A stretch of 64,000 bases of DNA from assembly GCF_004114935.1 (NCBI RefSeq), contig NZ_CP022221.1, positions 7,461,001 to 7,525,000 of the forward strand, written 5' to 3'. The notes beneath the pieces were generated by a model that worked only from the letters and a program-made list of their open reading frames with translations, had not been told where the DNA came from and ran no database searches. Of this stretch, positions 1 through 64,000 are shown piece after piece. The first letter of the stretch is position 1. Each line of letters begins with the position of its first letter. The stretch comes from Bradyrhizobium zhanjiangense (GTDB lineage: Bacteria; Pseudomonadota; Alphaproteobacteria; Rhizobiales; Xanthobacteraceae). Position numbers and translations under genes: made by a program.

Positions 1-642
1 GCAGGCCGCAGCACAGCCAAACAGGCTGCCCGTGAGCGCGAACAGCGCATGCGGCCGCTCTCTTCGAAAACCATGCATGAAGGCGGCGGTCGCGAGCAGG
101 CCGAAGCCGAGCGCAAAGATGTCGAGCATGGCGATACGCGCCTGCACGTAGAGCATCTGGTTGCTGCCCGCGATGAGCGCGGCTGCGATCGCGGGCCCTT
201 GCGCGGAGAACAGCGCAAGACCGCACAGATAGATCGCGACGACCGCGAGCGCGCCGAACAAGGTCGCCGGATAGCGCCAGCCAAACGCGTTGTCGCCAAG
301 GGCTGCGATCGATGCCGCGATCAGCTCCTTGCCCAGCGGCGGGTGCATTGGATTGAGCATCGGCTCCGACATCACAGGCGTCAGCATCTGCCGCGCCGCC
401 GGCACATAATGCACCTCGTCGAAGACGAACTTCTCCGGCGTCGCGAGACCGATCAGCAACGCGAGATGAGCAACCAGGAAAATCGCGACGGCAATCACTG
501 CGCTCCGCGACATCTTTGGAACCGCGGATAATTCGAGCGTCGGCTGTGGAGATGTTTTGCGTGGCAAATTGGCGTCACCGCGGACAAAAAAGGAGATCGC
601 GATCTTCATTGAACGCATTCTGCCGCGACTGTCACTAAGCAT
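1..642 (-). CDS. PMT-family (GT39) glycosyltransferase, N-terminal part; gene runs off the left edge
   Basis: Translating the minus strand gives an open frame with a short basic N-terminus, a first membrane segment (about residues 45-65), then a loop with DEVHYVPAA and HPPLGKELIA, followed by further hydrophobic segments. An acidic DE pair after the first helix and a His-Pro-Pro-x-Gly-Lys motif are hallmarks of dolichyl-phosphate-mannose-protein mannosyltransferase-like enzymes, which transfer a sugar from a polyprenyl-phosphate carrier at the membrane. The C-terminal part is outside the window. Three in-frame ATGs are possible (642, 618, 609); the first has a GGGA about ten bases upstream, the others have no clear ribosome site. 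The family call is firm; the sugar and acceptor cannot be told. Confidence 0.75.
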   Translation of the reverse strand, partial: MLSDSRGRMRSMKIAISFFVRGDANLPRKTSPQPTLELSAVPKMSRSAVIAVAIFLVAHLALLIGLATPEKFVFDEVHYVPAARQMLTPVMSEPMLNPMHPPLGKELIAASIAALGDNAFGWRYPATLFGALAVVAIYLCGLALFSAQGPAIAAALIAGSNQMLYVQARIAMLDIFALGFGLLATAAFMHGFRRERPHALFALTGSLFGCAAAC

Positions 643-732
643 AACGCACGTCCCGCGCCCCTTGTGATAATTCCGCCACATCGCAAGTGCGCGCGATCCG
701 GTACGATCAGGGACATATCGATCGGTTGCGAA

Positions 733-1434
733 ATGAATTTGCGTTTCTGGCTTTTCCCCTCTCTGTTGTCGGCCGCATTGTGCGCAGGCCCTCGCGCGCA
801 GGCGCAGACGCGCGTTGGCGAAGCCGTCGTGATCCAGAACGAAGTGGTGCGCGTGGCCGTGACCACCACGCCGATCAATGTCGGCGACAGCATGCTGCGC
901 GACGAGACCGTGCGCACCGGCGCCGACAGCGCAGCGCGCTTCGTCATGGCCGACAGCACCAACCTGTCGCTGGGCCCGAGCGCCACGCTGAAGCTCGACC
1001 GCACCGTCTTCAACGACGAGCACAGCTATCGCGACGTCGCGATCCGCATGACCACCGGCGCCTTCCGCTTCGTCACCGGGCACTCCGACAAGGCCGCCTA
1101 CAAGATCACGACCCCGCTCGCGACCATCGGCGTGCGCGGCACCACGCTCGACATCCTCTCGCAACGCGGCCGCTCCGTCATCGTGCTTCAGGAAGGCGCG
1201 GCCAGCGTCTGCACGAAGAGCTCCCAGTGCGTGCAGCTCACCCAGCCCGGCGACACCGCCATCATCACCTCGACCGGTGGCAAGGTCGGCATCACCAAGA
1301 CCAACACACCGCCCTGGACGTTTGCCGCCAACTGCGCAGCGAGCGCTGGGCTTTGCGCCGTCAATCAATATGCCACCGCCTCGCCGACCATCACGCCTGC
1401 CGTCCAAGACGACGGCATGCTGTGCGGGCGGTGA
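733..1434 (+). CDS. Exported FecR-domain protein
   Basis: A 233-residue protein with a cleavable signal peptide (about residues 1-24, ending AQA). Residues about 30-160 form a FecR-like beta-sandwich: a segment on potentially harmful default states (VGDSMLRDETVRTG), then LSLGPSATLKLD, then KITTPLATIGVRGTTLD, the last being a very typical FecR-domain ending. In classical FecR the domain relays signal from an outer-membrane transporter to a sigma factor, but here there is no anti-sigma region and no sigma gene, so it is probably a stand-alone periplasmic or surface domain. The start at 733 is preferred over 664 because it begins directly at the signal peptide. It lies three bases upstream of the next gene and is almost certainly co-transcribed with it. 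Confidence 0.8.
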   Translation: MNLRFWLFPSLLSAALCAGPRAQAQTRVGEAVVIQNEVVRVAVTTTPINVGDSMLRDETVRTGADSAARFVMADSTNLSLGPSATLKLDRTVFNDEHSYRDVAIRMTTGAFRFVTGHSDKAAYKITTPLATIGVRGTTLDILSQRGRSVIVLQEGAASVCTKSSQCVQLTQPGDTAIITSTGGKVGITKTNTPPWTFAANCAASAGLCAVNQYATASPTITPAVQDDGMLCGR

Positions 1435-1436
1435 CA

Positions 1437-2606
1437 ATGGTGAAACTCCGCTTGAAGCGCTGGGTTCTCGCTGGCGCGCTGGCCGCCTTGGCTGCGCTTG
1501 CCTTTGCGCTGGACATTCGACCGGCGGCAGCCCAGGCGACGTGCGGATCCGAATGCGGTGAGCCGACGCCTGACCCGACCTATTCGCCGTCCCCAACGCC
1601 GACCTATTCTCCGTCACCCTCCCCCTCGCCGAGCCCCTCTCCGTCGCCCTCGCCGACCCCGGATCCTGCGTCCGCGCCGAGCCCGAATCCATCGCCAAGC
1701 CCGACGCCGACCGGCGCGGATTCCAGCGGCAATTCGATCGGCGGCCTTGCCAATCAGCGCTTCAACCAGATGATCACCAACAGCGTGCTCGGCACGGTAC
1801 TGCTCGGCGTCAACGAGCAGATCAATTGCAGCGACTGCATCAGCGCGTTCGGCTCGGCCGGCTCGTTCTCCGCTGGCATCCACGGCCGCAAGGAGCTGAC
1901 CAACAATCTGTCGCTGCTCGCCGGCATCGCCTACACGCACTACAACGAGGGCGGCTACAAGATCACGAGCGCACCGATCGGCGCCTTCGCGCTACGTTAT
2001 GACTTCACCGACTGGGGCTCGTCGCGCCCGTTCTTCGACGTCGGCACGATCCTGACGCCGTGGGAGAAGGCGCGGTACACACGCAGCTATGATACCAGCC
2101 TCGGCCCTGTGAGCGTGACCGGCTCGACCAACGCTTCGAACTACGCCGTCTATGGTCGCGCCGGCTGGATCAGCCGCCTGTCGCCGCGCGACGAGGTCGC
2201 GGCCTCAGTCGAGGTCTGGCAGCTCTGGCAGCGCGTGTCGGGCTACACCGATAGCGCAGTGGGCTTCAATCCGTTCGACGCCACGATTGCGACCGGTACC
2301 GACCGCACCAGCCTGGTCAAGATCGGCGGCCAGTGGACGCATCTCTACGGCAGCAACATCGAGGCCAATATCAACGGCGGCTGGGTGCAGTCGTTCGCCA
2401 GCCACAGCGGCATCGTGGCGACCGTGACCGGCAACGGCGTGGTGGTTCCGATCATGGGCACCCAGGGCTGGTTCGAATATGGCGGCCGCCTCGGCTTCCG
2501 CCTGCAAAAGGGCTGGATCGTGGATCTCTTCGCCAACGGCACGCTGGGCCCGCAGCCGGTCGGCAACACCATCCATGGCGGCGTGGGGCTGCGGATCAAT
2601 TATTGA
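1437..2606 (+). CDS. Outer-membrane autotransporter-like beta-barrel protein with Pro/Ser linker
   Basis: 389 residues. A long signal peptide (about 1-33) is followed by a short Cys-containing segment, a linker of alternating Pro and Ser/Thr (about 42-92), and a roughly 290-residue C-terminal region with alternating aromatic/hydrophobic strands and glycine turns, ending in an aromatic residue (INY). That pattern matches an autotransporter-type or porin-like beta-barrel. No passenger enzyme domain is present. The start 1437 is only three bases after the FecR-domain gene stop, so the pair is an operon; a plausible reading is that the FecR domain sits against the barrel or its linker. The longer open frame upstream of 1437 is a shadow of the FecR gene and is not coding. 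Confidence 0.75.
   Translation: MVKLRLKRWVLAGALAALAALAFALDIRPAAAQATCGSECGEPTPDPTYSPSPTPTYSPSPSPSPSPSPSPSPTPDPASAPSPNPSPSPTPTGADSSGNSIGGLANQRFNQMITNSVLGTVLLGVNEQINCSDCISAFGSAGSFSAGIHGRKELTNNLSLLAGIAYTHYNEGGYKITSAPIGAFALRYDFTDWGSSRPFFDVGTILTPWEKARYTRSYDTSLGPVSVTGSTNASNYAVYGRAGWISRLSPRDEVAASVEVWQLWQRVSGYTDSAVGFNPFDATIATGTDRTSLVKIGGQWTHLYGSNIEANINGGWVQSFASHSGIVATVTGNGVVVPIMGTQGWFEYGGRLGFRLQKGWIVDLFANGTLGPQPVGNTIHGGVGLRINY
1560..1713 (+). repeat. Low-complexity Pro-Ser coding repeat
   Basis: Tandem six-base units of the form Ser-Pro (tcgcc/tccgt variants) inside the beta-barrel gene encode an extended linker of about 50 residues. Such tracts are prone to length change by slippage and would act as a stiff spacer between the N-terminus and the barrel. 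Confidence 0.85.
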
Positions 2607-2629
2607 GGCGCCTCGCGGAGGCACAGTCT

Positions 2630-2721
2630 CGTAGGGTGGGCGAAGCGAAGCGCGCCCACCGCTTCTCTCCCATCTTGAGAACAATGGTGGGCACGGCGCA
2701 AGCGCCTTTGCCCACCCTACG
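2630..2721. repeat. Intergenic inverted repeat (GTAGGGTGGGC family)
   Basis: The segment opens with CGTAGGGTGGGC and closes with GCCCACCCTACG, with an internal GCGCCCACC / GGTGGGC pair, so it can fold into a nested hairpin. It lies between two convergent genes and could work as a bidirectional terminator. It resembles a short dispersed repeat that is common between genes in Bradyrhizobium (recalled, not searched). Confidence 0.75.
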
Positions 2722-2736
2722 GCACCTATGTTGACG

Positions 2737-3225
2737 TCACGCCGCCGACTTGCCCTCGAACGCGCGACGCAACGCGTCGACATCCAACTTGACCATCTTC
2801 ATCATGGCCTGCATGGCGCGCGCGGCCGCGGCCTTGTCCGGGCTCGACAGGAACTCGAACATCGCCTTCGGCACCACCTGCCAGGCTACCCCCCAGCGAT
2901 CCCTGAGCCAGCCGCACTGCTCTTCCTTTCCGCCATGGGCGAGGAAAGCGTTCCAGACGCTGTCGACTTGGGCCTGGTCGTCGCAATTGATCATCAGCGA
3001 CAGCGCGTGGGTATACTCCATCTTCATTCCGCCATTCAGCGCGACCAGGCGCTGCCCGCCGAGCGTGAACTCGACGACGAGCACCGAACCCTGCTTGCCG
3101 GAGGGCCCATCGGAGACGTTGTGCTGGACATGCACGATCTTGGAGTCGGGCAGCAGGGAGACGTAGAAGTTGGCGGCTTGTTCAGCGTCACCGTTGAACC
3201 ACAGGCAAGGCGTGACCTTGGACAT
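2737..3225 (-). CDS. VOC-family protein (PhnB / 3-demethylubiquinone methyltransferase-like fold)
   Basis: 162 residues, full length for the family. It begins VTPCLWFNGDAEQAANFY, the usual opening of PhnB-like vicinal-oxygen-chelate proteins, and has two beta-alpha-beta modules, including GGQRLVALNGG and the conserved WGVAWQVVP near residue 115. The family name mentions a methyltransferase but these proteins have no SAM-binding site; the true substrate is unknown. It is followed downstream on the same strand by nothing within 130 bases, and a second VOC gene lies 31 bases upstream, so the two are probably co-transcribed. Confidence 0.85.
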   Translation of the reverse strand: MSKVTPCLWFNGDAEQAANFYVSLLPDSKIVHVQHNVSDGPSGKQGSVLVVEFTLGGQRLVALNGGMKMEYTHALSLMINCDDQAQVDSVWNAFLAHGGKEEQCGWLRDRWGVAWQVVPKAMFEFLSSPDKAAAARAMQAMMKMVKLDVDALRRAFEGKSAA

Positions 3226-3256
3226 TGAATGCTCCTGTTGTGTTCTGGGGCCGCGA

Positions 3257-3685
3257 TCAGGCGTTCGCCATCTCGGGCTGCAGAGGGGCGGCCGCGAGAT
3301 CCATCCAGTTCACACCCCACATATGACCATCCGGATCCTCGAAGCTGCGCCCGTACATGAAGCTGTATTCGTCCTTCGGACTGGGATCGGCCACCCCGCC
3401 CGCAGCCTCGGCCTTGCCGACAATATCATCGACATCGCTGCGACTGTCCGCGGACAGGCAGAACAGCACCTGGTTCGAGGTCTTGGCATCCGCGATCGGC
3501 TTCGGCGTGAACTGACGGAATTTGTCGTGGGTCAGCAGCATGGCGAAAACGGTCTCGGAAAAGACCATGCAGCTCGCTGTCTCATCGCTGAATTGCGGGT
3601 TCTTGACCGCGCCAATCGCCTCGTAGAAGGCAGTGGCGCGCTTAAGGTCGGTCACCGGCAGATTGACGAAGATCATCTTGGGCAT
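3257..3685 (-). CDS. VOC-family protein (glyoxalase/bleomycin-resistance-like)
   Basis: 142 residues from the chosen start. It starts MPKMIFVNLPVTDLKRATAF, then contains two VOC modules, ending in SFEDPDGHMWGVNWMD, which carries the usual metal-ligand glutamate/aspartate region of glyoxalase-type domains. An upstream in-frame start at 3715 exists, but 3685 is preceded by a good AAGGAG ribosome site seven bases before ATG, so it is favoured. It probably forms a two-gene unit with the PhnB-like VOC gene downstream. Substrate cannot be inferred. Confidence 0.85.
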   Translation of the reverse strand: MPKMIFVNLPVTDLKRATAFYEAIGAVKNPQFSDETASCMVFSETVFAMLLTHDKFRQFTPKPIADAKTSNQVLFCLSADSRSDVDDIVGKAEAAGGVADPSPKDEYSFMYGRSFEDPDGHMWGVNWMDLAAAPLQPEMANA

Positions 3686-3814
3686 CAGAAGCTCCTTGGC
3701 GGGGGTTCTGCCCAAGGACGGACCAGCCGGCGGTCATCCGACACGGCTTCCGAATATTTTTTGGTCTTCCCGCTGCGAGGTTCTGTCGCACCGAACCTCG
3801 CTCCTCGGACGGCC

Positions 3815-4327
3815 TTACTTCTTCTCGTTGGGATCGCGGTGCACGGGGTCGATCCACAGCACGGTCTCGGGCTTCTCGACCGGCTCGATATCGAGGTTGA
3901 TCGCGACCGCCTCGCCGTCGCTGCGCACCAATACGCATTCCAGCACCTCGTCGGGGCTGGCGTTGATCTCCTGATGCGGGACGTAGGGCGGGACGAAAAT
4001 GAAATCGCCGGGCCCGGCCTCCGCGGTGAATTGCAGACGCTCGCCCCAGCGCATCCGCGCCTTGCCCTTCACCACATAGATGACGCTTTCGAGATGGCCG
4101 TGGTGATGCGCGCCGGTCTTGGCATCGGGCTTGATGCTGACCGTACCCGCCCACAATTTCTGGGCGCCGACGCGCGCGAAATTGATCGCGGCCGCGCGGT
4201 CCATGCCTGCCGTCGACGGCACGTTCGTATCGAGCTGGTTGCCGGGAATGACGCGCACGCCGTCATGTTTCCAGCGATCTTCGTGATCGTGTGCATGGTG
4301 CGAATGCGTGTGGTCATGGCCGGTCAT
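3815..4327 (-). CDS. Cupin-domain protein with His-rich N-terminus
   Basis: 170 residues. The N-terminus is strikingly His/Asp-rich (HDHTHSHHAHDHED), a possible metal-binding tail. The cupin core shows the two conserved motifs: motif 1 around residues 84-100 (AHHHGHLESVIYVVKGKAR, with H-x-H and Glu) and motif 2 around 117-130 (FVPPYVPHQEIN). This fits a small single-domain metal-dependent cupin; no catalytic reaction can be assigned. The start was moved from 4438 to 4327 because the upstream stretch is low-quality and the His-rich start is a natural beginning. Confidence 0.75.
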   Translation of the reverse strand: MTGHDHTHSHHAHDHEDRWKHDGVRVIPGNQLDTNVPSTAGMDRAAAINFARVGAQKLWAGTVSIKPDAKTGAHHHGHLESVIYVVKGKARMRWGERLQFTAEAGPGDFIFVPPYVPHQEINASPDEVLECVLVRSDGEAVAINLDIEPVEKPETVLWIDPVHRDPNEKK

Positions 4328-4500
4328 GGGACTTGCTTTCTGTTGGTTCCTTGGGCGGCAAACTAACCCAAAGCCGCGCCCACGAGCCACAGCAAAATCG
4401 GAGCCCTCATAGTCATGAGACCATGCTTTCGCGAGCAAACCCGTATGGCTCAGTCATCCCGGGGCGATGCGCGGCACGAACCCGGGATGGACGGCGCAAA

Positions 4501-4965
4501 CTATTTTACCGCGAGCAATTCCACGTCGAACATCAGCGTCGCGTTCGGCGGGATCACGCCGCCGGCACCGCGGGCGCCGTAGCCCAGCTGCGGCGGGATG
4601 ATCAGCGTACGCTTGCCGCCGACCTTCATCGAGGCAACGCCCTCGTCCCAGCCGGCGATGACACGGCCCTTGCCGATCGGGAATTCGAACGGCTCGTTGC
4701 GATCGACGGACGAGTCGAATTTCTTGCCCTTCTGGCCGTTCTCGTAGAGCCAGCCGGTGTAGTGCATCACGCAGATCTGGCCCGGCTTTGGCGAAGCGCC
4801 AGTGCCGGCGACGCTGTCGATGATCTGCAAGCCTGAAGCTGTGGTCATGGTCTTTCCTGCAGTCTGGGCCGAGGCCGTGGTGGAAACGAAATGCGACACG
4901 CCGGCGATCACGGTGATCGCGAGTGCCGACATCAGGGCGAGGAGTGCGCGCTGGAAACGCTGCAT
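4501..4965 (-). CDS. FKBP-type peptidyl-prolyl cis-trans isomerase, exported
   Basis: 154 residues with an N-terminal signal peptide (about 1-34, ending ASAQ). Residues 45-154 form one FKBP domain: VMHYTGWLYENGQKGKKFDSS, FPIGKGRVIAGWDEG, and LGYGARGAGGVIPPNATLMF, all canonical, with the active-site Tyr, Asp, Phe, Val-Ile and Trp positions present. It should catalyse proline isomerisation during folding in the periplasm. It lies 60 bases downstream of the molybdenum hydroxylase operon on the same strand and might be read through from it. Confidence 0.9.
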   Translation of the reverse strand: MQRFQRALLALMSALAITVIAGVSHFVSTTASAQTAGKTMTTASGLQIIDSVAGTGASPKPGQICVMHYTGWLYENGQKGKKFDSSVDRNEPFEFPIGKGRVIAGWDEGVASMKVGGKRTLIIPPQLGYGARGAGGVIPPNATLMFDVELLAVK

Positions 4966-5025
4966 TAGGCACCTTCCGTTTGAAGCGGGAGGTGTCTAGC
5001 GCAACGCGGGTGAGGTTTCCACCCC

Positions 5026-7317
5026 TCACACCTCGATATTTTCCAGCCGGACCGGCAGCTTGCGGATGCGCTGGCCCGTGGCGTGATAGATCGCATTGCA
5101 GACCGCCGCATTGGTGCCGACATTGGCAAGCTCGCCGAGGCCCTTCGCACCTGCCGGATTGATGCGATCGTCCTGCTCGGAGAGCATGATGACCTCGACG
5201 CTGGGCACGTCCGCATTCACGGGCACGAGGTAATCCGCGAAGTTGTCGTTGACGTAGCGCGCATTGCGTTCGTCGATCTCGGTGGCCTCGAGCAGCGCCG
5301 ACGACATACCCCAGATCAGCCCGCCCATCAGCTGGCTCCGCGCGGTGCGCGGGTTCATAATGCGGCCTGCCGCGAACGCGCCGACCAGACGGGGCGCACG
5401 GATTTCGTGCGTGAAGCGGTTGACGCGGACCTCGACGAACTCCGCACCGAAGGCATAGGCGATCTGGTCTTTCATGGCGTGGCCACCGACCAGCCGCACC
5501 TGGCCGCTGTGCATGGCGCGGAAGGAATCCAGCGGCGCGTCTTCCGGCTTCCACTCGCCATATTCCTCGACGACGCCGACACCGAGCGCGTCGAAGGCTT
5601 TCTCCAGGTCGAGCGCGCGGTCGCCCTTCGCCGCCTGCGTGGCCGGCGTCTGGCCGATACCCACGGTCTCCTTGGCCTTGTCGGTCAGGCTTTGGCTCGG
5701 CATCACCGCCTTGAACAGGCGCTGGCGGATCTGGTCGCACACCATCATCACCACGGAGCAGGTGCTGGCCGTCGAATTCGAGCCTCCGGCAACCGGCGCC
5801 GGTGGCAGATCGCTGTCGCCGATGAAGACGGCGACCTTCTCGAGCGGCACGCCGAGCCGCTCGGCGGCGGTCTGGGCGATGACGGTGTAGGCGCCGGTCC
5901 CGATCTCGTGGCCGGCGATCTCCACACGGGTGCGGCCATCGCGCTGGAGGCGCACGCGCGCGGCGGATGGCCCCATGTGCGTCGGATAGCAGGTGGTGGC
6001 ACAGCCATAACCGATCAGCCAGTCGCCATCCGACATCGATTTCGGCTGAGGCGAGCGCTGCGCCCAGCCGAAGGCCTTGGCGGCCTCGTCGAAGCAGGCC
6101 ATCAGCGACCGCGACGTATAGGGCTTGCCGCTGATCGGCTCAACGGTGGTGTCGTTGATGCGGCGGAGCTCGATCGGATCCATGTTCAGCTCCACCGCCA
6201 GCTCGTCCATCGCGCTTTCCAGCGCGAACAGATACGGCACCTCCGGTGGCGAGCGCATGAAGCCGGGCGTGTTGCGATCGGCGCGCACGATCGAGACGAG
6301 GCTGTCGACATTCGGACAGGCATAGAGCCGCGTCGTCGTCTTGGTGCCGCCGACGCAATAGGGATCGGGGCGCGAAGAGACCTCGGCGCCCTCGTGCCTG
6401 AGCGCGACCAGCTTGCCGTCGCGACGCGCACCAAGCTTGATCTCGTGGCGGGTCTCGGCGCGATAGGTGGTGATGGTAAAGCCCTGGTCGCGGGTCGGGA
6501 CCAGCTTGATCGGACGGTTCACGCGTTTTGCGATAGCGGCGATGATGGCGGTGCGCGGCGTCATCGAGCCGCGCGAGCCGAAGCCGCCGCCGACATAGGG
6601 GTTGACCACCCGGACCTTGTCGGCGTCGATGCCGAGCTGTTCAGCGACGCCGTTCTTCAGGCCGTAGACGAACTGGCTCGGCTCGTAGATGACGAGGTTG
6701 TCGCCCATCCAGGCGCAGCTCGTCGAGAACAGCTCCATCGGATTGTGATGCTGCGTCGGTGTGTCGTAGGACGCCGTCAGCTTGACCTCGGCCTCGTCGA
6801 ACGCCTTGGCGAAATCGCCGACCTTCGGGTCTTCCTTGAACTGGGCATTCTGTCCCTTCGCTGCCGCCGTGGTCGTTCCGGGCGAGTCGAAGGTCGCGCT
6901 TGGCGTAGTGGCCGTGTAGCTGACCTTGACCCGGTTGGCGGCCTCGCGCGCCGCCTCGTAGCTCTCGGCAACGACCACCGCAATGATCTGGCCGTCATGG
7001 GCAATGTCGGCCGATTTCAACGGCTGGATCGTCGTGCCCGCATAGCCGCCATTGCTGAAGAGCTTCGAGTCCTTCAGCTTCGGTGCGTTCTCGTGGGTGA
7101 CGATGTCGATCACGCCGCGGACACGCCTGGCGTCATCGAGATCGAAGCGATCGACCCGCCCCTTGGCGATGGCGCTGGTGACGAGGAATGCATAGGCGGG
7201 GTCGGCGAGCGGCATGTCGGACGCATAGGTCGCGCGTCCAGTCACCTTTACGGCCGCGTCATAGCGCGGCACGGGCTGGCCCATGTTCGTCTTCGGCTCC
7301 GGAGCAGCAGCGGTCAT
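5026..7317 (-). CDS. paoC: Molybdenum hydroxylase large subunit (xanthine dehydrogenase family, PaoC-like)
   Basis: 763 residues. It opens with VPRYDAAVKVTGRATYASD, the standard entry to the aldehyde oxidase/xanthine dehydrogenase a/b hammerhead domain, and carries the molybdopterin-binding GGGFGSRG and a C-terminal AKGLGELANVG, in which the Glu corresponds to the catalytic base of this family. It binds the molybdopterin cofactor and oxidises an aldehyde or N-heterocycle. Only two bases separate it from the FAD subunit gene, and the Fe-S subunit is next, so the order is A-B-C as in E. coli paoABC (periplasmic aldehyde oxidoreductase). The molybdenum cofactor maturation chaperone paoD is not found nearby. 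Substrate is unproven. Confidence 0.88.
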   Translation of the reverse strand: MTAAAPEPKTNMGQPVPRYDAAVKVTGRATYASDMPLADPAYAFLVTSAIAKGRVDRFDLDDARRVRGVIDIVTHENAPKLKDSKLFSNGGYAGTTIQPLKSADIAHDGQIIAVVVAESYEAAREAANRVKVSYTATTPSATFDSPGTTTAAAKGQNAQFKEDPKVGDFAKAFDEAEVKLTASYDTPTQHHNPMELFSTSCAWMGDNLVIYEPSQFVYGLKNGVAEQLGIDADKVRVVNPYVGGGFGSRGSMTPRTAIIAAIAKRVNRPIKLVPTRDQGFTITTYRAETRHEIKLGARRDGKLVALRHEGAEVSSRPDPYCVGGTKTTTRLYACPNVDSLVSIVRADRNTPGFMRSPPEVPYLFALESAMDELAVELNMDPIELRRINDTTVEPISGKPYTSRSLMACFDEAAKAFGWAQRSPQPKSMSDGDWLIGYGCATTCYPTHMGPSAARVRLQRDGRTRVEIAGHEIGTGAYTVIAQTAAERLGVPLEKVAVFIGDSDLPPAPVAGGSNSTASTCSVVMMVCDQIRQRLFKAVMPSQSLTDKAKETVGIGQTPATQAAKGDRALDLEKAFDALGVGVVEEYGEWKPEDAPLDSFRAMHSGQVRLVGGHAMKDQIAYAFGAEFVEVRVNRFTHEIRAPRLVGAFAAGRIMNPRTARSQLMGGLIWGMSSALLEATEIDERNARYVNDNFADYLVPVNADVPSVEVIMLSEQDDRINPAGAKGLGELANVGTNAAVCNAIYHATGQRIRKLPVRLENIEV

Positions 7318-7319
7318 GA

Positions 7320-8336
7320 TCAGATCTCCATCGTTACGGCCTGCTGGAGCGCGCGTGCCACCACGCGCTTGCCGAGCGCGATCTTGAAGCTGTTGTGCCG
7401 CCGCCCCCTGGCATCTGCGAAAGCGGCATCGGCGACGCGCTGCGCAAGGGCTTCGTCGAACTTTTGCCCCTTGAGCAGCGCCTCCGCTTCGCGCGCCCGC
7501 CAGGGCACAGTGGCGACACCGCCGAGCGCGACGCGCGCGTCCCTGATCGTGCCGTCCTGCACGTCGAGCGCGACCGCAGCCGAGGACAGCGCGAACTCGT
7601 AGGATTGCCGGTCGCGCGCCTTGAGATACACCGAGCGCGGCCAGCGTCCTGGCACCGCGAAGGCCGAGATCAGCTCACCGGGCTGAAGCGTGGTTTCGAT
7701 GTCGGGCGTACTGCCCGGCGTCTTGTGAAGCTGGGCAAACGGCATGCTGCGCGTGCCGGCCTTGCCCGTGATCTCGACAATGGCATCGAGAGCGATCAGC
7801 GCCTGGGCGAAATCGCCTGGATAGGTCGCGATGCACTGGTCGGAGACGCCGAGCACGGCATGCATGCGGTTGACGCCGTCCATCGCGGCGCAACCGGAGC
7901 CGGGATGGCGCTTGTTGCAGTTCTCATAGGAAACATCGCGGAAATAGCTGCAACGCGTTCGCTGCATCACGTTGCCGCCGAGCGTCGCCATATTGCGCAG
8001 CTGGGCGCTCGCCGCGAGCTTCAGCGAATTGGCAATCACCGGATAGTTGCGCTGGATGCCGTCATGCGCGGCGACGTCGGACATCTTCGCGAGCGCGCCG
8101 AGCCGCAGGCCGTCATCCTTCGGCTCGATCGCCGACCAGTCGCGCGCGAGCGGATTGATATCGACGATCGCGGCCGGCCGCATCACATCCAGCTTCATCA
8201 GATCGATCAGCGTGGTGCCGCCGGCGAGCGGCTGCGCAGGGGCCTGTGTCAGCGGATTGTTCGCGGCCGCGGCGGCGCTGAGCGCCTGCACGGCCATGTC
8301 AGGGTCTGTTGCCCTCTGATACGAAAACGGTCGCAT
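7320..8336 (-). CDS. paoB: Molybdenum hydroxylase FAD-binding subunit (PaoB-like)
   Basis: 338 residues. The FAD-binding PCMH-type domain has QPLAGGTTLIDLMK and NMATLGGNVMQRTRC, the usual pyrophosphate-binding loops, followed by a CO dehydrogenase flavoprotein C-terminal domain. Between them is a Cys-bearing insertion (Cys129, Cys140, Cys149, with Cys168 further on, including CNKRHPGSGC). PaoB of E. coli carries an extra [4Fe-4S] cluster in an insertion of this type, so one is likely here too; this is inference from pattern. It lies four bases downstream of the Fe-S gene and two bases before the large subunit gene. Confidence 0.87.
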   Translation of the reverse strand: MRPFSYQRATDPDMAVQALSAAAAANNPLTQAPAQPLAGGTTLIDLMKLDVMRPAAIVDINPLARDWSAIEPKDDGLRLGALAKMSDVAAHDGIQRNYPVIANSLKLAASAQLRNMATLGGNVMQRTRCSYFRDVSYENCNKRHPGSGCAAMDGVNRMHAVLGVSDQCIATYPGDFAQALIALDAIVEITGKAGTRSMPFAQLHKTPGSTPDIETTLQPGELISAFAVPGRWPRSVYLKARDRQSYEFALSSAAVALDVQDGTIRDARVALGGVATVPWRAREAEALLKGQKFDEALAQRVADAAFADARGRRHNSFKIALGKRVVARALQQAVTMEI

Positions 8337-8340
8337 GCGC

Positions 8341-8955
8341 CTAGCCTTTCATGATCTCGGGCGCGGCCTGCTTCACGGCGGCGACGATGTTGGGATAGGC
8401 GGCACAGCGGCAGATATTGCCGCTCATATATTCGCGGATGTCCGCCTCGTTGCTTGCATGCCCCTCCTTGACGCAGGCGACGGCAGACATGATCTGGCCG
8501 GGCGTGCAATAGCCGCACTGGAACGCGTCGTTGTCGATGAAGGCCTGCTGCATCGGATGCAGGCGGTCGTCGGTGGCGAGGCCTTCGATCGTCGTGATCT
8601 CCTGGCCTTCGGCCGCAAGTGCGAGCGTCAGACACGACACCACGCGCCGGTCGCCGATCAGCACCGTGCAGGCGCCGCACTGGCCGTGATCGCATCCCTT
8701 CTTGCTGCCGGTGAGCTTGAGCTGTTCGCGCAGCGCGTCGAGCACAGTGGTTCGCGCATCGATGCTCAGGCGCTTGTCCTTGCCGTTCACGTGGAGGGTG
8801 ACCTCGACAGGAAGCGCCGGATCTTGTGCGACCGGCGCATTCGCGTCCTGCGTGGCGGCACGCGCCGTCATCGGTACGAGCGCGCTCCCAGCGACGCCGG
8901 CCATGAAGGCGCGCCGATCGAATGCGGATGCTCTGGAACTTGATTTATCGGACAT
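8341..8955 (-). CDS. paoA: Molybdenum hydroxylase [2Fe-2S] subunit with Tat signal (PaoA-like)
   Basis: 204 residues. The N-terminus DRRAFMAGVAGSALVP is a twin-arginine signal, so the assembled complex should be exported folded. It is followed by a plant-type [2Fe-2S] domain (GCDHGQCGAC, then VVSC) and an alpha-helical second [2Fe-2S] domain (CGYCTPGQ, then CRCAAYPN). These two clusters pass electrons from the molybdenum site to FAD. The longer frame upstream of 8955 is the shadow of the next gene; the ATG at 8955 is the natural start. First gene of the paoA-paoB-paoC operon. Confidence 0.88.
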   Translation of the reverse strand: MSDKSSSRASAFDRRAFMAGVAGSALVPMTARAATQDANAPVAQDPALPVEVTLHVNGKDKRLSIDARTTVLDALREQLKLTGSKKGCDHGQCGACTVLIGDRRVVSCLTLALAAEGQEITTIEGLATDDRLHPMQQAFIDNDAFQCGYCTPGQIMSAVACVKEGHASNEADIREYMSGNICRCAAYPNIVAAVKQAAPEIMKG

Positions 8956-9119
8956 GGACGGCCTCCGCTGCTTCAAACCAAGCAGCGCACGCCTGCACCG
9001 CTCATCGCCCCTTAACCTGAAGCAATGAGCTCCGTTCCGAACGAGAAAGGGCGACGCAGCAAATGCCGCGCCGCCCTTCGTCAACTTTTCCTGATCTGTG
9101 CGGGGAACCGCGCGGGCGC

Positions 9120-10706
9120 TCAATAGCCCAGCGCGCAACCGTCCTTGCGCGGATCGGAACCGCCGGTGAGTGTGCCCTTGTCCCAGTCGATCCAGATCGC
9201 CTGGGCACCGCCGAGCGGACCGACCACACTGGTGGTCTTGTGGCCGAGCTTCTTCAGGCCCTCGACGATCGCGGCGGGCACGCTGTCCTCGAGCTGATAC
9301 TGGCCCTCGTAATGCAGGCCGCGCGGCATATCGATCGCCTCTTGCACGTCGCAGCCATAGTCGAGGATGTTGGTCAGCACATGCGTCTGGCCGGTCGGTT
9401 GATACTGTCCGCCCATCACGGCGAACGGCATCACGGAACGGCCACCCTTGGTGAGCAGGCTCGGCATGATCGTATGCAGCGGGCGCTTGCCGCCTGCGAT
9501 GCAGTTGGGATGGCCCGGCTGGATGCGGAATCCGCCGGCTCGGTTCTGGAACAGGACACCGGTCTTGTTGGAGACGATCGCCGAACCGAAGGAATGGGCG
9601 ATCGAGTTGATGAACGAGCAGACGTTGCGGTCCTTGTCCACCACCGTGATGTAGATGGTCGACGGATTCATCGGCGGCGCGACATTCGGCAGCTCGAGCA
9701 TGCCGTCCATCCGGATCTTGCTGATGTACTCGTCGGCAAAGCCCTTGGCGAGCATCTCGGCGACGTTGATCTTCATATGATCGGGGGCAGCGACATGCAT
9801 CTCGCGATTCATGTAGGCGATGCGCGCAGCCTCCGCCTCGAGGTGGAAGCGCTCGACGCTGAGCGGTGCGAACTTGGTCAGATCGAACCGCGACAGGATG
9901 TTCAGCATCAGCAGCATGGTCACGCCGGGTCCGTTCGGCGGGCACTGCCAGACGTCATAGCCCTTGTACATGGTGCCGATCGGCGTGGTCACTTCCGTCG
10001 TATGCGCAGCGAAATCATCGAGCGTGTGGAGGCCGCCGATCCCGCGCAGGGTCTCGACCATGTCCTCCGCGATCGGGCCCTTGTAGAAGGCGTCGCGGCC
10101 ATCCTTGGCGATCGCGCGCAGGGTCTTGCCGAGCTCTGCCTGGCGGATGACGTCGCCGGCCACCGGCGGCTTGCCGCCCGGCAGCAGGTAACGCACGGTG
10201 TTGGTACCACCCTTCAGCTTCTCGAACTGGTTCTTCCAGTCGAAGGCGATGCGCGGCGCGACGACGTAGCCCTCTTCCGCCGCCTTGATCGCGGGCTGCA
10301 GCAGCCGGTCGAAGCCGAACTTGCCGTGATCGCGCAGCACGGTGGCAAAGGCATCGACCACGCCGGGGATCGACACCGCATGCGCCGAGGTCAGCGGGAT
10401 GGAATTGATCTTGCGCTCGAGATACCAGTCGGCGTTCGCCGCCTTCGGCGCGCGGCCGGAGCCATTATAGGCGATGATCTTGCCCTCGCCCCGCGGCTGG
10501 ATCAGTGCGAAGCAGTCGCCGCCGATGCCGGTCGATTGCGGCTCGATCACACCGAGCACGGCCGAGCCGGCGACCGCTGCGTCCACCGCCGTGCCGCCCT
10601 CGCGCAGCACCTCGATCGCGGCGAGCGAAGCCTGCGGATGCGAGGTCGCCACCATCGCATTGGTGGCGTGGACCGTGGACCTGCCGGGGAAATGGAAGTT
10701 TCTCAT
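9120..10706 (-). CDS. Gamma-glutamyltransferase-family (Ntn) hydrolase
   Basis: 528 residues from the chosen start, normal for the family. The N-terminal half has ATSHPQASLAAIEVLREGG and GIGGDCFALI, standard for gamma-glutamyltransferases. The self-processing and catalytic threonine is in NPSTIYITVVDKD, aligned with the TTHYSVVDKDGN region of E. coli GGT. The lid and C-terminal GGAQAIWIDWDKGTLTGGSDPRKDG complete the fold. No signal peptide is seen, unlike secreted GGTs, so a cytoplasmic acylase-like role (for example on gamma-glutamyl or cephalosporin-like amides) is possible. An in-frame ATG at 10730 would add eight residues. Confidence 0.87.
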   Translation of the reverse strand: MRNFHFPGRSTVHATNAMVATSHPQASLAAIEVLREGGTAVDAAVAGSAVLGVIEPQSTGIGGDCFALIQPRGEGKIIAYNGSGRAPKAANADWYLERKINSIPLTSAHAVSIPGVVDAFATVLRDHGKFGFDRLLQPAIKAAEEGYVVAPRIAFDWKNQFEKLKGGTNTVRYLLPGGKPPVAGDVIRQAELGKTLRAIAKDGRDAFYKGPIAEDMVETLRGIGGLHTLDDFAAHTTEVTTPIGTMYKGYDVWQCPPNGPGVTMLLMLNILSRFDLTKFAPLSVERFHLEAEAARIAYMNREMHVAAPDHMKINVAEMLAKGFADEYISKIRMDGMLELPNVAPPMNPSTIYITVVDKDRNVCSFINSIAHSFGSAIVSNKTGVLFQNRAGGFRIQPGHPNCIAGGKRPLHTIMPSLLTKGGRSVMPFAVMGGQYQPTGQTHVLTNILDYGCDVQEAIDMPRGLHYEGQYQLEDSVPAAIVEGLKKLGHKTTSVVGPLGGAQAIWIDWDKGTLTGGSDPRKDGCALGY

Positions 10707-10904
10707 GCGAATTCTTGCTTTCTTGGACATCCGGCGCGACGGCGCGCCATCTCGGAAAAACCCGGCCTACATGACATATTCCGGCCGGCCGGAGCAATGC
10801 TGGCATACCAATGAAATGGCTGCCATCCGCTGGGCGTATGGACCGTTCGCGGCTTTCAGCCATGCGGGTTTTCCGAGCGCCGGCGGCCTGCTAAACGAGC
10901 CGCC

Positions 10905-11702
10905 ATGTCTGACAACAATTCGGTCACCAAGGTCGCCGCCTTCTACCAATTCGCCGCCCTCCCGGATTACCGCGAGCTGCGCGAACCGTTGCGTGCGTTC
11001 TGCGCTCGCCTGGCGCTGAAGGGGAGCGTGCTGCTGGCCCAGGAGGGCATCAACGGCACTGTCGCGGGCACCCCGGAGGCGATCGGCGCCTTCGCTCACG
11101 AGCTCGCGCACGGCGACATGTTCGGCGGCCGGCTCGACAATCTCGAACTCAAATTCTCGACCGCCGCGGCGATGCCGTTCGGCCGGCTCAAGGTGCGGCT
11201 GAAGAAGGAGATCGTCACGCTCGGCGATGCGGCCGCCGATCCGACAAAGCAGGTCGGCACCTATGTCGACGCCGCCGAATGGAATGCGCTGATCGCGGCA
11301 CCCGATACGCTGCTGCTCGACACCCGCAATGCCTTCGAGGTGGCGATGGGCACGTTCGAGGGCGCGGTCGATCCCGGCATCAAGAGTTTTGGCCAGTTCA
11401 AGGATTTTGCCGCCGCGCAGCTCGATCCGGCAAAGCACCGCAGGATCGCGATGTTCTGCACCGGCGGCATCCGCTGCGAGAAGGCCAGCGCGCATCTGCT
11501 CGCGCGCGGCTTTGCCGAGGTCTATCACCTCAAGGGCGGCATCCTCAAATATCTGGAACAGGTGCCGGAGACGCAGAGCCGCTGGCGCGGCGAATGCTTC
11601 GTGTTCGACGAGCGCGTCGCGCTCGGGCATGGATTGCGCGAACTTGGCTTGCGAGAACTTGGCCTGCGCGAACCGGACAAGGGGCACTGCCGTGACGAAT
11701 GA
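10905..11702 (+). CDS. trhO: tRNA uridine(34) hydroxylase (rhodanese-domain YceA family)
   Basis: 265 residues. The N-terminal ferredoxin-like domain has the diagnostic LLAQEGINGTVAG; residues about 115-220 are a rhodanese domain with active-site loop CTGGIRCEKA (Cys at about 187). The family hydroxylates U34 of certain tRNAs to 5-hydroxyuridine on the way to cmo5U/mo5U. The extreme C-terminus contains a tandem LRELG duplication encoded by a 15-base repeat (11634-11663), which is outside the conserved domains. Its 3' end overlaps the slyX start by 11 bases. Confidence 0.9.
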   Translation: MSDNNSVTKVAAFYQFAALPDYRELREPLRAFCARLALKGSVLLAQEGINGTVAGTPEAIGAFAHELAHGDMFGGRLDNLELKFSTAAAMPFGRLKVRLKKEIVTLGDAAADPTKQVGTYVDAAEWNALIAAPDTLLLDTRNAFEVAMGTFEGAVDPGIKSFGQFKDFAAAQLDPAKHRRIAMFCTGGIRCEKASAHLLARGFAEVYHLKGGILKYLEQVPETQSRWRGECFVFDERVALGHGLRELGLRELGLREPDKGHCRDE

Positions 11703-11910
11703 GATCAAGATGCTGAGCGAGCGAATCGACACGCTGGAGATGCGCCTTGCCTATCAGGACGACACGATCGAGACGCTGAACCAGACCATCACGGCGCAGT
11801 GGAAGCAGATCGATGCGCTGACGCGGCAGATCGCACAGCTGAGCGAACGGCTCCAGGAGGCCGAGGCGAATGCGCCGGGCCCTGCCAACGAGCGCCCGCC
11901 GCATTATTGA
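11692..11910 (+). CDS. slyX: SlyX-like coiled-coil protein
   Basis: 72 residues from a GTG at 11692 (GTG ACG AAT GAG). The core reads LSERIDTLEMRLAYQDDTIE followed by LNQTITAQWKQID, the standard SlyX coiled coil of unknown function, then a short tail ending PPHY, the conserved SlyX C-terminus. No better start exists: an internal ATG at 11710 would cut the helix. The GTG has GGGG a few bases upstream and overlaps the trhO stop, so it is translationally coupled to trhO. Confidence 0.85.
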   Translation: MTNEIKMLSERIDTLEMRLAYQDDTIETLNQTITAQWKQIDALTRQIAQLSERLQEAEANAPGPANERPPHY

Positions 11911-11920
11911 AAAAGATGAG

Positions 11921-13825
11921 CTACTGGCCGGACGCCTTGGGCATCAGGCTGGCCACTTCGCCCGACATCATCAACCGGTTGCGCCCGGCTTCCTTCGCGG
12001 CGTAGAGCGCCTGATCGGCCGCCTCGACGAGCGAGGCCACGCCCGCTGTGCGCTCCAGCACCGGCCGGCACGCCGCGCCTCCGAGCGAAGCGGTGACGCA
12101 ACCGGTCGCACGGTTGGTGGTGTGGACGAGGCCCGCCTCGCGGATCGCCCGCCTGATCCGGTTGCCGATCCGGGCGCAGCCTTCGGCATTGGTGTCCGGC
12201 AGCAGCATGGCGAACTCCTCGCCGCCATAGCGCGCCGCCAGATCGCCGGGACGCTGCATCTCGGTCGCGATGATCTGCGCCACCACGCGGAGGCAGGCGT
12301 CGCCCGCGGGATGGCCGTATTCGTCGTTGTAGGCCTTGAAGTGGTCGACGTCGATCATCAGCAAGGCGAGGCTGGAGCGGTCGCGATAGGCACGCGCCCA
12401 CTCCTCCTTCAGCCGTTCGTCGAAGCGGCGGCGGTTGGCAAGGCCCGTGAGGCTGTCCTCGATCGCGAGGGTCTCGAGCCTGGTCTCCAGCTTCTTGTGT
12501 TCGGATATGTCGCGCGAGATCGCCACCACGCCGTCGACGCGGCCATTGTCCTTGCGCGTCACCCGCATGGTCGATTCGAGCCAGACTTCTCCGTTCTCCC
12601 GGTGCGCGTTGCGATAGACGAGGCGCGCCTCCTCCGTCTCGCCACGCTTCATGGCGTCGACGATCGCCTGGACCTGCGGCAGATCCTCCGGATTGATGCC
12701 CGCGAGCGCAGGCGTGCCGATCAGTTGATTGGCGCGCCAGCCGACGAGGCGCTCCGACGCAGGCGAGACATAGCGCAGCCGCTCGTCGAGCCCGATGCGG
12801 GTCACCATGTCGCTGGAGCCTTCCGCGAGCAGGCGGAAGTGAGCCTCCTTCTCGATCAGGGCCGCGGCCATGCGCTGGCCCCGCTGCAACTGCCGCACCA
12901 GCATGGCACCGATGATCGCGATCAGCATCACCAGGGCGATCACGTAGAGCATGCGGGAGATTGCGGCCGCGCGCCAGGGCGCCAGCAACTCGTCCTTGTC
13001 GACGGTGGCGAGCAGGACCAGCGGGTAGCGGCTGCTGCGCTTGAAGAAGCTGACGCGCTGGGCGCCGTCGAGCGGCGACTTGAAATGATAGGCGCCGCCC
13101 GGCCGCTGCAGGCTAGCGTCGCGGAACAGCGGCTTGTCGGCAACACTGTGTCCGACGAACTTTTCGTTGTTCGGGTTGCGCGCGACGATCAGGCCGTCGC
13201 CGTGCGTCAGCGCCACCGAGCTGTTGCGGCCAATCTCGAACTGCTCGTAGAAATGGGAGAGATATTTCGAGCTGATGGTCGCGAGCACCACGCCGCCGAA
13301 GCTGCCGTCGGCCTTGTTGAAGCGGCGCGACAGGGTGACGACCCATTCGCCGTCCAGGAGGCTCTTCACGGGACGGCCGACATGGGGCTCACGTTTCGGA
13401 GAGAGCTGGTGATGACGGAAGAACGCGTCGTCGCTGAAGGTCGAGCCGATCGTGCCGGGCAAGGTCAGCCAATTGCCCTGATCGTCGATGATGCCGAGGC
13501 TGTGAATGCGCTCGATGGCCTTCTTTCGCGCTTCCAGCAGGGTACGCAGCTTCGCGATCGTGGCAGGGCCGGCGCCGTCCATCTCCAGCCGGCTGACGAC
13601 GCCGACGACGCCGGAATCCAGGAGATCGAGGCTGTCCTCTGCATGCTGTGTCAGCGAGCGGGCTACGTTGGCCATCTCGGTCTCGGCACTCTTGAGCACG
13701 GCATCGCGCGCGGCCCATTCGCGCCAGGCGCTGACCCCAAGGATGGTCGCGCAGGTGAGCACGACGAACGCGGCCGCGCGCAGCGGCAGACGGCTCCATC
13801 CGGCTCTTTGGGTCGCAGCACTCAT
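11921..13825 (-). CDS. Membrane diguanylate cyclase with Cache, PAS and GGDEF domains
   Basis: 634 residues. Transmembrane helix at about 13-32, an extracytoplasmic double-Cache-type sensor (about 40-285), a second helix (about 293-315), a PAS domain (about 330-450, with EGSSDMVTRIGLDERLRYVS) and a GGDEF domain with active motif GGEEF at about 534-538. An RPGD five residues before the motif is a proper inhibitory I-site, so feedback inhibition by c-di-GMP is expected. The product should be c-di-GMP in response to a small periplasmic ligand. It faces slyX tail to tail with ten bases between, and no partner gene is next to it. Confidence 0.92.
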   Translation of the reverse strand: MSAATQRAGWSRLPLRAAAFVVLTCATILGVSAWREWAARDAVLKSAETEMANVARSLTQHAEDSLDLLDSGVVGVVSRLEMDGAGPATIAKLRTLLEARKKAIERIHSLGIIDDQGNWLTLPGTIGSTFSDDAFFRHHQLSPKREPHVGRPVKSLLDGEWVVTLSRRFNKADGSFGGVVLATISSKYLSHFYEQFEIGRNSSVALTHGDGLIVARNPNNEKFVGHSVADKPLFRDASLQRPGGAYHFKSPLDGAQRVSFFKRSSRYPLVLLATVDKDELLAPWRAAAISRMLYVIALVMLIAIIGAMLVRQLQRGQRMAAALIEKEAHFRLLAEGSSDMVTRIGLDERLRYVSPASERLVGWRANQLIGTPALAGINPEDLPQVQAIVDAMKRGETEEARLVYRNAHRENGEVWLESTMRVTRKDNGRVDGVVAISRDISEHKKLETRLETLAIEDSLTGLANRRRFDERLKEEWARAYRDRSSLALLMIDVDHFKAYNDEYGHPAGDACLRVVAQIIATEMQRPGDLAARYGGEEFAMLLPDTNAEGCARIGNRIRRAIREAGLVHTTNRATGCVTASLGGAACRPVLERTAGVASLVEAADQALYAAKEAGRNRLMMSGEVASLMPKASGQ

Positions 13826-13985
13826 GCGGCAGAATTCTCCGATCGTTCGGAAACTCTGCCGCTTCTGTTATTGAACTCTGAAATTACCGCAGCAATGCGC
13901 GGCGATCCCGTAGTCGTACGGACGCAAGCGTCAGCGCATTGCTAACAGAACATTAGCGTGCTTATCGGAATCCGGCTCCCGCCGG

Positions 13986-14279
<294 letters not shown>

Positions 14280-14310
14280 TCAGGAACCTCAATCTGCATC
14301 AGGACAGCTC

Positions 14311-15345
14311 GTGCCCCAGTCTGCGACAAAGCCCTTCATCGACGTGCTCTCCGGCCAGCGCCAGGCCATCCCGCCCATGTGGATGATGCGGCAGGCCGGC
14401 CGCTACCTGCCGGAATATCGCGAGGTGCGCGCCAAGGCCGGCGGCTTCCTCGATCTCTGCTTCACCCCGGAGCTTGCCGCCGAGGTGACGCTGCAGCCGA
14501 TCCGAAGGTTCGGCTTCAATGCTGCGATCATCTTTTCGGACATTCTGGTGATCCCCTATGCGCTCGGCCGCTCCGTGCGTTTCGAGGTCGGCGAAGGCCC
14601 GCGGCTCGAACCGCTGGATGATCCGGCGAAGGTTGCGACGCTGGCCGCGCGCGCCGACTTCTCCAAGCTCGCGCCGGTGTTCGAGGCGCTGCGGATCGTG
14701 CGCGGCGCGCTCGCTCCCGAGGTTGCCCTGATCGGCTTCTGCGGCGCGCCGTGGACGGTGGCGACCTACATGGTCGCCGGCCACGGCACGCCCGATCAGG
14801 CGCCGGCACGAATGATGGCCTACCGGCATCCGGAGGCCTTTGCGCAAATCATCGATGTGCTGGTCGACAACTCGGTCGAATATCTGCTAGCGCAGCTCGC
14901 CGCCGGCGCCGATGCCTTGCAGATCTTCGACACCTGGGCCGGCGTGCTGCCGCCCACCGAGTTCGCGCGCTGGTCGATCGAGCCGACGCGGCGCATCGTC
15001 GAAGGCGTGCGCGCGAAGGTGCCGGATGCGAAGATCATCGGCTTCCCGCGCGGTGCCGGCGCGCAGCTACCGGCCTATGTCGAGGCAACCGGCGTCAACG
15101 CGGTGAGCATCGACTGGACCGCGGAGCCGGCCTTCATCCGCGAGCGTGTGCAGAGCAAGGTCGCCGTGCAGGGTAATCTCGACCCGCTGGTGTTGATCAC
15201 TGGGGGTGCCGCGCTCGACCGCGCCGTCGACGACGTGCTGGCGAATTTTGCGCAGGGACGTCTGATCTTCAATCTCGGGCACGGCATCCAGCCGGAAACG
15301 CCGATCGCCCATGTCGAGCAGATGATCAGGCGCGTGCGGGGCTGA
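14311..15345 (+). CDS. hemE: Uroporphyrinogen decarboxylase
   Basis: 344 residues from a GTG at 14311. It contains the conserved [17 protein letters not shown] near the N-terminus, with the substrate-contacting Arg pair, [14 protein letters not shown] with the catalytic Asp, and [13 protein letters not shown]. It decarboxylates the four acetate chains of uroporphyrinogen III to give coproporphyrinogen III in heme, chlorophyll and cobalamin-branch biosynthesis. The frame runs upstream to 14200 but that part is not conserved; the GTG has AGGA eight to eleven bases before it and gives the usual HemE length. hemC is convergent just downstream. Confidence 0.93.
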
Positions 15346-15516
15346 TTTATTTCGCCCCGTAGGGCGCGGCAAAACAAAAAGTGCGAAAACAACCCCATGC
15401 ACAGTAGACAAGTCATTGAAAAGTCTAGGCCGGCATGACTCACCCCGCGCGTTTGACACGTCGGGCAAAACAGGCGCAGGATGGCACCATCGCCGATTGT
15501 GATCTCGCGGGCAGGC

Positions 15517-16497
15517 TCAGCGCGGCCGGCTGCGCTCGATGATCTCGGCGGCCCCTTTGGCCAACAAATCCAGCCCCACAGCACGACCGAGCTCGCGCGG
15601 ACGGTTGGCGGGGCCTGAGTGTGAGGCTTCGATGATGGTATTGCCGGAAAGGTCGAGCACGGATGCGGCCAGCGACATCTGATCACCGGCAATGGTCGAG
15701 AACCCGGCCACCGGCGAATTGCAGTGGCCGTTGAGCACCCACAGCACTTCGCGCTCGGCATCGGCGCAGGCATGCGCGGCGGGATCGTCGATCGATGAAA
15801 GGATTTGCCGCGTCTGCCAGTCCTGCGCCGCGCATTCGACCGCGACGATGCCCTGCCCCGCCGCAGGCAGCATCTCCGCCACGGTGAATTCATAAGCGAT
15901 GCGGCTGGAAAGACCGACGCGGTCGAGGCCCGACCGCGCCATGATCAGCGCATCGGCCGGTCCCACCGCACCGCCATCCGGCAGGCGCTGCTTCTCGCCA
16001 TTGTCGAGCTTGCGCACGCGCGTGTCGGCGGCGCCGCGGAAGTGGATCACCTCCACCTCCGGAAACAGGCGCCGCGCATAGGCGGCGCGGCGGACAGCGT
16101 TGGTCCCGATCTTGAAACCCTTGCCGCGGGACTGGCGCAGCGCCTCCAGCGTCACGCCGCCGCGCAGCACCAGCGCGTCACTGGGCGGATCGCGCGACAA
16201 GGTGGCGCCGATGACAAGGCCGGGCGTATCCTCGTTGCCAGGCATGTCCTTCAGCGAATGCATCGCCGCCTGGAGCTCGCCCGACAGGACGGCGGCGCGG
16301 ATCTGCGCCACGAAGGCGCCGCCCTTGCCGCCGTGGGGCAGGAGCTTGCTGGTCTGGTCGAGATCGCCGGTGGTGTCGAACTTGACGATCTCGATATCGA
16401 GACCGGGCACGGCGGCGGTCAGGCGGCGCGCGATCTCTTCCGTCTGTGCCAGCGCCATCGCGCTCTTGCGGGTGCCGATCTTGAATCGCGTAGCCAA
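15517..16497 (-). CDS. hemC: Hydroxymethylbilane synthase
   Basis: 326 residues from a TTG at 16497. Features: FKIGTRKSAMALAQTEEIAR, AAMHSLKDMPG, FKIGTNAVRRAAYARRLFP and the C-terminal cofactor-binding Cys in NGHCNSPVAGF. The enzyme joins four porphobilinogen units through a dipyrromethane cofactor. The cofactor loop differs from the textbook GGCQVPIG but keeps the Cys. The start is uncertain: an ATG at 16536 lies inside a dispersed palindromic repeat and encodes non-conserved residues, whereas the TTG at 16497 has an AGGATCAGGAC ribosome site, so it is favoured. hemE is on the other strand 170 bases away. Confidence 0.9.
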   Translation of the reverse strand: MATRFKIGTRKSAMALAQTEEIARRLTAAVPGLDIEIVKFDTTGDLDQTSKLLPHGGKGGAFVAQIRAAVLSGELQAAMHSLKDMPGNEDTPGLVIGATLSRDPPSDALVLRGGVTLEALRQSRGKGFKIGTNAVRRAAYARRLFPEVEVIHFRGAADTRVRKLDNGEKQRLPDGGAVGPADALIMARSGLDRVGLSSRIAYEFTVAEMLPAAGQGIVAVECAAQDWQTRQILSSIDDPAAHACADAEREVLWVLNGHCNSPVAGFSTIAGDQMSLAASVLDLSGNTIIEASHSGPANRPRELGRAVGLDLLAKGAAEIIERSRPR

Positions 16498-16530
16498 GTC
16501 CTGATCCTTTCGAGACGCGTCATCTTGTTT

Positions 16531-16579
16531 GAGCATGATCTTATCGGAAAACCGGTTCCCACTCTTCCGGATCATGCTC
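16531..16579. repeat. 49-bp palindromic repeat (GAGCATGATC...GATCATGCTC)
   Basis: The ends GAGCATGATC and GATCATGCTC are inverted copies, and the centre contains GGAAAACCGGTTCCC, so almost the whole element can fold. It fills the gap between the GMC oxidoreductase stop (16581-16579) and the hemC start region. It resembles a repeat frequent between genes in Bradyrhizobium and other Rhizobiales (from memory). It could end transcription or protect mRNA ends. Confidence 0.8.
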
Positions 16580-18204
16580 TAACGCGCATCCTCCAATATC
16601 ATGTCGGAGGCCTTTTCGGCGATCATGATGATCGGCGCGTTGGTGTTCCCCGACACGAGGTCCGGCATGATCGAGCCGTCGACAACGCGAAGGCCGACGA
16701 GCCCCCTCACCTTCAGCCGCTGGTCGACCACCGCGAGCGCGTCATTGCCCATACGACAGGTCGAGGTCGGATGGTAGATGGTGCTGCCGCGCTCGCGGCA
16801 GAAATCCAGGAGCTCGGCATCCGTGGATACCTTCGTGCCGGGGTCGACCTCGCCAGCGACGAACGGCTTCAGCGCCGGCGCGTTCAGGATCTTGCGCAGG
16901 ATCTTGAGGCCCTCGACGTTGGTGGTGCGGTCGGTCTCGGTCGACATGTAGTTGATGCGGATCTCCGGCGGCACGGTCGGGTCGGCGCTTTTGATGCGCA
17001 AGGTCCCGCGGCTTTCGGGCCGGAGCTGGCACACGGAGGCGGTGAAGCCGGAGAAATCGTGCAGCTTCTCGCCCATCTTGTCGGTCGAGAACGGCAGGAA
17101 GTGCACCTGGATGTCGGGCGAAGCCAGCCGCGGGCTGGTCTTGAAGAACGCGCCCGCCGTGCCGGCCGCGATCGTCAGCCAACCCTTCCGGAACAACGCA
17201 TAGCGCGCGCCGGCCATCGTGCGGCGCAGCGGATGATTGATGGTATCGTTGAGCGTGATCTTCTGCGAGCACCGCATCACGATGCGGACCTGCATGTGGT
17301 CCTGGAGGTCATGGCCGACACCGGGAGCATCGAGCACGATGTCTATGCCATGCTTGCGCAAGAGATCGGCGGGACCGACGCCGGAGAGCTGAAGCAGCTG
17401 CGGCGAGTTGTAGGCCCCGCTCGACAGCACGATCTCCTTGCGGGCCCGCGCGCGGCGCAAGGCCGCGCCTTGCCGATATTCAACGCCGACGGCGCGGCGC
17501 CCTTCGAACAAGACGCGCTGGGCGTGTGCGGAGGTCTCGATCTTGAGATTGCTGCGGGTCTTCGCCGGGCCGAGATAGGCCACCGCCGTCGAGGCGCGCC
17601 GGCCGTTGCGCGTCGTGGTCTGGAACAGGCCGACGCCTTCCTGCGTGGCGCCGTTGAAATCGGGGTTGTAGGGCAGACCGGTCTCGACCGCGGCGTCGAT
17701 GAAGGCTTTCGACAGCGGATCGGTCACGATCATGTTGGAGACCGGCAGCGGCCCGCCGCTGCCGTGATATTGATCGGCGCCGCGGGATTGGTTCTCGGCC
17801 TTCTTGAAGTAGGGCAACACGTCGTCATAGCCCCAGCCGGTGTTGCCGAGCTGGCGCCAGCGGTCGTAGTCCTCGTGTTGACCGCGGACATAGAGCAGGC
17901 CGTTGATCGAGCTCGAGCCGCCCAGCGTCTTGCCGCGCGGCTGGAACACCTGGCGTCCCTTCAGCTCGGGCTCCGGCTCGGTCTGATACATCCAGTTGAC
18001 GCTCTTCTCCTTGAACAGCTTGCCGTAGCCGAGCGGCACGTGGATCCAGATGTTGGAATCCTTCGGGCCGGCCTCGAGCAGCAGCACGCTGTGCCTGCCG
18101 TTCGCAGAGAGCCTGTTGGCGAGCACGCAGCCGGCCGAGCCGGCACCGACGATGATGTAGTCGAATTCGGGATCGGACGGGGCGAGCGAGGAATTTGCGT
18201 TCAT
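16579..18204 (-). CDS. GMC-family FAD oxidoreductase (choline dehydrogenase-like)
   Basis: 541 residues. N-terminal FAD dinucleotide motif FDYIIVGAGSAGCVLANRLS, GMC signature 1 (GKTLGGSSSINGLLYVRG) and signature 2 (SSGAYNSPQLLQLSGVGP). The catalytic His pair region HPTSTCRMG and DGSIMPDLVSGNTNAP is present. It should oxidise a primary or secondary alcohol with FAD; choline is only one option, as annotations in this family are over-specific and no betaine-aldehyde dehydrogenase is adjacent. The stop codon abuts the palindromic repeat. A TetR gene lies 54 bases upstream on the same strand and may control it. Confidence 0.88.
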   Translation of the reverse strand: MNANSSLAPSDPEFDYIIVGAGSAGCVLANRLSANGRHSVLLLEAGPKDSNIWIHVPLGYGKLFKEKSVNWMYQTEPEPELKGRQVFQPRGKTLGGSSSINGLLYVRGQHEDYDRWRQLGNTGWGYDDVLPYFKKAENQSRGADQYHGSGGPLPVSNMIVTDPLSKAFIDAAVETGLPYNPDFNGATQEGVGLFQTTTRNGRRASTAVAYLGPAKTRSNLKIETSAHAQRVLFEGRRAVGVEYRQGAALRRARARKEIVLSSGAYNSPQLLQLSGVGPADLLRKHGIDIVLDAPGVGHDLQDHMQVRIVMRCSQKITLNDTINHPLRRTMAGARYALFRKGWLTIAAGTAGAFFKTSPRLASPDIQVHFLPFSTDKMGEKLHDFSGFTASVCQLRPESRGTLRIKSADPTVPPEIRINYMSTETDRTTNVEGLKILRKILNAPALKPFVAGEVDPGTKVSTDAELLDFCRERGSTIYHPTSTCRMGNDALAVVDQRLKVRGLVGLRVVDGSIMPDLVSGNTNAPIIMIAEKASDMILEDAR

Positions 18205-18258
18205 GCGCTACTGTTCTTCTTGTTGGTGTTGGCGTTTCCGTTTCGTCACTTAGCACAA

Positions 18259-18849
18259 TCATGCACGCAGGCGCAGCGCCTCGACCAGCGACCTGAACGC
18301 ACGGGCATATTCCGCACCCGCCCTTGCGATATCGGCGCGCCCGGCGCAGGCGACCGCGGCTTCCGTGACGGCGCCGAGCAGCAGCCGGGCCAGGGGCTCG
18401 ACCGGCTGGCGCGCGATCAGGCCGGCGTCCATGGCCGCCGCGATCGCGCGCGGCAGCTTGCCGCCAAAGTGCTTGGCGTCGATCTCGCGCCAGCGTTCCC
18501 AGCCGAGCACCGCGGGCCCGTCACGCAAGATGATCTGGCCGGTGGGGCCCTTTGCCGTCGCCGCAAAGTAGTGCTGGGTACCGGCGACCATGGCGGCGAG
18601 AACGTCCTTCTCGGCGCGCGCGGTGCTGTCGATCTCGACGACGAGGTCGCGCGAGACCTGGTCGAACACGGCTTCGAACACCGCCTCCTTGGTCTTGAAG
18701 TGATGATAGACCGCGCCTTTGGCAATGCGGGCGGCCTCGGCGATCTCGTCCATGGTGGTGGCGGCGAATCCTCGGCTCCCGAAGAGGCGGCGTGCCGCCG
18801 TCAGGATCGCTTCCATCGTCGCCGCGCGCCGTTCCGCCTGTTTCGCCAT
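18259..18849 (-). CDS. TetR-family transcriptional regulator
   Basis: 196 residues. The N-terminal helix-turn-helix reads ILTAARRLFGSRGFAATTMD and EIAEAARIAKGAVYHHFKTK, a textbook TetR DNA-binding domain; the C-terminal two thirds is a helical ligand domain. It is divergent from the SnoaL-like gene at 18950, and the shared region carries a perfect seven-base inverted repeat, so it probably represses both itself and that gene. It may also govern the GMC oxidoreductase gene just downstream. Confidence 0.92.
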   Translation of the reverse strand: MAKQAERRAATMEAILTAARRLFGSRGFAATTMDEIAEAARIAKGAVYHHFKTKEAVFEAVFDQVSRDLVVEIDSTARAEKDVLAAMVAGTQHYFAATAKGPTGQIILRDGPAVLGWERWREIDAKHFGGKLPRAIAAAMDAGLIARQPVEPLARLLLGAVTEAAVACAGRADIARAGAEYARAFRSLVEALRLRA

Positions 18850-18913
18850 GTGTTTCGTCTAATCGAATTCGCAGCAAGCGGCCAGTTGACTTTTCGACCA
18901 CCGGTCGGTATTT

Positions 18914-18930
18914 ACCGACTATCAGTCGGT
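18914..18930. promoter_or_regulatory. Probable TetR operator
   Basis: ACCGACT-ATC-AGTCGGT is a perfect inverted repeat with a three-base centre, placed 19 bases before the ATG at 18950 and 65 bases before the tetR ATG. A second, imperfect half-site pair (ACCACCGGTCGGT, 18897-18909) sits beside it, giving two ACCGAC-type boxes. This is the expected size and place for a TetR dimer site in a divergent promoter. Confidence 0.75.
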
Positions 18931-18949
18931 TTTAATCGCGAGGTGTTCG

Positions 18950-19315
18950 ATGCCGAGCCGTGACATTGTCGAGGCGTTTGCGCAGCGGCTGGAAGCCGGA
19001 GACTTCATCGGTGCCATCGAACAGTTCTGCACGCCTGATGCCGTGACCTACGAGAACAACGCTGCCCCGACGGTCGGCCGCGACAAGCTCGTCGCCAAGG
19101 AACGCGGCGTGCTGGCTGCGTCCAAGGACGTCAAGGCCGTGCGTATCGGGCCGAGCCTGATCGAGGGCGACCACGTCGCGACCCGCTGGGTCTTCAGCTT
19201 CACCAATGCCGAGGGCGTCACGCGGACACTGGACGAGATCGCGTGGCAGACCTGGCGGGGCGATCAGCTGATCGAGGAACGGTTTTATTACGATCCGAAG
19301 CAGCTGGGGCGGTGA
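18950..19315 (+). CDS. SnoaL-like / NTF2-fold protein
   Basis: 121 residues. The alpha+beta pattern (IVEAFAQRLEAGDFIGAIEQ, then AVTYENNAAPTVGRDKLVA, then a curved sheet ending in DEIAWQTWRGDQLIEERFYY) is a small NTF2/SnoaL-like domain of the limonene-epoxide hydrolase type. Such folds bind small hydrophobic molecules or act as hydrolases/isomerases; none can be specified. The ATG has GAGGTG six bases before it. It is divergent from tetR with an operator in between, so it is likely induced by the ligand sensed by that regulator. Confidence 0.8.
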   Translation: MPSRDIVEAFAQRLEAGDFIGAIEQFCTPDAVTYENNAAPTVGRDKLVAKERGVLAASKDVKAVRIGPSLIEGDHVATRWVFSFTNAEGVTRTLDEIAWQTWRGDQLIEERFYYDPKQLGR

Positions 19316-19344
19316 CCGCGCCTCTCTCTCGCCCTACCACCGCT

Positions 19345-19512
19345 GTCATCGCCCGGCTTGCTGCCTTCGCTGATGCCTCGGCGTGCCGAGCGCCCGCGTG
19401 GGCCTCGGCGTAGCCTTGGCGGAGCCGGGACCGGGCGATCCAGTACGCCGCGGCGGCTGTGATGAATCGAGGGGCCGCGGCGTACTGGATGCCCCGCCTG
19501 CGCGGGGCATGA
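19345..19512. repeat. MITE-like dispersed repeat, copy 1
   Basis: The element opens GTCATCGCCCGG and ends CGGGGCATGAC, so its tips are inverted GTCAT/ATGAC. It contains paired blocks around CCAGTACGCCGCGG and CCGCGGCGTACTGGAT that fold on each other, followed by GCCCGCCTGCGCGG. The same block recurs at 25005-25107. It has no open reading frame and explains most of the gap before the GGDEF-EAL gene; the rest (19513-19686) shows nothing but an AT-richer promoter-like stretch. Confidence 0.75.
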
Positions 19513-19686
19513 CAGCGGAGTTAGCGGCGAACATTCCCCCCGCCATCACGCATTTGTATCGATTTGTTATCGATACCTTCGTTTGAACACGTAGAAGTGC
19601 TCATTCCGATCGCGGCAGCTATGGATAATTCATAGTTCGTCAAAGGTTTGCAGCGAATTTTCCGCTTCTAGCCGGACAATCGGCCG

Positions 19687-21666
19687 ATGCTGCTAGGCTC
19701 TGGAATGCGGACTCAAACGACCAGCTATTTCGCACGGCTGTTCGCCGGCGATCTGTCGGCCTTTGGCGGTCCCGCAACCGACGAGGCCGTGGCCGGCCAT
19801 ATCCGGGCCGAGCAGATGTCGCTGGTGCTCGGCTATTCGGTCGGCATCATGCTTGCCAATGCCTGCAACGCCATCGTGCTGGCCATCGCGCTGTGGCAGT
19901 CGCCGGACAGGATGCCCGCCCTGATCTGGGCGGTCATCGTCGCCGGCGCCGCGATCGGATTCGGCGTGCAATCCCACGCCGCGCGCCGTATCACCAAGCC
20001 GCAATTCGTCTCGCGGCGCGCCATGCACCGGCTGGTGCGCAACGCCTTCATCCTTGGCGCGGCCTGGGGCATCGTCCCGGTCGCCTTCTTCGCCGATGCT
20101 TCGACCGGCGGCCAGCTCGTCATCACCTGCCTGTGCTCGGGCATGCTAGCGGGCGGCGCGCTGGCGTTCGCCACGATCCCGATCGCGGCCATCGCCTTCA
20201 CCGCGCCCATCTTCCTCGGCATCGCCATCTGCCTCGGCAGGAACGGCGATCTCGCCTTCCTGCTGATCGCCTTCCTGGTCGTGGTCTACGGCAGCGTGCT
20301 GCTGCGCGGTGTGTTCGTCAATTCGTTCGCGTTCGCGCGGCGCGTGATGCGGCAGATCGAGGCGGAGCGCACGGTGCGGCAGGATCCCCTCACCCATTTG
20401 CCCAACCGTGTCGCCTTCAACGAAACGCTTGATGCCGCGCTCAAACGACTGGCATTGTCCGGCGAGGAATTCGCGGTGCTGCTGCTCGACCTCGATCGCT
20501 TCAAGGAGGTCAACGACCAGTTCGGTCATCCCGCCGGCGACGAATTCCTGGTCCAGGTCGCAAGCCGCCTGCAACGCTGCACGCGCGCGGCCGAGCATGT
20601 CGCGCGCATCGGCGGCGACGAATTCGCGCTGGTCATGAACAATCTGGCGCGGCCGGAAGATGCGCTCGAGATCGCCGAGCGCTTCGTTGCTGCTTTCACC
20701 GAGCCGTTCCAGATCGAGGGCCGCCAGATCGTCGGCGCGACCAGCGTCGGCATCGTACTGGCGCCGCGCGACGGCACCACGCCGCTTGACGTCATGAAGA
20801 ATGCCGATGCCGCGCTCTATCGTGCCAAGAAGGCGGGAGCCGGCACGGTCTGCTTTTTCGAGACCAGCGACGACAGGGTATCGCGCGACCGCAAGGCGCT
20901 GCAATCGGACCTCGCGGGCGCGATCGCGAGGGACGAGCTGTTCCTGGTGTTCCAGCCGTTCCTCGACCTTGGCGACAACCGCATCACCGGCTTCGAGGCG
21001 CTGCTGCGCTGGCAGCATCCGGTGCGCGGACTGGTGCCGCCGAGCGAATTCATACCGATCGCGGAAGAGACCGGACTGATCCACGAGATCGGCGAATGGG
21101 TCATCCGCCGCGCCTGCGCGACGGTGGCGCAATGGCCTGAAGAGATTAGGGTCGCCGTGAATTTCTCAGCGGCGCAATTCCACAACACCGGCGTCCTCCA
21201 GACCATCGTGCAGGCGCTTGCCGATGCGAAGGTCTCTCCCAGCCGGCTCGAGATCGAGATCACGGAATCGATGCTGCTGTCGAAATACGGCTCGGCCGCA
21301 TCAGTCCTGAATGCGCTGCTGGAGCTCGGCGTCACCGTGGCGCTCGACGATTTCGGGACTGGCTTCTCCTCGCTCACCTATTTGCGCAAGCTGCCGTTCA
21401 GCCGCATCAAGATCGACCAGTCCTTCATCAGCGACGTGCTGGTGCAGCCGGACTGCGCCGCCATCGTGAAGTCGGTGATCTCGCTCGCGCGGGACCTGCG
21501 CATCGGCGTCGTCGCCGAAGGCGTCGAGACCGCCGACCAGCTCGAATATCTGCGCCAGATCAGTTGCGGCGAGGTGCAGGGCTATCTGATCAGCCGGCCG
21601 GTGGCGGCCGATGCCGTGCTGGCGCTGCTGGACAGCAGGAAGCATCGCGCGATTTACGCGGCGTAG
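19687..21666 (+). CDS. Membrane GGDEF-EAL protein (dual c-di-GMP cyclase/phosphodiesterase)
   Basis: 659 residues. About six hydrophobic helices occupy residues 45-220. A GGDEF domain follows with RIGGDEFAL, then an EAL domain with FEALLRW, AVNFSAAQF, EITESMLL, DDFGTGFSS and VAEGVET, all active-site motifs of class I EAL phosphodiesterases. The position of the cyclase I-site holds RAAE rather than RxxD, so cyclase feedback inhibition is probably lost. Net activity may be phosphodiesterase. Start may be 19687 or 19705 (Met7). It is isolated between repeats, with no partner gene. Confidence 0.92.
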   Translation: MLLGSGMRTQTTSYFARLFAGDLSAFGGPATDEAVAGHIRAEQMSLVLGYSVGIMLANACNAIVLAIALWQSPDRMPALIWAVIVAGAAIGFGVQSHAARRITKPQFVSRRAMHRLVRNAFILGAAWGIVPVAFFADASTGGQLVITCLCSGMLAGGALAFATIPIAAIAFTAPIFLGIAICLGRNGDLAFLLIAFLVVVYGSVLLRGVFVNSFAFARRVMRQIEAERTVRQDPLTHLPNRVAFNETLDAALKRLALSGEEFAVLLLDLDRFKEVNDQFGHPAGDEFLVQVASRLQRCTRAAEHVARIGGDEFALVMNNLARPEDALEIAERFVAAFTEPFQIEGRQIVGATSVGIVLAPRDGTTPLDVMKNADAALYRAKKAGAGTVCFFETSDDRVSRDRKALQSDLAGAIARDELFLVFQPFLDLGDNRITGFEALLRWQHPVRGLVPPSEFIPIAEETGLIHEIGEWVIRRACATVAQWPEEIRVAVNFSAAQFHNTGVLQTIVQALADAKVSPSRLEIEITESMLLSKYGSAASVLNALLELGVTVALDDFGTGFSSLTYLRKLPFSRIKIDQSFISDVLVQPDCAAIVKSVISLARDLRIGVVAEGVETADQLEYLRQISCGEVQGYLISRPVAADAVLALLDSRKHRAIYAA

Positions 21667-21711
21667 GCCTCGATCGGATTAGGATCGGTGCGGCCACGAA
21701 GGAGGTACGCT

Positions 21712-22034
21712 CCCTCCCCCGCTTGCGGGGGAGGGCTGGGGTGGGGGTGCCTCCGCGTCGGGATTGTCGAGAATTGCGGAGGCGATCCCAGTGCGGTGAG
21801 AGCCCTCACCCGCCGCGCTCGGGACGATGCTTCGCATCGCCCGGGACGCGTCGGCCTCTCCCGCAAGCGGGAGAGGCGGAGCAAACTCGCGGGTGGTCCC
21901 CGCGAAATGCATACGCGATAGCCCCCCGCTTGCGGGAGAGGGCTGGGGAGAGGGTCTCTCCACGGAGGGACTCTCCAAGAGGAGAGAACGCTCACCCGGC
22001 GCTTCGCGCCGACCTCTCCCGCAAGCGGGAGAGG
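21712..22034. repeat. Cluster of GC-rich palindromes (CCTCTCCCGC/GCGGGAGAGG family)
   Basis: At least four units built on a CCC-CCCGC-TT/AA-GCGGG core: a palindrome at 21712-21735, a perfect 22-mer at 21855-21876, a partial one near 21921-21942, and another 22-mer at 22013-22034. They alternate orientation and are linked by CTGGGG-rich blocks. Nothing in the segment is coding. It sits between convergent genes, and strong hairpins here would stop transcription from both sides. Confidence 0.85.
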
Positions 22035-22082
22035 TGGAGGCCGCGGCGCCGTCCATTTATCCTCACGGAATTCCGGGCTCGG

Positions 22083-23063
22083 TTAGACCGCATCCGCGCG
22101 CAGCAGCGTATCCACTGTGATCGTGCCCCTCGCGCGGGAGACGCAGGCACAGATCTTCTGGTTGCTTTGCTTCTGATGGTCGCTGAAGAAGACGTCGCGA
22201 TGGTCGATCTCGCCGTCGACCGCGACCACGTCGATGGCGCAGAGGCCGCACTCGCCGCGCTTGCAGTCGTACATCACGTCGTGGCCGCTAGCATTGAGCA
22301 CATCCAGCATCGAGCGCTCGCGCGGAATCTCGAGCTCGACATTTGAGTCTTTCAGACGCACCCGGAACGTCTCGGTCGGCAGCGTGCCGCTGGAGCCGAA
22401 CGTCTCGTAGCGAAGATCGGGAAGCGGATGGCCGGCCCCGATCCAGGCGTGGCGCGCGGCATCGAGCATGCGCATCGGGCCGCAGAACAGCGCGAGCGTG
22501 CCTTGAGGAAGCGAGGCGAACAGGGCGTCGAGATCGAGGCGCTTGCCTTCGTCGCTGGCATGAACGACCAGGCGATCGCCGAGCAGCGTAGCGAGATCGT
22601 CGAGATAGGCGGCTTCGCTGCGCGAACGCACGGCATAGTGCAGCGTGACGTCAGCGCCGCGGCGGGCCAGCGCCTGCGCGGCGCCGAGGATCGGCGTGAT
22701 GCCGATGCCGCCGGCGATCAGGCAATAATTTTCGCGCGCCCAGTCCACCGCAAGCAACGAGGCGGGCTGCGTGATGTCGAGCCGCGCGCCTGGCGCTAAT
22801 TGCCACATGTAGCGCGAGCCGCCGCGGGAATCCTCGGCGCGGCGCACCGCGATCTTGAAGCCGTGGGACGAAGCTTCGCCGACCAGCGAATAGGACCGCG
22901 TCTCCGGCTGGCCGTCGATGCTGACGCTGACATTGATGTGGCTGCCGACCGGATAGGCGGCGGCGTCGAACTGATCGGGCCGGATCAGGAATTCGCGGAT
23001 GCCAGGTGCGAGATCGCGGGTTGAGACGAGCGTTGCTGGAATCCAGTTTTCGATGAAGCGCAT
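22083..23063 (-). CDS. vanB: Vanillate O-demethylase-type oxidoreductase (ferredoxin reductase component)
   Basis: 326 residues in the phthalate dioxygenase reductase (PDR/VanB) layout: an FMN/FAD domain with TRSYSLVGEA, an NAD domain with LIAGGIGITPILGAAQAL, and a C-terminal plant-type [2Fe-2S] with CKRGECGLCAIDV and a fourth Cys in KICACV. It passes electrons from NADH to a Rieske oxygenase. It is the last gene of a three-gene unit vanA-gntR-vanB, with the oxygenase 760 bases upstream. The natural substrate may be vanillate or another methoxy/aryl compound. Confidence 0.85.
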   Translation of the reverse strand: MRFIENWIPATLVSTRDLAPGIREFLIRPDQFDAAAYPVGSHINVSVSIDGQPETRSYSLVGEASSHGFKIAVRRAEDSRGGSRYMWQLAPGARLDITQPASLLAVDWARENYCLIAGGIGITPILGAAQALARRGADVTLHYAVRSRSEAAYLDDLATLLGDRLVVHASDEGKRLDLDALFASLPQGTLALFCGPMRMLDAARHAWIGAGHPLPDLRYETFGSSGTLPTETFRVRLKDSNVELEIPRERSMLDVLNASGHDVMYDCKRGECGLCAIDVVAVDGEIDHRDVFFSDHQKQSNQKICACVSRARGTITVDTLLRADAV

Positions 23064-23073
23064 GGTGATTGCC

Positions 23074-23826
23074 TCAATCGTTTGCGGTCTTGATCAGCGC
23101 GAGCGCCGGCAAGAGGTCGAGATGGGTGCGGTTGCGCAGCGCGAGCCGCAGGTTTCGCACCGCGAGCCGCGCATGCTCGCGCATGACGGCCTCGGCGCGC
23201 GCGCCTTCGCGGTTCTCGATGGCGTCGATCACGACGCGATGATGCTCCTGCCCGATCATCAGGATCTGTTGGGCCTCCGGCAGCGCCGACTGCGCCATCA
23301 CGAAGCCGCTCGGCGAGGCGAACGGTAGCGCCGAGGCGCGGTCGATCTGCCGGATCAAGGGCGGGCTGCGCGACAATTCCGTGAGCAGGGCGTGGAAGCG
23401 TGCGTTCAGCGTGACGTAAGACGAAAATGCGTCGACCGAGATCGGCACCTGGCGCAGCAATTCGTCGATCGCGGCGAGGCACTCCTTGAGCGGCTCGAGT
23501 TCGCGCGCGGAGACGCCGCGCTCGGCAGCGAACCGTGCGGCGAGGCCTTCCAGCGTGCCGCGCAGCTCGATGGAGTCGGAGATGTCGCGCTCCGAGAACG
23601 CCTTCACCATGAAGCCGCCGGAGGGGATCGCTTCCAACAGGCCCTCCTCCTCCAGCCGCACCAGGGCCATGCGCACCGGGGTGCGCGAGACGCCTGTCGT
23701 CTCCACCGCCTGGAGCTCGGAGATGCGCTCGCCCGGACGCAACGAGCCCGACAGGATCTGATCGCGCAGCGCGAGCTGCGCCTTCACGGTCTGCGAGATA
23801 GAGCGATCGACTTCACGCTCGGCCAT
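23074..23826 (-). CDS. GntR-family regulator with FCD domain (VanR-type)
   Basis: 250 residues. The winged helix at about 15-80 contains LRDQILSGSLRPGERISELQ and GVSRTPVRMALVRLEEEGLL, which define the FadR branch of GntR. The FCD ligand domain has the conserved Asp/Arg...His set (ISDSIELRGTLEGLAARFAA, NARFHALL, EHHRVVIDAIE). It sits between vanA and vanB with overlaps of about ten bases or less, an arrangement found in vanillate operons, and very likely represses the operon through GTATAC-type sites upstream of vanA. Confidence 0.88.
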   Translation of the reverse strand: MAEREVDRSISQTVKAQLALRDQILSGSLRPGERISELQAVETTGVSRTPVRMALVRLEEEGLLEAIPSGGFMVKAFSERDISDSIELRGTLEGLAARFAAERGVSARELEPLKECLAAIDELLRQVPISVDAFSSYVTLNARFHALLTELSRSPPLIRQIDRASALPFASPSGFVMAQSALPEAQQILMIGQEHHRVVIDAIENREGARAEAVMREHARLAVRNLRLALRNRTHLDLLPALALIKTAND

Positions 23827-23832
23827 GACCTG

Positions 23833-24882
23833 CTACTCCGCGGCCTGGAGGTGTGTCGGCGCGTTTTCCTTCGCCACCATGCGATCGATCAGCTTGCGCG
23901 ACCACATCGCGCCGGCGTCGATGTTGAGGTTGTAGAAGATGCGATCCGGGTTCTCGTCCATCGCGCGCTGCTGCGCTTCGAGAATCAGCTCGTCCTCGCG
24001 GAAGATGCCGGAGACGCCCTCGCGGATCTCGGTGGTGATGCGCTGCTCGCCGAGGCGATAGTTGCGCACGAACGCCCAGAAATAATGGCAGGTCTTCTCG
24101 GTCTCCGGCGTGATGGTGTTGAGCACGAAGCCGTTGACGCTCTGCGAGCGGTCGCCTTCCGGCGCGCCGGTGCCGGTCGGCGCCACGCCGACGTCGATGG
24201 CGATGGTGCACGGGGCCTCGAAACGGATGATCTGCCAGCGATCGACGAGACCGGGCTTGCCGAGCTGCTTGGCCCAGAACGGCGGCGGCTCGATGCCGCG
24301 CATCCAGCGCGTCACCGTCACCGTCTTCTCGCCATGGGTGACGTCGAACGGCGCCTCGGCCACCGCATCGTTGCCGATCGAAGAGCCATGCACGAAGGTC
24401 TCGTGGGTGAGATCCATGAGATTATCGAGCACCAGGCGATAGTCGCATTTGACGTGGATGGTCTTGCCGTCGCCGGCCCAGGCCGGATCCTGATTCCAGT
24501 GCATGTCCGGAACGAGCGCGGGATCGGCCTGCGCGGGATCGCCCATCCAGAGCCAGATGTAGCGGTGCCGCTCGACCACGGGATAGGCACGGACGCAGGC
24601 GGACGGATTGATGGTCTCCTGCGAGGGCATGAAGGTGCAGCGCCCTTGCGCGTTGTACTTCAGGCCGTGATAGCCGCAGACGACGGTGTCGCCTTCGAGC
24701 CGGCCCTTGGACAGCGGCACCAGGCGATGCCAGCAGGCATCCTCCAGCGCGGCGACCGAGCCGTCGGCCTTGCGGTACATCACGATGTGCTTGCCGCAGA
24801 TCGTCCGCGGCAACAGCGCCGGCTTCACCTCGGCATCCCAGGCGGCGGCGTACCAGGCGTTCATGGGGAAGGGTTTTGTCAT
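23833..24882 (-). CDS. vanA: Rieske aromatic O-demethylase oxygenase subunit (VanA-like)
   Basis: 349 residues from ATG 24882. The Rieske cluster ligands are in CWHRLVPLSKGRLEGDTVVC and the following GYHG; the mononuclear iron site is in LDNLMDLTHETFVHGSS (His pair with a later Asp). This is the VanA/toluate-carbene class that removes methyl groups from methoxybenzoates as formaldehyde. The start was set at 24882 because GGGAGCGAG precedes it; 24909 would add nine unlikely residues. First gene of the vanA-vanR-vanB unit. Confidence 0.87.
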   Translation of the reverse strand: MTKPFPMNAWYAAAWDAEVKPALLPRTICGKHIVMYRKADGSVAALEDACWHRLVPLSKGRLEGDTVVCGYHGLKYNAQGRCTFMPSQETINPSACVRAYPVVERHRYIWLWMGDPAQADPALVPDMHWNQDPAWAGDGKTIHVKCDYRLVLDNLMDLTHETFVHGSSIGNDAVAEAPFDVTHGEKTVTVTRWMRGIEPPPFWAKQLGKPGLVDRWQIIRFEAPCTIAIDVGVAPTGTGAPEGDRSQSVNGFVLNTITPETEKTCHYFWAFVRNYRLGEQRITTEIREGVSGIFREDELILEAQQRAMDENPDRIFYNLNIDAGAMWSRKLIDRMVAKENAPTHLQAAE

Positions 24883-24911
24883 CGGTCTCGCTCCCACGGG
24901 CTTATGCATAC

Positions 24912-24997
24912 GTTATGTATACAGTATCAGCGATGCGGGATCAATCAAGCCCGATCATGAAGTATTAAAGTACCTAAATCGTCGTTATTGTATACAG
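24912..24997 (-). promoter_or_regulatory. vanA promoter region with two GTATACAG boxes
   Basis: GTTATGTATACAG (24912-24924) and GTTATTGTATACAG (24984-24997) are near-identical, about 70 bases apart, upstream of vanA. GTATAC is self-complementary, and FadR-type GntR proteins bind short inverted sites with this kind of TAC symmetry, so both are candidate operators. The segment is markedly AT-richer than its surroundings. Confidence 0.6.
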
Positions 24998-25004
24998 CGC
25001 ACCC

Positions 25005-25107
25005 GTCATTCCCCGCGAAGGCGGGAATCCAGTGCTCCGCGGCGGACATTGGGTTCACACAACTCCTGCCGCGGCGTACTGGATCGCCCGCCTGCGCGAG
25101 CGATGAC
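25005..25107. repeat. MITE-like dispersed repeat, copy 2
   Basis: Shares with 19345-19512 the blocks CCGCGGCGTACTGGAT and GCCCGCCTGCGCG and the GTCAT/ATGAC tips; here it is shorter, with CCGCGAAGGCGGGAATCCAGT in the left part. It lies upstream of the vanA promoter and downstream of the pgm stop, where it could serve as a terminator for either. Confidence 0.75.
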
Positions 25108-25165
25108 ACCGGAGGATACGGCGACCGCTCCGCTGGAGGGGCCCCTGCGGCGCCGGCCCCGCGCC

Positions 25166-26812
25166 CTACGCCCCGAACACCTTCGCCAAGCCGGCCTTGG
25201 CTTCTTCCTGAATGCGCGTCAGGTGCTCGGCGCTGCGGAAGCTTTCCGCGTAGATCTTGTAGACGTCCTCCGTCCCCGACGGCCTGGCCGCGAACCAGCC
25301 GAAATCGGTCTCGACCTTGATGCCGCCAAAAGGCTCGCCGTTGCCGGGCGCCTTGCTCAGCGTGGCGCGGACGGGATCGCCGGCGAGATCCTTCAGGCCG
25401 AGCTGCTCGGGTGTGACGGACTTCAAAATGGTCTTCTGCGGCCCGGTGGCGGCGACGTCGATGCGCGCGTAATGGGGCACGCCGAACTCGGCGGTGAGGT
25501 CATTGAAGAGCTGGCTGGGATCGCGGCCGGTCTTGGCCATGATCTCGGCTGCGAGCAGGCCGAGGATGACGCCGTCCTTGTCGGTGGTCCATACCGTGCC
25601 GTCGCGGCGCAGGAACGAGGCCCCTGCACTCTCCTCGCCGCCAAAGCCGAAGGAGCCCGTGAGGAGGCCGTCGACGAACCATTTGAAACCGACTGGCGTC
25701 TCGACCAGCTTGCGGCCGAGCTTTTTCGCAACGCGGTCGATGATCGAGCTCGACACCACGGTCTTGCCGATCGCGGCATCCTTGCCCCAGTCCGGCCGGT
25801 GCGCGAACAGATAGGAGATCGCGGTCGCAAGATAATGGTTCGGATTCATCAGGCCGCCGGTGCGCGTCACGATGCCGTGGCGATCGGCATCGGTGTCGTT
25901 GGCAAAGGCGACGTCGAAGCGGTCACGCATCCCGATCAGGCTCGCCATCGCGTAGGGCGAGGAGCAGTCCATGCGGATCTTGCCGTCCCAGTCGACCGTC
26001 ATGAAGCGGAAGGTCGGATCGATCGCCTCGTTCACGACGGTGGCCTTGAGGCCGTAGCGCTCGATGATCGGATGCCAGTAATGCACGGCGGCACCGCCGA
26101 GCGGATCGATGCCGATCGTGACGCCGGCGGATCTGACCAGGTCGAGATCGACGACATTGCCGAGATCGGCGACGTAAGGCGTGATGAAATCATAGGCGTG
26201 GACATTCGCGGATTTCTTCGCCTTGGCATAGTCGATGCGCTTCACGCCCTTGAGGGCGTCGGCGAGATAAGCATTGGCGCGCTTTTCGACCACGCCGGTG
26301 ACATCGGTGTCGGCGGGGCCGCCATGCGGCGGATTGTATTTATAGCCGCCATCTTCGGGGGGATTGTGCGAGGGCGTGATCACGACGCCATCGGCGAGGC
26401 CCGAGCTGCGGCCCTTGTTGTAGGTCAGGATCGCGTGTGAGATCACCGGCGTTGGCGTGTAGCCGCCGTCCTTGTCGATCATGACGTCGACACCGTTGGC
26501 CGCGAACACCTCGACGGCGCTGACCAGCGCGGGCTCGGCCAGTGCATGGGTATCGATGCCGATGAAGAGCGGGCCAGTCAGCCCCTTTTCTCTTCTGTAG
26601 TCACAAATCGCCTGCGTGGTCGCGAGGATGTGGCCCTCGTTGAAGGTGTTCTTGAACGAGGTGCCGCGGTGACCCGAGGTGCCGAACGCAACCCGTTGCG
26701 CGGGGTCGGCCGCATCAGGCTTGCCGGCGAAATATTCCGTCACCAGCCGCGGAATATTGGTGAGCGCGTCCGGCGAGGCCTGCTTGCCCGCCGCGGGATG
26801 AACATCAGCCAC
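25166..26812 (-). CDS. pgm: Phosphoglucomutase (alpha-D-glucose-specific)
   Basis: 548 residues, the size of bacterial Pgm. The phosphoserine loop is in [19 protein letters not shown], the metal-binding loop in [11 protein letters not shown], the sugar-specificity loop in [11 protein letters not shown] and the phosphate-binding loop in [16 protein letters not shown]. It interconverts glucose-6-phosphate and glucose-1-phosphate, feeding UDP-glucose and hence GalE and the polysaccharide genes 25 kb away. It is a single-gene unit. Confidence 0.94.
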
Positions 26813-26938
26813 TGAAACACCTCGTCCTTGTCAAATTGAGGCCTGCTGCACCATAGCATCGGGCTTGCACGCGCCAACTCAAAAGCCACTGGCCGACACC
26901 GGCAACAAATGGCCGCATTTGGGCCCATGAATAGTGAC

Positions 26939-27142
26939 ATGACCATTTTCGCAACGACCCTGCTGCTCGCCAGTTCCTTGACGCTATCGTCTCCGGCAAA
27001 TGTCGGGCGAACCGACGTCGAACTCAACCCGATGCTGCGCAACGCGGCCGTGGATCATGACCTCGCCAAGGTGAAGCAGCAGTTCGAACGGGAGCTCCAC
27101 AGCGACGCTGCAGACCGCTCCGCGGCATCCAGCCAGCGCTAG
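26939..27142 (+). CDS. Putative small exported protein
   Basis: 67 residues from the ATG at 26939 (other in-frame starts at 26909 and 26927). The N-terminus has a hydrophobic core (TIFATTLLLASSLTLSSPA) suitable for a signal peptide, followed by a hydrophilic, likely helical tail (DHDLAKVKQQFERELH). There is no recognised family and no strong ribosome site. Codon usage is compatible with coding. It is divergent from pgm. Could be spurious. Confidence 0.4.
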   Translation: MTIFATTLLLASSLTLSSPANVGRTDVELNPMLRNAAVDHDLAKVKQQFERELHSDAADRSAASSQR

Positions 27143-27255
27143 CGCCGCGGGCCGGGCGCATCCAAAGGCATTCCTGACGGCCGCACATGGCGTTTACTTC
27201 CTTGGGGCCGCCTTGAAAGAGGCAGGCACCACAATGCAAATTGCGGGATCATGCT

Positions 27256-28128
27256 ATGGTTGATGCGTCCCCGCTGCCGCGCCGCAAGGCCGGTTTGTTA
27301 ACTCCAAAGCTCTATCACAGACCCATGCTGTGGGATCGGACACGCTTCAATCTTGGCGCGACGTGGGGACGCGTGGCGGTCGCTCTGCTTTTGTCGGCTC
27401 CGATCTGCGCGCAGGCCAAGGACGGCGGTCCGGACGAGCCGCGCCCGACGGCGGCGCTGCCCGACGGCGGGACCGAGTTCGGCGCCGGAGAAACGCCGGC
27501 ATCCCGCGCCGCGATCCGGAAAATCATCGAGAGAGAGATCGCAAACACCCATTTGCCCGCCGACATCGCCGAAGCGGTGGTCTTCGTCGAGAGCGGCTAC
27601 AATCCGGCCGTGATCGGCAGCGTCGGCGAGATCGGGCTGATGCAGGTGCGGCCCGAGACCGCAGCGATGCTGGGATTCCGGGGGAGCAATGCCGAACTGG
27701 CAGAGCCGGACATCAACATCCATTACGGGGTGATTTATCTCAGCCAGGCCTGGCGTCTGGCCGGCGGGGATCTCTGCCGTGCGCTGATGAAATATCGGGC
27801 GGGTCATGGCGAGGAGACGATGACCCCGCGGTCACAAGTCTATTGCAACCGGGCTCGTAACCGGCTTCTCGCGATGAACTCGGCATCGCTGAACGTCGAA
27901 GCCGCGGCCGTTCCGGCTCCCGCGCCCCCGGCCATTCCCGCGGCTCCTGCGGCGCCGGCAAAACTGGCAAGTGCACCGAAGATGTCGACGCAGCCCAAAG
28001 CCGTCTATGCCCGATACCGTCAGGGCACGGCCGCCGCCAGCCGCGCCTATTGGGCCGCCCACGAGGCCCGGATCAGCCAAATCAAGGCTCGCATCGAAGC
28101 AAGATGGAAGCGCGTTGCATCGCGTTGA
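27256..28128 (+). CDS. Lytic transglycosylase-domain protein
   Basis: 290 residues. A basic N-terminus and a hydrophobic stretch ending PICAQAKD form a signal peptide. The SLT domain has the catalytic Glu in AVVFVESGYNPAVIGSVGE and the downstream IGLMQVRPETAAMLG, then YGVIYLSQAWRLAGGDLCRA. After an Ala/Pro-rich linker (PAPAPPAIPAAPAAPAK) there is a short basic C-terminal coil. It cleaves peptidoglycan glycan strands without hydrolysis in the periplasm. The ATG at 27256 is the first solid start; 27325 (MLWDRT) would also keep the signal. Confidence 0.85.
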   Translation: MVDASPLPRRKAGLLTPKLYHRPMLWDRTRFNLGATWGRVAVALLLSAPICAQAKDGGPDEPRPTAALPDGGTEFGAGETPASRAAIRKIIEREIANTHLPADIAEAVVFVESGYNPAVIGSVGEIGLMQVRPETAAMLGFRGSNAELAEPDINIHYGVIYLSQAWRLAGGDLCRALMKYRAGHGEETMTPRSQVYCNRARNRLLAMNSASLNVEAAAVPAPAPPAIPAAPAAPAKLASAPKMSTQPKAVYARYRQGTAAASRAYWAAHEARISQIKARIEARWKRVASR

Positions 28129-28149
28129 CGGCGATGCCCCGATCTGCCG

Positions 28150-28290
28150 CTAGAGCCGCTCCCTGAGCGCGAGCTTGTAGCCGACTCCGGTGACGGTCGC
28201 GATCACGGGCGTGCCGCTGCCGGTGCGACACCGCCAATTCGGCACATCCGGCTCCGCACGTCCGCCGTTAACGTAAAGGACGCCTTCGGC
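28150..28290 (-). pseudogene. Possible remnant of a winged-helix (OmpR/PhoB-type) DNA-binding domain
   Basis: The minus-strand frame ends with ATVTGVGYKLALRERL, very close to the TVRGVGYRL ending of OmpR-type winged helices, preceded by EGVLYVNGGRAEPD, which resembles the recognition-helix neighbourhood of that fold. Between them the frame appears shifted (DVPNWRCRTGSG), and no full effector or receiver domain is found upstream, where only acyltransferase promoter sequence lies. It reads like a decayed 3' end of a regulator gene. Low certainty. Confidence 0.35.
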
Positions 28291-28355
28291 TTCGAAAACG
28301 CCGGCTCCGCCTCTATGGTCCCCGCTCGCAGATACCAGACCACGGAGAAGGCGTG

Positions 28356-29513
28356 ATGCAGGGGCAGGCCCGCTTGGCAACCGGTCGAACCAAAGAAGGC
28401 ACAACGTCCTTCGGCCGTTCGCACACGCTCGACTTGCTGCGCGGTCTTGCCATTGCCGGCGTGATGGCGATCCACGTCTCACAGTCGTTCCCGTCGCACA
28501 TCGGCGCCGTCGACTTCGCCTTCATGTGCGGCTGGACCGGCGTCAACGTGTTCTACTTCGTCAGCGCCATGACGATGTGCCTGATGTGGACGCAGCGCAC
28601 CGAAACGAATCCGGCGCGCAAGTTCTACATCCGCCGTTTCCTGCGCATCGCGCCGCTGTTCTGGCTCGCGATCCCGGTCTACCTGCTCGTCAACGGCACC
28701 GGGCCGAGCGCCAACGCTCCCAACGGCATCGGACCGCTTCAGGTGATCCTGACCGCGACGTTCCTGCACGGCTTCTGGCCGGACAGCGTCAACAGCGTCG
28801 TGCCGGGCGATTGGTCGATCGCCGCGGAGATGACGTTCTATCTGGTCTTTCCGCTTCTGATCACCGCGTTCGGAGCACGCCGTCATCTCTATCTCGCGCT
28901 CGCGATCGTGCTGCATCTCGTCAATGTCTGCCTCTTTAAGCCGTGGGCCTTCGCGCTGTTCTCGGCCTATTACGGATCGGGCAACGAAGCCTTCGTCTGG
29001 ACCACGCTGCACATCAGCTTCCTCAACCAGCTTCCGGTTTTCCTCGTCGGCTGCGCGCTGTTCTTCTCGCTGCGCGACGGCTTTACGAAGTCGGATGCCG
29101 CGGTCTTCGCCGTCTTCATCGCAGTGTCCTTCATCGCCGACCGCGCCACCGGCTCGCATGAATTCAACTATCTGATGATCAATCTCGTGCTTGGTGCGCT
29201 GGTCGCCGGCTGCATCCGTCTCGAGATCCGCTGGCGGCCGCTCGAGACGCTCGGCCGCAATTCCTATTCGATGTATCTGTCGCACTTCGCGGTGATCTGT
29301 GGCCTGAGCCAGATCTGGCCGCTCGCGGACGGACCGGTCTCGTTGCTCATCGCCTATGCCGTCACCGCCGCGCTCAGCTATTTCGTCGCCCGCGCGACCT
29401 GGCATCTGGTCGAGCGGCATGCGCAGGATCTGGCGCACCGCCTGACGTCCGCTCGAGCGGACCGATCAATCATCCGGCCGACCCTCGCCGCCACTGCGGC
29501 CGGCCTGCGCTGA
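28356..29513 (+). CDS. Acyltransferase 3-family membrane protein
   Basis: 385 residues with about ten hydrophobic helices. The opening HTLDLLRGLAIAGVMAIHVS is the standard start of the acyltransferase-3 fold, with the RGL and conserved His; FYIRRFLRIAPLFWLA is the next signature. Such proteins move acetyl or other acyl groups onto exported sugars or lipids at the inner membrane. The ATG at 28356 has GGAGAAGG upstream. It is not next to other polysaccharide genes, so the acceptor is unknown. Confidence 0.87.
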   Translation: MQGQARLATGRTKEGTTSFGRSHTLDLLRGLAIAGVMAIHVSQSFPSHIGAVDFAFMCGWTGVNVFYFVSAMTMCLMWTQRTETNPARKFYIRRFLRIAPLFWLAIPVYLLVNGTGPSANAPNGIGPLQVILTATFLHGFWPDSVNSVVPGDWSIAAEMTFYLVFPLLITAFGARRHLYLALAIVLHLVNVCLFKPWAFALFSAYYGSGNEAFVWTTLHISFLNQLPVFLVGCALFFSLRDGFTKSDAAVFAVFIAVSFIADRATGSHEFNYLMINLVLGALVAGCIRLEIRWRPLETLGRNSYSMYLSHFAVICGLSQIWPLADGPVSLLIAYAVTAALSYFVARATWHLVERHAQDLAHRLTSARADRSIIRPTLAATAAGLR

Positions 29514-29610
29514 GCGGCCTGCTCCGTTCCGGCGCTCGCCCTCGATGCGGCTTGCTTGGCTTGCCGTCTTCAAATCTACTGTGAAAAATCTTCACGCTGG
29601 AGGTGGCGCA

Positions 29611-30459
29611 ATGGAGGTCATACTGCTCGGCACCGGCGGCCCACGCCCGGATCCACGCCGGATGGCGACGACCACGCTGATCAGGCTCGGCGACGAGAAC
29701 ATCCTGATCGACGCCGGCCGCGGCGTCGTGCTGCAGCTCAGCAAGGCCGGCGTGCCGCTCGGCGCCATCAACACGGTCTTTCTCACCCATCACCATTTCG
29801 ACCACATCGGCGACCTCTACGATGTGATGCTGAATTCATGGATGCATGGCCGCAAGGACGAGCTGCGCATCTATGGTCCCCCGGATACCGAACGGCTGGT
29901 CAATACGCTGATCACGCAGGTCTACGACAAGGATATCACCTGGCGGGATCGCGGCGAGCCGACCTTCGGCGGCTGGAAACCGGTGGTCGCAACGGACATC
30001 GTGCCCGGCCCCGTTCTCGACACCGGCCGCTGGAAGATCAGCGCCGAGCTCGTCTCGCATGGCGATGGCCTCGACATGCCGCGGGCCTTCCTCCAACGCT
30101 GGATGTGTCTCGGCTACCGCTTCGAGGCGGAAGGCAAGGTCATTGCGATTTCCGGCGACACGGTCCCCTGCCCCGGTCTCGAGCGACTGGCTGAGGGCGC
30201 CGACCTGCTGGTTCAGTGCTGCTTCCTCGCAACGCCAGAGATCAACAACGAGCACTTGCGCCGGCTTGCGAAATTCACGATCGCCTGCGGCGATACGGTC
30301 GGCAAGGTCGCGGCCAAGGCCGGTGTCAAGAAGCTCGCCCTGACCCATCACGGACCGCGCACCGACGATTCCATGCTGAACGCACTGCTCAACGATGTCC
30401 GGCGGGATTACTCAGGCCCTGTCGTGCTCGGCGAGGACCTCACGCGCATCGAGGTCTAA
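29611..30459 (+). CDS. MBL-fold metallo-hydrolase
   Basis: 282 residues from ATG 29611, which has GGAGG ten bases upstream. The zinc site HHHFDHIGDL (H-x-H-x-D-H) is intact, GDTVPCPGLERLAEGADLLV gives the bridging Asp, and LALTHHGPRTD the last His. It begins MEVILLGTGGPRPDP as in ribonuclease Z and AtsA-type arylsulfatase/hydrolase relatives. It probably hydrolyses a phosphodiester or ester; the precise substrate is open. Confidence 0.87.
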   Translation: MEVILLGTGGPRPDPRRMATTTLIRLGDENILIDAGRGVVLQLSKAGVPLGAINTVFLTHHHFDHIGDLYDVMLNSWMHGRKDELRIYGPPDTERLVNTLITQVYDKDITWRDRGEPTFGGWKPVVATDIVPGPVLDTGRWKISAELVSHGDGLDMPRAFLQRWMCLGYRFEAEGKVIAISGDTVPCPGLERLAEGADLLVQCCFLATPEINNEHLRRLAKFTIACGDTVGKVAAKAGVKKLALTHHGPRTDDSMLNALLNDVRRDYSGPVVLGEDLTRIEV

Positions 30460-30467
30460 CGGAGATC

Positions 30468-31358
30468 TCAGGACGATCCGATGTCGATCCGGAACGACAA
30501 GCGTTCTTCCGCTCCCGCCGCGATATGCATCAGGCCAGGCTTGTCGGTGAACTCGCCCTCGAAGCCGGCGGGACTGGCATGGCCGCGCCAGGGCTCGATA
30601 CAGAGGAACGGCGCGCCCGACGGCTTCGACCAGACGCCGAGCTCGCGAAAGCCGCTCCAGGACATTTTCAGCCAGGGCCCGGTTGATGCGCCCGGCCCGG
30701 CGGCATAGCGGACCGAGCTGCTCTCAATGCGGTCGAAGATGACAGCGTCATCCACGAACAAGGCTTCGGACAAGCGCAGCGATTTATCTTTGACCGGACT
30801 TGGCTCCGTTGTCGCGCGCAGCAAGCCGCCGTCAAGACGGCGGACGGGAGACGCTTCCGCGTTCGCAAAGGTCAGCGCATAGCTCTCCTTCGCCAGTCCG
30901 GATTGCAACGGCCAGTTGAAGGCGGGATGACCGCCGAGCGACGCCGGCAATGTCTCCTGGCCGGTGTTGGCGATGGTGAACGTCACATCAAGGCCTGTGT
31001 CGTCGATCGCATAGGCCACGGTGAGCCGGAACGTGAACGGATAGAGCGCGCGCGTCGCCTCGCTGTCTTCGAGCACCAGGGTGCAGCGGCTCTCGCCGCG
31101 CTCCGTCCACGCAAAGCGGTTGTCGCGCGCAAAGCCGTGCTGGGTCATCCGATACGTCTTGCCCCGGTGCCGCAATTCGTCATTGGCGAGGCGCCCGACG
31201 ATTGGAAACAACAGCGGCGCGTGGCGCGGCCATTCCGGCCCCGCCTGCCAGACGAATTCGATGCCGCCTCCGTCCTTGAGCGAGCACAACTCGGCGCCGT
31301 GCGCCTTGATGGCCGCGCTGAGCCGGCCGCTTCGAATGGAGTGGGTTTCATCGCTCAT
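30468..31358 (-). CDS. Aldose 1-epimerase-like protein (LacX type)
   Basis: 296 residues from Met at 31358. Signatures: GAELCSLKDGGGIEFVWQ near the N-terminus, QHGFARDNRFAW with a catalytic His, LGGHPAFNWPL with the second His, and IEPWRGHASP with the acidic residue. The fold is the galactose mutarotase beta-sandwich, acting on free or phosphorylated sugars. Convergent with the MBL hydrolase, separated by eight bases. Confidence 0.85.
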   Translation of the reverse strand: MSDETHSIRSGRLSAAIKAHGAELCSLKDGGGIEFVWQAGPEWPRHAPLLFPIVGRLANDELRHRGKTYRMTQHGFARDNRFAWTERGESRCTLVLEDSEATRALYPFTFRLTVAYAIDDTGLDVTFTIANTGQETLPASLGGHPAFNWPLQSGLAKESYALTFANAEASPVRRLDGGLLRATTEPSPVKDKSLRLSEALFVDDAVIFDRIESSSVRYAAGPGASTGPWLKMSWSGFRELGVWSKPSGAPFLCIEPWRGHASPAGFEGEFTDKPGLMHIAAGAEERLSFRIDIGSS

Positions 31359-31501
31359 GCGCGACATCTACACCGCGACCCCGCATGCAGCAAGGCGGCG
31401 CCAGCGGCGGCGTGACGGTCATCGATGGCGCTTGCTTGTACAGAGCGTTGAAACGTAACTGAGAATTTGGTGTGGACCATCGCCAGCTCGACACCGCATG
31501 A

Positions 31502-32719
31502 TCAGGACGATGCGGCCGGTTTCGACTCAGCACGACGGGATACCCCAGCGCCGGCGAGTTCGTCGGAATTGGAGTTGCGTAACAGGAACAACGACCTCCA
31601 ATCGCGCTGATGGCCAAATTCGATATAGCGATAGCTCAGGGCACTTAGCAGGATTGTTATTGCAAGATACGGAAATGAAAGTCGAAGCGTGTCTTGCAAC
31701 GGAGACGTATCGGGCGGGATCATTTCAACCATGATGATCGAATGCCACGCATAGATACTGTAGCACATGCATCCGACGACCTGAATCGGCCACACCTCGA
31801 ACAAGCGATTTGCGGACCATGCCCCGCACAACACCGCCAGCAGCACCATGGAAAACCCGGCGCAAAAGATCGTGGCGTAGAGAATGCTCACAGCCCAGGG
31901 GCCATTATCCTTGAGATATATGGCGGCAATCATCAGCAGCAGTCCCGGCAGCAGGCCGCGCGACTGAAATCTCCTGAGTGAAACACTGTCCCTGGACTTG
32001 ACGTAGAGATCGCAAACCAACATTCCGAAAATGAACTGGTAACACGACCCAAATATTCCACCCACAAACGGGCGAAACATCCCAATCCGATCCACCGCGA
32101 TAAGATGCCCAGCCACCACGAAAGCTGAGCAAATGACGACGCTCAACAGCAACAGCCTTCCAAGGCCGAAGCGCGCGATCAGAAGAATCAGCATCGGAAA
32201 CAAAAGGCTGAACCAGATCTCAACGCCTACGGACCACAATACGGGATTGGAGGGGGGCATAAACCCGTGCGGCACAAAAATGAAAAGCGTAGATAACAGT
32301 CCGCCGAGCTCCAGGTACCACGCGTGCGATCCAGCGGGCGACTTGGCATGGAGTGCAACCGTCACGAGGACAACCGTATAGTAAAGTGGAAGCAACCGGG
32401 CTGCGCGATGCCAATAGAAATGCGGGAAGTCGGCGAGCCGATCGATGGCTCGCTTCTTTGTGCGATAGGGCAGGTACAGAACGAATCCGGAGAGCACAAA
32501 GAAGATATTTACGCCCAAGAAGCCGTGCTTCGCGACAATGGCCAGGAGACCGTTTGGATCAAGTTCGCCGGGAAACGCCGGCGCGCTGGATGTGAACGGA
32601 ACAAGCAAGTGAAAGAGGATCACCATCAAGATGGCGAGTCCGCGAAAACCGTTGACGGCCCCGATCTTCTGCGCGCGACTATCGGCTATGATGGTGGAAC
32701 CTGGGGATTGTAACGACAA
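31502..32719 (-). CDS. Acyltransferase 3-family membrane protein (putative EPS acetyltransferase)
   Basis: 405 residues and about ten membrane helices. It starts IGAVNGFRGLAILMVILFHL and continues with LGVNIFFVLSGFVLYLP, both signatures of OafA/ExoZ-like acyltransferases, then FYWHRAARLLPLYY. Being at the left end of the polysaccharide locus, it is a good candidate to add acetyl or succinyl groups to the polymer (inference). Base composition is more AT-rich than the housekeeping half, and this gene marks the visible start of that change. Confidence 0.87.
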   Translation of the reverse strand: MSLQSPGSTIIADSRAQKIGAVNGFRGLAILMVILFHLLVPFTSSAPAFPGELDPNGLLAIVAKHGFLGVNIFFVLSGFVLYLPYRTKKRAIDRLADFPHFYWHRAARLLPLYYTVVLVTVALHAKSPAGSHAWYLELGGLLSTLFIFVPHGFMPPSNPVLWSVGVEIWFSLLFPMLILLIARFGLGRLLLLSVVICSAFVVAGHLIAVDRIGMFRPFVGGIFGSCYQFIFGMLVCDLYVKSRDSVSLRRFQSRGLLPGLLLMIAAIYLKDNGPWAVSILYATIFCAGFSMVLLAVLCGAWSANRLFEVWPIQVVGCMCYSIYAWHSIIMVEMIPPDTSPLQDTLRLSFPYLAITILLSALSYRYIEFGHQRDWRSLFLLRNSNSDELAGAGVSRRAESKPAASS

Positions 32720-33063
32720 GGGGGCAATCTCAGTATTCGTGGTTTCCTGTTTGCGATGTTCGCTACGTTGAGCGAGCTGTCAATCGATGGCCGTCGCATC
32801 ACTCACGACACGTGCGATGCCAAACCGAAGGCGCATTAACCAGCAAATAGGCAAGTCACCGGATCGCGGGGGAATGCAGCGAATATCTCGTATCGCGAAC
32901 ACCTCACGCCTCGTCGGAAGCGATCCTCAGGCGAGCGCAGCCCTCCCCGGACACGGCGAACGACGTGCCTTCAAATCGTCAATTACGGCATCTATCAACT
33001 ACGGGATATAGACGGTAGCAGGTTAACTCTGAGGCAGAATTATGAGTGGGCGCGTATAGTTTG
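32720..33063. other. Gene-free stretch
   Basis: About 340 bases between the acyltransferase start and the next small membrane gene. No open frame longer than about 70 codons has coding character and no repeat was recognised. The stretch is likely a divergent promoter region; a bent AT-rich segment lies just before 33064. Confidence 0.5.
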
Positions 33064-33480
33064 ATGGTTGGGCTCCTCATCATATTTGTTCTGCTCGCGA
33101 TTGGCTTCGCGGCCGGCTACGGCACGCGCGAGCTGATCTCTCGTAAGCGGCACGCCGAGTACTTGCACTTGCAGCCCTACGTTTCGCCCGCGCTCAGAAC
33201 CGGGCGACCATCTTCCGATGAAAGCACCAGGACGCGATACGCCACACCTCAACCCGCAATGACTGAGCAGGTGAATTATGACATGCCTCAGTCGTTTAAA
33301 CCCGTATCCATTCGGGAGCCGAAGCCAGTGAAATCGAAATCCGGGCCTGCCGGCGCAAGCTTGCGTCTGATCGAGCCGCAGTCCTCTAAGCCCGATACCG
33401 GATCTTTGCAGTCCGTGGACATTGAGCAGAGCCTCGAAGAACTGGTCGGACTCCTCCTGCGCAAAAGGCAGGGAAGCTAG
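33064..33480 (+). CDS. Hypothetical single-pass membrane protein
   Basis: 138 residues from ATG 33064 (an upstream GTG at 33046 is in frame). Residues 1-22 form one transmembrane helix (MVGLLIIFVLLAIGFAAGYG), then a basic segment (ELISRKRHAEYLHL), a disordered Pro/Ser/Thr-rich middle, and a possible short amphipathic C-terminal helix (IEQSLEELVGLLLRKRQ). No family recognised. Position at the edge of the EPS locus, before a second small membrane gene, suggests a regulatory or scaffolding role (inference). Confidence 0.55.
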   Translation: MVGLLIIFVLLAIGFAAGYGTRELISRKRHAEYLHLQPYVSPALRTGRPSSDESTRTRYATPQPAMTEQVNYDMPQSFKPVSIREPKPVKSKSGPAGASLRLIEPQSSKPDTGSLQSVDIEQSLEELVGLLLRKRQGS

Positions 33481-33808
33481 GACCGGTCTCATCCGAGGCG
33501 TCTTGGTCACGAGCCTCTTGCCGCATTTGCGTGTCGGCCTGTTGCCGAGGTCGACCACCCGGGGTGGAAAAGTAAGCCCCTGGAACCGAAAAGCACCAAT
33601 GTCAGCACGAGAACTCCGGGATCCAGGGGACCGGATCGACGACCGAGCACGTTCCAGGGCAGAACCGCCCGCCCGCAGCACGGCGGCAGGCGCACCAAAG
33701 ATTTGGCCACGCCCGCGCAAAAGTGGTATGTTTTTAGCGGTTCTGTGGCTACAATACGGCCCGTCACGCGTCCAGAACATCTCTGGTGCAAGAGCAGGAG
33801 GGCAGATC
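33481..33808. other. Short gene-free stretch
   Basis: About 330 bases with no supported gene; open frames crossing it in three frames are shadows or upstream extensions of the next gene. Contains GC-rich inverted blocks (for example around 33655-33690) but no clear hairpin-plus-T-run. Confidence 0.4.
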
Positions 33809-34099
33809 TTGGTTGTGCTGATGATCGCAAGCGCCGTGGCCGGTGCTCTTCTGGGGCGTTTTCTTCGCGCATACGCCCTTATTCCCGCAACGATGCTGAT
33901 CCTGGTTGCCGCGTGGTATTTGGGTCTTGAGCAGGGTTTCGCCACGGGCTTGATAGCATTCGTCGCAAGCGCGGTAATTTTGCAAGTGGTCTATTGCGCG
34001 AGCCTGCTGATCTATCTGCTCATCGCGAACCTCTCGGTGCTCGACCAGGTGCAGTCGGAGGCATCACCGCAGATGCGTGAATCGCGAATCGCAGTCTAA
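33809..34099 (+). CDS. Small membrane protein resembling SyrA/ExoX-type EPS repressors
   Basis: 96 residues starting at a TTG with an ideal GGAGGG six bases before it (33797-33802); in-frame GTG and ATG codons follow at 33815 and 33821. Two hydrophobic segments are present (about 4-35 and 45-80), the second ending AVILQVVYCASLLIYLLIAN, followed by a short hydrophilic tail. The layout, size and the LQVxY-type helix recall SyrA/ExoX, small inner-membrane proteins that damp exopolysaccharide synthesis in rhizobia. Similarity was judged by eye, so the name is tentative; location in the EPS locus supports it. Confidence 0.5.
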   Translation: MVVLMIASAVAGALLGRFLRAYALIPATMLILVAAWYLGLEQGFATGLIAFVASAVILQVVYCASLLIYLLIANLSVLDQVQSEASPQMRESRIAV

Positions 34100-34713
34100 T
34101 CAGACCCCTATCATGAGCGGCCGGCGAGGATGTTGTCGCATGGCCCGTATATTGTTACATCCTCCTGTAGAAGCTCCGCACCTGCTTAATTGCCATGCAG
34201 ATCATCCCGCAGGGCCGCATTCCTGCCGGTGTGCTTGTGAGCGCTTCGTTTACGCGGCATGATCCCCTGCGCGCGTGATGCTCTACAGAAAGCTGTTGCC
34301 GCAGCTCCAATCTGCTCAACGGCTCGAAAGATCTCCGGCACCAACTGAATGCGCTTGGCGGAGGCTTCTTCTTTGACTTTGATTTCGGCCCCTTGAAACT
34401 TCAGCGGAATGGCTGTGTTGCACAAAGTCGACCGGGCAAAATGTTTTTGGACGACACAACCGGCGACAAGCTGGAGCGACAAATCAAGTATGCTCAAGAA
34501 CGTTTGGAAATGAATGGCAACGCAATTTATTTGGAACCGACGCGAAGCCGTCGGCCGATATTCCTCGATTGCAAAGAAGAAGCGCACATTTGCGCCCTGC
34601 CACGGGCTTATGAGGCTAGATCAACCCGCTGAGACAAAGTGACCGTCCATAGCACCTATATTCGCCGTCTTTATTCGATAATGCAGATGTGATCGGTTGG
34701 CTGGAAATTAAAA
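34100..34713. other. 614-bp stretch without a supported gene
   Basis: Frames of about 80 codons (plus, 34393-34632) and about 130 codons (minus, 34186-34587) overlap here, but neither has a good ribosome site, recognisable domain or convincing codon usage, and they exclude each other. The minus frame ends in a Lys/Arg/His-rich tail. The stretch is AT-richer than average and may hold decayed gene fragments. Confidence 0.4.
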
Positions 34714-35871
34714 ATGGAATTGCTGGCGAGAACAGCCGCGGGCGGCAACGGCGCGCAGAACGCGTTACAAAAGTTGATCGTAAGGGGTCAAGCGGCTGTC
34801 GCACTTTTGACGCCAGCGCGATCACGAGCCAAGCAGCGTCCCGATCCGGTCATTCACCGGATTGATACCCGGCCCCTCGACTTCGGCGCCGATGAGATCG
34901 TGGCTGTCGGCAAGCTCCGCAACGAAATGCTGCGATTACCCGAATTCCTGCGCCATCATCGCCGGCTCGGGGTCGGACGTTTCCTCGCGATCGATGACCG
35001 TTCGGATGACGGCACGCGAGCATTCCTGCTCGATCAGCCGGACGTTCACGTGTTCGAGATCCGGGAGCCCTTTGCAGAATCAAGTGGTGGCGCGCGTTGG
35101 ACCAGCGCCGTGCTCGACCAATTCGCGCCAGGACGGTGGGCGCTGACGCTCGACGCCGACGAACTCTTTGTCTATCCCGGTTGCGAAAATTTTGATCTTC
35201 GATGGCTGTGCCGATATCTGGAGAGCACCGGCGCCGATTGCATGACCGCGGAGATGGTCGATATGTATCCACGCTGGCTCGGAGGCCCGGAGCGCTACCA
35301 AGCCGGTGAGAGCCTCGTCGCGTTCTGCCCCTACTTCGATTCAGATACCTATGTGAAGCGCCGTCGGCGCGGCTTTCCGACCAACTACCTGGTGGGCGGT
35401 GCGCGAGCGAGGCTGTTTTATGACGAACCGATGCCGCCGAAGATCGCCCTTTATGACGCACTTGTACAGTTGCTTGAGCCATACGGGCTGGCGCGGCTGC
35501 TGCCTGCAGTTAACATCACGCGCTGGCAGCCACCGCTGCTCACTAAAGTGCCGCTCGCGCGCTGGTTGCCCAGCCGTCGCTATATCGCCGCCGGTCACCT
35601 GATGGCCCCACCAGGCAAGCTAGGCGATGTCACAGGCGCCCTGCTCCATTTCAAATTTCTCCACGACTTCACCGATAAGGTCGCAATCGCGGTCCGTGAA
35701 GGGAATTACTATCTCGGATCGGTCGAGTATCAGCGCTACGCGGAGCGACTCGATCAAAATCGGTCATTCGAGCTCATCTATCCGAAAAGCCTGATCTACC
35801 AATCATCCGACGACCTTGTCCGTTGCGGCCTGATGCGTCTCTCTCCGGCCTATCAGGCCGCGACGCGATAA
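34714..35871 (+). CDS. Glycosyltransferase (GT2_4 / GT92-like)
   Basis: 385 residues, soluble. The core starts at about residue 60 with EIVAVGKLRNEMLRLPEFLR, then GVGRFLAIDDRSDDGTRAFL and WALTLDADELFVYPG, where the DAD motif is the metal-binding site. The absence of the usual SVVIPxYN opening, and the KLRNE...LPEFLxHH start, places it in the Glyco_tranf_2_4 group. It probably adds a sugar to the growing polysaccharide unit on its lipid carrier; donor unknown. It is followed convergently by the DCC/HTTM pair. Confidence 0.82.
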   Translation: MELLARTAAGGNGAQNALQKLIVRGQAAVALLTPARSRAKQRPDPVIHRIDTRPLDFGADEIVAVGKLRNEMLRLPEFLRHHRRLGVGRFLAIDDRSDDGTRAFLLDQPDVHVFEIREPFAESSGGARWTSAVLDQFAPGRWALTLDADELFVYPGCENFDLRWLCRYLESTGADCMTAEMVDMYPRWLGGPERYQAGESLVAFCPYFDSDTYVKRRRRGFPTNYLVGGARARLFYDEPMPPKIALYDALVQLLEPYGLARLLPAVNITRWQPPLLTKVPLARWLPSRRYIAAGHLMAPPGKLGDVTGALLHFKFLHDFTDKVAIAVREGNYYLGSVEYQRYAERLDQNRSFELIYPKSLIYQSSDDLVRCGLMRLSPAYQAATR

Positions 35872-35925
35872 CCTGCCCCATCGCTTCTTGTACACAGGAG
35901 GCGCGCTGGAGCCTTCCTCCAATCG

Positions 35926-36384
35926 TCATCGGACCCCGTCGTTGTGCTTGATGTTTTCGTCGGAAGGACCGACCGGTATCCGCTGTTCCGGAGCATTGAT
36001 CTCATCGATCAGTTTGCGGCCGAGAAGCCGAAGGAGAAGCTTCCTTCCACGCACCAGTGCCGGATAAAGTGCCCTTGCGAGGCGTGGCCGGGAGAACACC
36101 AGCCGATTAAGGCGATTGAAGACAGTCGTCTCCCCGGCAAGCGTTGCCAGCAGATGCATTGCATCGGCCCCATGGTAGTGCCGCCCACGCCAGCGAACCA
36201 CCATGCCTTCATTGAGATCGAGGTTGCGGGCGCGGATATCGCCGACGATCGGATGCTCCGAACGCGCGTCGATCAGGTGAATGCGCTGCCCACGCTCCCG
36301 CAACTGGTACAGCAGAACATAGCGGCTGCATAACGGGCATTCGCCGTCATAGACCACCCAGATATCGTCATCACTATGGGTCAA
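35926..36384 (-). CDS. DCC-family (DUF393) thiol-disulfide oxidoreductase
   Basis: 152 residues from a TTG at 36384; the frame stays open to 36462. The DCC motif YDGECPLCSRYV carries the redox CxxC near the N-terminus, followed by a thioredoxin-like fold (IHLIDARSEHP, GADAMHLLATLAG). The gene overlaps the end of the upstream HTTM-like gene by about 11 bases, so they are translationally coupled. DCC proteins are often found beside or fused to HTTM (vitamin K carboxylase-like) membrane proteins, which fits this pairing. Start codon is uncertain. Confidence 0.8.
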   Translation of the reverse strand: MTHSDDDIWVVYDGECPLCSRYVLLYQLRERGQRIHLIDARSEHPIVGDIRARNLDLNEGMVVRWRGRHYHGADAMHLLATLAGETTVFNRLNRLVFSRPRLARALYPALVRGRKLLLRLLGRKLIDEINAPEQRIPVGPSDENIKHNDGVR

Positions 36385-38014
36385 TTCGATAGTCCGTTCG
36401 ATTCCGAACGTCGCGCACAAGCTTGCCCTCCGCCAGGCCGAGGCATACTGAGTCCACCACATAGTGATAGGCGACGATATCGTCCATGGTCAGCTTGTTG
36501 AATTCGCCATACAGCCATGGATTGGACAGCATGTGGTGCGGATAGGCATAAAAGCTGTTGTTGTCCTTCACCCAGGGGTAGACACGAAAAAAGCGATCCG
36601 TCTCGCGGACCAATTTTTCCACGGCCTCCATGGATACGCCTGTGTCCTGACGCGGAAGGATCTCCGGGCCGCAGGTGGTCGCGTCGTGCCAAGTCGCAAG
36701 ATCGTGGTTGTTGCCGCCAACGCGAGCCCGGAAATGATTCTCAGGGATGTACATGGTTCCGGTTCCGATCATGTACGAGTAGATGCCGAAATACGTGGAA
36801 GGCGCGAGAACTTGGCGACCATCGCGGGTCTCGACGAAAAGCCGCGGGCTTGCCAGCTTCGGCCCGTCCAGCCATCCCAGGTGATTGGTGTAGAAGAAGA
36901 ACCGGCCACAGATGACGGTCACGACCATCACAACCTTCATCGCCGGGGTGAACCCATCACGCGGCAGCGTGCGTGCCGCGGCTACGATGAACAGGTTGAG
37001 CGCAATCCAGAAGAAGAAAAGAGCCCCGAGCGTGAAGTACACGCCGATGTGGAAGACGTCGAACAGCAGGCAGAAGAACGACAGCGCGCGCGTCGAGATC
37101 GCAGCCAGGGGCGACAGGAGCTGGGCACCCAGCACGAAGACGTTGAAGATCAGCTGGTTGCTCACGATCGCGTCCCAGATCGTCTGCAACGCGCCCGACC
37201 ACAGGCCGAGCGGGGCGTCGCCGCGCTCGAGGCCCATCAGGATCGAGGTCTGCGTGGGATTTGCGAACAGCCAGGTCCATGGCTTCTCGCCACCAGCCTG
37301 CAGCTTTGCGATTCCCGACCAGAAATAGCTGCCGAGATGCGCCCCGACGGCGCACGCCCAAATCAAGCCATAGGCGCGATCGCGAAGCTGCTTCACGTCA
37401 TATGCGGGAGCGAACAGAGTTCGCAGCCACGGCACGCGATCCATCACCCAGGCGCTGGTGAGAACGATCGTGCCGAGCACGCCAAGCACGGCGAAGTTAC
37501 CGACGTCGAGCATGCCGAGATAATCGGTCTCCGTCACGAAGATGCCGGACACGACGCTCACCATTTCGCGCCATGCATGATAGAAGTAGAACAGCGGCAC
37601 CAGAAATGAAGGACGCCAGATCGCGGCTATTCCTGCCACAACCGCAAGCACCGCACCGTAGCGGAAGAACAGAATCTTGTCGCCCGACCCGAACAGGATG
37701 TTGGGGGGCCCTGCGAAGGGCCCCAATGAATCGAACAGCAACTGCACGAAGATCGTCATTCCGATCGCGAAGGCGGTGATCCGCAATGGCGGCGAGAAAT
37801 CACGGTAGCGAATGGAGCTGAAGGCGAGCGCGCCGGCAAATGCCGAGCAAACCAGCACCAGAGCGTAAATGTCAGACCAGCGCGCGAGATGTGTGACGGC
37901 CCGCCGCGAAATCGCAGACAGAATGACGGCTACTGCAAGGAGGAAGAGAGGTCCCGCAAGCGACGCGACACCAGACCGCGCTCCTTGCCGTGATGCAACA
38001 GTGTACAACGTCAT
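36374..38014 (-). CDS. HTTM-like polytopic membrane protein
   Basis: 546 residues from ATG 38014 (GGAGG 11 bases upstream; a TTG at 38056 is also in frame). Residues about 20-395 contain around ten hydrophobic helices, followed by a soluble C-terminal domain of about 150 residues with WHDATTCGPEILPRQD and NNSFYAYPHHML. The many-helix core with WxxG-rich loops and adjacency to a DCC protein fit the HTTM/vitamin-K-dependent carboxylase-like group, but no catalytic residue could be confirmed. It lies inside a polysaccharide cluster, opposite in strand to the glycosyltransferase and flippase on its sides. Role unknown. Confidence 0.65.
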   Translation of the reverse strand: MTLYTVASRQGARSGVASLAGPLFLLAVAVILSAISRRAVTHLARWSDIYALVLVCSAFAGALAFSSIRYRDFSPPLRITAFAIGMTIFVQLLFDSLGPFAGPPNILFGSGDKILFFRYGAVLAVVAGIAAIWRPSFLVPLFYFYHAWREMVSVVSGIFVTETDYLGMLDVGNFAVLGVLGTIVLTSAWVMDRVPWLRTLFAPAYDVKQLRDRAYGLIWACAVGAHLGSYFWSGIAKLQAGGEKPWTWLFANPTQTSILMGLERGDAPLGLWSGALQTIWDAIVSNQLIFNVFVLGAQLLSPLAAISTRALSFFCLLFDVFHIGVYFTLGALFFFWIALNLFIVAAARTLPRDGFTPAMKVVMVVTVICGRFFFYTNHLGWLDGPKLASPRLFVETRDGRQVLAPSTYFGIYSYMIGTGTMYIPENHFRARVGGNNHDLATWHDATTCGPEILPRQDTGVSMEAVEKLVRETDRFFRVYPWVKDNNSFYAYPHHMLSNPWLYGEFNKLTMDDIVAYHYVVDSVCLGLAEGKLVRDVRNRTDYRIDP

Positions 38015-38056
38015 CCCGTCTCGGACCTCCGGAGCTTCGCCATCGAGATCAACCAA

Positions 38057-38424
38057 ACATTATAGAATGACTAGCGGCCTGCAAATATCGCAAGCGCAGC
38101 TTGCCCTTCTCTTGGTGTAAGTGCTCACAAAATCATCTCACGGGAACCTCAGCACTGTGAATTGAAATATGACAAACTGCGGGCATTGATGTGACCACAA
38201 GTGTCCGCATTGACATTGGTGACGTCCGGCCATCGCTTGAAATCAGTTTCAAACAGGCTCGCCAGGGTACGCCGATCCCACATCGCCCGATCACGTCTTC
38301 CGTTCGTGTCAAGGCCAAGCTAAAAGCCGGAGACGATCGGAACCGCCATCGTGCAGCGCGCTGGATTTCCCGCGGCATTTGCTGGCAGGCGCGAGACCGC
38401 GCAAGAGGTGTTTGAGATCGCGGG
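38057..38424. promoter_or_regulatory. Divergent intergenic region between HTTM and flippase genes
   Basis: About 370 bases with no supported gene. It contains GCAAGC-GCA-GCTTGC (38090-38104), a perfect six-base inverted repeat with a three-base centre that could be an operator, about 75 bases before the HTTM start. The rest shows no obvious terminator or repeat. Transcription goes outward on both sides. Confidence 0.45.
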
Positions 38425-39903
38425 GTGAGCTCGTTGGACAAGGACAGCAAGTCACGGGCCGTAACCAACATCCTCATAACAGGCGGGTCCCAGGCCTGGA
38501 AACTGTCGGCCGGTTTTGTCCTGACGATATTCTCGACGCGAAATCTTGCCCCGTCCGACTTCGGCCTGCTGGCCATGTCTGCGACGGCCGCAACGTTCCT
38601 CGGGCTCATCAAGGATGTCGGCGTTGGACAGGCCATCATTCAACGCACGGAAATCGCCAAGGGCCAGATCGATGCGCTGTTCTGGCTGTCGGTGCTCGCT
38701 TCCGCGGCATCTGCTCTCGTTCTGGCGTTGAGCGCGCATCCGGTTGCGCTGTTTTACGGCGATACGAGGCTTCAGCAGCTCATGATCGCAATTGCCGGCC
38801 TAAGTTTCATAGCTGGCCTTCCGACCGTTCCGGCGGCTCTCCTTGCCAGAGAATCCCGATTTAAGGCCCTAGCAATCCTGGATGTCGCCGCGACAACCGC
38901 TTCCGTTGTCGCAGGGATCGTCGCTGTAATCATCTTGAGAAACTATTGGGCACTTTACCTGTCCACGCTCGTTCTTACGCTCTTTTCGACAATCGGGATC
39001 TGGGCCTATTCCGGCTATCGCCCCGGATATCCCAGTCTGGACAGCGAGACGCGGCACATGGCGCGATTTGGCCTGCACGTGTCAGGGTTCAACCTCGTCA
39101 ACTATCTTTCGAGAAATGCGGACAACATTCTCATCGGCAAATTTCGAGGCGGCGACGAACTTGGCCTGTACGATCGGGCCTATAAGCTGTTGCTGCTGCC
39201 GATCGTCCAATTACACAACCCGATCGGCCAGGTGATTGTCCCGCTGCTTTCGCGGCTTCGTTTCGATAAGGAGAGATATCTCAGTACCTACAACGATGCC
39301 CTTGCCATGGTTATGCTCATATGTCAGCCGGGCATCGTGTTTGCCATCCTGCTCTCGGAGCCGCTCTTCAGAGTTCTCCTTGGCGAGCATTGGGTGGGCG
39401 CAGCCCCGATTTTTTCCTGGCTCGGCGTTGCCGGCTTGATCCAGGTCGCGACCGCGACGGCAGCTTGGCTGCTCCTCAGTCAGGGCCGTAGCCAGGAGTA
39501 CTTCAGGCTTGGCGTTTGGACCGCCTTGATCAACGTGACCTCATTCCTCGTCGGTCTTCCCTGGGGCGCGCTTGGAATCGCCGCGGCGTATACGCTGGTG
39601 AACTGCACCGTCGTGCTGCCGCTTTGCGCGATATCTATCGGTCGTCATGGCCCGGTGACGACAACGAGCCTGGTCAAGACGACCGTCCCGCATTGGATCG
39701 GTTGTGGCGTTGCGGCGGGCGTCACAAGGATTTCGAACATCTCATTGCTGGATGGAAACTCTTTCGCTGGGCTGGTTACGCTGCTGGCGCTTGCCTATGC
39801 ATCATATCTCCTCGCCATGATCTCCTTCACGCGGAAACGGGAACTTGCGAAACGCGCGTTGCGCAACGTTGTTCGAAAGGCAAAGACCTTCAGCGAAGCA
39901 TGA
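38425..39903 (+). CDS. Polysaccharide flippase (Wzx/MATE-like, PST family)
   Basis: 492 residues and 12-14 hydrophobic helices. It opens with LITGGSQAWKLSAGFVLTIF and FSTRNLAPSDFGLLAMSATA, the classic start of lipopolysaccharide-type flippases, and GLYDRAYKLLLLPI is a common internal signature. It should carry lipid-linked oligosaccharide across the inner membrane. Start is GTG at 38425 preceded by GGGG. Its 3' end overlaps the RTX gene by 14 bases, tail to tail. Confidence 0.88.
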   Translation: MSSLDKDSKSRAVTNILITGGSQAWKLSAGFVLTIFSTRNLAPSDFGLLAMSATAATFLGLIKDVGVGQAIIQRTEIAKGQIDALFWLSVLASAASALVLALSAHPVALFYGDTRLQQLMIAIAGLSFIAGLPTVPAALLARESRFKALAILDVAATTASVVAGIVAVIILRNYWALYLSTLVLTLFSTIGIWAYSGYRPGYPSLDSETRHMARFGLHVSGFNLVNYLSRNADNILIGKFRGGDELGLYDRAYKLLLLPIVQLHNPIGQVIVPLLSRLRFDKERYLSTYNDALAMVMLICQPGIVFAILLSEPLFRVLLGEHWVGAAPIFSWLGVAGLIQVATATAAWLLLSQGRSQEYFRLGVWTALINVTSFLVGLPWGALGIAAAYTLVNCTVVLPLCAISIGRHGPVTTTSLVKTTVPHWIGCGVAAGVTRISNISLLDGNSFAGLVTLLALAYASYLLAMISFTRKRELAKRALRNVVRKAKTFSEA

Positions 39904-42900
39904 AGTCATGCAACTCCGCCAGATGGACATCAATCGGGGCTACCGCGTGAACGGCGTCGACCTGATGAAGGCTCGAGTCAACATCTGGATAAGTGGTGGC
40001 CGCGAGGAGCCCTACCTTGGCCGTTTCATGAAACGCCTCGTTAACTAAGTCATATGCGTTGGAGGTGACGGACTGCTCGAACACGAACCCCTCGCCTCCC
40101 AGGCGCGCGGTGCCGACGGCCGGTGCGGTAGCAGGAGGCTGCGACGGCGCAACCGCCGAAAAATCAAAGCTAGCCTTCGGAGGATCGATGACCAGCGTGC
40201 CCCCGGATCCGTCGCTCGAGAGATTGAAGGTCGAGTTGGTGTAGTCGCCAACAAGCGAGATATGTGCCGTGTGATTTTGAGCGTCGACCACGGTCAACAC
40301 GCCACCGGCTGTATCGCCGGAAAAGGACGCCGTCGTTCCCGCTCCGTACGCGATGTCCTTCAGGTCGATATGGTTGGAATTTGACGCGGTGCCGTCACCC
40401 GTCAGACCGATGAGCGTTCCCGTAAATTGCGACGCGTGGTCCAACACCAGATTGCCGGTCGACGCCTTGAAGGTGATCGACCCGGAAGCGGCGCCGGACA
40501 ATTCGAGCGTGGCGCCGGGGTCGACCGTCGCGGCCTGTGACATATTGCCCAGATTCAATACGACATTTCCGGAGATCTTGAGGATGGTCGATGACGTATT
40601 GATTACACCATCGCCATTGAGGTCCTGATAAAACGTCGTCTCGACCGCTTTAAGAGCAGGGTCGGTCGGGGACACCTTGTTCAGGAGGTTCGATAGATAG
40701 TTGCCATTGCTGTCCGTGGTCCACACACAGAGTTCGCCGGTGGCCGGAATCTTCCAGGCGACATCATAGCCGCTGGTCGTTTGCTCAACGCCCACCGGCG
40801 TCCAAGCGCCGAACTGTCCCGACACAACCGCTACGCCACCGTACTTCAAGGTCGGCCCCGCGCCGCTGGCCATCGCGTCGAGCAAGTAATTCGAGCCGAC
40901 CAGAACCAGGCTGGTTGAGCCGGACGCCTCGATTGTCGTGCCTGAAACCTGCTGGGGCGTTGGTGGAAGACCAATCACGCCATCACCGTTGAGATCCTGG
41001 TGAAAGAGGGTCTCGCTCGACTCAAGAGCCGGGTCGGTGCCGGACACCTTGTTCAGATAGTTGGATACGAAATTGCCGTTGCTGTCGGTGCTCCAGACCG
41101 CGAACTGGCCGGTCGAGGGGATCTTCCACGCGACGAGATAGCCGTTCGACGACGCTTCCGCAGCCACTGGCACCCATGCGCCAAGCTGCCCCGCGACAAC
41201 CGCCGTTCCGCCATTCTTCAGGATCACCGATGAGCCGGCCGTCGAAAGGTAGAAGTTGCTTCCCGACTTGATAAGCGATGTCGTGCCGGTCGCTTCGATC
41301 ACCGTACCCACGGCGGAACTGAAAGCATTGGAAAGCTGGCTCAAATTGCCGGCGATGTCGGTGGCGGTCGCGGTGAAGCTGTGTTGCCCTGCCGTGAGCG
41401 ATCCGGTGGTGACGCTCCAGGCCCCACTCGTCGCCGCGACGCCCGTGCCGAGCAAGGTCGCGCCTTCGTACAGCCGGACAGTGCTTCCGGCTTCTGCCGT
41501 GCCGGACACGATTATCGCGCTTGAAGCTCCAGGTGCGCCCGAGGTCAGGATGGGTGCAACCGGTGCACGCGTATCGACCGTGACGTTCAGCGCACCGGAG
41601 GAAGCGCTGACGTTGCCGGCGGTGTCCGCGGTCTTGCCGGTAAAGGTGTGATTACCGTCCGCCAACGTTGCGGTGGCAAAGGACCAGGCGCCGTTGGTAT
41701 CGGCGATCGCCGTTCCGATCATCGTCGCGCCGTCGAAGACCTGCACCGTGCTCCCGGCGTCCGCGGTTCCAGTCAAATTCACGTGGTTGACATTGGTGAC
41801 GCCATCGCCGGCGACGTTGCTGTCGGGCGAGAACGACGCGAGCTTGGGCACGTTCGGGGCGATCGTATCGATGGTGACATTCACCCCGGCTGAGAGCGCG
41901 GTGAGATTGCCGACACCGTCCATCGCTGCGGCGGCAAAGGTGTGGCCGCCTTCGGCCAGCATTGCAGTCGCCATGCTCCAGCTACCGTTGCCGTCGGCGA
42001 TCGCCGTGCCGATCTGAGTTGTCCCGTCGAAAACCTTGACGGTTACACTTGCCTGCGCGCGACCCGTGAGGACCAGATGATTTGTATTGATGAGGCCCGA
42101 CACGATCGAGCCGCTGTCGTTGACAGCCGAGATCGTCGGCACGGCGATAGATGTCATCGTCATCGGCGAATTCGTCGCGGAAACGAATGAATAGTCGGCC
42201 GACGTCAAGCTGGTGACGCCCGCAATGCGCAGCGTATCTGCTCCACCCGCGTAGTGAACGGTCCACACGTCGTTCACATGGGTCAAATAGGCGCCGCTAT
42301 CGTAACCTTTCAGAATCAGCTTGTCGTGTTCGGCAGTCGCGCTTGTGAAGACGTGGAAATCGGCGACCGTATCGTTGCCGCTGCCTACATTGTAAATGAA
42401 GGTATCGTTTCCGGCTCCTCCGGAGAGCCAGTCATTCCCGCCCGCACCATCCAGGAAATCGTCACCGCTCGAGCCGACCATACGGTTTGCCATTTGGTTG
42501 CCGACGCCGGCGAGCCCGCCCATCATCAACGTCAAGTTTTCGACGTTTGCCGACAACGTGTACGACGTCCACGCCTCCACGCTGTCAACGCCGCCGCCGG
42601 GATTCTCGACGATTTTCTGGTTCGCATTACCGATGACGTAGGTATCGTCGCCGTTCCACCCGACGAGCGTGTCATCGATATTGACCGCCGAGAGCTTGTC
42701 GTTCGCCGCGGTACCGTACACCATGCGGCTGCTCGCTTTCCCGCTGATCCAGGACGTAATTGTCCCGCCGACCGGGAGCGTTGCTGGCAATTGGAAATCG
42801 TCGCTGGTGAATACTGAGACCGTCGTGTTGCGGAACACCAGGGTATCCTGGCTCGTCAGCTTCAGATATACGTCGCTTCCGACCTGGCTCATCGCCGCTT

Positions 42901-45127
42901 GAACGTCGGCGAATGAGGTGAAGGCAAAGCCGTTCAATTGGACAACATCGTGTCCAGCGCCTGATCCCGGCGAAAAGTCGGTGATGATGTCCGAACCGTC
43001 GCCGGAGTTGATTACGAAGCTATCCGCACCGCCCCCGCCGGTCAGGATATCATTGCCGAGCCCGCCGGTGATCACGTTTGCCGCGGCATTGCCGATGATG
43101 ATGTTGGACTGAATATTGCCGGTCGCGTTGATGGCCGCCGAACCGGTGAGCGTCAGATTCTCGACGTAGCTCGAAATTGTATACGTCACCGAGGAGTTTA
43201 CCGTGTCGATGCCTCCGCCATAGGCTTCGATAACCTTCGCACCGGAATCGGTGACGACATAAGTGTCATCGCCGGCACCGCCGGTCATGACATCGGCCCC
43301 TCCTGCACCACCGATCAGATCATTGCCGGATGTGCCGCTCAGCGTGTCCGCAGCCGCGCTTCCCACGATCGTGTTGGTCGTTGCGCCACTCGTGAGCAGG
43401 GTGTAGTTCGCAAGCGTGTACTCCGGCAATTGATAGGCTTTGATTGAATCGATCGTCATCGTCGCCGTCGATCCCGGAGCGGCGTTGCCCGGCCAGCTCC
43501 CGCCCATCGCCAGATTGGCGATCATATACATCGCCGAATTCATGTCGGAGGGTGTGGCCTGCTGTGCGACCGCCTTCCCGTCGACGAAGAATGTCAGGTC
43601 GTAAGGGGTCCATTTGAGCGCAAACGTGTGTTCTCCGGTGGTCAGGTTGGCTGTATTTGCCCAACCCCCATTCGTCGCAGGCGCGTAGGGCGAGTGAATG
43701 GCCCAATGCGCCTGGTCAGGATCCTGACCAAAGGCCTCGAGCACATCGATTTCCGTCTTGAGGTTATTGGCAGTGCTGGGCAGCAACCAGAACGCCGGCC
43801 ACGCGCCGCTCGTGCTGGGCAGTGTGGCCGTCATCTCGAAATAGCCGTAGGTCTGGGTAAAGCTGTTCTGGGTCGAGATCATGCCCGACGAAAATATGGC
43901 ACTGCCCGTATAAGGCGTTGCGCTCGCGGGCAAGGGCTGCGCCGTGATGACGAGGTGACCGTCCTGAATCGAGAACGGATTAAGCCCAAGCGACGTTGAC
44001 GCCTGAGTTGCCGGCAGCCCGGAAAAGCTGGGATCGACATACACTTCCTGTTCGCCGGCCAGCCCGTAGCCTGCCGCTCCGCTCCAGGCATAGCTCGTGC
44101 GCCAGGTCAGGCTCGGATCCTGACCCGCGGACAGCGTGTTGAAGTCGTCGTTGAAGGTCTGCACGAGCCCGGTCAGGGGGCTGACGATGTTTATATTGGC
44201 GGCCGTGAGATTCTGGAGACTGGTGTTTTCAAGTGTTATCGTTTCGCCGCTGGCGATCGTCAGGACAAGGTCGGTGCCCACCTGCTTCATGGCCGCCGTG
44301 ACATCGGTGAACGTCTTGAAGCCGGTGTTGTTGAGCTGCAGGATGTCCCCGCCGGCGCCCGCCTGAAAGTCGGTGACGATGTCGTTGCCGTTGCCCGCTG
44401 TCACGACAAAAGTGTCGCGACCGGCCCCACCGGTCAGCACATCGTTGCCTCGCCCGCCGTCAATCATGTTGTCGCCGGCATTGCCGACAATGATGTTGTT
44501 GAGATCATTGCCGGTGGCGGGCGACGGAACACTATCTGTCAGGACAAGATTCTCGACGTTCGGCGCATTGACGAGGCTGTATCCATTGATGTTCCAGACA
44601 CGGATCGTATCGATACCCTCTCCGGCCTGCTCGACAACCTTGGTGTTGTGGTCATAGACATAGTAGGTGTCGTCCCCTGCTCCGCCGATCAGCGTGACGC
44701 CCGTGCCGCCGGCCTCCATGCCGTCATTTGTCGCCCCGGTCGTCAGCGTGCCGCCTGCGGGGACGGTACCCGCCCAGTTCCATGCCGTTCCGCTCGCTGG
44801 CAGCGGATTGTCCAGCACGACATTGCTTGCAACCAAGGTCGAAAGCGCGACATTCTGCAGCGTCAGGGTTTCGGTGGACGACAGCGTGACGACCGTATCG
44901 GAGCCCATTTGGGTGGCCGCTGCCAGGAAACTGGCGAACGTCGCAAAACCGTAGTTCTGCAACCGCAACACATCGCCGCCTAAACCCGCCTGAAAATCAA
45001 CGACCGTATCGGAGCCGTACCCCTTCGAGATGACGAAGGTATCGCTGCCTGCGCCTCCGGTCAGAACATCGTTTCCGGTCCCGCCAAACAGAACGTCAGC
45101 ACCGGAACTTCCATTGATAATGGACAT
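39890..45127 (-). CDS. Giant RTX protein with GH16 glycanase domain, Ig-like and Trp-rich repeats
   Basis: 1745 residues. Order: RTX calcium-binding block (about 1-310, GGTGNDVLTGGAGSDTF type), GH16 domain (about 325-567) with catalytic motif E459-I-D461-V-L-E464 and GAWPAFWLLP, second RTX block (about 580-990), three bacterial Ig-like repeats (about 1000-1300), two Trp-rich repeats of about 105 residues (WVPVAAEASSNGYLVAWKIP and WTPVGVEQTTSGYDVAWKIP, with FHQDLNGDGVIG endings), and a C-terminal tail. RTX repeats and lack of a signal peptide indicate type I secretion. It probably cuts a beta-glucan, perhaps the polymer made here, as ExsH or PlyA do in other rhizobia. AAGGAGC precedes the ATG. 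Confidence 0.9.
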   Translation of the reverse strand: MSIINGSSGADVLFGGTGNDVLTGGAGSDTFVISKGYGSDTVVDFQAGLGGDVLRLQNYGFATFASFLAAATQMGSDTVVTLSSTETLTLQNVALSTLVASNVVLDNPLPASGTAWNWAGTVPAGGTLTTGATNDGMEAGGTGVTLIGGAGDDTYYVYDHNTKVVEQAGEGIDTIRVWNINGYSLVNAPNVENLVLTDSVPSPATGNDLNNIIVGNAGDNMIDGGRGNDVLTGGAGRDTFVVTAGNGNDIVTDFQAGAGGDILQLNNTGFKTFTDVTAAMKQVGTDLVLTIASGETITLENTSLQNLTAANINIVSPLTGLVQTFNDDFNTLSAGQDPSLTWRTSYAWSGAAGYGLAGEQEVYVDPSFSGLPATQASTSLGLNPFSIQDGHLVITAQPLPASATPYTGSAIFSSGMISTQNSFTQTYGYFEMTATLPSTSGAWPAFWLLPSTANNLKTEIDVLEAFGQDPDQAHWAIHSPYAPATNGGWANTANLTTGEHTFALKWTPYDLTFFVDGKAVAQQATPSDMNSAMYMIANLAMGGSWPGNAAPGSTATMTIDSIKAYQLPEYTLANYTLLTSGATTNTIVGSAAADTLSGTSGNDLIGGAGGADVMTGGAGDDTYVVTDSGAKVIEAYGGGIDTVNSSVTYTISSYVENLTLTGSAAINATGNIQSNIIIGNAAANVITGGLGNDILTGGGGADSFVINSGDGSDIITDFSPGSGAGHDVVQLNGFAFTSFADVQAAMSQVGSDVYLKLTSQDTLVFRNTTVSVFTSDDFQLPATLPVGGTITSWISGKASSRMVYGTAANDKLSAVNIDDTLVGWNGDDTYVIGNANQKIVENPGGGVDSVEAWTSYTLSANVENLTLMMGGLAGVGNQMANRMVGSSGDDFLDGAGGNDWLSGGAGNDTFIYNVGSGNDTVADFHVFTSATAEHDKLILKGYDSGAYLTHVNDVWTVHYAGGADTLRIAGVTSLTSADYSFVSATNSPMTMTSIAVPTISAVNDSGSIVSGLINTNHLVLTGRAQASVTVKVFDGTTQIGTAIADGNGSWSMATAMLAEGGHTFAAAAMDGVGNLTALSAGVNVTIDTIAPNVPKLASFSPDSNVAGDGVTNVNHVNLTGTADAGSTVQVFDGATMIGTAIADTNGAWSFATATLADGNHTFTGKTADTAGNVSASSGALNVTVDTRAPVAPILTSGAPGASSAIIVSGTAEAGSTVRLYEGATLLGTGVAATSGAWSVTTGSLTAGQHSFTATATDIAGNLSQLSNAFSSAVGTVIEATGTTSLIKSGSNFYLSTAGSSVILKNGGTAVVAGQLGAWVPVAAEASSNGYLVAWKIPSTGQFAVWSTDSNGNFVSNYLNKVSGTDPALESSETLFHQDLNGDGVIGLPPTPQQVSGTTIEASGSTSLVLVGSNYLLDAMASGAGPTLKYGGVAVVSGQFGAWTPVGVEQTTSGYDVAWKIPATGELCVWTTDSNGNYLSNLLNKVSPTDPALKAVETTFYQDLNGDGVINTSSTILKISGNVVLNLGNMSQAATVDPGATLELSGAASGSITFKASTGNLVLDHASQFTGTLIGLTGDGTASNSNHIDLKDIAYGAGTTASFSGDTAGGVLTVVDAQNHTAHISLVGDYTNSTFNLSSDGSGGTLVIDPPKASFDFSAVAPSQPPATAPAVGTARLGGEGFVFEQSVTSNAYDLVNEAFHETAKVGLLAATTYPDVDSSLHQVDAVHAVAPIDVHLAELHDFMLR

Positions 45128-45345
45128 GATGGATACGTGCTCCTTTTACGTGGCACACAACTATGCATGCGTTCAAAAGAACCTTATGGATTCGACGCAA
45201 TTTGACGCATGACGAGAGAAACAGCTGGCGGCTGGCGATTTCTGCGGAGACACCGGAATGCTACGGGCTCATGTGAAGTCCACGCTGCTTTGCAAGTGTA
45301 GGACCCGTCATTCACTGAGCAGGCGCCGAACACGCTGGGTTCCGA

Positions 45346-47193
45346 TTAGGGAACCGTGTTCCGCATCCGATATGTGTGCACATCATCTTGCGAAGTTCCC
45401 GTTACGCACGCTCCTCGACTCGCCAGGACTTTCGCCGGAGGGCCCTCAGCGCGAACTCGGCCGTTTTCAATGCACACCACATGGTCCGCATCGCGCACTG
45501 AATCCAGGCGATGTGTTATCAGCAACAAGGTTCGGTTCTTGAATTGTAGCTGGATCGCGCGTCGAATGCTGTCCTCGAGCGTCAGATCGAGCGCGCTCAT
45601 CGCTTCGTCGAGGATGAGGAACTTCGGATTGCGCACAATCGCACGTGCAAGACCAAGACGCTGACGCTGACCGCCCGAGAAGCGCAGACCATGCTGTCCT
45701 ATCCAGGTGTCGTATTTGTGAGGTAAGGCCTCGACGACCTCTGAAATGCCCGCGACCCGCAGCGCCTGCCGAACCTCTTCCTCGGAGGCGTCGTTCCTAG
45801 CCATCCGCACGTTTTCGATCACCGTGCCTTCGACCAGGTCGACATCCTGGCCCGCAATCGCGAGCATGCCGAGCCAATCGGTTCGATGAACGTCTTCGAT
45901 GGACCGCCCATCAACCCGTATGTCACCCTCGTTGGCCGAATAGAGCCGCAACAATAGATTTACGATCGTGGTCTTGCCCGCTCCACTGGCTCCAATGAGC
46001 GCAGTGGTCTTCCCCGCAGGAATGTCAAACGAAGCATCCAAAAGAGCGGGCTCCGTACCGGCATCATAGCGGAACGTCACGTTGCGAAATGAGATGCCGT
46101 TCTCCAGTTTAGCCACGGCCACGCGCCCGGCGTTCGGATACTCCTTGTCATCCGTCGACAGCATCTGTCTGATGGACCGAAGCTGTGGCTCGATCTGCGC
46201 CATATACAGCAAGTTCCCTTCCAGATCTCGCATATGCGGCTGCAATCGATAGAGCAACGCGACCGCGGTCAGGCTCGTCGCGAAGCCGATTCCCCATAAA
46301 TCAGCGAATGCGATTACGAGAAACAGCACGACAAGATACCCCACCTCCGTCAGAGGCGAGACCAGGGCGGATAGGCGCGCAAGGCGCAGCGCGACCTGTC
46401 GGGCCTGCGTCGAAGCCTGCTCGAAGCGTTTCTGGTGAATCTCCTCCTGGCCATACGCGCGGATCGTGCGCATACCCTGGAGTGTCATCAGCATATGCTC
46501 ACCCAGCTTTTGATGAACCAACTTTACGCCGGCACCCAACTGCTGCATGGGCAACGAAAGATGGCGCAATCCGGCCGATACAACCATCGAGGCGACGAGA
46601 GCGAGGACGGTTACCTTGATCGAGAGCGCCAACAGAAATGACGCGAAGAGAAAAACCGAGCACGAACTCACGATAATGCGGGTAAGAGTGGCGTATGCCC
46701 CGGAGATCACCCATGTCTCGGTTCCCAACACCTCCATGAGATATGCTTCGTCATGGCGTTGGAAGAACGAATACGAAGTTGACAGATACTGCAGATGAAC
46801 GCGGTTGCGCGCGACTTCATTGATCTTCTCTCCGACACGCGCACTGATTAATGTGTTGATAAAGGAAAGAGCACCGCGAGCAATGATGAGAAGGAGCAGC
46901 ACGACAGCAGTTTCGGTCGAGCTGTGAAACCAGTTAGCCGCATATCGGAGCGCTTCGCCCAGGAGGCCACTGGTCGACGTTGCAAGTTCCACCTGACCCA
47001 TGGCGAAATAGAAGAACAGGAGTACGAGAGTAATCCCGACCGTCTCCGCCAACGATGTAGCAAGGCCAAGGACAATCAGCGCGGGCGTCACCCAACCGGG
47101 CAGCGGAGCAAGCTTGAGCAGCTTGAACAGTTCGACCAATGCAGCGCGGCGAGCAGCTCTCGGTCTTCGTATGTTGTTCGGGTGCTCTGTCAT
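45346..47193 (-). CDS. ABC exporter, fused permease-ATPase (MsbA/PglK-like)
   Basis: 615 residues from ATG 47193. The first about 330 residues have six helices in the ABC type I exporter arrangement, then the nucleotide-binding domain with Walker A GASGAGKTTIV, signature FSGGQRQR (in place of LSGGQ) and Walker B FLILDEAMSALD. No peptidase-like N-terminal domain is present, so it looks more like a lipid-linked oligosaccharide flippase than a type I secretion ABC protein. The start overlaps the previous stop as ATGA. It directly precedes the RTX gene on the same strand, 218 bases apart; secretion of the RTX protein by it cannot be ruled out. Confidence 0.85.
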   Translation of the reverse strand: MTEHPNNIRRPRAARRAALVELFKLLKLAPLPGWVTPALIVLGLATSLAETVGITLVLLFFYFAMGQVELATSTSGLLGEALRYAANWFHSSTETAVVLLLLIIARGALSFINTLISARVGEKINEVARNRVHLQYLSTSYSFFQRHDEAYLMEVLGTETWVISGAYATLTRIIVSSCSVFLFASFLLALSIKVTVLALVASMVVSAGLRHLSLPMQQLGAGVKLVHQKLGEHMLMTLQGMRTIRAYGQEEIHQKRFEQASTQARQVALRLARLSALVSPLTEVGYLVVLFLVIAFADLWGIGFATSLTAVALLYRLQPHMRDLEGNLLYMAQIEPQLRSIRQMLSTDDKEYPNAGRVAVAKLENGISFRNVTFRYDAGTEPALLDASFDIPAGKTTALIGASGAGKTTIVNLLLRLYSANEGDIRVDGRSIEDVHRTDWLGMLAIAGQDVDLVEGTVIENVRMARNDASEEEVRQALRVAGISEVVEALPHKYDTWIGQHGLRFSGGQRQRLGLARAIVRNPKFLILDEAMSALDLTLEDSIRRAIQLQFKNRTLLLITHRLDSVRDADHVVCIENGRVRAEGPPAKVLASRGACVTGTSQDDVHTYRMRNTVP

Positions 47194-48185
47194 AGCGATT
47201 GACTTGGATCGCCGATGGCAAACAACGAAGCTGGAGGTCGAACCACCCTGCGACGCTGATGACGCCATTTCCACCGGATTTCCGAGACGGTATCCCGCGG
47301 AACATCGTGCACGGCGACCCTGAGCGCGAGCAAGGGATGCCGTCTGAAAAGGTGTCCAAAGATTGAAACGAAGTACCACAACTGACCGCCCGTCAGAGCT
47401 CTGCGAAGCAGCCAACGCGCATAGTTTCTGAAGCCCATGTCGAGGAGCGCCCTGCGCTCAGGGTGCCGCGTCATGATCTCATCCGCGACCAGCATCCACG
47501 ACCGGAACATCCGCGTCTTGTTGCTTGACATGTTGTTCGGGAGGTAACGATAGCCGATCTGGTACTCGGGCACGACCGCGAAGTGGTACGCCTCCGCGAC
47601 ACGGCAATAGAACAGCAGATCCTCGCAGCCTTCTGCCCCCGATGCCCTGAGTCCGCTCTCGAAACCTTTTGCAGCTATGAGGGCTTCGCGGCGGACCAGC
47701 GCCGAGCTGCCGTTGCCAATGAAATTTCCCTGACAGAGATAGTCCAGCACCTCGCCCGCATGAAAGACGGGATCGGACCTGGCAGTTACGCGACTATCGG
47801 CATCGATCCAGTCATACCAGCTGTAGACAAGACCAGTCCGCTCCCCTGCATCAAGCAAGGCTTGAAGCTGTTGCTCAATCTTGCGGGGCGTCCAGAGATC
47901 ATCGGCATCAATGAACGCGACGAAGTCCGCGCGCGCCGCCTGCCAGCCCGCATTCCGGGCGGCCGCCACCCCTGCATTACGCTGTTCTATGATCGCTACT
48001 CGAGAATCCTGACTCAGATGCCGCTGGACAACTGCGACCGTGTCGTCTGTGGAGCCGTCGTCCACGACAATGATTTCCAGCTCCCGGTGCGACTGGGATC
48101 TGACGCTGCGAAGCGTCTCATCTATCGTTGCAGTGGCGTTGAAGGCGGGAATAACCACACTGACCAGAAGCGCACCGGTACTCAT
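47190..48185 (-). CDS. Family 2 glycosyltransferase
   Basis: 331 residues. VSVVIPAFNATATIDETLRS, LEIIVVDDGSTDDTVAVVQ and ADFVAFIDADDLW give the GT-A nucleotide-binding core with its DAD metal site. The C-terminal part has GCEDLLFYCRVAEAYHFAVV, the acceptor-side ED motif, and no membrane helix. It transfers one sugar of the repeating unit from a nucleotide donor. It overlaps both neighbours by ATGA (trifunctional gene upstream, ABC exporter downstream). Confidence 0.9.
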   Translation of the reverse strand: MSTGALLVSVVIPAFNATATIDETLRSVRSQSHRELEIIVVDDGSTDDTVAVVQRHLSQDSRVAIIEQRNAGVAAARNAGWQAARADFVAFIDADDLWTPRKIEQQLQALLDAGERTGLVYSWYDWIDADSRVTARSDPVFHAGEVLDYLCQGNFIGNGSSALVRREALIAAKGFESGLRASGAEGCEDLLFYCRVAEAYHFAVVPEYQIGYRYLPNNMSSNKTRMFRSWMLVADEIMTRHPERRALLDMGFRNYARWLLRRALTGGQLWYFVSIFGHLFRRHPLLALRVAVHDVPRDTVSEIRWKWRHQRRRVVRPPASLFAIGDPSQSL

Positions 48186-51115
48186 TGATACTGCTCCAAG
48201 CAGCGCGCGAATGTGTCCAGCGTAAAATCGCCCCTGACCTCAATTCGCGGCAGGTCTAACAAATTGTCTCTGAGGGTGGCGGCCCGGCTGACCGTGTTGA
48301 ACAGGGTCTTGTAGCCGCATTCGGCTGCGAGGATTCCAAGCCGCTGATCCGTGGAGCCAAACGGCGCGGCAAGCGACGTTATAGGTCGCCCAAGCCATCG
48401 CTCCAATTGCGCACGAGATCGCGTCAGTTCCTCGGCGAGATTCCAGGTCGCAAGTTCCTCGCTGCGCGGGTGGCTCGCCAAATGGCTACCAAAGGATACG
48501 CCTTCGGCGGCAAGCCCGGCAATCCTGACCGCATCGAGCAGCGGAGCGGGTTCTCCGAACGGAGCATCCCACTCCGCCCGCTTTCCCACGAAGTCGGTCG
48601 CAACGAACACCTCTGCCGAGAAATCGTTTGCCTGCAGGATCGGCCATGCATGCTCGGCAAAATCCTCGTACCCATCGTCGAAGGTGATCAGCACCGGCCT
48701 GCCAACGAACGGATGATTGCTTGCCACGAACCAGGCGAGCTGATCCGAATTGATCGCGTGGTAGCCATTTCGGCGCAGCCACAGCATCTGTTGCCCGAAC
48801 GCATCCGGAGACAAGCGGTACCGCGCCAGTTCGCCGGGTCCTTCGGCCGCAATTCGGTGGTACATCAGGACCGGAACGTGCGTGCGTCTTTCGGATTGCG
48901 CGACGTCAAACCTGCGCGCCGCGGCCCCACCCCACACGATTGACCGCGCAACCTCGACCTCGATCGGCGCGTCGATAGCCGCGCATTTCACCTGTGTGTC
49001 AGGGGGCGCTTCGCCCGGAAGTAACCGCCTGAACCGATCGATACGGTACAGCTCCGTCTCGATCGATGTCTCCAGGGCGAGCCCGGGTACGCCCTGGATA
49101 GTCCGCGTGATCGTCTCCGCCCCATACGGACTCTCCCAGTCGAGCCCCGTACGCGACATGTTGTCCTTCAGCACAAAGGCATGGGCCGCCACGAGGTGAC
49201 CGCCAGGACGCAGCGCCTGCACCAGTCGCTTCGCGACCGACTCTAGTTCGGCTTCATTATTAAGGTAGTAAAGGACCTCGGAGCAGACGATCAGATCGAT
49301 GTCCTGTGGGAGCGGATCGGCGGACAAATCCAGTTCAGAGAATTCGATATTCTGATGCCCATTGCATCGGACACGAGCGCGATCGAGCGCCCTGGTCGAA
49401 ATATCGGCGGCCCTGAGGCGCTTGACCCTGGGTGCCAATTGCCGCGTGAAATGTCCTTCCGCGCACGCGAGCTCGAGCGCGTGATCCACTGGCTGGTCTG
49501 GCAGAAGCTCGAGCTGCCGAGTGTACTTTTCCTGTTCATACGGCGAACCATAGTTCCAGGGATCCTCCTGCTCGAAGAAACCCTCCCAAAATTGCTTGCG
49601 TGCGGTGTCTCGAGGCTTTTCGGCACATCGCTTACGTCTGCCGGAATCGGGGATACCTGAAATGGCCAGCGGCCGCGCCTCACGCGAGGCCCGCGTGGCC
49701 AACTCGCGCAGGCGCCCCCGATGAGTATCTCGGCCGTCTCGCATCAAAGATCGAACCCGTTCGGTACGCTTGTGGAGTGCGATTTTCGCCCGAACCAGCC
49801 TTCCGATCTGGTCTTTGACCTGCAAATGAACGAGGCCATGGGCGGCCAGCGCAATCCAGAAGCGGCTGTCGACAGTGCCGAGGGCACCAATATCGAGCAG
49901 CGTCAGGATGCGAGGCCCGTCACAGAGATAGACGTACAATCGATCAACAGTCCCGATCGGCCTAATGGTGCCGATACGGCGAAGGTCAACGCGCGTGCCG
50001 AACGTCAACGTGAGGACCCTGGGCGCCGAAAGGTCGTCATAGTCGAGCACTTTCCGCTCAAAGCGGTATTGGCACTTTCGCCCTGCCGCCGGGTCGTTCC
50101 ATGCGCGACCGATCGCTGAAATGAGGTTGGTTACGCCCTCCCCGTATTGCGGCCACCGTTCCGCCAGCTTGGCGGGCACCGTTCTTGCCCCGACCGTCAC
50201 GGCATCGAGCAGAACAGCGGCAATGAAGTCCGCCGTTGTCTCGGTCTTTGGAATGTCGCTGAGCGTTTCCAGCGATGGATCGCTGGCGTTCCCCCGGCCG
50301 CATTCAAATCCGGCACACCAGAGCGCGAAATACGCATACGCCGCCGCGGCGCTGCCATATGCAGCAGTTGACGCTCCCGCCCGATGTGCGGGTGCCGGCT
50401 CGCTGATGCGGTCATCGCTGGAAAATCCGCGCGCAATGACCACCCGCGCATCGGCCAGCATCCGTTTGACGTCTTGTGTCAGTGAACGGTCGCTTGTTCG
50501 ATAATAGCTCAATTTCTCATCGACATGGATCCACCTGCCGCCGCAGCGAGCGATCCGTTGCCATAGGTCCCAATCTTCGCACGTGCGGAGACTGGTCTCA
50601 AAGCCACCGACCTTTGCGACCGCGCCCTTTAGGACGAGCACGCCATGGATGAACGTGGCACACGTGCGGGCGAACCGTTCAAATGCGTTGTCCTGGATGG
50701 CCGGATCGCGGCGAACGGGAGTTTCACTGCCGTCAGGCATAACCCGGCAACAGTTGCAATAGGCGGCCACCGCCGCGGGATCGCGATCCAGCGCAGCATT
50801 CATCCGCGCAAGGAAGGATCGATCAATCCAATCGTCACTGTCCAGGAACAGTATTCGTTCGCCGCGCGCGCTTGCAATTCCCTTGTTGCGGGCACCTGAA
50901 GCGCCTGCTCCGCCAGACTGCAGAATCCGAAAGCGGGAATCCCGCGCCACATATTCAGCAACGATCGCGGCCGTGGCATCGATCGAACCGTCATCCACGA
51001 CAAGCGCCTCCCAGTCGGCGGCGCTCTGCGCGAGCACGCTGTCAAGCGTTTCAGCAATGGTCCCTGCAGCATCGCGGGCGGCGATCACGACGGACGTACG
51101 CGGATGGGCTGTCAT
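48182..51115 (-). CDS. Trifunctional glycosyltransferase / SAM methyltransferase / polysaccharide deacetylase
   Basis: 977 residues from ATG 51115. Residues about 6-230: GT2 domain (TSVVIAARDAAGTIAETLDS, EALVVDDGSIDATAA, LFLDSDDW). About 230-500: helical, Ala/Arg-rich linker. About 507-700: NodS-like methyltransferase (ALELACAEGHFTRQLAPRV, LIVCSEVLYYL). About 747-977: NodB-type deacetylase (VPVLMYHRIAAEG, ITFDDGYEDF with the DD at 813-814, GSHLASHP with H-x3-H). The DNA frame is continuous with ATGA overlaps at both ends, so it is one polypeptide. The same architecture exists in other proteobacteria (recalled as a known trifunctional family). Should build and modify an amino-sugar-containing unit. 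Confidence 0.92.
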   Translation of the reverse strand: MTAHPRTSVVIAARDAAGTIAETLDSVLAQSAADWEALVVDDGSIDATAAIVAEYVARDSRFRILQSGGAGASGARNKGIASARGERILFLDSDDWIDRSFLARMNAALDRDPAAVAAYCNCCRVMPDGSETPVRRDPAIQDNAFERFARTCATFIHGVLVLKGAVAKVGGFETSLRTCEDWDLWQRIARCGGRWIHVDEKLSYYRTSDRSLTQDVKRMLADARVVIARGFSSDDRISEPAPAHRAGASTAAYGSAAAAYAYFALWCAGFECGRGNASDPSLETLSDIPKTETTADFIAAVLLDAVTVGARTVPAKLAERWPQYGEGVTNLISAIGRAWNDPAAGRKCQYRFERKVLDYDDLSAPRVLTLTFGTRVDLRRIGTIRPIGTVDRLYVYLCDGPRILTLLDIGALGTVDSRFWIALAAHGLVHLQVKDQIGRLVRAKIALHKRTERVRSLMRDGRDTHRGRLRELATRASREARPLAISGIPDSGRRKRCAEKPRDTARKQFWEGFFEQEDPWNYGSPYEQEKYTRQLELLPDQPVDHALELACAEGHFTRQLAPRVKRLRAADISTRALDRARVRCNGHQNIEFSELDLSADPLPQDIDLIVCSEVLYYLNNEAELESVAKRLVQALRPGGHLVAAHAFVLKDNMSRTGLDWESPYGAETITRTIQGVPGLALETSIETELYRIDRFRRLLPGEAPPDTQVKCAAIDAPIEVEVARSIVWGGAAARRFDVAQSERRTHVPVLMYHRIAAEGPGELARYRLSPDAFGQQMLWLRRNGYHAINSDQLAWFVASNHPFVGRPVLITFDDGYEDFAEHAWPILQANDFSAEVFVATDFVGKRAEWDAPFGEPAPLLDAVRIAGLAAEGVSFGSHLASHPRSEELATWNLAEELTRSRAQLERWLGRPITSLAAPFGSTDQRLGILAAECGYKTLFNTVSRAATLRDNLLDLPRIEVRGDFTLDTFARCLEQYQ

Positions 51116-52272
51116 CTGCGAAACCTTCGACGATGATAGAACAGCAATCCGGCGAGATACCCCGTCATCTCCTCTTTGAGGAAGCGGTCGCCAATGCTCC
51201 TTCCTTCCATTGCTTTCCGGAGCAACCGATAGAGATACCAACGCGGCTTGTGATAGTAGGCCAGACGCCGGTTCGCTGAGATTCCGGTTCTTTCATACTG
51301 CACCAAAAGTGCGGCTGCATGACCGCGCATGTAGTGATAGATCTGGCTGGCCAGTCCATCCATTGTCCTGCGGTGAAAGTGGAATGCGACTGACGCCGGA
51401 TTGTAACGACACGTGTAGCCGCCCGCGAGCAATCGATACCAATACTCCGAGTCGCCCGAGCAGCCGGCCTGACCGACGTCCAGGCGCTCATCAAAGAGCC
51501 CGACGGCCTGAAACACCTCGCGCCGGAACGCCATGCTCGCTCCGGCGCCGATGTCCCACGCGGGAAGGACCTGGCCGCGATGAGATCGGAAGGCTGCGCT
51601 GTCGTAATCCTGTTCGCGATAGCCCTTGCCAAATCCCCAATACGTCTCGAAGTGCCGTTGCGCCTCAGTCGCGAGCTCGGCGGGAAGCACAAGCCCAGTC
51701 ACCGCACCGATTTCGGGAGAATCAAACGCACATGTCAGTTGCTCCAGCCAGCGCGGGTGAAGCAGCACATCGTCGTCCGTATAGGCGACAATTTCTCCGG
51801 TCGCCTGGAGCGCGCCGGCATTGCGTGCAATATCCAGACCGGGTCGCTCCTCGCGAATATAGGTTGCTGCCGCGGCCAACGCGACATCCCGCGTCCTCCG
51901 ATCCCGCGATGCATTGTCCACCACAATGATTTCTCGTGGAGGATGGGTCTGTTGCGGCAATGACGACAAGCATTTGCTCAGATCGTCCGGGCGGTCGCGC
52001 GTGCAGATCACCACGCTCGCCGAGAGCCTCACTTTCGTCGGGATTCGCACTTGGGAATCGACGGCTGACAGGAAGGTGTCGTCGATATGATCGATCCTGG
52101 CGTCGGTTATCTGGCCTTCATGCATCAGCACATGGCCGATCGGCTGGTCGGCGCGCCAGAACACCGTCATGCCCTCGTTCAATGTCGTTACCGCAACATC
52201 GGACGCCGACGTCACGGAGACATGCGCCACGCCTCTTCCCAGTCCAATTCCTGCGAATGGGGTGTCCATCAT
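51112..52272 (-). CDS. Family 2 glycosyltransferase with N-terminal extension
   Basis: 386 residues. An N-terminal beta-type segment of about 85 residues precedes the GT-A core: SASVVICTRDRPDDLSKCLS, REIIVVDNASRDRRTRD and GEIVAYTDDDVLLHPRWLEQ, with a DDD metal site. RREVFQAVGLFDERLDVGQ is a standard GT2 acceptor-side motif. The end is rich in Arg (YHRRRFRR). First of four ATGA-chained genes; galE lies 12 bases upstream on the same strand and would be part of the same operon. Confidence 0.9.
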   Translation of the reverse strand: MMDTPFAGIGLGRGVAHVSVTSASDVAVTTLNEGMTVFWRADQPIGHVLMHEGQITDARIDHIDDTFLSAVDSQVRIPTKVRLSASVVICTRDRPDDLSKCLSSLPQQTHPPREIIVVDNASRDRRTRDVALAAAATYIREERPGLDIARNAGALQATGEIVAYTDDDVLLHPRWLEQLTCAFDSPEIGAVTGLVLPAELATEAQRHFETYWGFGKGYREQDYDSAAFRSHRGQVLPAWDIGAGASMAFRREVFQAVGLFDERLDVGQAGCSGDSEYWYRLLAGGYTCRYNPASVAFHFHRRTMDGLASQIYHYMRGHAAALLVQYERTGISANRRLAYYHKPRWYLYRLLRKAMEGRSIGDRFLKEEMTGYLAGLLFYHRRRFRR

Positions 52273-52284
52273 CGTCGTGCGAAA

Positions 52285-53268
52285 TCATGCCGGCGGGTTG
52301 CTATCGCTCCACCTGAGTGCAGTCTCAATAATGAAATCGATCCCGGATTGCCGCGGGCTCCAACCGAGCTCCCGCTTGGCTTTGGCAAAGGAGGCGACGA
52401 GCATGGGCGGGTCGCCCGCGCGGCGCGGGCCGCGGCGGACGACCGGATCGTCTCCGGAGACACGCTTCACGGCCTTTATTAGTTCGAGCACACTCGTGCC
52501 AACCCCTGTACCGAGATTGAAGACATGAGTACCGCCTCGAGCCACCAGCATGTCACCTGCGAGAAGGTGCGCCTGCGCCAGGTCATTGACGTGGATATAG
52601 TCCCTGATTGCACTGCCATCCGGCGTCGGAAAGTCCGTTCCCAGAATGGTGAAAGGCCGATCGGGTCGGCGCGCTGCTTCGATCGCCAGCGGAATGGCAT
52701 GCGTTTCCGGTTCGTGGCGCTCGCCGAGTTCGCCGTCAGGGTCACAGCCCGCCGCGTTGAAATAGCGCAGCGAAACCGACGACATCTCGTACGCGCGACC
52801 AAAGTCCTCCAGCATACGCTCGATGATCATCTTGGACCAACCATAGGGATTAATCGGCGCCTGCGGATGTGTTTCGTCTATCGGGGTGTGCTTGGGTACT
52901 CCGTAACTGGCACACGTACTGGAAAAGAGCACGCGCGAGCAGCCGGCCGCTCGCATTGCCTCCAGGAGGGCAAGCGTTCCTCTCGTGTTATTGTCGTAAT
53001 AGACGGCGGGATCAGCCACGGATTCGCCGACATAAGCCAGCGCCGCGAAGTGCGCGACGAGGTCTGGCTTATAGGTGTCCAGCACTGCGCGCACGCCGGC
53101 TGAATTGCGAATATCGCACTCGACCAACGGTCCCCAGCGCACCGCATCGCGCCAGCCCCGGGAAAGATTGTCGAGCGTCACGACGTTCCAACCCGCCGTC
53201 GCAAACGCCTTGCAGCAATGCGAGCCGACGTAGCCGGCACCGCCGGTGACCAGAACGGTCTTCTTCAT
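52285..53268 (-). CDS. galE: UDP-glucose 4-epimerase
   Basis: 327 residues, typical length. NAD-binding VLVTGGAGYVGSHCCKAF at the N-terminus, the Ser/Thr-Tyr-Lys centre with SSTCASYG and NPYGWSK, and SLRYFNAAGCDPDGELGERH and IRDYIHVNDLAQAHLLA, all GalE signatures. It interconverts UDP-glucose and UDP-galactose and so supplies galactose for the polymer. It precedes the glycosyltransferase operon by 12 bases on the same strand and probably shares its promoter. Confidence 0.93.
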   Translation of the reverse strand: MKKTVLVTGGAGYVGSHCCKAFATAGWNVVTLDNLSRGWRDAVRWGPLVECDIRNSAGVRAVLDTYKPDLVAHFAALAYVGESVADPAVYYDNNTRGTLALLEAMRAAGCSRVLFSSTCASYGVPKHTPIDETHPQAPINPYGWSKMIIERMLEDFGRAYEMSSVSLRYFNAAGCDPDGELGERHEPETHAIPLAIEAARRPDRPFTILGTDFPTPDGSAIRDYIHVNDLAQAHLLAGDMLVARGGTHVFNLGTGVGTSVLELIKAVKRVSGDDPVVRRGPRRAGDPPMLVASFAKAKRELGWSPRQSGIDFIIETALRWSDSNPPA

Positions 53269-53559
53269 CTCGCCGCGTCCGCGCGCTGCGCATCGGTCGG
53301 AGGTGGGGGACTACCGAAATTTGTCGGACCGGCAAAATCGTTACGCGGCTTAATCAACCTTCGCGCCAACAACACTCAACTCCTTGTCACGAAGAACGAC
53401 CTTGTTCTTGATCTCCAATATTCCAAATTCCATCAAATCATATCTAGATGGATTGTGGCGTCATTCGTACGATCAAACGGCGGCGCGCAGACGCGTGGAG
53501 CTGCCACGCGCAGTTGCAAAGGCCCGAAACGGTGCAATACATGGATTGATGTTGCGAAG

Positions 53560-53946
53560 TTATTGCTTCGCTACGGTTTCATCCGCGGGATAGAATCGCG
53601 CCTGATGCGCTTCCGATAGAACCTGTCCCGTCGATGATTTCACGAGGGCGGTCCATTCATACAGACCCGGCTTGCAAGGACCAAATGTCCGGATCGTCCC
53701 CGACGGCACGACGCCATTACCAGGAACCGGAACGTTCTGGCCTCCCATTTCGCGAGCGCCTTCCGCAAGTGTGAGCGTCATCGAAGTGGCACCGGCGGGA
53801 ATGTTGCGCAGACGTATCTCCGGATTTGGGAACAGCGTGACACAGCCGTGCGCCCCGCGCCATGAGAAATCCAACGTCATCGGATCGGCCAATGCAGGAT
53901 GACAGACCGCTAGCAACAAAGCGACGGCAACAACAACAGCTCTCAC
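53560..53946 (-). CDS. Small exported protein, possibly PEBP-like
   Basis: 128 residues with a signal peptide ending PALADP. The mature part has two Cys (in GAHGCVTLF and GPCKPG) and a beta-rich pattern; NPEIRLRNIPAGATSMTLTL and FGPCKPGLYEWTALVKS resemble phosphatidylethanolamine-binding/YbhB-type proteins but the ligand-binding Asp-Pro-Asp is not seen. Divergent from the ExoA-like gene. The start has a short spacing and no strong ribosome site. Function unknown. Confidence 0.6.
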   Translation of the reverse strand: MRAVVVAVALLLAVCHPALADPMTLDFSWRGAHGCVTLFPNPEIRLRNIPAGATSMTLTLAEGAREMGGQNVPVPGNGVVPSGTIRTFGPCKPGLYEWTALVKSSTGQVLSEAHQARFYPADETVAKQ

Positions 53947-54197
53947 ATATCGCTCCCAGTCCGATTCGCTTCCGATCTTCGAGCGATCGGGGCACGCACT
54001 ATTCGCGATTCACGCAGAATAGATCGCCCATTTTAAGGCGCCATCGGTAAGCCCACTTGCAACCGAAGCATCAAAAGAAGCAGTCACGAGTTGGCCATTC
54101 TTTTGACGGACCGTCGGTTCGTCCTTTGGCGTGCATCAACGACCATTCCCGCGCCTGCCAACGGATTGAGCAAACAATGGCAAGTGGCAGCTAAACC

Positions 54198-55196
54198 GTG
54201 TCCAGAAACGTCCTGATCGTCGTACCCGTTTTGAACGAGGCTTCCCATATCGAGACCGTTGTCCGCAATCTGGCGCGGGACAGTCTCGACGAGGATCGCA
54301 CGATAGTGGTTGCAGATGGCGGCAGCACCGATGGGACGCCTGACATTGTCCGCCAGCTCGGCAGGGAGATTCGCGGCGTCCATCTGTTGCGCAATCCCCA
54401 GCGGCTGCAGAGTGCCGGGGTCAATCTAGCCGTACAAGTCTATGGTGCTGCGGCGCAGGTCCTGGTGCGGTGTGACGCCCATTGCGAATATCCAGCCGAT
54501 TATGTTTCGAGCCTCCTCAAGACTCTGGACGAGCGCAAGGCCGACTCGGTCGTGGTCCCCATGGACTCCCGAGGTGACGGCTGCCTGCAAAAGGCCGTCG
54601 CCTGGGTCTCGGACACCAAGGTCGGTTCGGGCGGATCGGCACATCGCGGCGGAAAGCAAAGCGGCTTTGTCGATCACGGGCATCATGCGGCGATGACCAT
54701 CGATGCCTTTCGCAGGGCTGGTGGTTACGATGAAACCTTCACTCACAATGAAGATGCAGAGTTTGACTGCAGGCTGCGTGCACTCGGCGGCCGGATATTT
54801 CTGGATTCGGACATCCGCCTTTCATATCGACCGCGGTCGAGTTTTCTGAGTCTGGCGAAGCAGTACTTCAACTACGGGCGTGGTCGATCGAGAACGGTGA
54901 GACGGCATCCAGGATCGTTGCGACTGCGTCAATTCCTGGTGCCCACTCATGTTGCATTGACGCTCGGCGCCATCGTGCTGTCGCCGGCGGCGCCGCTGCT
55001 GTTGACATTGCCGGCAGCCTATCTGGCGATACTGGCGCTGACTGCAATGATGATTGCAGTAAAACATCGCTCTATTTGCGGGCTGCTTGCACTGCCGGCC
55101 GCTGTCGTGATGCACTTCGCGTGGGCACTTGGCTTTTTCTGGGGCATCCTGTCGATCCGCCAGGCCACCTGGCAGATGACCCCTTCAGTTTCCTGA
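54198..55196 (+). CDS. ExoA-like family 2 glycosyltransferase with C-terminal membrane helices
   Basis: 332 residues from a GTG at 54198. GT2 motifs: VLIVVPVLNEASHIETVVRN, TIVVADGGSTDGTPDIV and AAQVLVRCDAHCEYPADYVS, with a DAH metal site. Residues about 245-325 contain three hydrophobic helices. The organisation and length match ExoA, the beta-1,3-glucosyltransferase of succinoglycan synthesis in Sinorhizobium; donor specificity is inferred only. Its end overlaps the convergent GT4 gene by 12 bases. Confidence 0.85.
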   Translation: MSRNVLIVVPVLNEASHIETVVRNLARDSLDEDRTIVVADGGSTDGTPDIVRQLGREIRGVHLLRNPQRLQSAGVNLAVQVYGAAAQVLVRCDAHCEYPADYVSSLLKTLDERKADSVVVPMDSRGDGCLQKAVAWVSDTKVGSGGSAHRGGKQSGFVDHGHHAAMTIDAFRRAGGYDETFTHNEDAEFDCRLRALGGRIFLDSDIRLSYRPRSSFLSLAKQYFNYGRGRSRTVRRHPGSLRLRQFLVPTHVALTLGAIVLSPAAPLLLTLPAAYLAILALTAMMIAVKHRSICGLLALPAAVVMHFAWALGFFWGILSIRQATWQMTPSVS

Positions 55197-56381
55197 ACCC
55201 TGCAGAACCTGGGCACTGGCCGGCGCGCCCACACGCCGGCCCGCCTTCGCATAGGCCGCCTCGGTCAGGCGTGCAATCGAGGTCCACGTCGGCACCGAGT
55301 CTCGCAGATCCAACATTCCTTGACTCTTGCGGTTTCGATAATCGGGGTCGCTGATCAAGCGCTCGAGCGACCGAGACAATGCGGCGGGATCACCTGGAGG
55401 AACGAGTGTCCCCTCCGCCCGATCGCTCAGCCATTCCGAAAACGTTCCAAGGTTCGAAGCGACGATCGGACGTCCCGCCGCGATCGCCAGCATCAGCACA
55501 CCCGATGCGTCGATATCCCGGTACGGAAAAGCCAGGATGTCAGCGCGCGCGACCAGCGAGGTCACTTCATCTTCCGGAACGAAACGCAGGTCGAATTCGA
55601 CATGGTCTTCGAGCTGCAGATCCTTCACCATCGCAAACAGCGGCTCCATCGCCATTTCCGGCCAGCCCACGACCTTCACCACGCAATTCGCCCTGACCTC
55701 TCGGGGAAGCAGCGCAAGCGCGCGAAGCATGACGTCGACGCCCTTGTAGGGCTTTATCTTGCCGAACAGGAGTATTTGAACGCGCCCGTCCCCGGCCGAG
55801 GGCTCGTCGGCCGGTCGGGTGATATGATCCGTCAGCAATCCGTGCGCGATAACGGATATCTTTTCGTCCGGGATACCAACGCGTAGCAGGCGATCGCGCG
55901 CAACGGTCGTATGAACGATAAGATGGTCGAAGCAATGCAGAATGCTGAACGCGCCAATTCGCTGTATCCGCGAGCTCGGATTGTTATTGAACGGATTCGA
56001 GTCATGAACGGTCAGAACCGTTGGCGCGACCCTCCTGAACTTGGGAATGAACTGGCTGTCGACGATCGCCAGCGGCGCCCATTGAAAATGGATCACATCG
56101 GGCGGCGTCTTCCTGAAGCGCCTGATCAGCCGTGTCATTGATTCAGCGTGACTGAGGCCCTTCAACCCCAGCTGCACGTTGCGTGGAAGTCTCTTGAAAA
56201 AGCGCGACTGCAATCCCGGATAAAAATGCCGGTCAAGAAACAGGTCTTCATCAACGGAGGGCTTCCGCCCGAGCTGGCGCCCGACAATGCTGGCTGCGTG
56301 CCCAATATCGGTCAATCCTTTGGCTAATTTAAGATCATATGGCCAAGTAAACAGTGACGGATCGATCAGAGCGATTTTCAT
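55185..56381 (-). CDS. Family 4 (GT-B) glycosyltransferase
   Basis: 398 residues. The C-terminal GT1/GT4 nucleotide domain has QILLFGKIKPYKGVDVMLRA, EFDLRFVPEDEVTSLVARAD and GVLMLAIAAGRPIVASNLG, followed by EGTLVPPGDPAALSRSLER; the E-x7-E pattern is replaced by D-x-S-G. The N-terminal acceptor half begins MKIALIDPSLFTWPYDLKLA. A retaining glycosyltransferase for the repeat unit. It is convergent with the ExoA-like gene and divergent from the next GT2 gene. Confidence 0.88.
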   Translation of the reverse strand: MKIALIDPSLFTWPYDLKLAKGLTDIGHAASIVGRQLGRKPSVDEDLFLDRHFYPGLQSRFFKRLPRNVQLGLKGLSHAESMTRLIRRFRKTPPDVIHFQWAPLAIVDSQFIPKFRRVAPTVLTVHDSNPFNNNPSSRIQRIGAFSILHCFDHLIVHTTVARDRLLRVGIPDEKISVIAHGLLTDHITRPADEPSAGDGRVQILLFGKIKPYKGVDVMLRALALLPREVRANCVVKVVGWPEMAMEPLFAMVKDLQLEDHVEFDLRFVPEDEVTSLVARADILAFPYRDIDASGVLMLAIAAGRPIVASNLGTFSEWLSDRAEGTLVPPGDPAALSRSLERLISDPDYRNRKSQGMLDLRDSVPTWTSIARLTEAAYAKAGRRVGAPASAQVLQGSGN

Positions 56382-56488
56382 GCGATTGCCTCACCAACCA
56401 TGCTTTGCGGACCGTGAAATTACTTCTGGCTCATCAAAGCATGGATTGATAGCCTCTTCTGTCACCTTCAAATTGTGAGCGACACGCG

Positions 56489-57538
56489 TTGAAGATCAGC
56501 ATCGTCATAACTGTCTACAATTACGAACGGTATGTCGGATTGGCAATCGACAGCGCGTTGAATCAGACCCGTCCGGCGGACGAGATCGTCGTCGTCGACG
56601 ACGGATCGATCGACGGTTCCCGCCAGATCATCGCCGGCTATGGTGACAGGATTCGAGCCATATTTCAGGCAAATCAGGGCAACATCGCAGCATTCGAAGT
56701 TGGGTATCGCGCGGCGACAGGCGATGTACTGCTGTTCCTCGATGCGGACGACATCCTGATGCCGACGGCGGTCGAAAACGTCGCCGCGCACTGGCGTGAA
56801 GGTGTTTCGAAAGTTCAGTTCAATCTGGACATCATCGATGGCGCCGGCAGGCGACTTGGGCGCTCGTTTTGTGCGTTTCCTGAATCCTATGCGCCAGACG
56901 ATGTGCACGCAGAATTTACCCGGTCGGGAACGTACATCTGGCCAGTCATGTCGGGAAATGCGTACTGCCGAGAGTTTCTTCGACAGGTCATCCCCCTCAA
57001 CCCGCCCGTCGGATATGACGGCGCCCTCAACACGATCGCGCCTCTTTACGGAGACGTGGTCACGGTGCAGGAAACCCTGGGGCAATATCGGCTCCATGGC
57101 AGAAATATCAGCCGAAATGACGCGAAGGGCCGGGCGCAGCGCTTTCCGGATTTTCCTAGGCAGATCGGGTTCCGCGTCGCCGAGTTCGATATTCTGAAGG
57201 CGCATTGCGACAGGAAGTCCATGCATGTGCAAGCGGCACGGCCGATCGATAACGAGATCGTCTTTGTCAACTATCGCCTCGCATCGCGTAAATTGGGACT
57301 GCGCTATGTTGGGCAGGACGCGGACACGTCGAGTTCACTTCTCCGCCGTGGGATATGGCTTGCGCTGACCACGACCACACATTGGCGCGCCGCCGCCTCT
57401 CATATCGTCTGGTTCACAGGGCTGTTCTTGAGCCCTTCCTGGCTTGCGTACCAGCTGATCATGCTCCGGTTCAACAGGGCAGAACTCCTGAGGCCGCTCG
57501 TCAGGTTCGGAAGTGTCATCCGCCGCAAGCCCGCCTGA
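56489..57538 (+). CDS. Family 2 glycosyltransferase
   Basis: 349 residues from a TTG at 56489. It opens KISIVITVYNYERYVGLAID, with DEIVVVDDGSIDGSRQII and VLLFLDADDILMPTAVEN as metal and nucleotide sites. The C-terminal third has weakly hydrophobic helices (LFLSPSWLAYQLIML). No close functional analogue can be named. It is divergent from the GT4 gene with 107 bases between and convergent with the GT25 gene. Confidence 0.87.
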   Translation: MKISIVITVYNYERYVGLAIDSALNQTRPADEIVVVDDGSIDGSRQIIAGYGDRIRAIFQANQGNIAAFEVGYRAATGDVLLFLDADDILMPTAVENVAAHWREGVSKVQFNLDIIDGAGRRLGRSFCAFPESYAPDDVHAEFTRSGTYIWPVMSGNAYCREFLRQVIPLNPPVGYDGALNTIAPLYGDVVTVQETLGQYRLHGRNISRNDAKGRAQRFPDFPRQIGFRVAEFDILKAHCDRKSMHVQAARPIDNEIVFVNYRLASRKLGLRYVGQDADTSSSLLRRGIWLALTTTTHWRAAASHIVWFTGLFLSPSWLAYQLIMLRFNRAELLRPLVRFGSVIRRKPA

Positions 57539-57599
57539 GGGGCAACGGCGCAAAGGCAACCGCCTCGTCAGATCTCGTCCCGCGCACTCCCGGCGTCAA

Positions 57600-58418
57600 T
57601 CACGCGCTTTCGATCGTACGAATTGTCTCCGGCATTGGCCCGGAAAGACTGGTTGCGCCGACGAGGCGGGCGCGAATTCGTCTGTCGGACTGGCGAAGGC
57701 GGATATTTTCCGACAGGCGCAGAACATATTCCTTCGATTTCCACGCAAACCGAGCCGCTCTGTCAAACGCACTAGGCTCGCGGACCGACTCCGCCGCCTT
57801 TGCGATCGAAGATGTCAGCGTCGCCTCAAGGCACGGAAAAGGAAACAAGGCATAATTGTGGAGGCCATTTGCCCAGAAGCGGTCCATCTCCCAGTCGATC
57901 GGCCGATGGATCGTTGTCACGCTGTCGATGAATCGACGCGCGGCATGGCCGGAGATCAGATACGCTTGCGTTCCCATTGGCGCACGCTCAAACCGCACCA
58001 ATTCCCGCTGATCCAGCCAGGCAACGTGCTTGCACGGCGCCATGTGTCGTCCATACAGCCGTAGATAGCCGATCTTTGCAGCCTTGCAGATGTCCGGAAG
58101 CGATCGAAAGCTGAACCCGGCATCGAGAATGACGTCGTCTTCGATCACAAGTGTCCATGAATTGTCGGCATCTGACGCTGCCACTTGCGCCATGACGCTC
58201 ATATGACTCGCTGCGCAGCCGATCTCGGCACGTGAAAGGCCCCTGCCCCAAAAGCGGATGGCCAGCGCTTCATCATATTGCGGGAGCCCCTTGGCCGGCA
58301 CACGCAAGGCATCAAAGAAGGTCCATGGAATCTCAAGCGACTCCAGATTTGCACTCGCGCGCTCGCGGCGCACGGAACCGGCCAAACTAATCGCCACAAT
58401 TCTGAGATTGCTGCCCAT
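57600..58418 (-). CDS. GT25-family (LPS-type) glycosyltransferase
   Basis: 272 residues from Met at 58418. The GT25 signatures are present: IVAISLAGSVRRERASANLE, RAEIGCAASHMSVMAQVA (conserved H), TLVIEDDVILDAGF (the EDD motif) and QAYLISGHAARRFID. This family adds a galactose or glucose to LPS or glycan cores from UDP donors. The longer frame to 58637 lacks conserved content, so the internal Met is preferred. Divergent from the GH16 gene. Confidence 0.87.
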   Translation of the reverse strand: MGSNLRIVAISLAGSVRRERASANLESLEIPWTFFDALRVPAKGLPQYDEALAIRFWGRGLSRAEIGCAASHMSVMAQVAASDADNSWTLVIEDDVILDAGFSFRSLPDICKAAKIGYLRLYGRHMAPCKHVAWLDQRELVRFERAPMGTQAYLISGHAARRFIDSVTTIHRPIDWEMDRFWANGLHNYALFPFPCLEATLTSSIAKAAESVREPSAFDRAARFAWKSKEYVLRLSENIRLRQSDRRIRARLVGATSLSGPMPETIRTIESA

Positions 58419-58695
58419 GGATTGATCAGTCCGACATCCTTGATTGGGAACCGTATTGCACGTGATCTCCAAACGATTACCGCGAACTTGTCTCTGCTGA
58501 CAAGGACGCGGCACGTCCGGCGGCTGCCATGCTGGTGGCCATTTCACATTCTTGTCTCGTAAAGCACAGCGAAATCTGCGGCTATACCGAAAGCCGCCCG
58601 CATTCGGACGCCTTGGATCGAACCAATGGCTCCTCACCGACGAGTGACCATGTACCTGGCGAAAGTCGCTACGGTCTCAAGCAAGAGAGGCGTGG

Positions 58696-60366
58696 ATGCC
58701 ATCAAAGCGTCGAATGAACAGCACCATTGCAGCATTGTTCGCCGCATCATTGGTTGTCGGTGGCTCAGTAATTTATCTTGGCCTGAGCAACGATGGTTTG
58801 CGACAGCGCCTGCAATTCGTCCCGCTATTTAAGGAACGCAGCCAGGTCGTCGGCGGCGCCGTCATCGGCCAGAATGGCAGCGGGTTGTATGCGGGCTATA
58901 CGCTGTCGTGGGGTGATGAATTCAACACTCTCGATATCGTGGGTCCTGCAAACCCTCGCGGCAAGTTCTTCCCGACTGGCGCCTATCATCCAGGCATCCG
59001 CGGCAATACCACGTCGCTCGGCACGGCTTTTGATGCCGACCCGCTGACCACAGGCTACAAGGACCGCAACCGCGGCGTCGCGGTCGGCTTCGACAACATG
59101 TCGGTCTCCGGTTCGGTGCTGCGCCTCGGAGCGCGCAAGGCAACAACGCGCGAGCAGGCATTTCTTACGCCGACCGACCGATCCATCAACGGAGGCGTGC
59201 GGCCGCACCTCTCCGCGATGATTCATACCGCCGGGGCGTTTGCATACTACCCGACCACCAACGCCGTCATCATCGAGATGCGTGCCCGGTTCAGCCCCAG
59301 GCTTACAAATCCGGCTGGCTTTCATCCCGCGTTCTGGACCTATTCGGTCGCACCCGTGCTCAATCCAACCGGCAACGAGTGGGATCTGGAATGCAACTCC
59401 CAAGGGATGCACTTCAGCAATATCGTCCATACCTCGGGGACAATCTCGACCGACAACAGCGCCGGACCATTCGACTATATGGACGGCACGTTCCACGTCT
59501 TCAGCTTTGTCTTTCGAAACGGTGGAAACACCCAACTCTACGTCGATGGCGCGCTTCGATCCCAGTTTGCCGGCGTGGATTCCAATACCAAGAATATGCC
59601 CTCATTTGTGCTGCTGACGTCACACATATTCAACAACACGTTCGCGGGCGAGGCGTATGACGCCGCAGCGTGGGCCAGCTCGGCGACCGGCGCCTATCTC
59701 GATGTCGACTGGATCCGCGGCTGGCGGACGACAGGCGTCAAGCATTGGAAGCCGCTGGTTTCGGTCGCAGATCTCAATGTCGATTACGACGGCAACGGCA
59801 AGATTGTGCTGCCGAGCGCCAAGGCCCTCTGGGGTGATGCGGGCGTTACCGAATTCGTCCAGGTCGTACCCTATGACAGCTCCGAACCCGGTATGACGGA
59901 GCAGACGACGTTTACGCAATTCCCGGAAGGAATTTCGTACGATGCGGTGTCGCGCACGATCAAGGCGGACTTCACCGCCGGCAAGGGCAATGCCGGACGG
60001 TCTCATGTCGTCGTTTATGGCTACAAACCTGACGGCTCAACGATGGAGCCCGTGCGATTCTCCATCAATCGCGGTCCGCGCGTGACGACGGGCCCCCTTT
60101 CAGCCGCCGCAAGCGACAGCTACCACCACGATGTCTATGGGGAGTGCGATGTCGGGGTCATGATGCCGAAGATCTTGTCCGTCAAAGGACTGCCGCGGGG
60201 GCTCTCCTTTGACCGATCCACCGGACTGATCAGCGGCGGCCCAACGGCAACAGGGGTCAGCAAGCTGACAATATCCTGCGCAAACAATGCGGGCCAGACG
60301 ACAGAGAGGACGACGACGTTCACCGTCCACGCGCACGATGAGGCGAGCCGCCCGGACGGAGGATGA
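58696..60366 (+). CDS. Membrane-anchored GH16-type glycosidase with C-terminal Ig-like region
   Basis: 556 residues. A signal-anchor (about 10-30) is followed by a GH16-like jellyroll (about 65-355) beginning LSWGDEFNTLD, the usual GH16 entry, and containing HPAFWTYS then E228-W-D230-L-E232, the E-x-D-x-E form used by lichenase-type GH16 enzymes. The C-terminal 180 residues form a putative-Ig (He_PIG) domain with LPRGLSFDRSTGLISGGPTA. It may cleave a beta-glucan in the periplasm or at the surface; no RTX repeats. ATG 58696 has AGAGAGG upstream. Convergent with the pyruvyl transferase gene. Confidence 0.78.
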   Translation: MPSKRRMNSTIAALFAASLVVGGSVIYLGLSNDGLRQRLQFVPLFKERSQVVGGAVIGQNGSGLYAGYTLSWGDEFNTLDIVGPANPRGKFFPTGAYHPGIRGNTTSLGTAFDADPLTTGYKDRNRGVAVGFDNMSVSGSVLRLGARKATTREQAFLTPTDRSINGGVRPHLSAMIHTAGAFAYYPTTNAVIIEMRARFSPRLTNPAGFHPAFWTYSVAPVLNPTGNEWDLECNSQGMHFSNIVHTSGTISTDNSAGPFDYMDGTFHVFSFVFRNGGNTQLYVDGALRSQFAGVDSNTKNMPSFVLLTSHIFNNTFAGEAYDAAAWASSATGAYLDVDWIRGWRTTGVKHWKPLVSVADLNVDYDGNGKIVLPSAKALWGDAGVTEFVQVVPYDSSEPGMTEQTTFTQFPEGISYDAVSRTIKADFTAGKGNAGRSHVVVYGYKPDGSTMEPVRFSINRGPRVTTGPLSAAASDSYHHDVYGECDVGVMMPKILSVKGLPRGLSFDRSTGLISGGPTATGVSKLTISCANNAGQTTERTTTFTVHAHDEASRPDGG

Positions 60367-60376
60367 TGCTCGACCT

Positions 60377-61420
60377 TCAACCTTGATCCGTCGGGGCGGA
60401 ACCGCCAAGAAATTTTGCGAGGGCCTCGGCCACACTCGTGCTCAATGGCCGGCTCAACTTTTCGAAGGGCTTGCTCCAGGCATCGACAAAGGTGCTGATT
60501 TTCCCATAATTGTTGTCAAGGACCGAGTGCGGCACATTCAACAACACGCAAAAAATGTGCGTGTGAAGCCGGTCCGTGATCACATAGGCCGACGATCCAA
60601 CTTGTCTCATTCCGCGGGCTACACGGTTCGACGCCAGAAGGTGAAACCAGCGAATACGCACATCGAGCTCTGACGGCTTCCTGCCCTTGAGCACGAGGAG
60701 CGCCGTCTCAAGCAGCGCCTTCACAAACAACCACTTTCCCAAGCCTCGTTGTTCGACGAGCCAGTCCTCGACAACTGCAACGTTTGGGAGCGGAGGGAAA
60801 CCTTTTCGCTCCACCTTCTCGTGATCGGTTCGGAGCAGCAGCAACAATTTCCTGGTTATTGCTGCTGGCGAGCTCTGCGCCCCCAGACAGAACGCCATGT
60901 CCGGACAGAGATCGACGGGCGCCGTAAATTCCTTTGTCGCGATATTCAAACTTTGCACGTCGCGGACCAGAATCCGGAACTTTTTATGCGAGTTGATGAT
61001 GTCCGCGGCGCGCTTGAGACTTGCCGCCGAGGAGAAGTGTATGGTTTGCGGCAACTGGATGATCTGGCGATCCGGAAACTCCGACAGAAGCCTGAGCCGA
61101 AACTCCTGATGGCTGGGCCACAGGTCGCCGAAATTGCCCCCACCATGGATAAGGATAGGTCCGGCAGGAACGGCTCTTTCAAACTCTTCCCTTGACCAGG
61201 TGTCATAGGTGCAGACGTAGGACGGTGCTCTGCCTAGCTTCTTCTGCAGATAGGTCTCTTCACCCAACCATATGGCGCTGTCGCCCACATTTGAGTGGTT
61301 GGGGAAATCCACCAGCGCAAAATTCTCGACGCCCTCCAGATGAGGCCCGATGACCCTGTCGATTTCATTCTGTAACTCGGTAATGAGGGAACGAGAATCC
61401 TTCATGGGCTTTTCGGCCAT
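60377..61420 (-). CDS. Polysaccharide pyruvyl transferase
   Basis: 347 residues from Met at 61420 (61405 also possible). The family signatures are ILIHGGGNFGDLWPSHQEFR, VRDVQSLNIA and AYVITDRLHTHIFCVLLNVP with an N-terminal NHSNVGDSAIWLGEETYL, as in ExoV. It transfers pyruvate from phosphoenolpyruvate to form ketals on sugars, making the polymer acidic. The upstream frame to 61495 is not conserved. Convergent with the GH16 gene ten bases away, which links polymer decoration and processing. Confidence 0.88.
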   Translation of the reverse strand: MAEKPMKDSRSLITELQNEIDRVIGPHLEGVENFALVDFPNHSNVGDSAIWLGEETYLQKKLGRAPSYVCTYDTWSREEFERAVPAGPILIHGGGNFGDLWPSHQEFRLRLLSEFPDRQIIQLPQTIHFSSAASLKRAADIINSHKKFRILVRDVQSLNIATKEFTAPVDLCPDMAFCLGAQSSPAAITRKLLLLLRTDHEKVERKGFPPLPNVAVVEDWLVEQRGLGKWLFVKALLETALLVLKGRKPSELDVRIRWFHLLASNRVARGMRQVGSSAYVITDRLHTHIFCVLLNVPHSVLDNNYGKISTFVDAWSKPFEKLSRPLSTSVAEALAKFLGGSAPTDQG

Positions 61421-61495
61421 CGTCCTGAGCTCTTCGGCGCCACCGGTCGCATCACAGCATCGAACCGCTTCTGATGCATCACCCAAACTTCGCAT

Positions 61496-61766
61496 TTCGA
61501 CAAACCTACTTCTGCCATTGCGCGAGGCACTCGCTACGGTTGCGCGAACGACTTGACCGCAACGCCGGACTTTTGCGCTGCCGAGCTTCCCGCGTCGGTC
61601 ATTCGACCTTTGGCACTCAGCCGGCTTCTGCCTCTAACACGCGTGCTCCCTCGGCGTCCCTGCCGATGCGGAAGCTGACCGGGTTCCAGAGCACGGAATA
61701 GATCGGCTTAGCAGCCAAAAGGCAAGTCTCGGCAACGGTGCCTTAGCGACAACACCGCACATATTC
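61496..61766. other. Gene-free promoter region
   Basis: About 270 bases upstream of the FkbM unit and the pyruvyl transferase; no frame has coding character. No strong repeat or terminator was seen. Transcription is divergent from here. Confidence 0.4.
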
Positions 61767-61910
61767 ATGACAAAAATCGAATCTATTGAAGTCCTAAGGC
61801 AGGCAAATGTGTTCATCGCAACGAACATAGGCATCGAGCCTACGGGAGTGCCGCTTCTTGCAGCAAGCCCGCACCCAGGTGCGTTAGCGAGCTCGGAGTC
61901 AACTGAATGA
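61767..61910 (+). CDS. Possible 47-residue leader-like small ORF overlapping the FkbM gene
   Basis: ATG at 61767 opens a frame of 47 residues (MTKIESIEVLRQANVFIATN...) that ends TGA at 61908-61910, overlapping the FkbM ATG at 61907 as ATGA. This is the geometry of translational coupling. There is no clear ribosome site and no recognised domain, so it may be spurious or a fragment of a decayed gene. Confidence 0.25.
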   Translation: MTKIESIEVLRQANVFIATNIGIEPTGVPLLAASPHPGALASSESTE

Positions 61911-62707
61911 TTGGTTTGTTGAAAGACTACGTAAAGGCACGCCTGCTCGATAACGACTTTATGATATCCGGCACCTCAAAGGAGGAGGAGCTCAGGGAGT
62001 TCTTCCGGGACCTTTTCCCTGTCGTGACGGACAAGAAGTTGATTCGACTGGGCGGATCGGCTGATGGCGGCTATCTGGTTCCGGACGACCTGGATGGATG
62101 CGTCGGCTGCTTTTCACCGGGCGTCTACAACGTCTCTGACTTCGAGCTCGGCCTTGCCGAACGCGGCATCCCATGTTTCCTCGCTGACTTCTCGGTGGAT
62201 GCACCCGCGATCCACAATGACCTCCTCGATTTCGAAAAGAAATTCCTCGGAAACGAAAACAATGCCAAGTTCATGACTCTAGAGAACTGGATGTCGAGGA
62301 AGGGCCCTCACACCGGCGACCTCATCCTCCAGATGGACATTGAAGGCGGCGAGTACGAAGTTCTCATTGAAACGAGCTGGGAGTATTTGAAGCGCTTCAG
62401 GATCATAATCATCGAGTTCCATTCCTTGGACAGAATTCTCAATCCGATCGGACTCAAGCTGATCGGCGCTGTTTTCAAGAAGATCACCAAGCACTTCGAC
62501 GTCGTACACATTCATCCAAACAATTACTTCAAACCCATCGAATACAGGGACTTCAAGGTCCCGCCGATCATGGAATTCTCGTTCTTGCGCAAGGATCGCG
62601 TTTCTCGCCGGACACCTGCGAGAAGGTTTCCTCACGACCTCGATAGGAGAAACGTCGCAAACAGGGATGATGTCGTGCTGCCGAAATGCTGGTTCGCTCC
62701 GGAGTGA
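61907..62707 (+). CDS. FkbM-family methyltransferase
   Basis: 266 residues. The FkbM core includes KLIRLGGSADGGYLVPDD, CVGCFSPGVYNVSDFELGLA (SAM-binding region, degenerate), DLILQMDIEGGEYEVLIETS (very typical FkbM) and IIIEFHSLDRI. The family O-methylates sugars or related metabolites. A methylated residue in the polymer, or a cap that ends chain growth, is plausible. It sits between the pyruvyl transferase and fcl genes, on the opposite strand to both. Confidence 0.85.
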   Translation: MIGLLKDYVKARLLDNDFMISGTSKEEELREFFRDLFPVVTDKKLIRLGGSADGGYLVPDDLDGCVGCFSPGVYNVSDFELGLAERGIPCFLADFSVDAPAIHNDLLDFEKKFLGNENNAKFMTLENWMSRKGPHTGDLILQMDIEGGEYEVLIETSWEYLKRFRIIIIEFHSLDRILNPIGLKLIGAVFKKITKHFDVVHIHPNNYFKPIEYRDFKVPPIMEFSFLRKDRVSRRTPARRFPHDLDRRNVANRDDVVLPKCWFAPE

Positions 62708-62800
62708 TCGCCCCCGCGGCCGCGCCGATGAATCGCGCCAGCCGCTGACAACGGGCGCGCGGATGCGCGACCGTTGGCTCGCAATTGCGAGGCGCGGTCC

Positions 62801-63757
62801 CTACTCCCCCGCCTGACGGCTTTCGCTGAGATATGCCTGATAGGCCAACTTGAGCCCATCCTCGAGCGAGGTCTTGGCCCGCCAACCCAGCTTCGCCAAC
62901 CGGTTGACGTCGAGCAATTTGCGTGGGGTGCCGTCGGGGCGCGAGGTGTCAAAGCTGATCTCGCCGGAATAGCCGACGGTCGCCGCGACTAGGCGTGCAA
63001 ATTCGGCGATCGCAATGTCCACGCCGGTGCCGATGTTGACGAGCTCGCCGCTCGAATAGGTCTTCATCAGGTAGATGCAGGCGTCCGCCAGATCGTCGAC
63101 AAAGAGGAATTCGCGCCGCGGCGTGCCGGTGCCCCACACCACGACGTTCTTCGCCCCCGACGTCTTGGCCTCATGGAAGCGGCGGATCAACGCCGCGACG
63201 ACGTGGCTGTATTCGGGATGATAGTTGTCGCCGCGACCGTAAAGGTTGGTCGGCATCACACTGATGAAGTTTGAACCATACTGGCTGCGATAGGCCTCGA
63301 CCATCTTGATGCCGGCGATCTTGGCGATCGCGTAGGGTTCGTTGGTTGGCTCCAGCGGGCCAGTCAGCATCGACTCTTCGCGCAGCGGCTGGACTGCCAG
63401 TTTGGGGTAGATGCAGGAGGAGCCAAAGAACATCAGCTTCTCGCATCGATTGACATGCGCAGCGTGAATGACGTTGGCCGCGATCGCGAGATTTTCGTAG
63501 AGGAACTCGGCGCGCAGCGTATTGTTGGCGACGATGCCGCCGACCTTGGCGGCAGCAAGGAACACTGCCTGCGGACGCCTTGCAGCGAACCATCTATCGA
63601 CGGCGGCCTGGTCACGCAGGTCAACCTCGCTCCGCGACACCGTCAGCAGCTCGACATTTTCCGTCGCAAGCCGCCTCACCAACGCGGAGCCAACCATGCC
63701 GCGATGGCCGGCGACGAAGACGGTCTTGCCGGCAAGTTCAAATGGATTGCTTGCCAT
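62801..63757 (-). CDS. fcl: GDP-L-fucose synthase
   Basis: 318 residues from Met at 63757. NADP-binding [45 protein letters not shown] (the Tyr-Lys catalytic pair) and [20 protein letters not shown] are all Fcl/WcaG signatures. It epimerises and reduces GDP-4-keto-6-deoxymannose to GDP-L-fucose. Overlaps the end of gmd by about 20 bases, so the two form a coupled operon. Confidence 0.95.
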
Positions 63758-64000
63758 TGGCAACCTCTCGCCTGGCCTCGAACAAATCGGAAGCCACCAT
63801 TTCCTTGACCAGTTGCGCGAACGGGGTCCTGGATTTCCAGCCGAGCTTCTCGCGCGCCTTGCTGGGATCGCCGATCAGGAGATCGACCTCGGTAGGACGG
63901 AAATAGGTCGGATCGATTCGCACGACGATCCTGCCTGACTTCTTGTCGATACCGGTTTCCTCGACGCCCTTGCCCCGCCATTCGACTTTGCGGCCGACTT
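63738..64000 (-). CDS. gmd: GDP-mannose 4,6-dehydratase, C-terminal part; gene runs off the right edge
   Basis: The open frame enters from the right edge and ends at 63738. The visible 87 residues contain [20 protein letters not shown] and [19 protein letters not shown], both hallmarks of the GMD C-terminus. It converts GDP-mannose to the 4-keto-6-deoxy intermediate used by Fcl. The N-terminal NADP domain and start codon are outside the window. The fcl start lies within its last codons. Confidence 0.93.

Follow-up and report, generated by a model that had tools for sequence, protein, structure and literature searches.

In the 64,000-nucleotide stretch of the Bradyrhizobium zhanjiangense genome analysed here (the window), a single gene encodes a 977-residue protein that combines a GT2 glycosyltransferase (GT), a NodS-type SAM methyltransferase (MT) and a CE4 polysaccharide deacetylase, all with intact catalytic residues. 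Judging from its domains, its gene neighbourhood and the coupling of MT and CE4 across relatives, we consider it reasonably likely that this protein works in the cytoplasm as a three-step enzyme making surface polysaccharide, in which the GT would add an N-acetylhexosamine, the CE4 domain would deacetylate it and the MT would N-methylate it. The product is probably a surface polysaccharide with an N-methylated amino sugar rather than a Nod factor.

Architecture and conservation of the trifunctional gene

The gene and its parts are arranged as follows:

48182..51115, minus strand: trifunctional gene, 977 aa, ATG start, 4-bp overlap with each flanking gene
50411..51115, minus strand: domain 1 (residues 1-235), soluble GT2 glycosyltransferase, D41 D42 / D92-x-D94 / E180
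49598..50410, minus strand: middle region (residues 236-506), folded with high predicted confidence at about 256-425
48911..49594, minus strand: domain 2 (residues 508-735), NodS-type SAM methyltransferase, conserved DPWxY...YExxKY, ExxCxEG and SEVLYY-type motifs
48185..48904, minus strand: domain 3 (residues 738-977), CE4 polysaccharide deacetylase, D813 D814 / H878-x3-H882

A previous sequence-only reading had proposed one polypeptide uniting a GT2 enzyme, a NodS-like methyltransferase and a deacetylase, and this is what we observe. The frame runs from the ATG at 51115 to the stop at 48182-48184 with no break between domains (a plus-strand ORF was considered and rejected), and three Pfam families match above their cut-offs: Glycos_transf_2 at residues 8-120 (99.5 bits, cut-off 23.3), NodS (PF05401) at 510-670 (85.9 bits, cut-off 24) and Polysacc_deac_1 (PF01522) at 806-937 (68.5 bits, cut-off 23.1). 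Structure prediction for the full chain gave a mean pLDDT of 87.5 and a pTM of 0.73. The gene is carried by 19 of 265 congeneric genomes, and its nearest relatives are from Bradyrhizobium, with a protein 98% identical. Since all 20 copies in those 19 genomes are stop-free open frames (983-1138 aa), and dN/dS between the two copies of this genome is 0.16, the fusion is not a chance product.

To score conservation, we compared 81 fused ORFs drawn from 80 loci of named genomes; the residues checked across the three domains are kept in 77-81 of the 81 ORFs, except D181 (71) and R925 (53). In the GT, D92 and E180 are invariant and D41, D42 and D94 are each found in 78; in the MT, E548, E553, G554, D571 and E613 are invariant and D518 is kept in 77; and in the deacetylase, whose motifs read TFDDG (811-815) and SHLASH (877-882), D813 is invariant, while D814, H878 and H882 are each kept in 80, with one deviating relative apiece. 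The middle region evolves fast, varies in length from about 190 to 500 aa in relatives and found no convincing match in a PDB comparison.

This domain order is spread over about ten phyla, cyanobacteria and Planctomycetes among them, and is shared by all 80 named loci retained for the comparison. The gene of the window fits a family that NCBI already names, as the sequence-only reading had noted: the 'trifunctional glycosyltransferase/class I SAM-dependent methyltransferase/polysaccharide deacetylase', identical in domain order, similar in length, its name borne by relatives at 51-90% identity. This entry is a database name, and our literature search found no experimental paper on the family, which is widespread yet apparently unstudied; PMC13390465 proved unrelated. 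A search of plasmids returned six records, all below 60% identity.

Relationship of the domains to the nodulation enzymes

Of the NodC-, NodS- and NodB-like activities initially proposed, only the NodS likeness stands, and for an MT that lies near NodS in a clade of its own; the GT is a soluble enzyme unlike NodC, and the deacetylase resembles PgaB and PplD rather than NodB. NodC is a processive membrane GT2 enzyme with a QxxRW motif. We rejected this identity for the GT domain, which scores 29.2 bits against the NodC profile TIGR04242 (cut-off 550; the genome's own NodC scores 751), and in which no QxxRW motif was found. In a hydropathy scan, no segment of the fusion exceeded the threshold used, whereas NodC has one; because of this, and because SAM and nucleotide sugars require the cytosol, the predicted location of the fusion protein is probably cytosolic.

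The MT domain passes the gathering score of the NodS superfamily and shares its fold and SAM motif, and NodS is its nearest MT of solved structure. Against the NodS equivalog NF041650 it reaches 105.1 bits (cut-off 300; the genome's own NodS scores 343.7). NodS, the nodulation N-methyltransferase, is free-standing, and the 31 fused MTs in our tree form their own group against it (support 100/99), so that a literal origin by fusion of NodS itself was rejected.

For the deacetylase, the NodB profile TIGR04243 (cut-off 240; the genome's own NodB scores 337) is not among the eight families matched at E-values up to 10. PgaB, IcaB and PplD are among its best fold and profile matches and share its metal and catalytic motifs, with scores under the cut-offs for PgaB (TIGR03938, 84.5 bits, cut-off 321.9) and for the holdfast deacetylase HfsH (NF050820, 15.9 bits, cut-off 400).

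Coupling of methyltransferase and deacetylase

MT and CE4 directly adjoin each other in every one of the 81 fused ORFs, their matches overlapping or separated by no more than 6 residues, in contrast to the greatly varying middle region, and there are MT-CE4 proteins without a GT as well as others with the GT at the opposite end. When the MT alone was used as query, CE4 sequence followed it in all of the best 120 of 522 matches, two of which are cut off or shifted inside CE4. Likewise, no MT without any CE4 was found among 238 sequences (237 among the matches listed, from queries that included CE4, and the window's own), two being cut inside CE4. Four of these 238 have GT and CE4 and lack the MT, and in a quick tree their losses are independent (four changes, all four forced by starred branches). 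As the MT was lost repeatedly while CE4 was kept, it looks like an optional step after CE4. In one MT-less relative, P0043, N replaces the first catalytic Asp of CE4.

The partnership extends beyond the fused family. In a tree of 72 MTs, a single branch separates all 40 that have a CE4 partner (31 fused, 6 NodS-type and 3 with a CE4 gene next to them) from the 32 without one, with support of 98/93, and of 99/95, 98/94 and 98/87 when rows are left out; none of 500 shuffles was as low in the three reduced sets. The position of the NodS and L179-type branches depends on model-based support, since they are long, with about 2 changes at each site.

The free-standing MTs were taken from the best seven candidates per genome. 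Two of 43 matches (G131 and G083) were excluded from the partner count, and for 32 of the 41 examined the retrieved stretch contains no CE4, eight stretches being shorter than 20 kb (8.6-18.8 kb) owing to contig ends or the chosen range. One of the 41, L184, sits in a 718-aa frame and is not strictly free-standing. The scan combined a mixed profile with eight queries for CE4 and gave 9 of 41 positive, including L156, counted through a NodB fragment alone (E-value 4e-5); an earlier scan with the fusion family's own deacetylase profile had given 5 of 41 and missed NodB-type CE4.

Because most of the free-standing NodS-superfamily members examined are thus unpartnered, the MT family alone is no proof of an N-acceptor. 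Their number, and the fact that O-methyl sugars are common in rhizobial polysaccharides, speak for an O-methyltransferase whose action on the glycan does not depend on the deacetylase, in a fusion that simply gathers tailoring enzymes. We regard this as rather unlikely, though the most serious competitor, given that the listed matches contain no MT without CE4, that the MT was lost with CE4 kept, and that the MT groups with NodS, a known N-methyltransferase.

Gene module and proposed pathway

The fusion gene lies in a conserved neighbourhood:

52285..53268, minus strand: UDP-sugar 4-epimerase GalE, 327 aa, over the TIGR01179 cut-off (391 vs 262 bits)
51112..52272, minus strand: GT2 glycosyltransferase, 386 aa, upstream of the fusion
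47190..48185, minus strand: GT2 glycosyltransferase, 331 aa, downstream of the fusion; best NCBIfam match TuaG, below its cut-off
45346..47193, minus strand: HepA/MsbA-like ABC exporter, both profiles below cut-off; likely ATG at 47193, overlapping the GT2 gene by 4 bp (in the listed ORF, 689 aa, the start is called too early)
39890..45127, minus strand: GH16 glycanase, 1745 aa, carrying RTX, Ig-like and W_rich_C repeats; EglC-like at 678 bits (cut-off 700)

The order GalE-GT2-fusion-GT2-ABC-GH16 is retained in congeneric loci, and a second copy of the first five genes, as a single block, lies elsewhere in the chromosome. Of 17 congeneric loci examined, 16 have the GH16 gene after the module; this genome's second copy lacks it. 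In Mesorhizobium, the ABC and GT2 genes of the module do not accompany the fusion gene in 37 of 38 loci; elsewhere, the ABC gene is missing in 17 of 42 loci.

Our model builds on the observed domains and their conserved catalytic residues, on the gene module, on conservation and on the coupling of MT to CE4. The GT2 domain would extend a growing glycan, probably linked to a lipid, by an N-acetylhexosamine, the CE4 domain would strip the N-acetyl group from the newly added sugar, and the NodS-type domain would then methylate the freed amine, rather than a hydroxyl, with SAM as donor. The two flanking GT2 enzymes would extend the unit, the ABC transporter would export the glycan and, in Bradyrhizobium, the adjoining GH16 glycanase may later trim the polymer. 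The sequence-only interpretation, of a modified amino-sugar unit made and decorated in one place within a polysaccharide locus, is partly supported, its product being a prediction.

It is improbable that the unit contains no amino sugar, with the GT transferring a plain hexose and the deacetylase removing an O-acetyl group or acting on another residue. The GT donor is unreadable from sequence, and GalE could supply UDP-Gal as well as UDP-GalNAc (in the alignments inspected, its residue opposite E. coli Tyr299 is Leu, which does not settle the substrate); against this, the CE4 relatives with structures include the GlcNAc-polymer N-deacetylases PgaB and IcaB, along with PplD, and the nearest solved MT, NodS, methylates an amine. 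Finally, a fused NodC-NodB-NodS enzyme making a chito-oligosaccharide signal is very improbable, even though every domain has a superfamily counterpart in the nod pathway and nodC occurs in 15 of 19 carriers against 120 of 246 non-carriers of the genus (Fisher p 0.016, relatedness uncorrected), since the GT is not NodC, a canonical nodABCSUI set lies elsewhere in the same genome, nodC is missing, at the threshold applied, from 4 of the 19 carriers, the family reaches cyanobacteria, Planctomycetes and others, and no NodA-like acyltransferase turned up when the module genes were scanned with Pfam.

Wider implications and comparison with known systems

A three-step enzyme of polysaccharide synthesis would turn a database name into a testable pathway, with three chemistries in one protein, a module of five genes and naturally occurring relatives in which only the MT is missing. 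If it is true, an easily missed N-methylhexosamine is predicted in the polysaccharides of many bacteria, made by an enzyme system able to produce cationic N-methylated glycans, and Nod-factor N-methylation gains a candidate origin. More tentatively, CE4-coupled N-methylation may possibly be a general bacterial tailoring of polysaccharides, spread over about ten phyla through the fused enzyme, with the NodB-NodS step as an offshoot, because in our trees NodS shares its side only with CE4-partnered MTs; polymers of N-methylamino sugars should then be widespread but overlooked.

Among known systems, the chitooligosaccharide deacetylase NodB belongs to the same CE4 superfamily and is likewise paired with a NodS-type MT, at 22% identity between the genome's own NodB and the fused deacetylase. 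PgaB, IcaB and PplD act outside the cytoplasm, unlike the deacetylase described here, which is joined to cytosolic enzymes. By description alone, the fusion is alike in principle to the heparan sulfate N-deacetylase/N-sulfotransferase, where a deacetylase shares one chain with an enzyme acting on the freed amine, by sulfation instead of methylation.

A trifunctional gene within a conserved gene module

The sequence-only reading had placed a single three-domain polypeptide at 48182..51115, leaving only its strand unstated, and this proved right: on the minus strand, an uninterrupted frame runs from an ATG at 51115 to a stop at 48182-48184 and encodes 977 residues. The proposed Pfam check located GT2 at residues 8-120, NodS at 510-670 and Polysacc_deac_1 at 806-937, each far over its cut-off, and the full-length predicted model (pLDDT 87.5, pTM 0.73) has runs of three or more residues with a pLDDT below 50 only at 486-501 and 732-734. 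The genes for GalE, a GT2 glycosyltransferase, the fusion, a further GT2 and an ABC exporter follow each other tightly head to tail; the fusion gene shares 4 bp with each of its neighbours, and the likely start of the ABC gene overlaps the GT2 gene before it by 4 bp. Further features of the surrounding locus are:

39890-45127: EglC-like GH16 protein of 1745 aa with RTX, Ig-like and W_rich_C repeats, scoring 678 bits, just below the EglC cut-off of 700
36374-38056: 560-aa ORF with a TTG start and about nine hydrophobic segments, near a Wzx-like gene (38425-39903)
60377-61495: polysaccharide pyruvyl transferase

The 560-aa ORF has no Pfam match and is possibly a polymerase or ligase; given the pyruvyl transferase, the product of the wider locus may be a pyruvylated polymer.

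The order GalE-GT2-fusion-GT2-ABC-GH16 is kept across 17 congeneric loci besides the window (L185-L200 and L112, with the carrier G667 left out), where, at the thresholds used, the ABC exporter and the downstream GT2 are found in 17/17 and GalE, the upstream GT2 and GH16 in 16/17 each. A second copy of the module, without the GH16 gene of the block, lies in the same chromosome at 4115710-4123567 (L108-L109) and matches 45420-53282 of the window over 7.9 kb at 94.4% identity. In the 80 kb compared, no other match above 150 bp was found except one of 214 bp, and a phage-type integrase is encoded about 15 kb from the second copy. Between the two copies, dN/dS comes to 0.16 in the fusion gene and to 0.22-0.26 in both GT2 genes and the ABC gene, but GalE reaches 0.54.

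Breadth of the family

The fusion is a new member of a family for which an NCBI name already exists; our literature searches found no published work on a trifunctional glycosyltransferase (GT)/methyltransferase (MT)/deacetylase (DAC) family. In a scan of one genome per species over 84,980 species, all of the best 80 loci of at least 526 confirmed relatives carry GT, middle region, MT and DAC in a single frame (81 ORFs). Going by their record titles, they come from Bradyrhizobium, Mesorhizobium (38 loci), Rhizobium, sphingomonads, other Proteobacteria, Cyanobacteria, Verrucomicrobia (Haloferula), Planctomycetes, Acidobacteria, Bacteroidetes, Ignavibacteria, Omnitrophota, Myxococcota and Eremiobacterota, that is, from nine or ten phyla according to the placing of Ignavibacteria, although the distant relatives are often metagenome bins and individual assignments may be wrong, as perhaps that of a locus titled Synechococcus (L046), which has 51% identity and Bradyrhizobium-type neighbours. 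Within the genus, 19/265 genomes carry the fusion, in 20 copies free of internal stops, and only that of the window has two (counted by the MT).

Within fetched stretches of up to 10 kb per side, an ABC exporter of the module type accompanies 25 of the 42 non-Mesorhizobium loci among these 80, as opposed to 1 of the 38 from Mesorhizobium; 37 of the latter have none of the three partners tested (ABC and two GT2s). In L033, the only Mesorhizobium locus with its neighbours scanned, these include NAD-synthesis and cyclase genes.

Variants were also observed: a Novosphingobium bin has two nearby trifunctional genes (L075, 9959-13072 and 16210-19110), the second with a weak DAC score of 88 bits, and larger fusions are found in L100 (8696-13504), a 1603-aa frame with an additional N-terminal GT-like stretch, and in P0329, where 1515 aa hold GT4-type Pfam domains on top of GT2-MT-DAC.

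Coupling of the methyltransferase to CE4 deacetylases

When the query was limited to the MT segment of a relative from Nostoc, a CE4 sequence stood right behind the MT in all of the best 120 of 522 matching proteins, two of which (P0311 and P0327) are cut or shifted within CE4. Likewise, none of 238 sequences scanned from two earlier searches (best 120 of 1432 and best 120 of 464 matches) had an MT without any CE4, P0047 and P0233 being cut within it. Among these 238, 111 are MT-CE4 proteins without a GT match, some on short contigs and possibly cut, three (P0204, P0209 and P0213) are permuted to MT-DAC-GT in a single chain, and four combine GT and CE4 without the MT. By a quick method, the last four, which come from JGI or ENA sources, occupy four separate tree positions (four changes, four forced); one has a nearly identical MT-containing sister, and in one, P0043, the first catalytic Asp of CE4 is changed.

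Across 398 same-phylum genomes, with at most seven candidates scored per genome, the matches to an MT profile comprised 11 fused proteins scoring 289-335 bits, then nothing down to 136 bits, where free-standing MTs begin. Of 43 such MTs 41 were examined, and for nine of them the DNA fetched around the gene also encodes a CE4: six lie in nod-type clusters, and in three (L179, L182 and L183, from other families) the NodS-like MT gene adjoins one for a PgaB-like CE4 protein of about 400-460 aa, pairs that form an unfused counterpart of the fusion. In the MT tree, these nine and 31 fused MTs are separated from the other 32 by one branch (support 98/93). The split persists with four long rows removed (99/95), and with either the NodS group (98/87) or the L179 group (98/94) also removed; the long NodS and L179 branches are the main weakness of this argument.

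Because of the coupling in the searches, the four-place loss of the MT and the split in its tree, we favour N-methylation of the deacetylated amine as the mechanism. The simplest reading is a cytosolic enzyme that would add a HexNAc, remove its acetyl group and then methylate the amine; judging from linkage, the polymer would be exported by the ABC transporter and trimmed by the GH16 enzyme.

Comparison with the Nod enzymes

New here are the breadth of the family, the strict coupling of the MT to CE4, the placing of the MT beside NodS yet apart from it, the repeated MT loss, the unnamed middle region (residues 236-506) and the five-gene module duplicated as a block. At about 2.82 Mb, the same chromosome carries a single cluster (L114, 7114-13127) of the canonical nod genes A, B, C, S, U and I, all over their cut-offs, followed by an ORF in nodJ position; in the nod clusters of other loci, piecemeal matches to NodU (L153, L154) or NodB (L156) were seen. 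A Nod-factor role is unlikely for the fusion, despite nodC being commoner in its carriers (15/19) than in non-carriers of the genus (120/246; p 0.016, kinship ignored). Compared with the Nod proteins of its own genome, the fusion shares 33% identity with NodS (E 4e-27), 22% with NodB (E 4e-5) and 37% with NodC across 79 residues only (E 3e-6).
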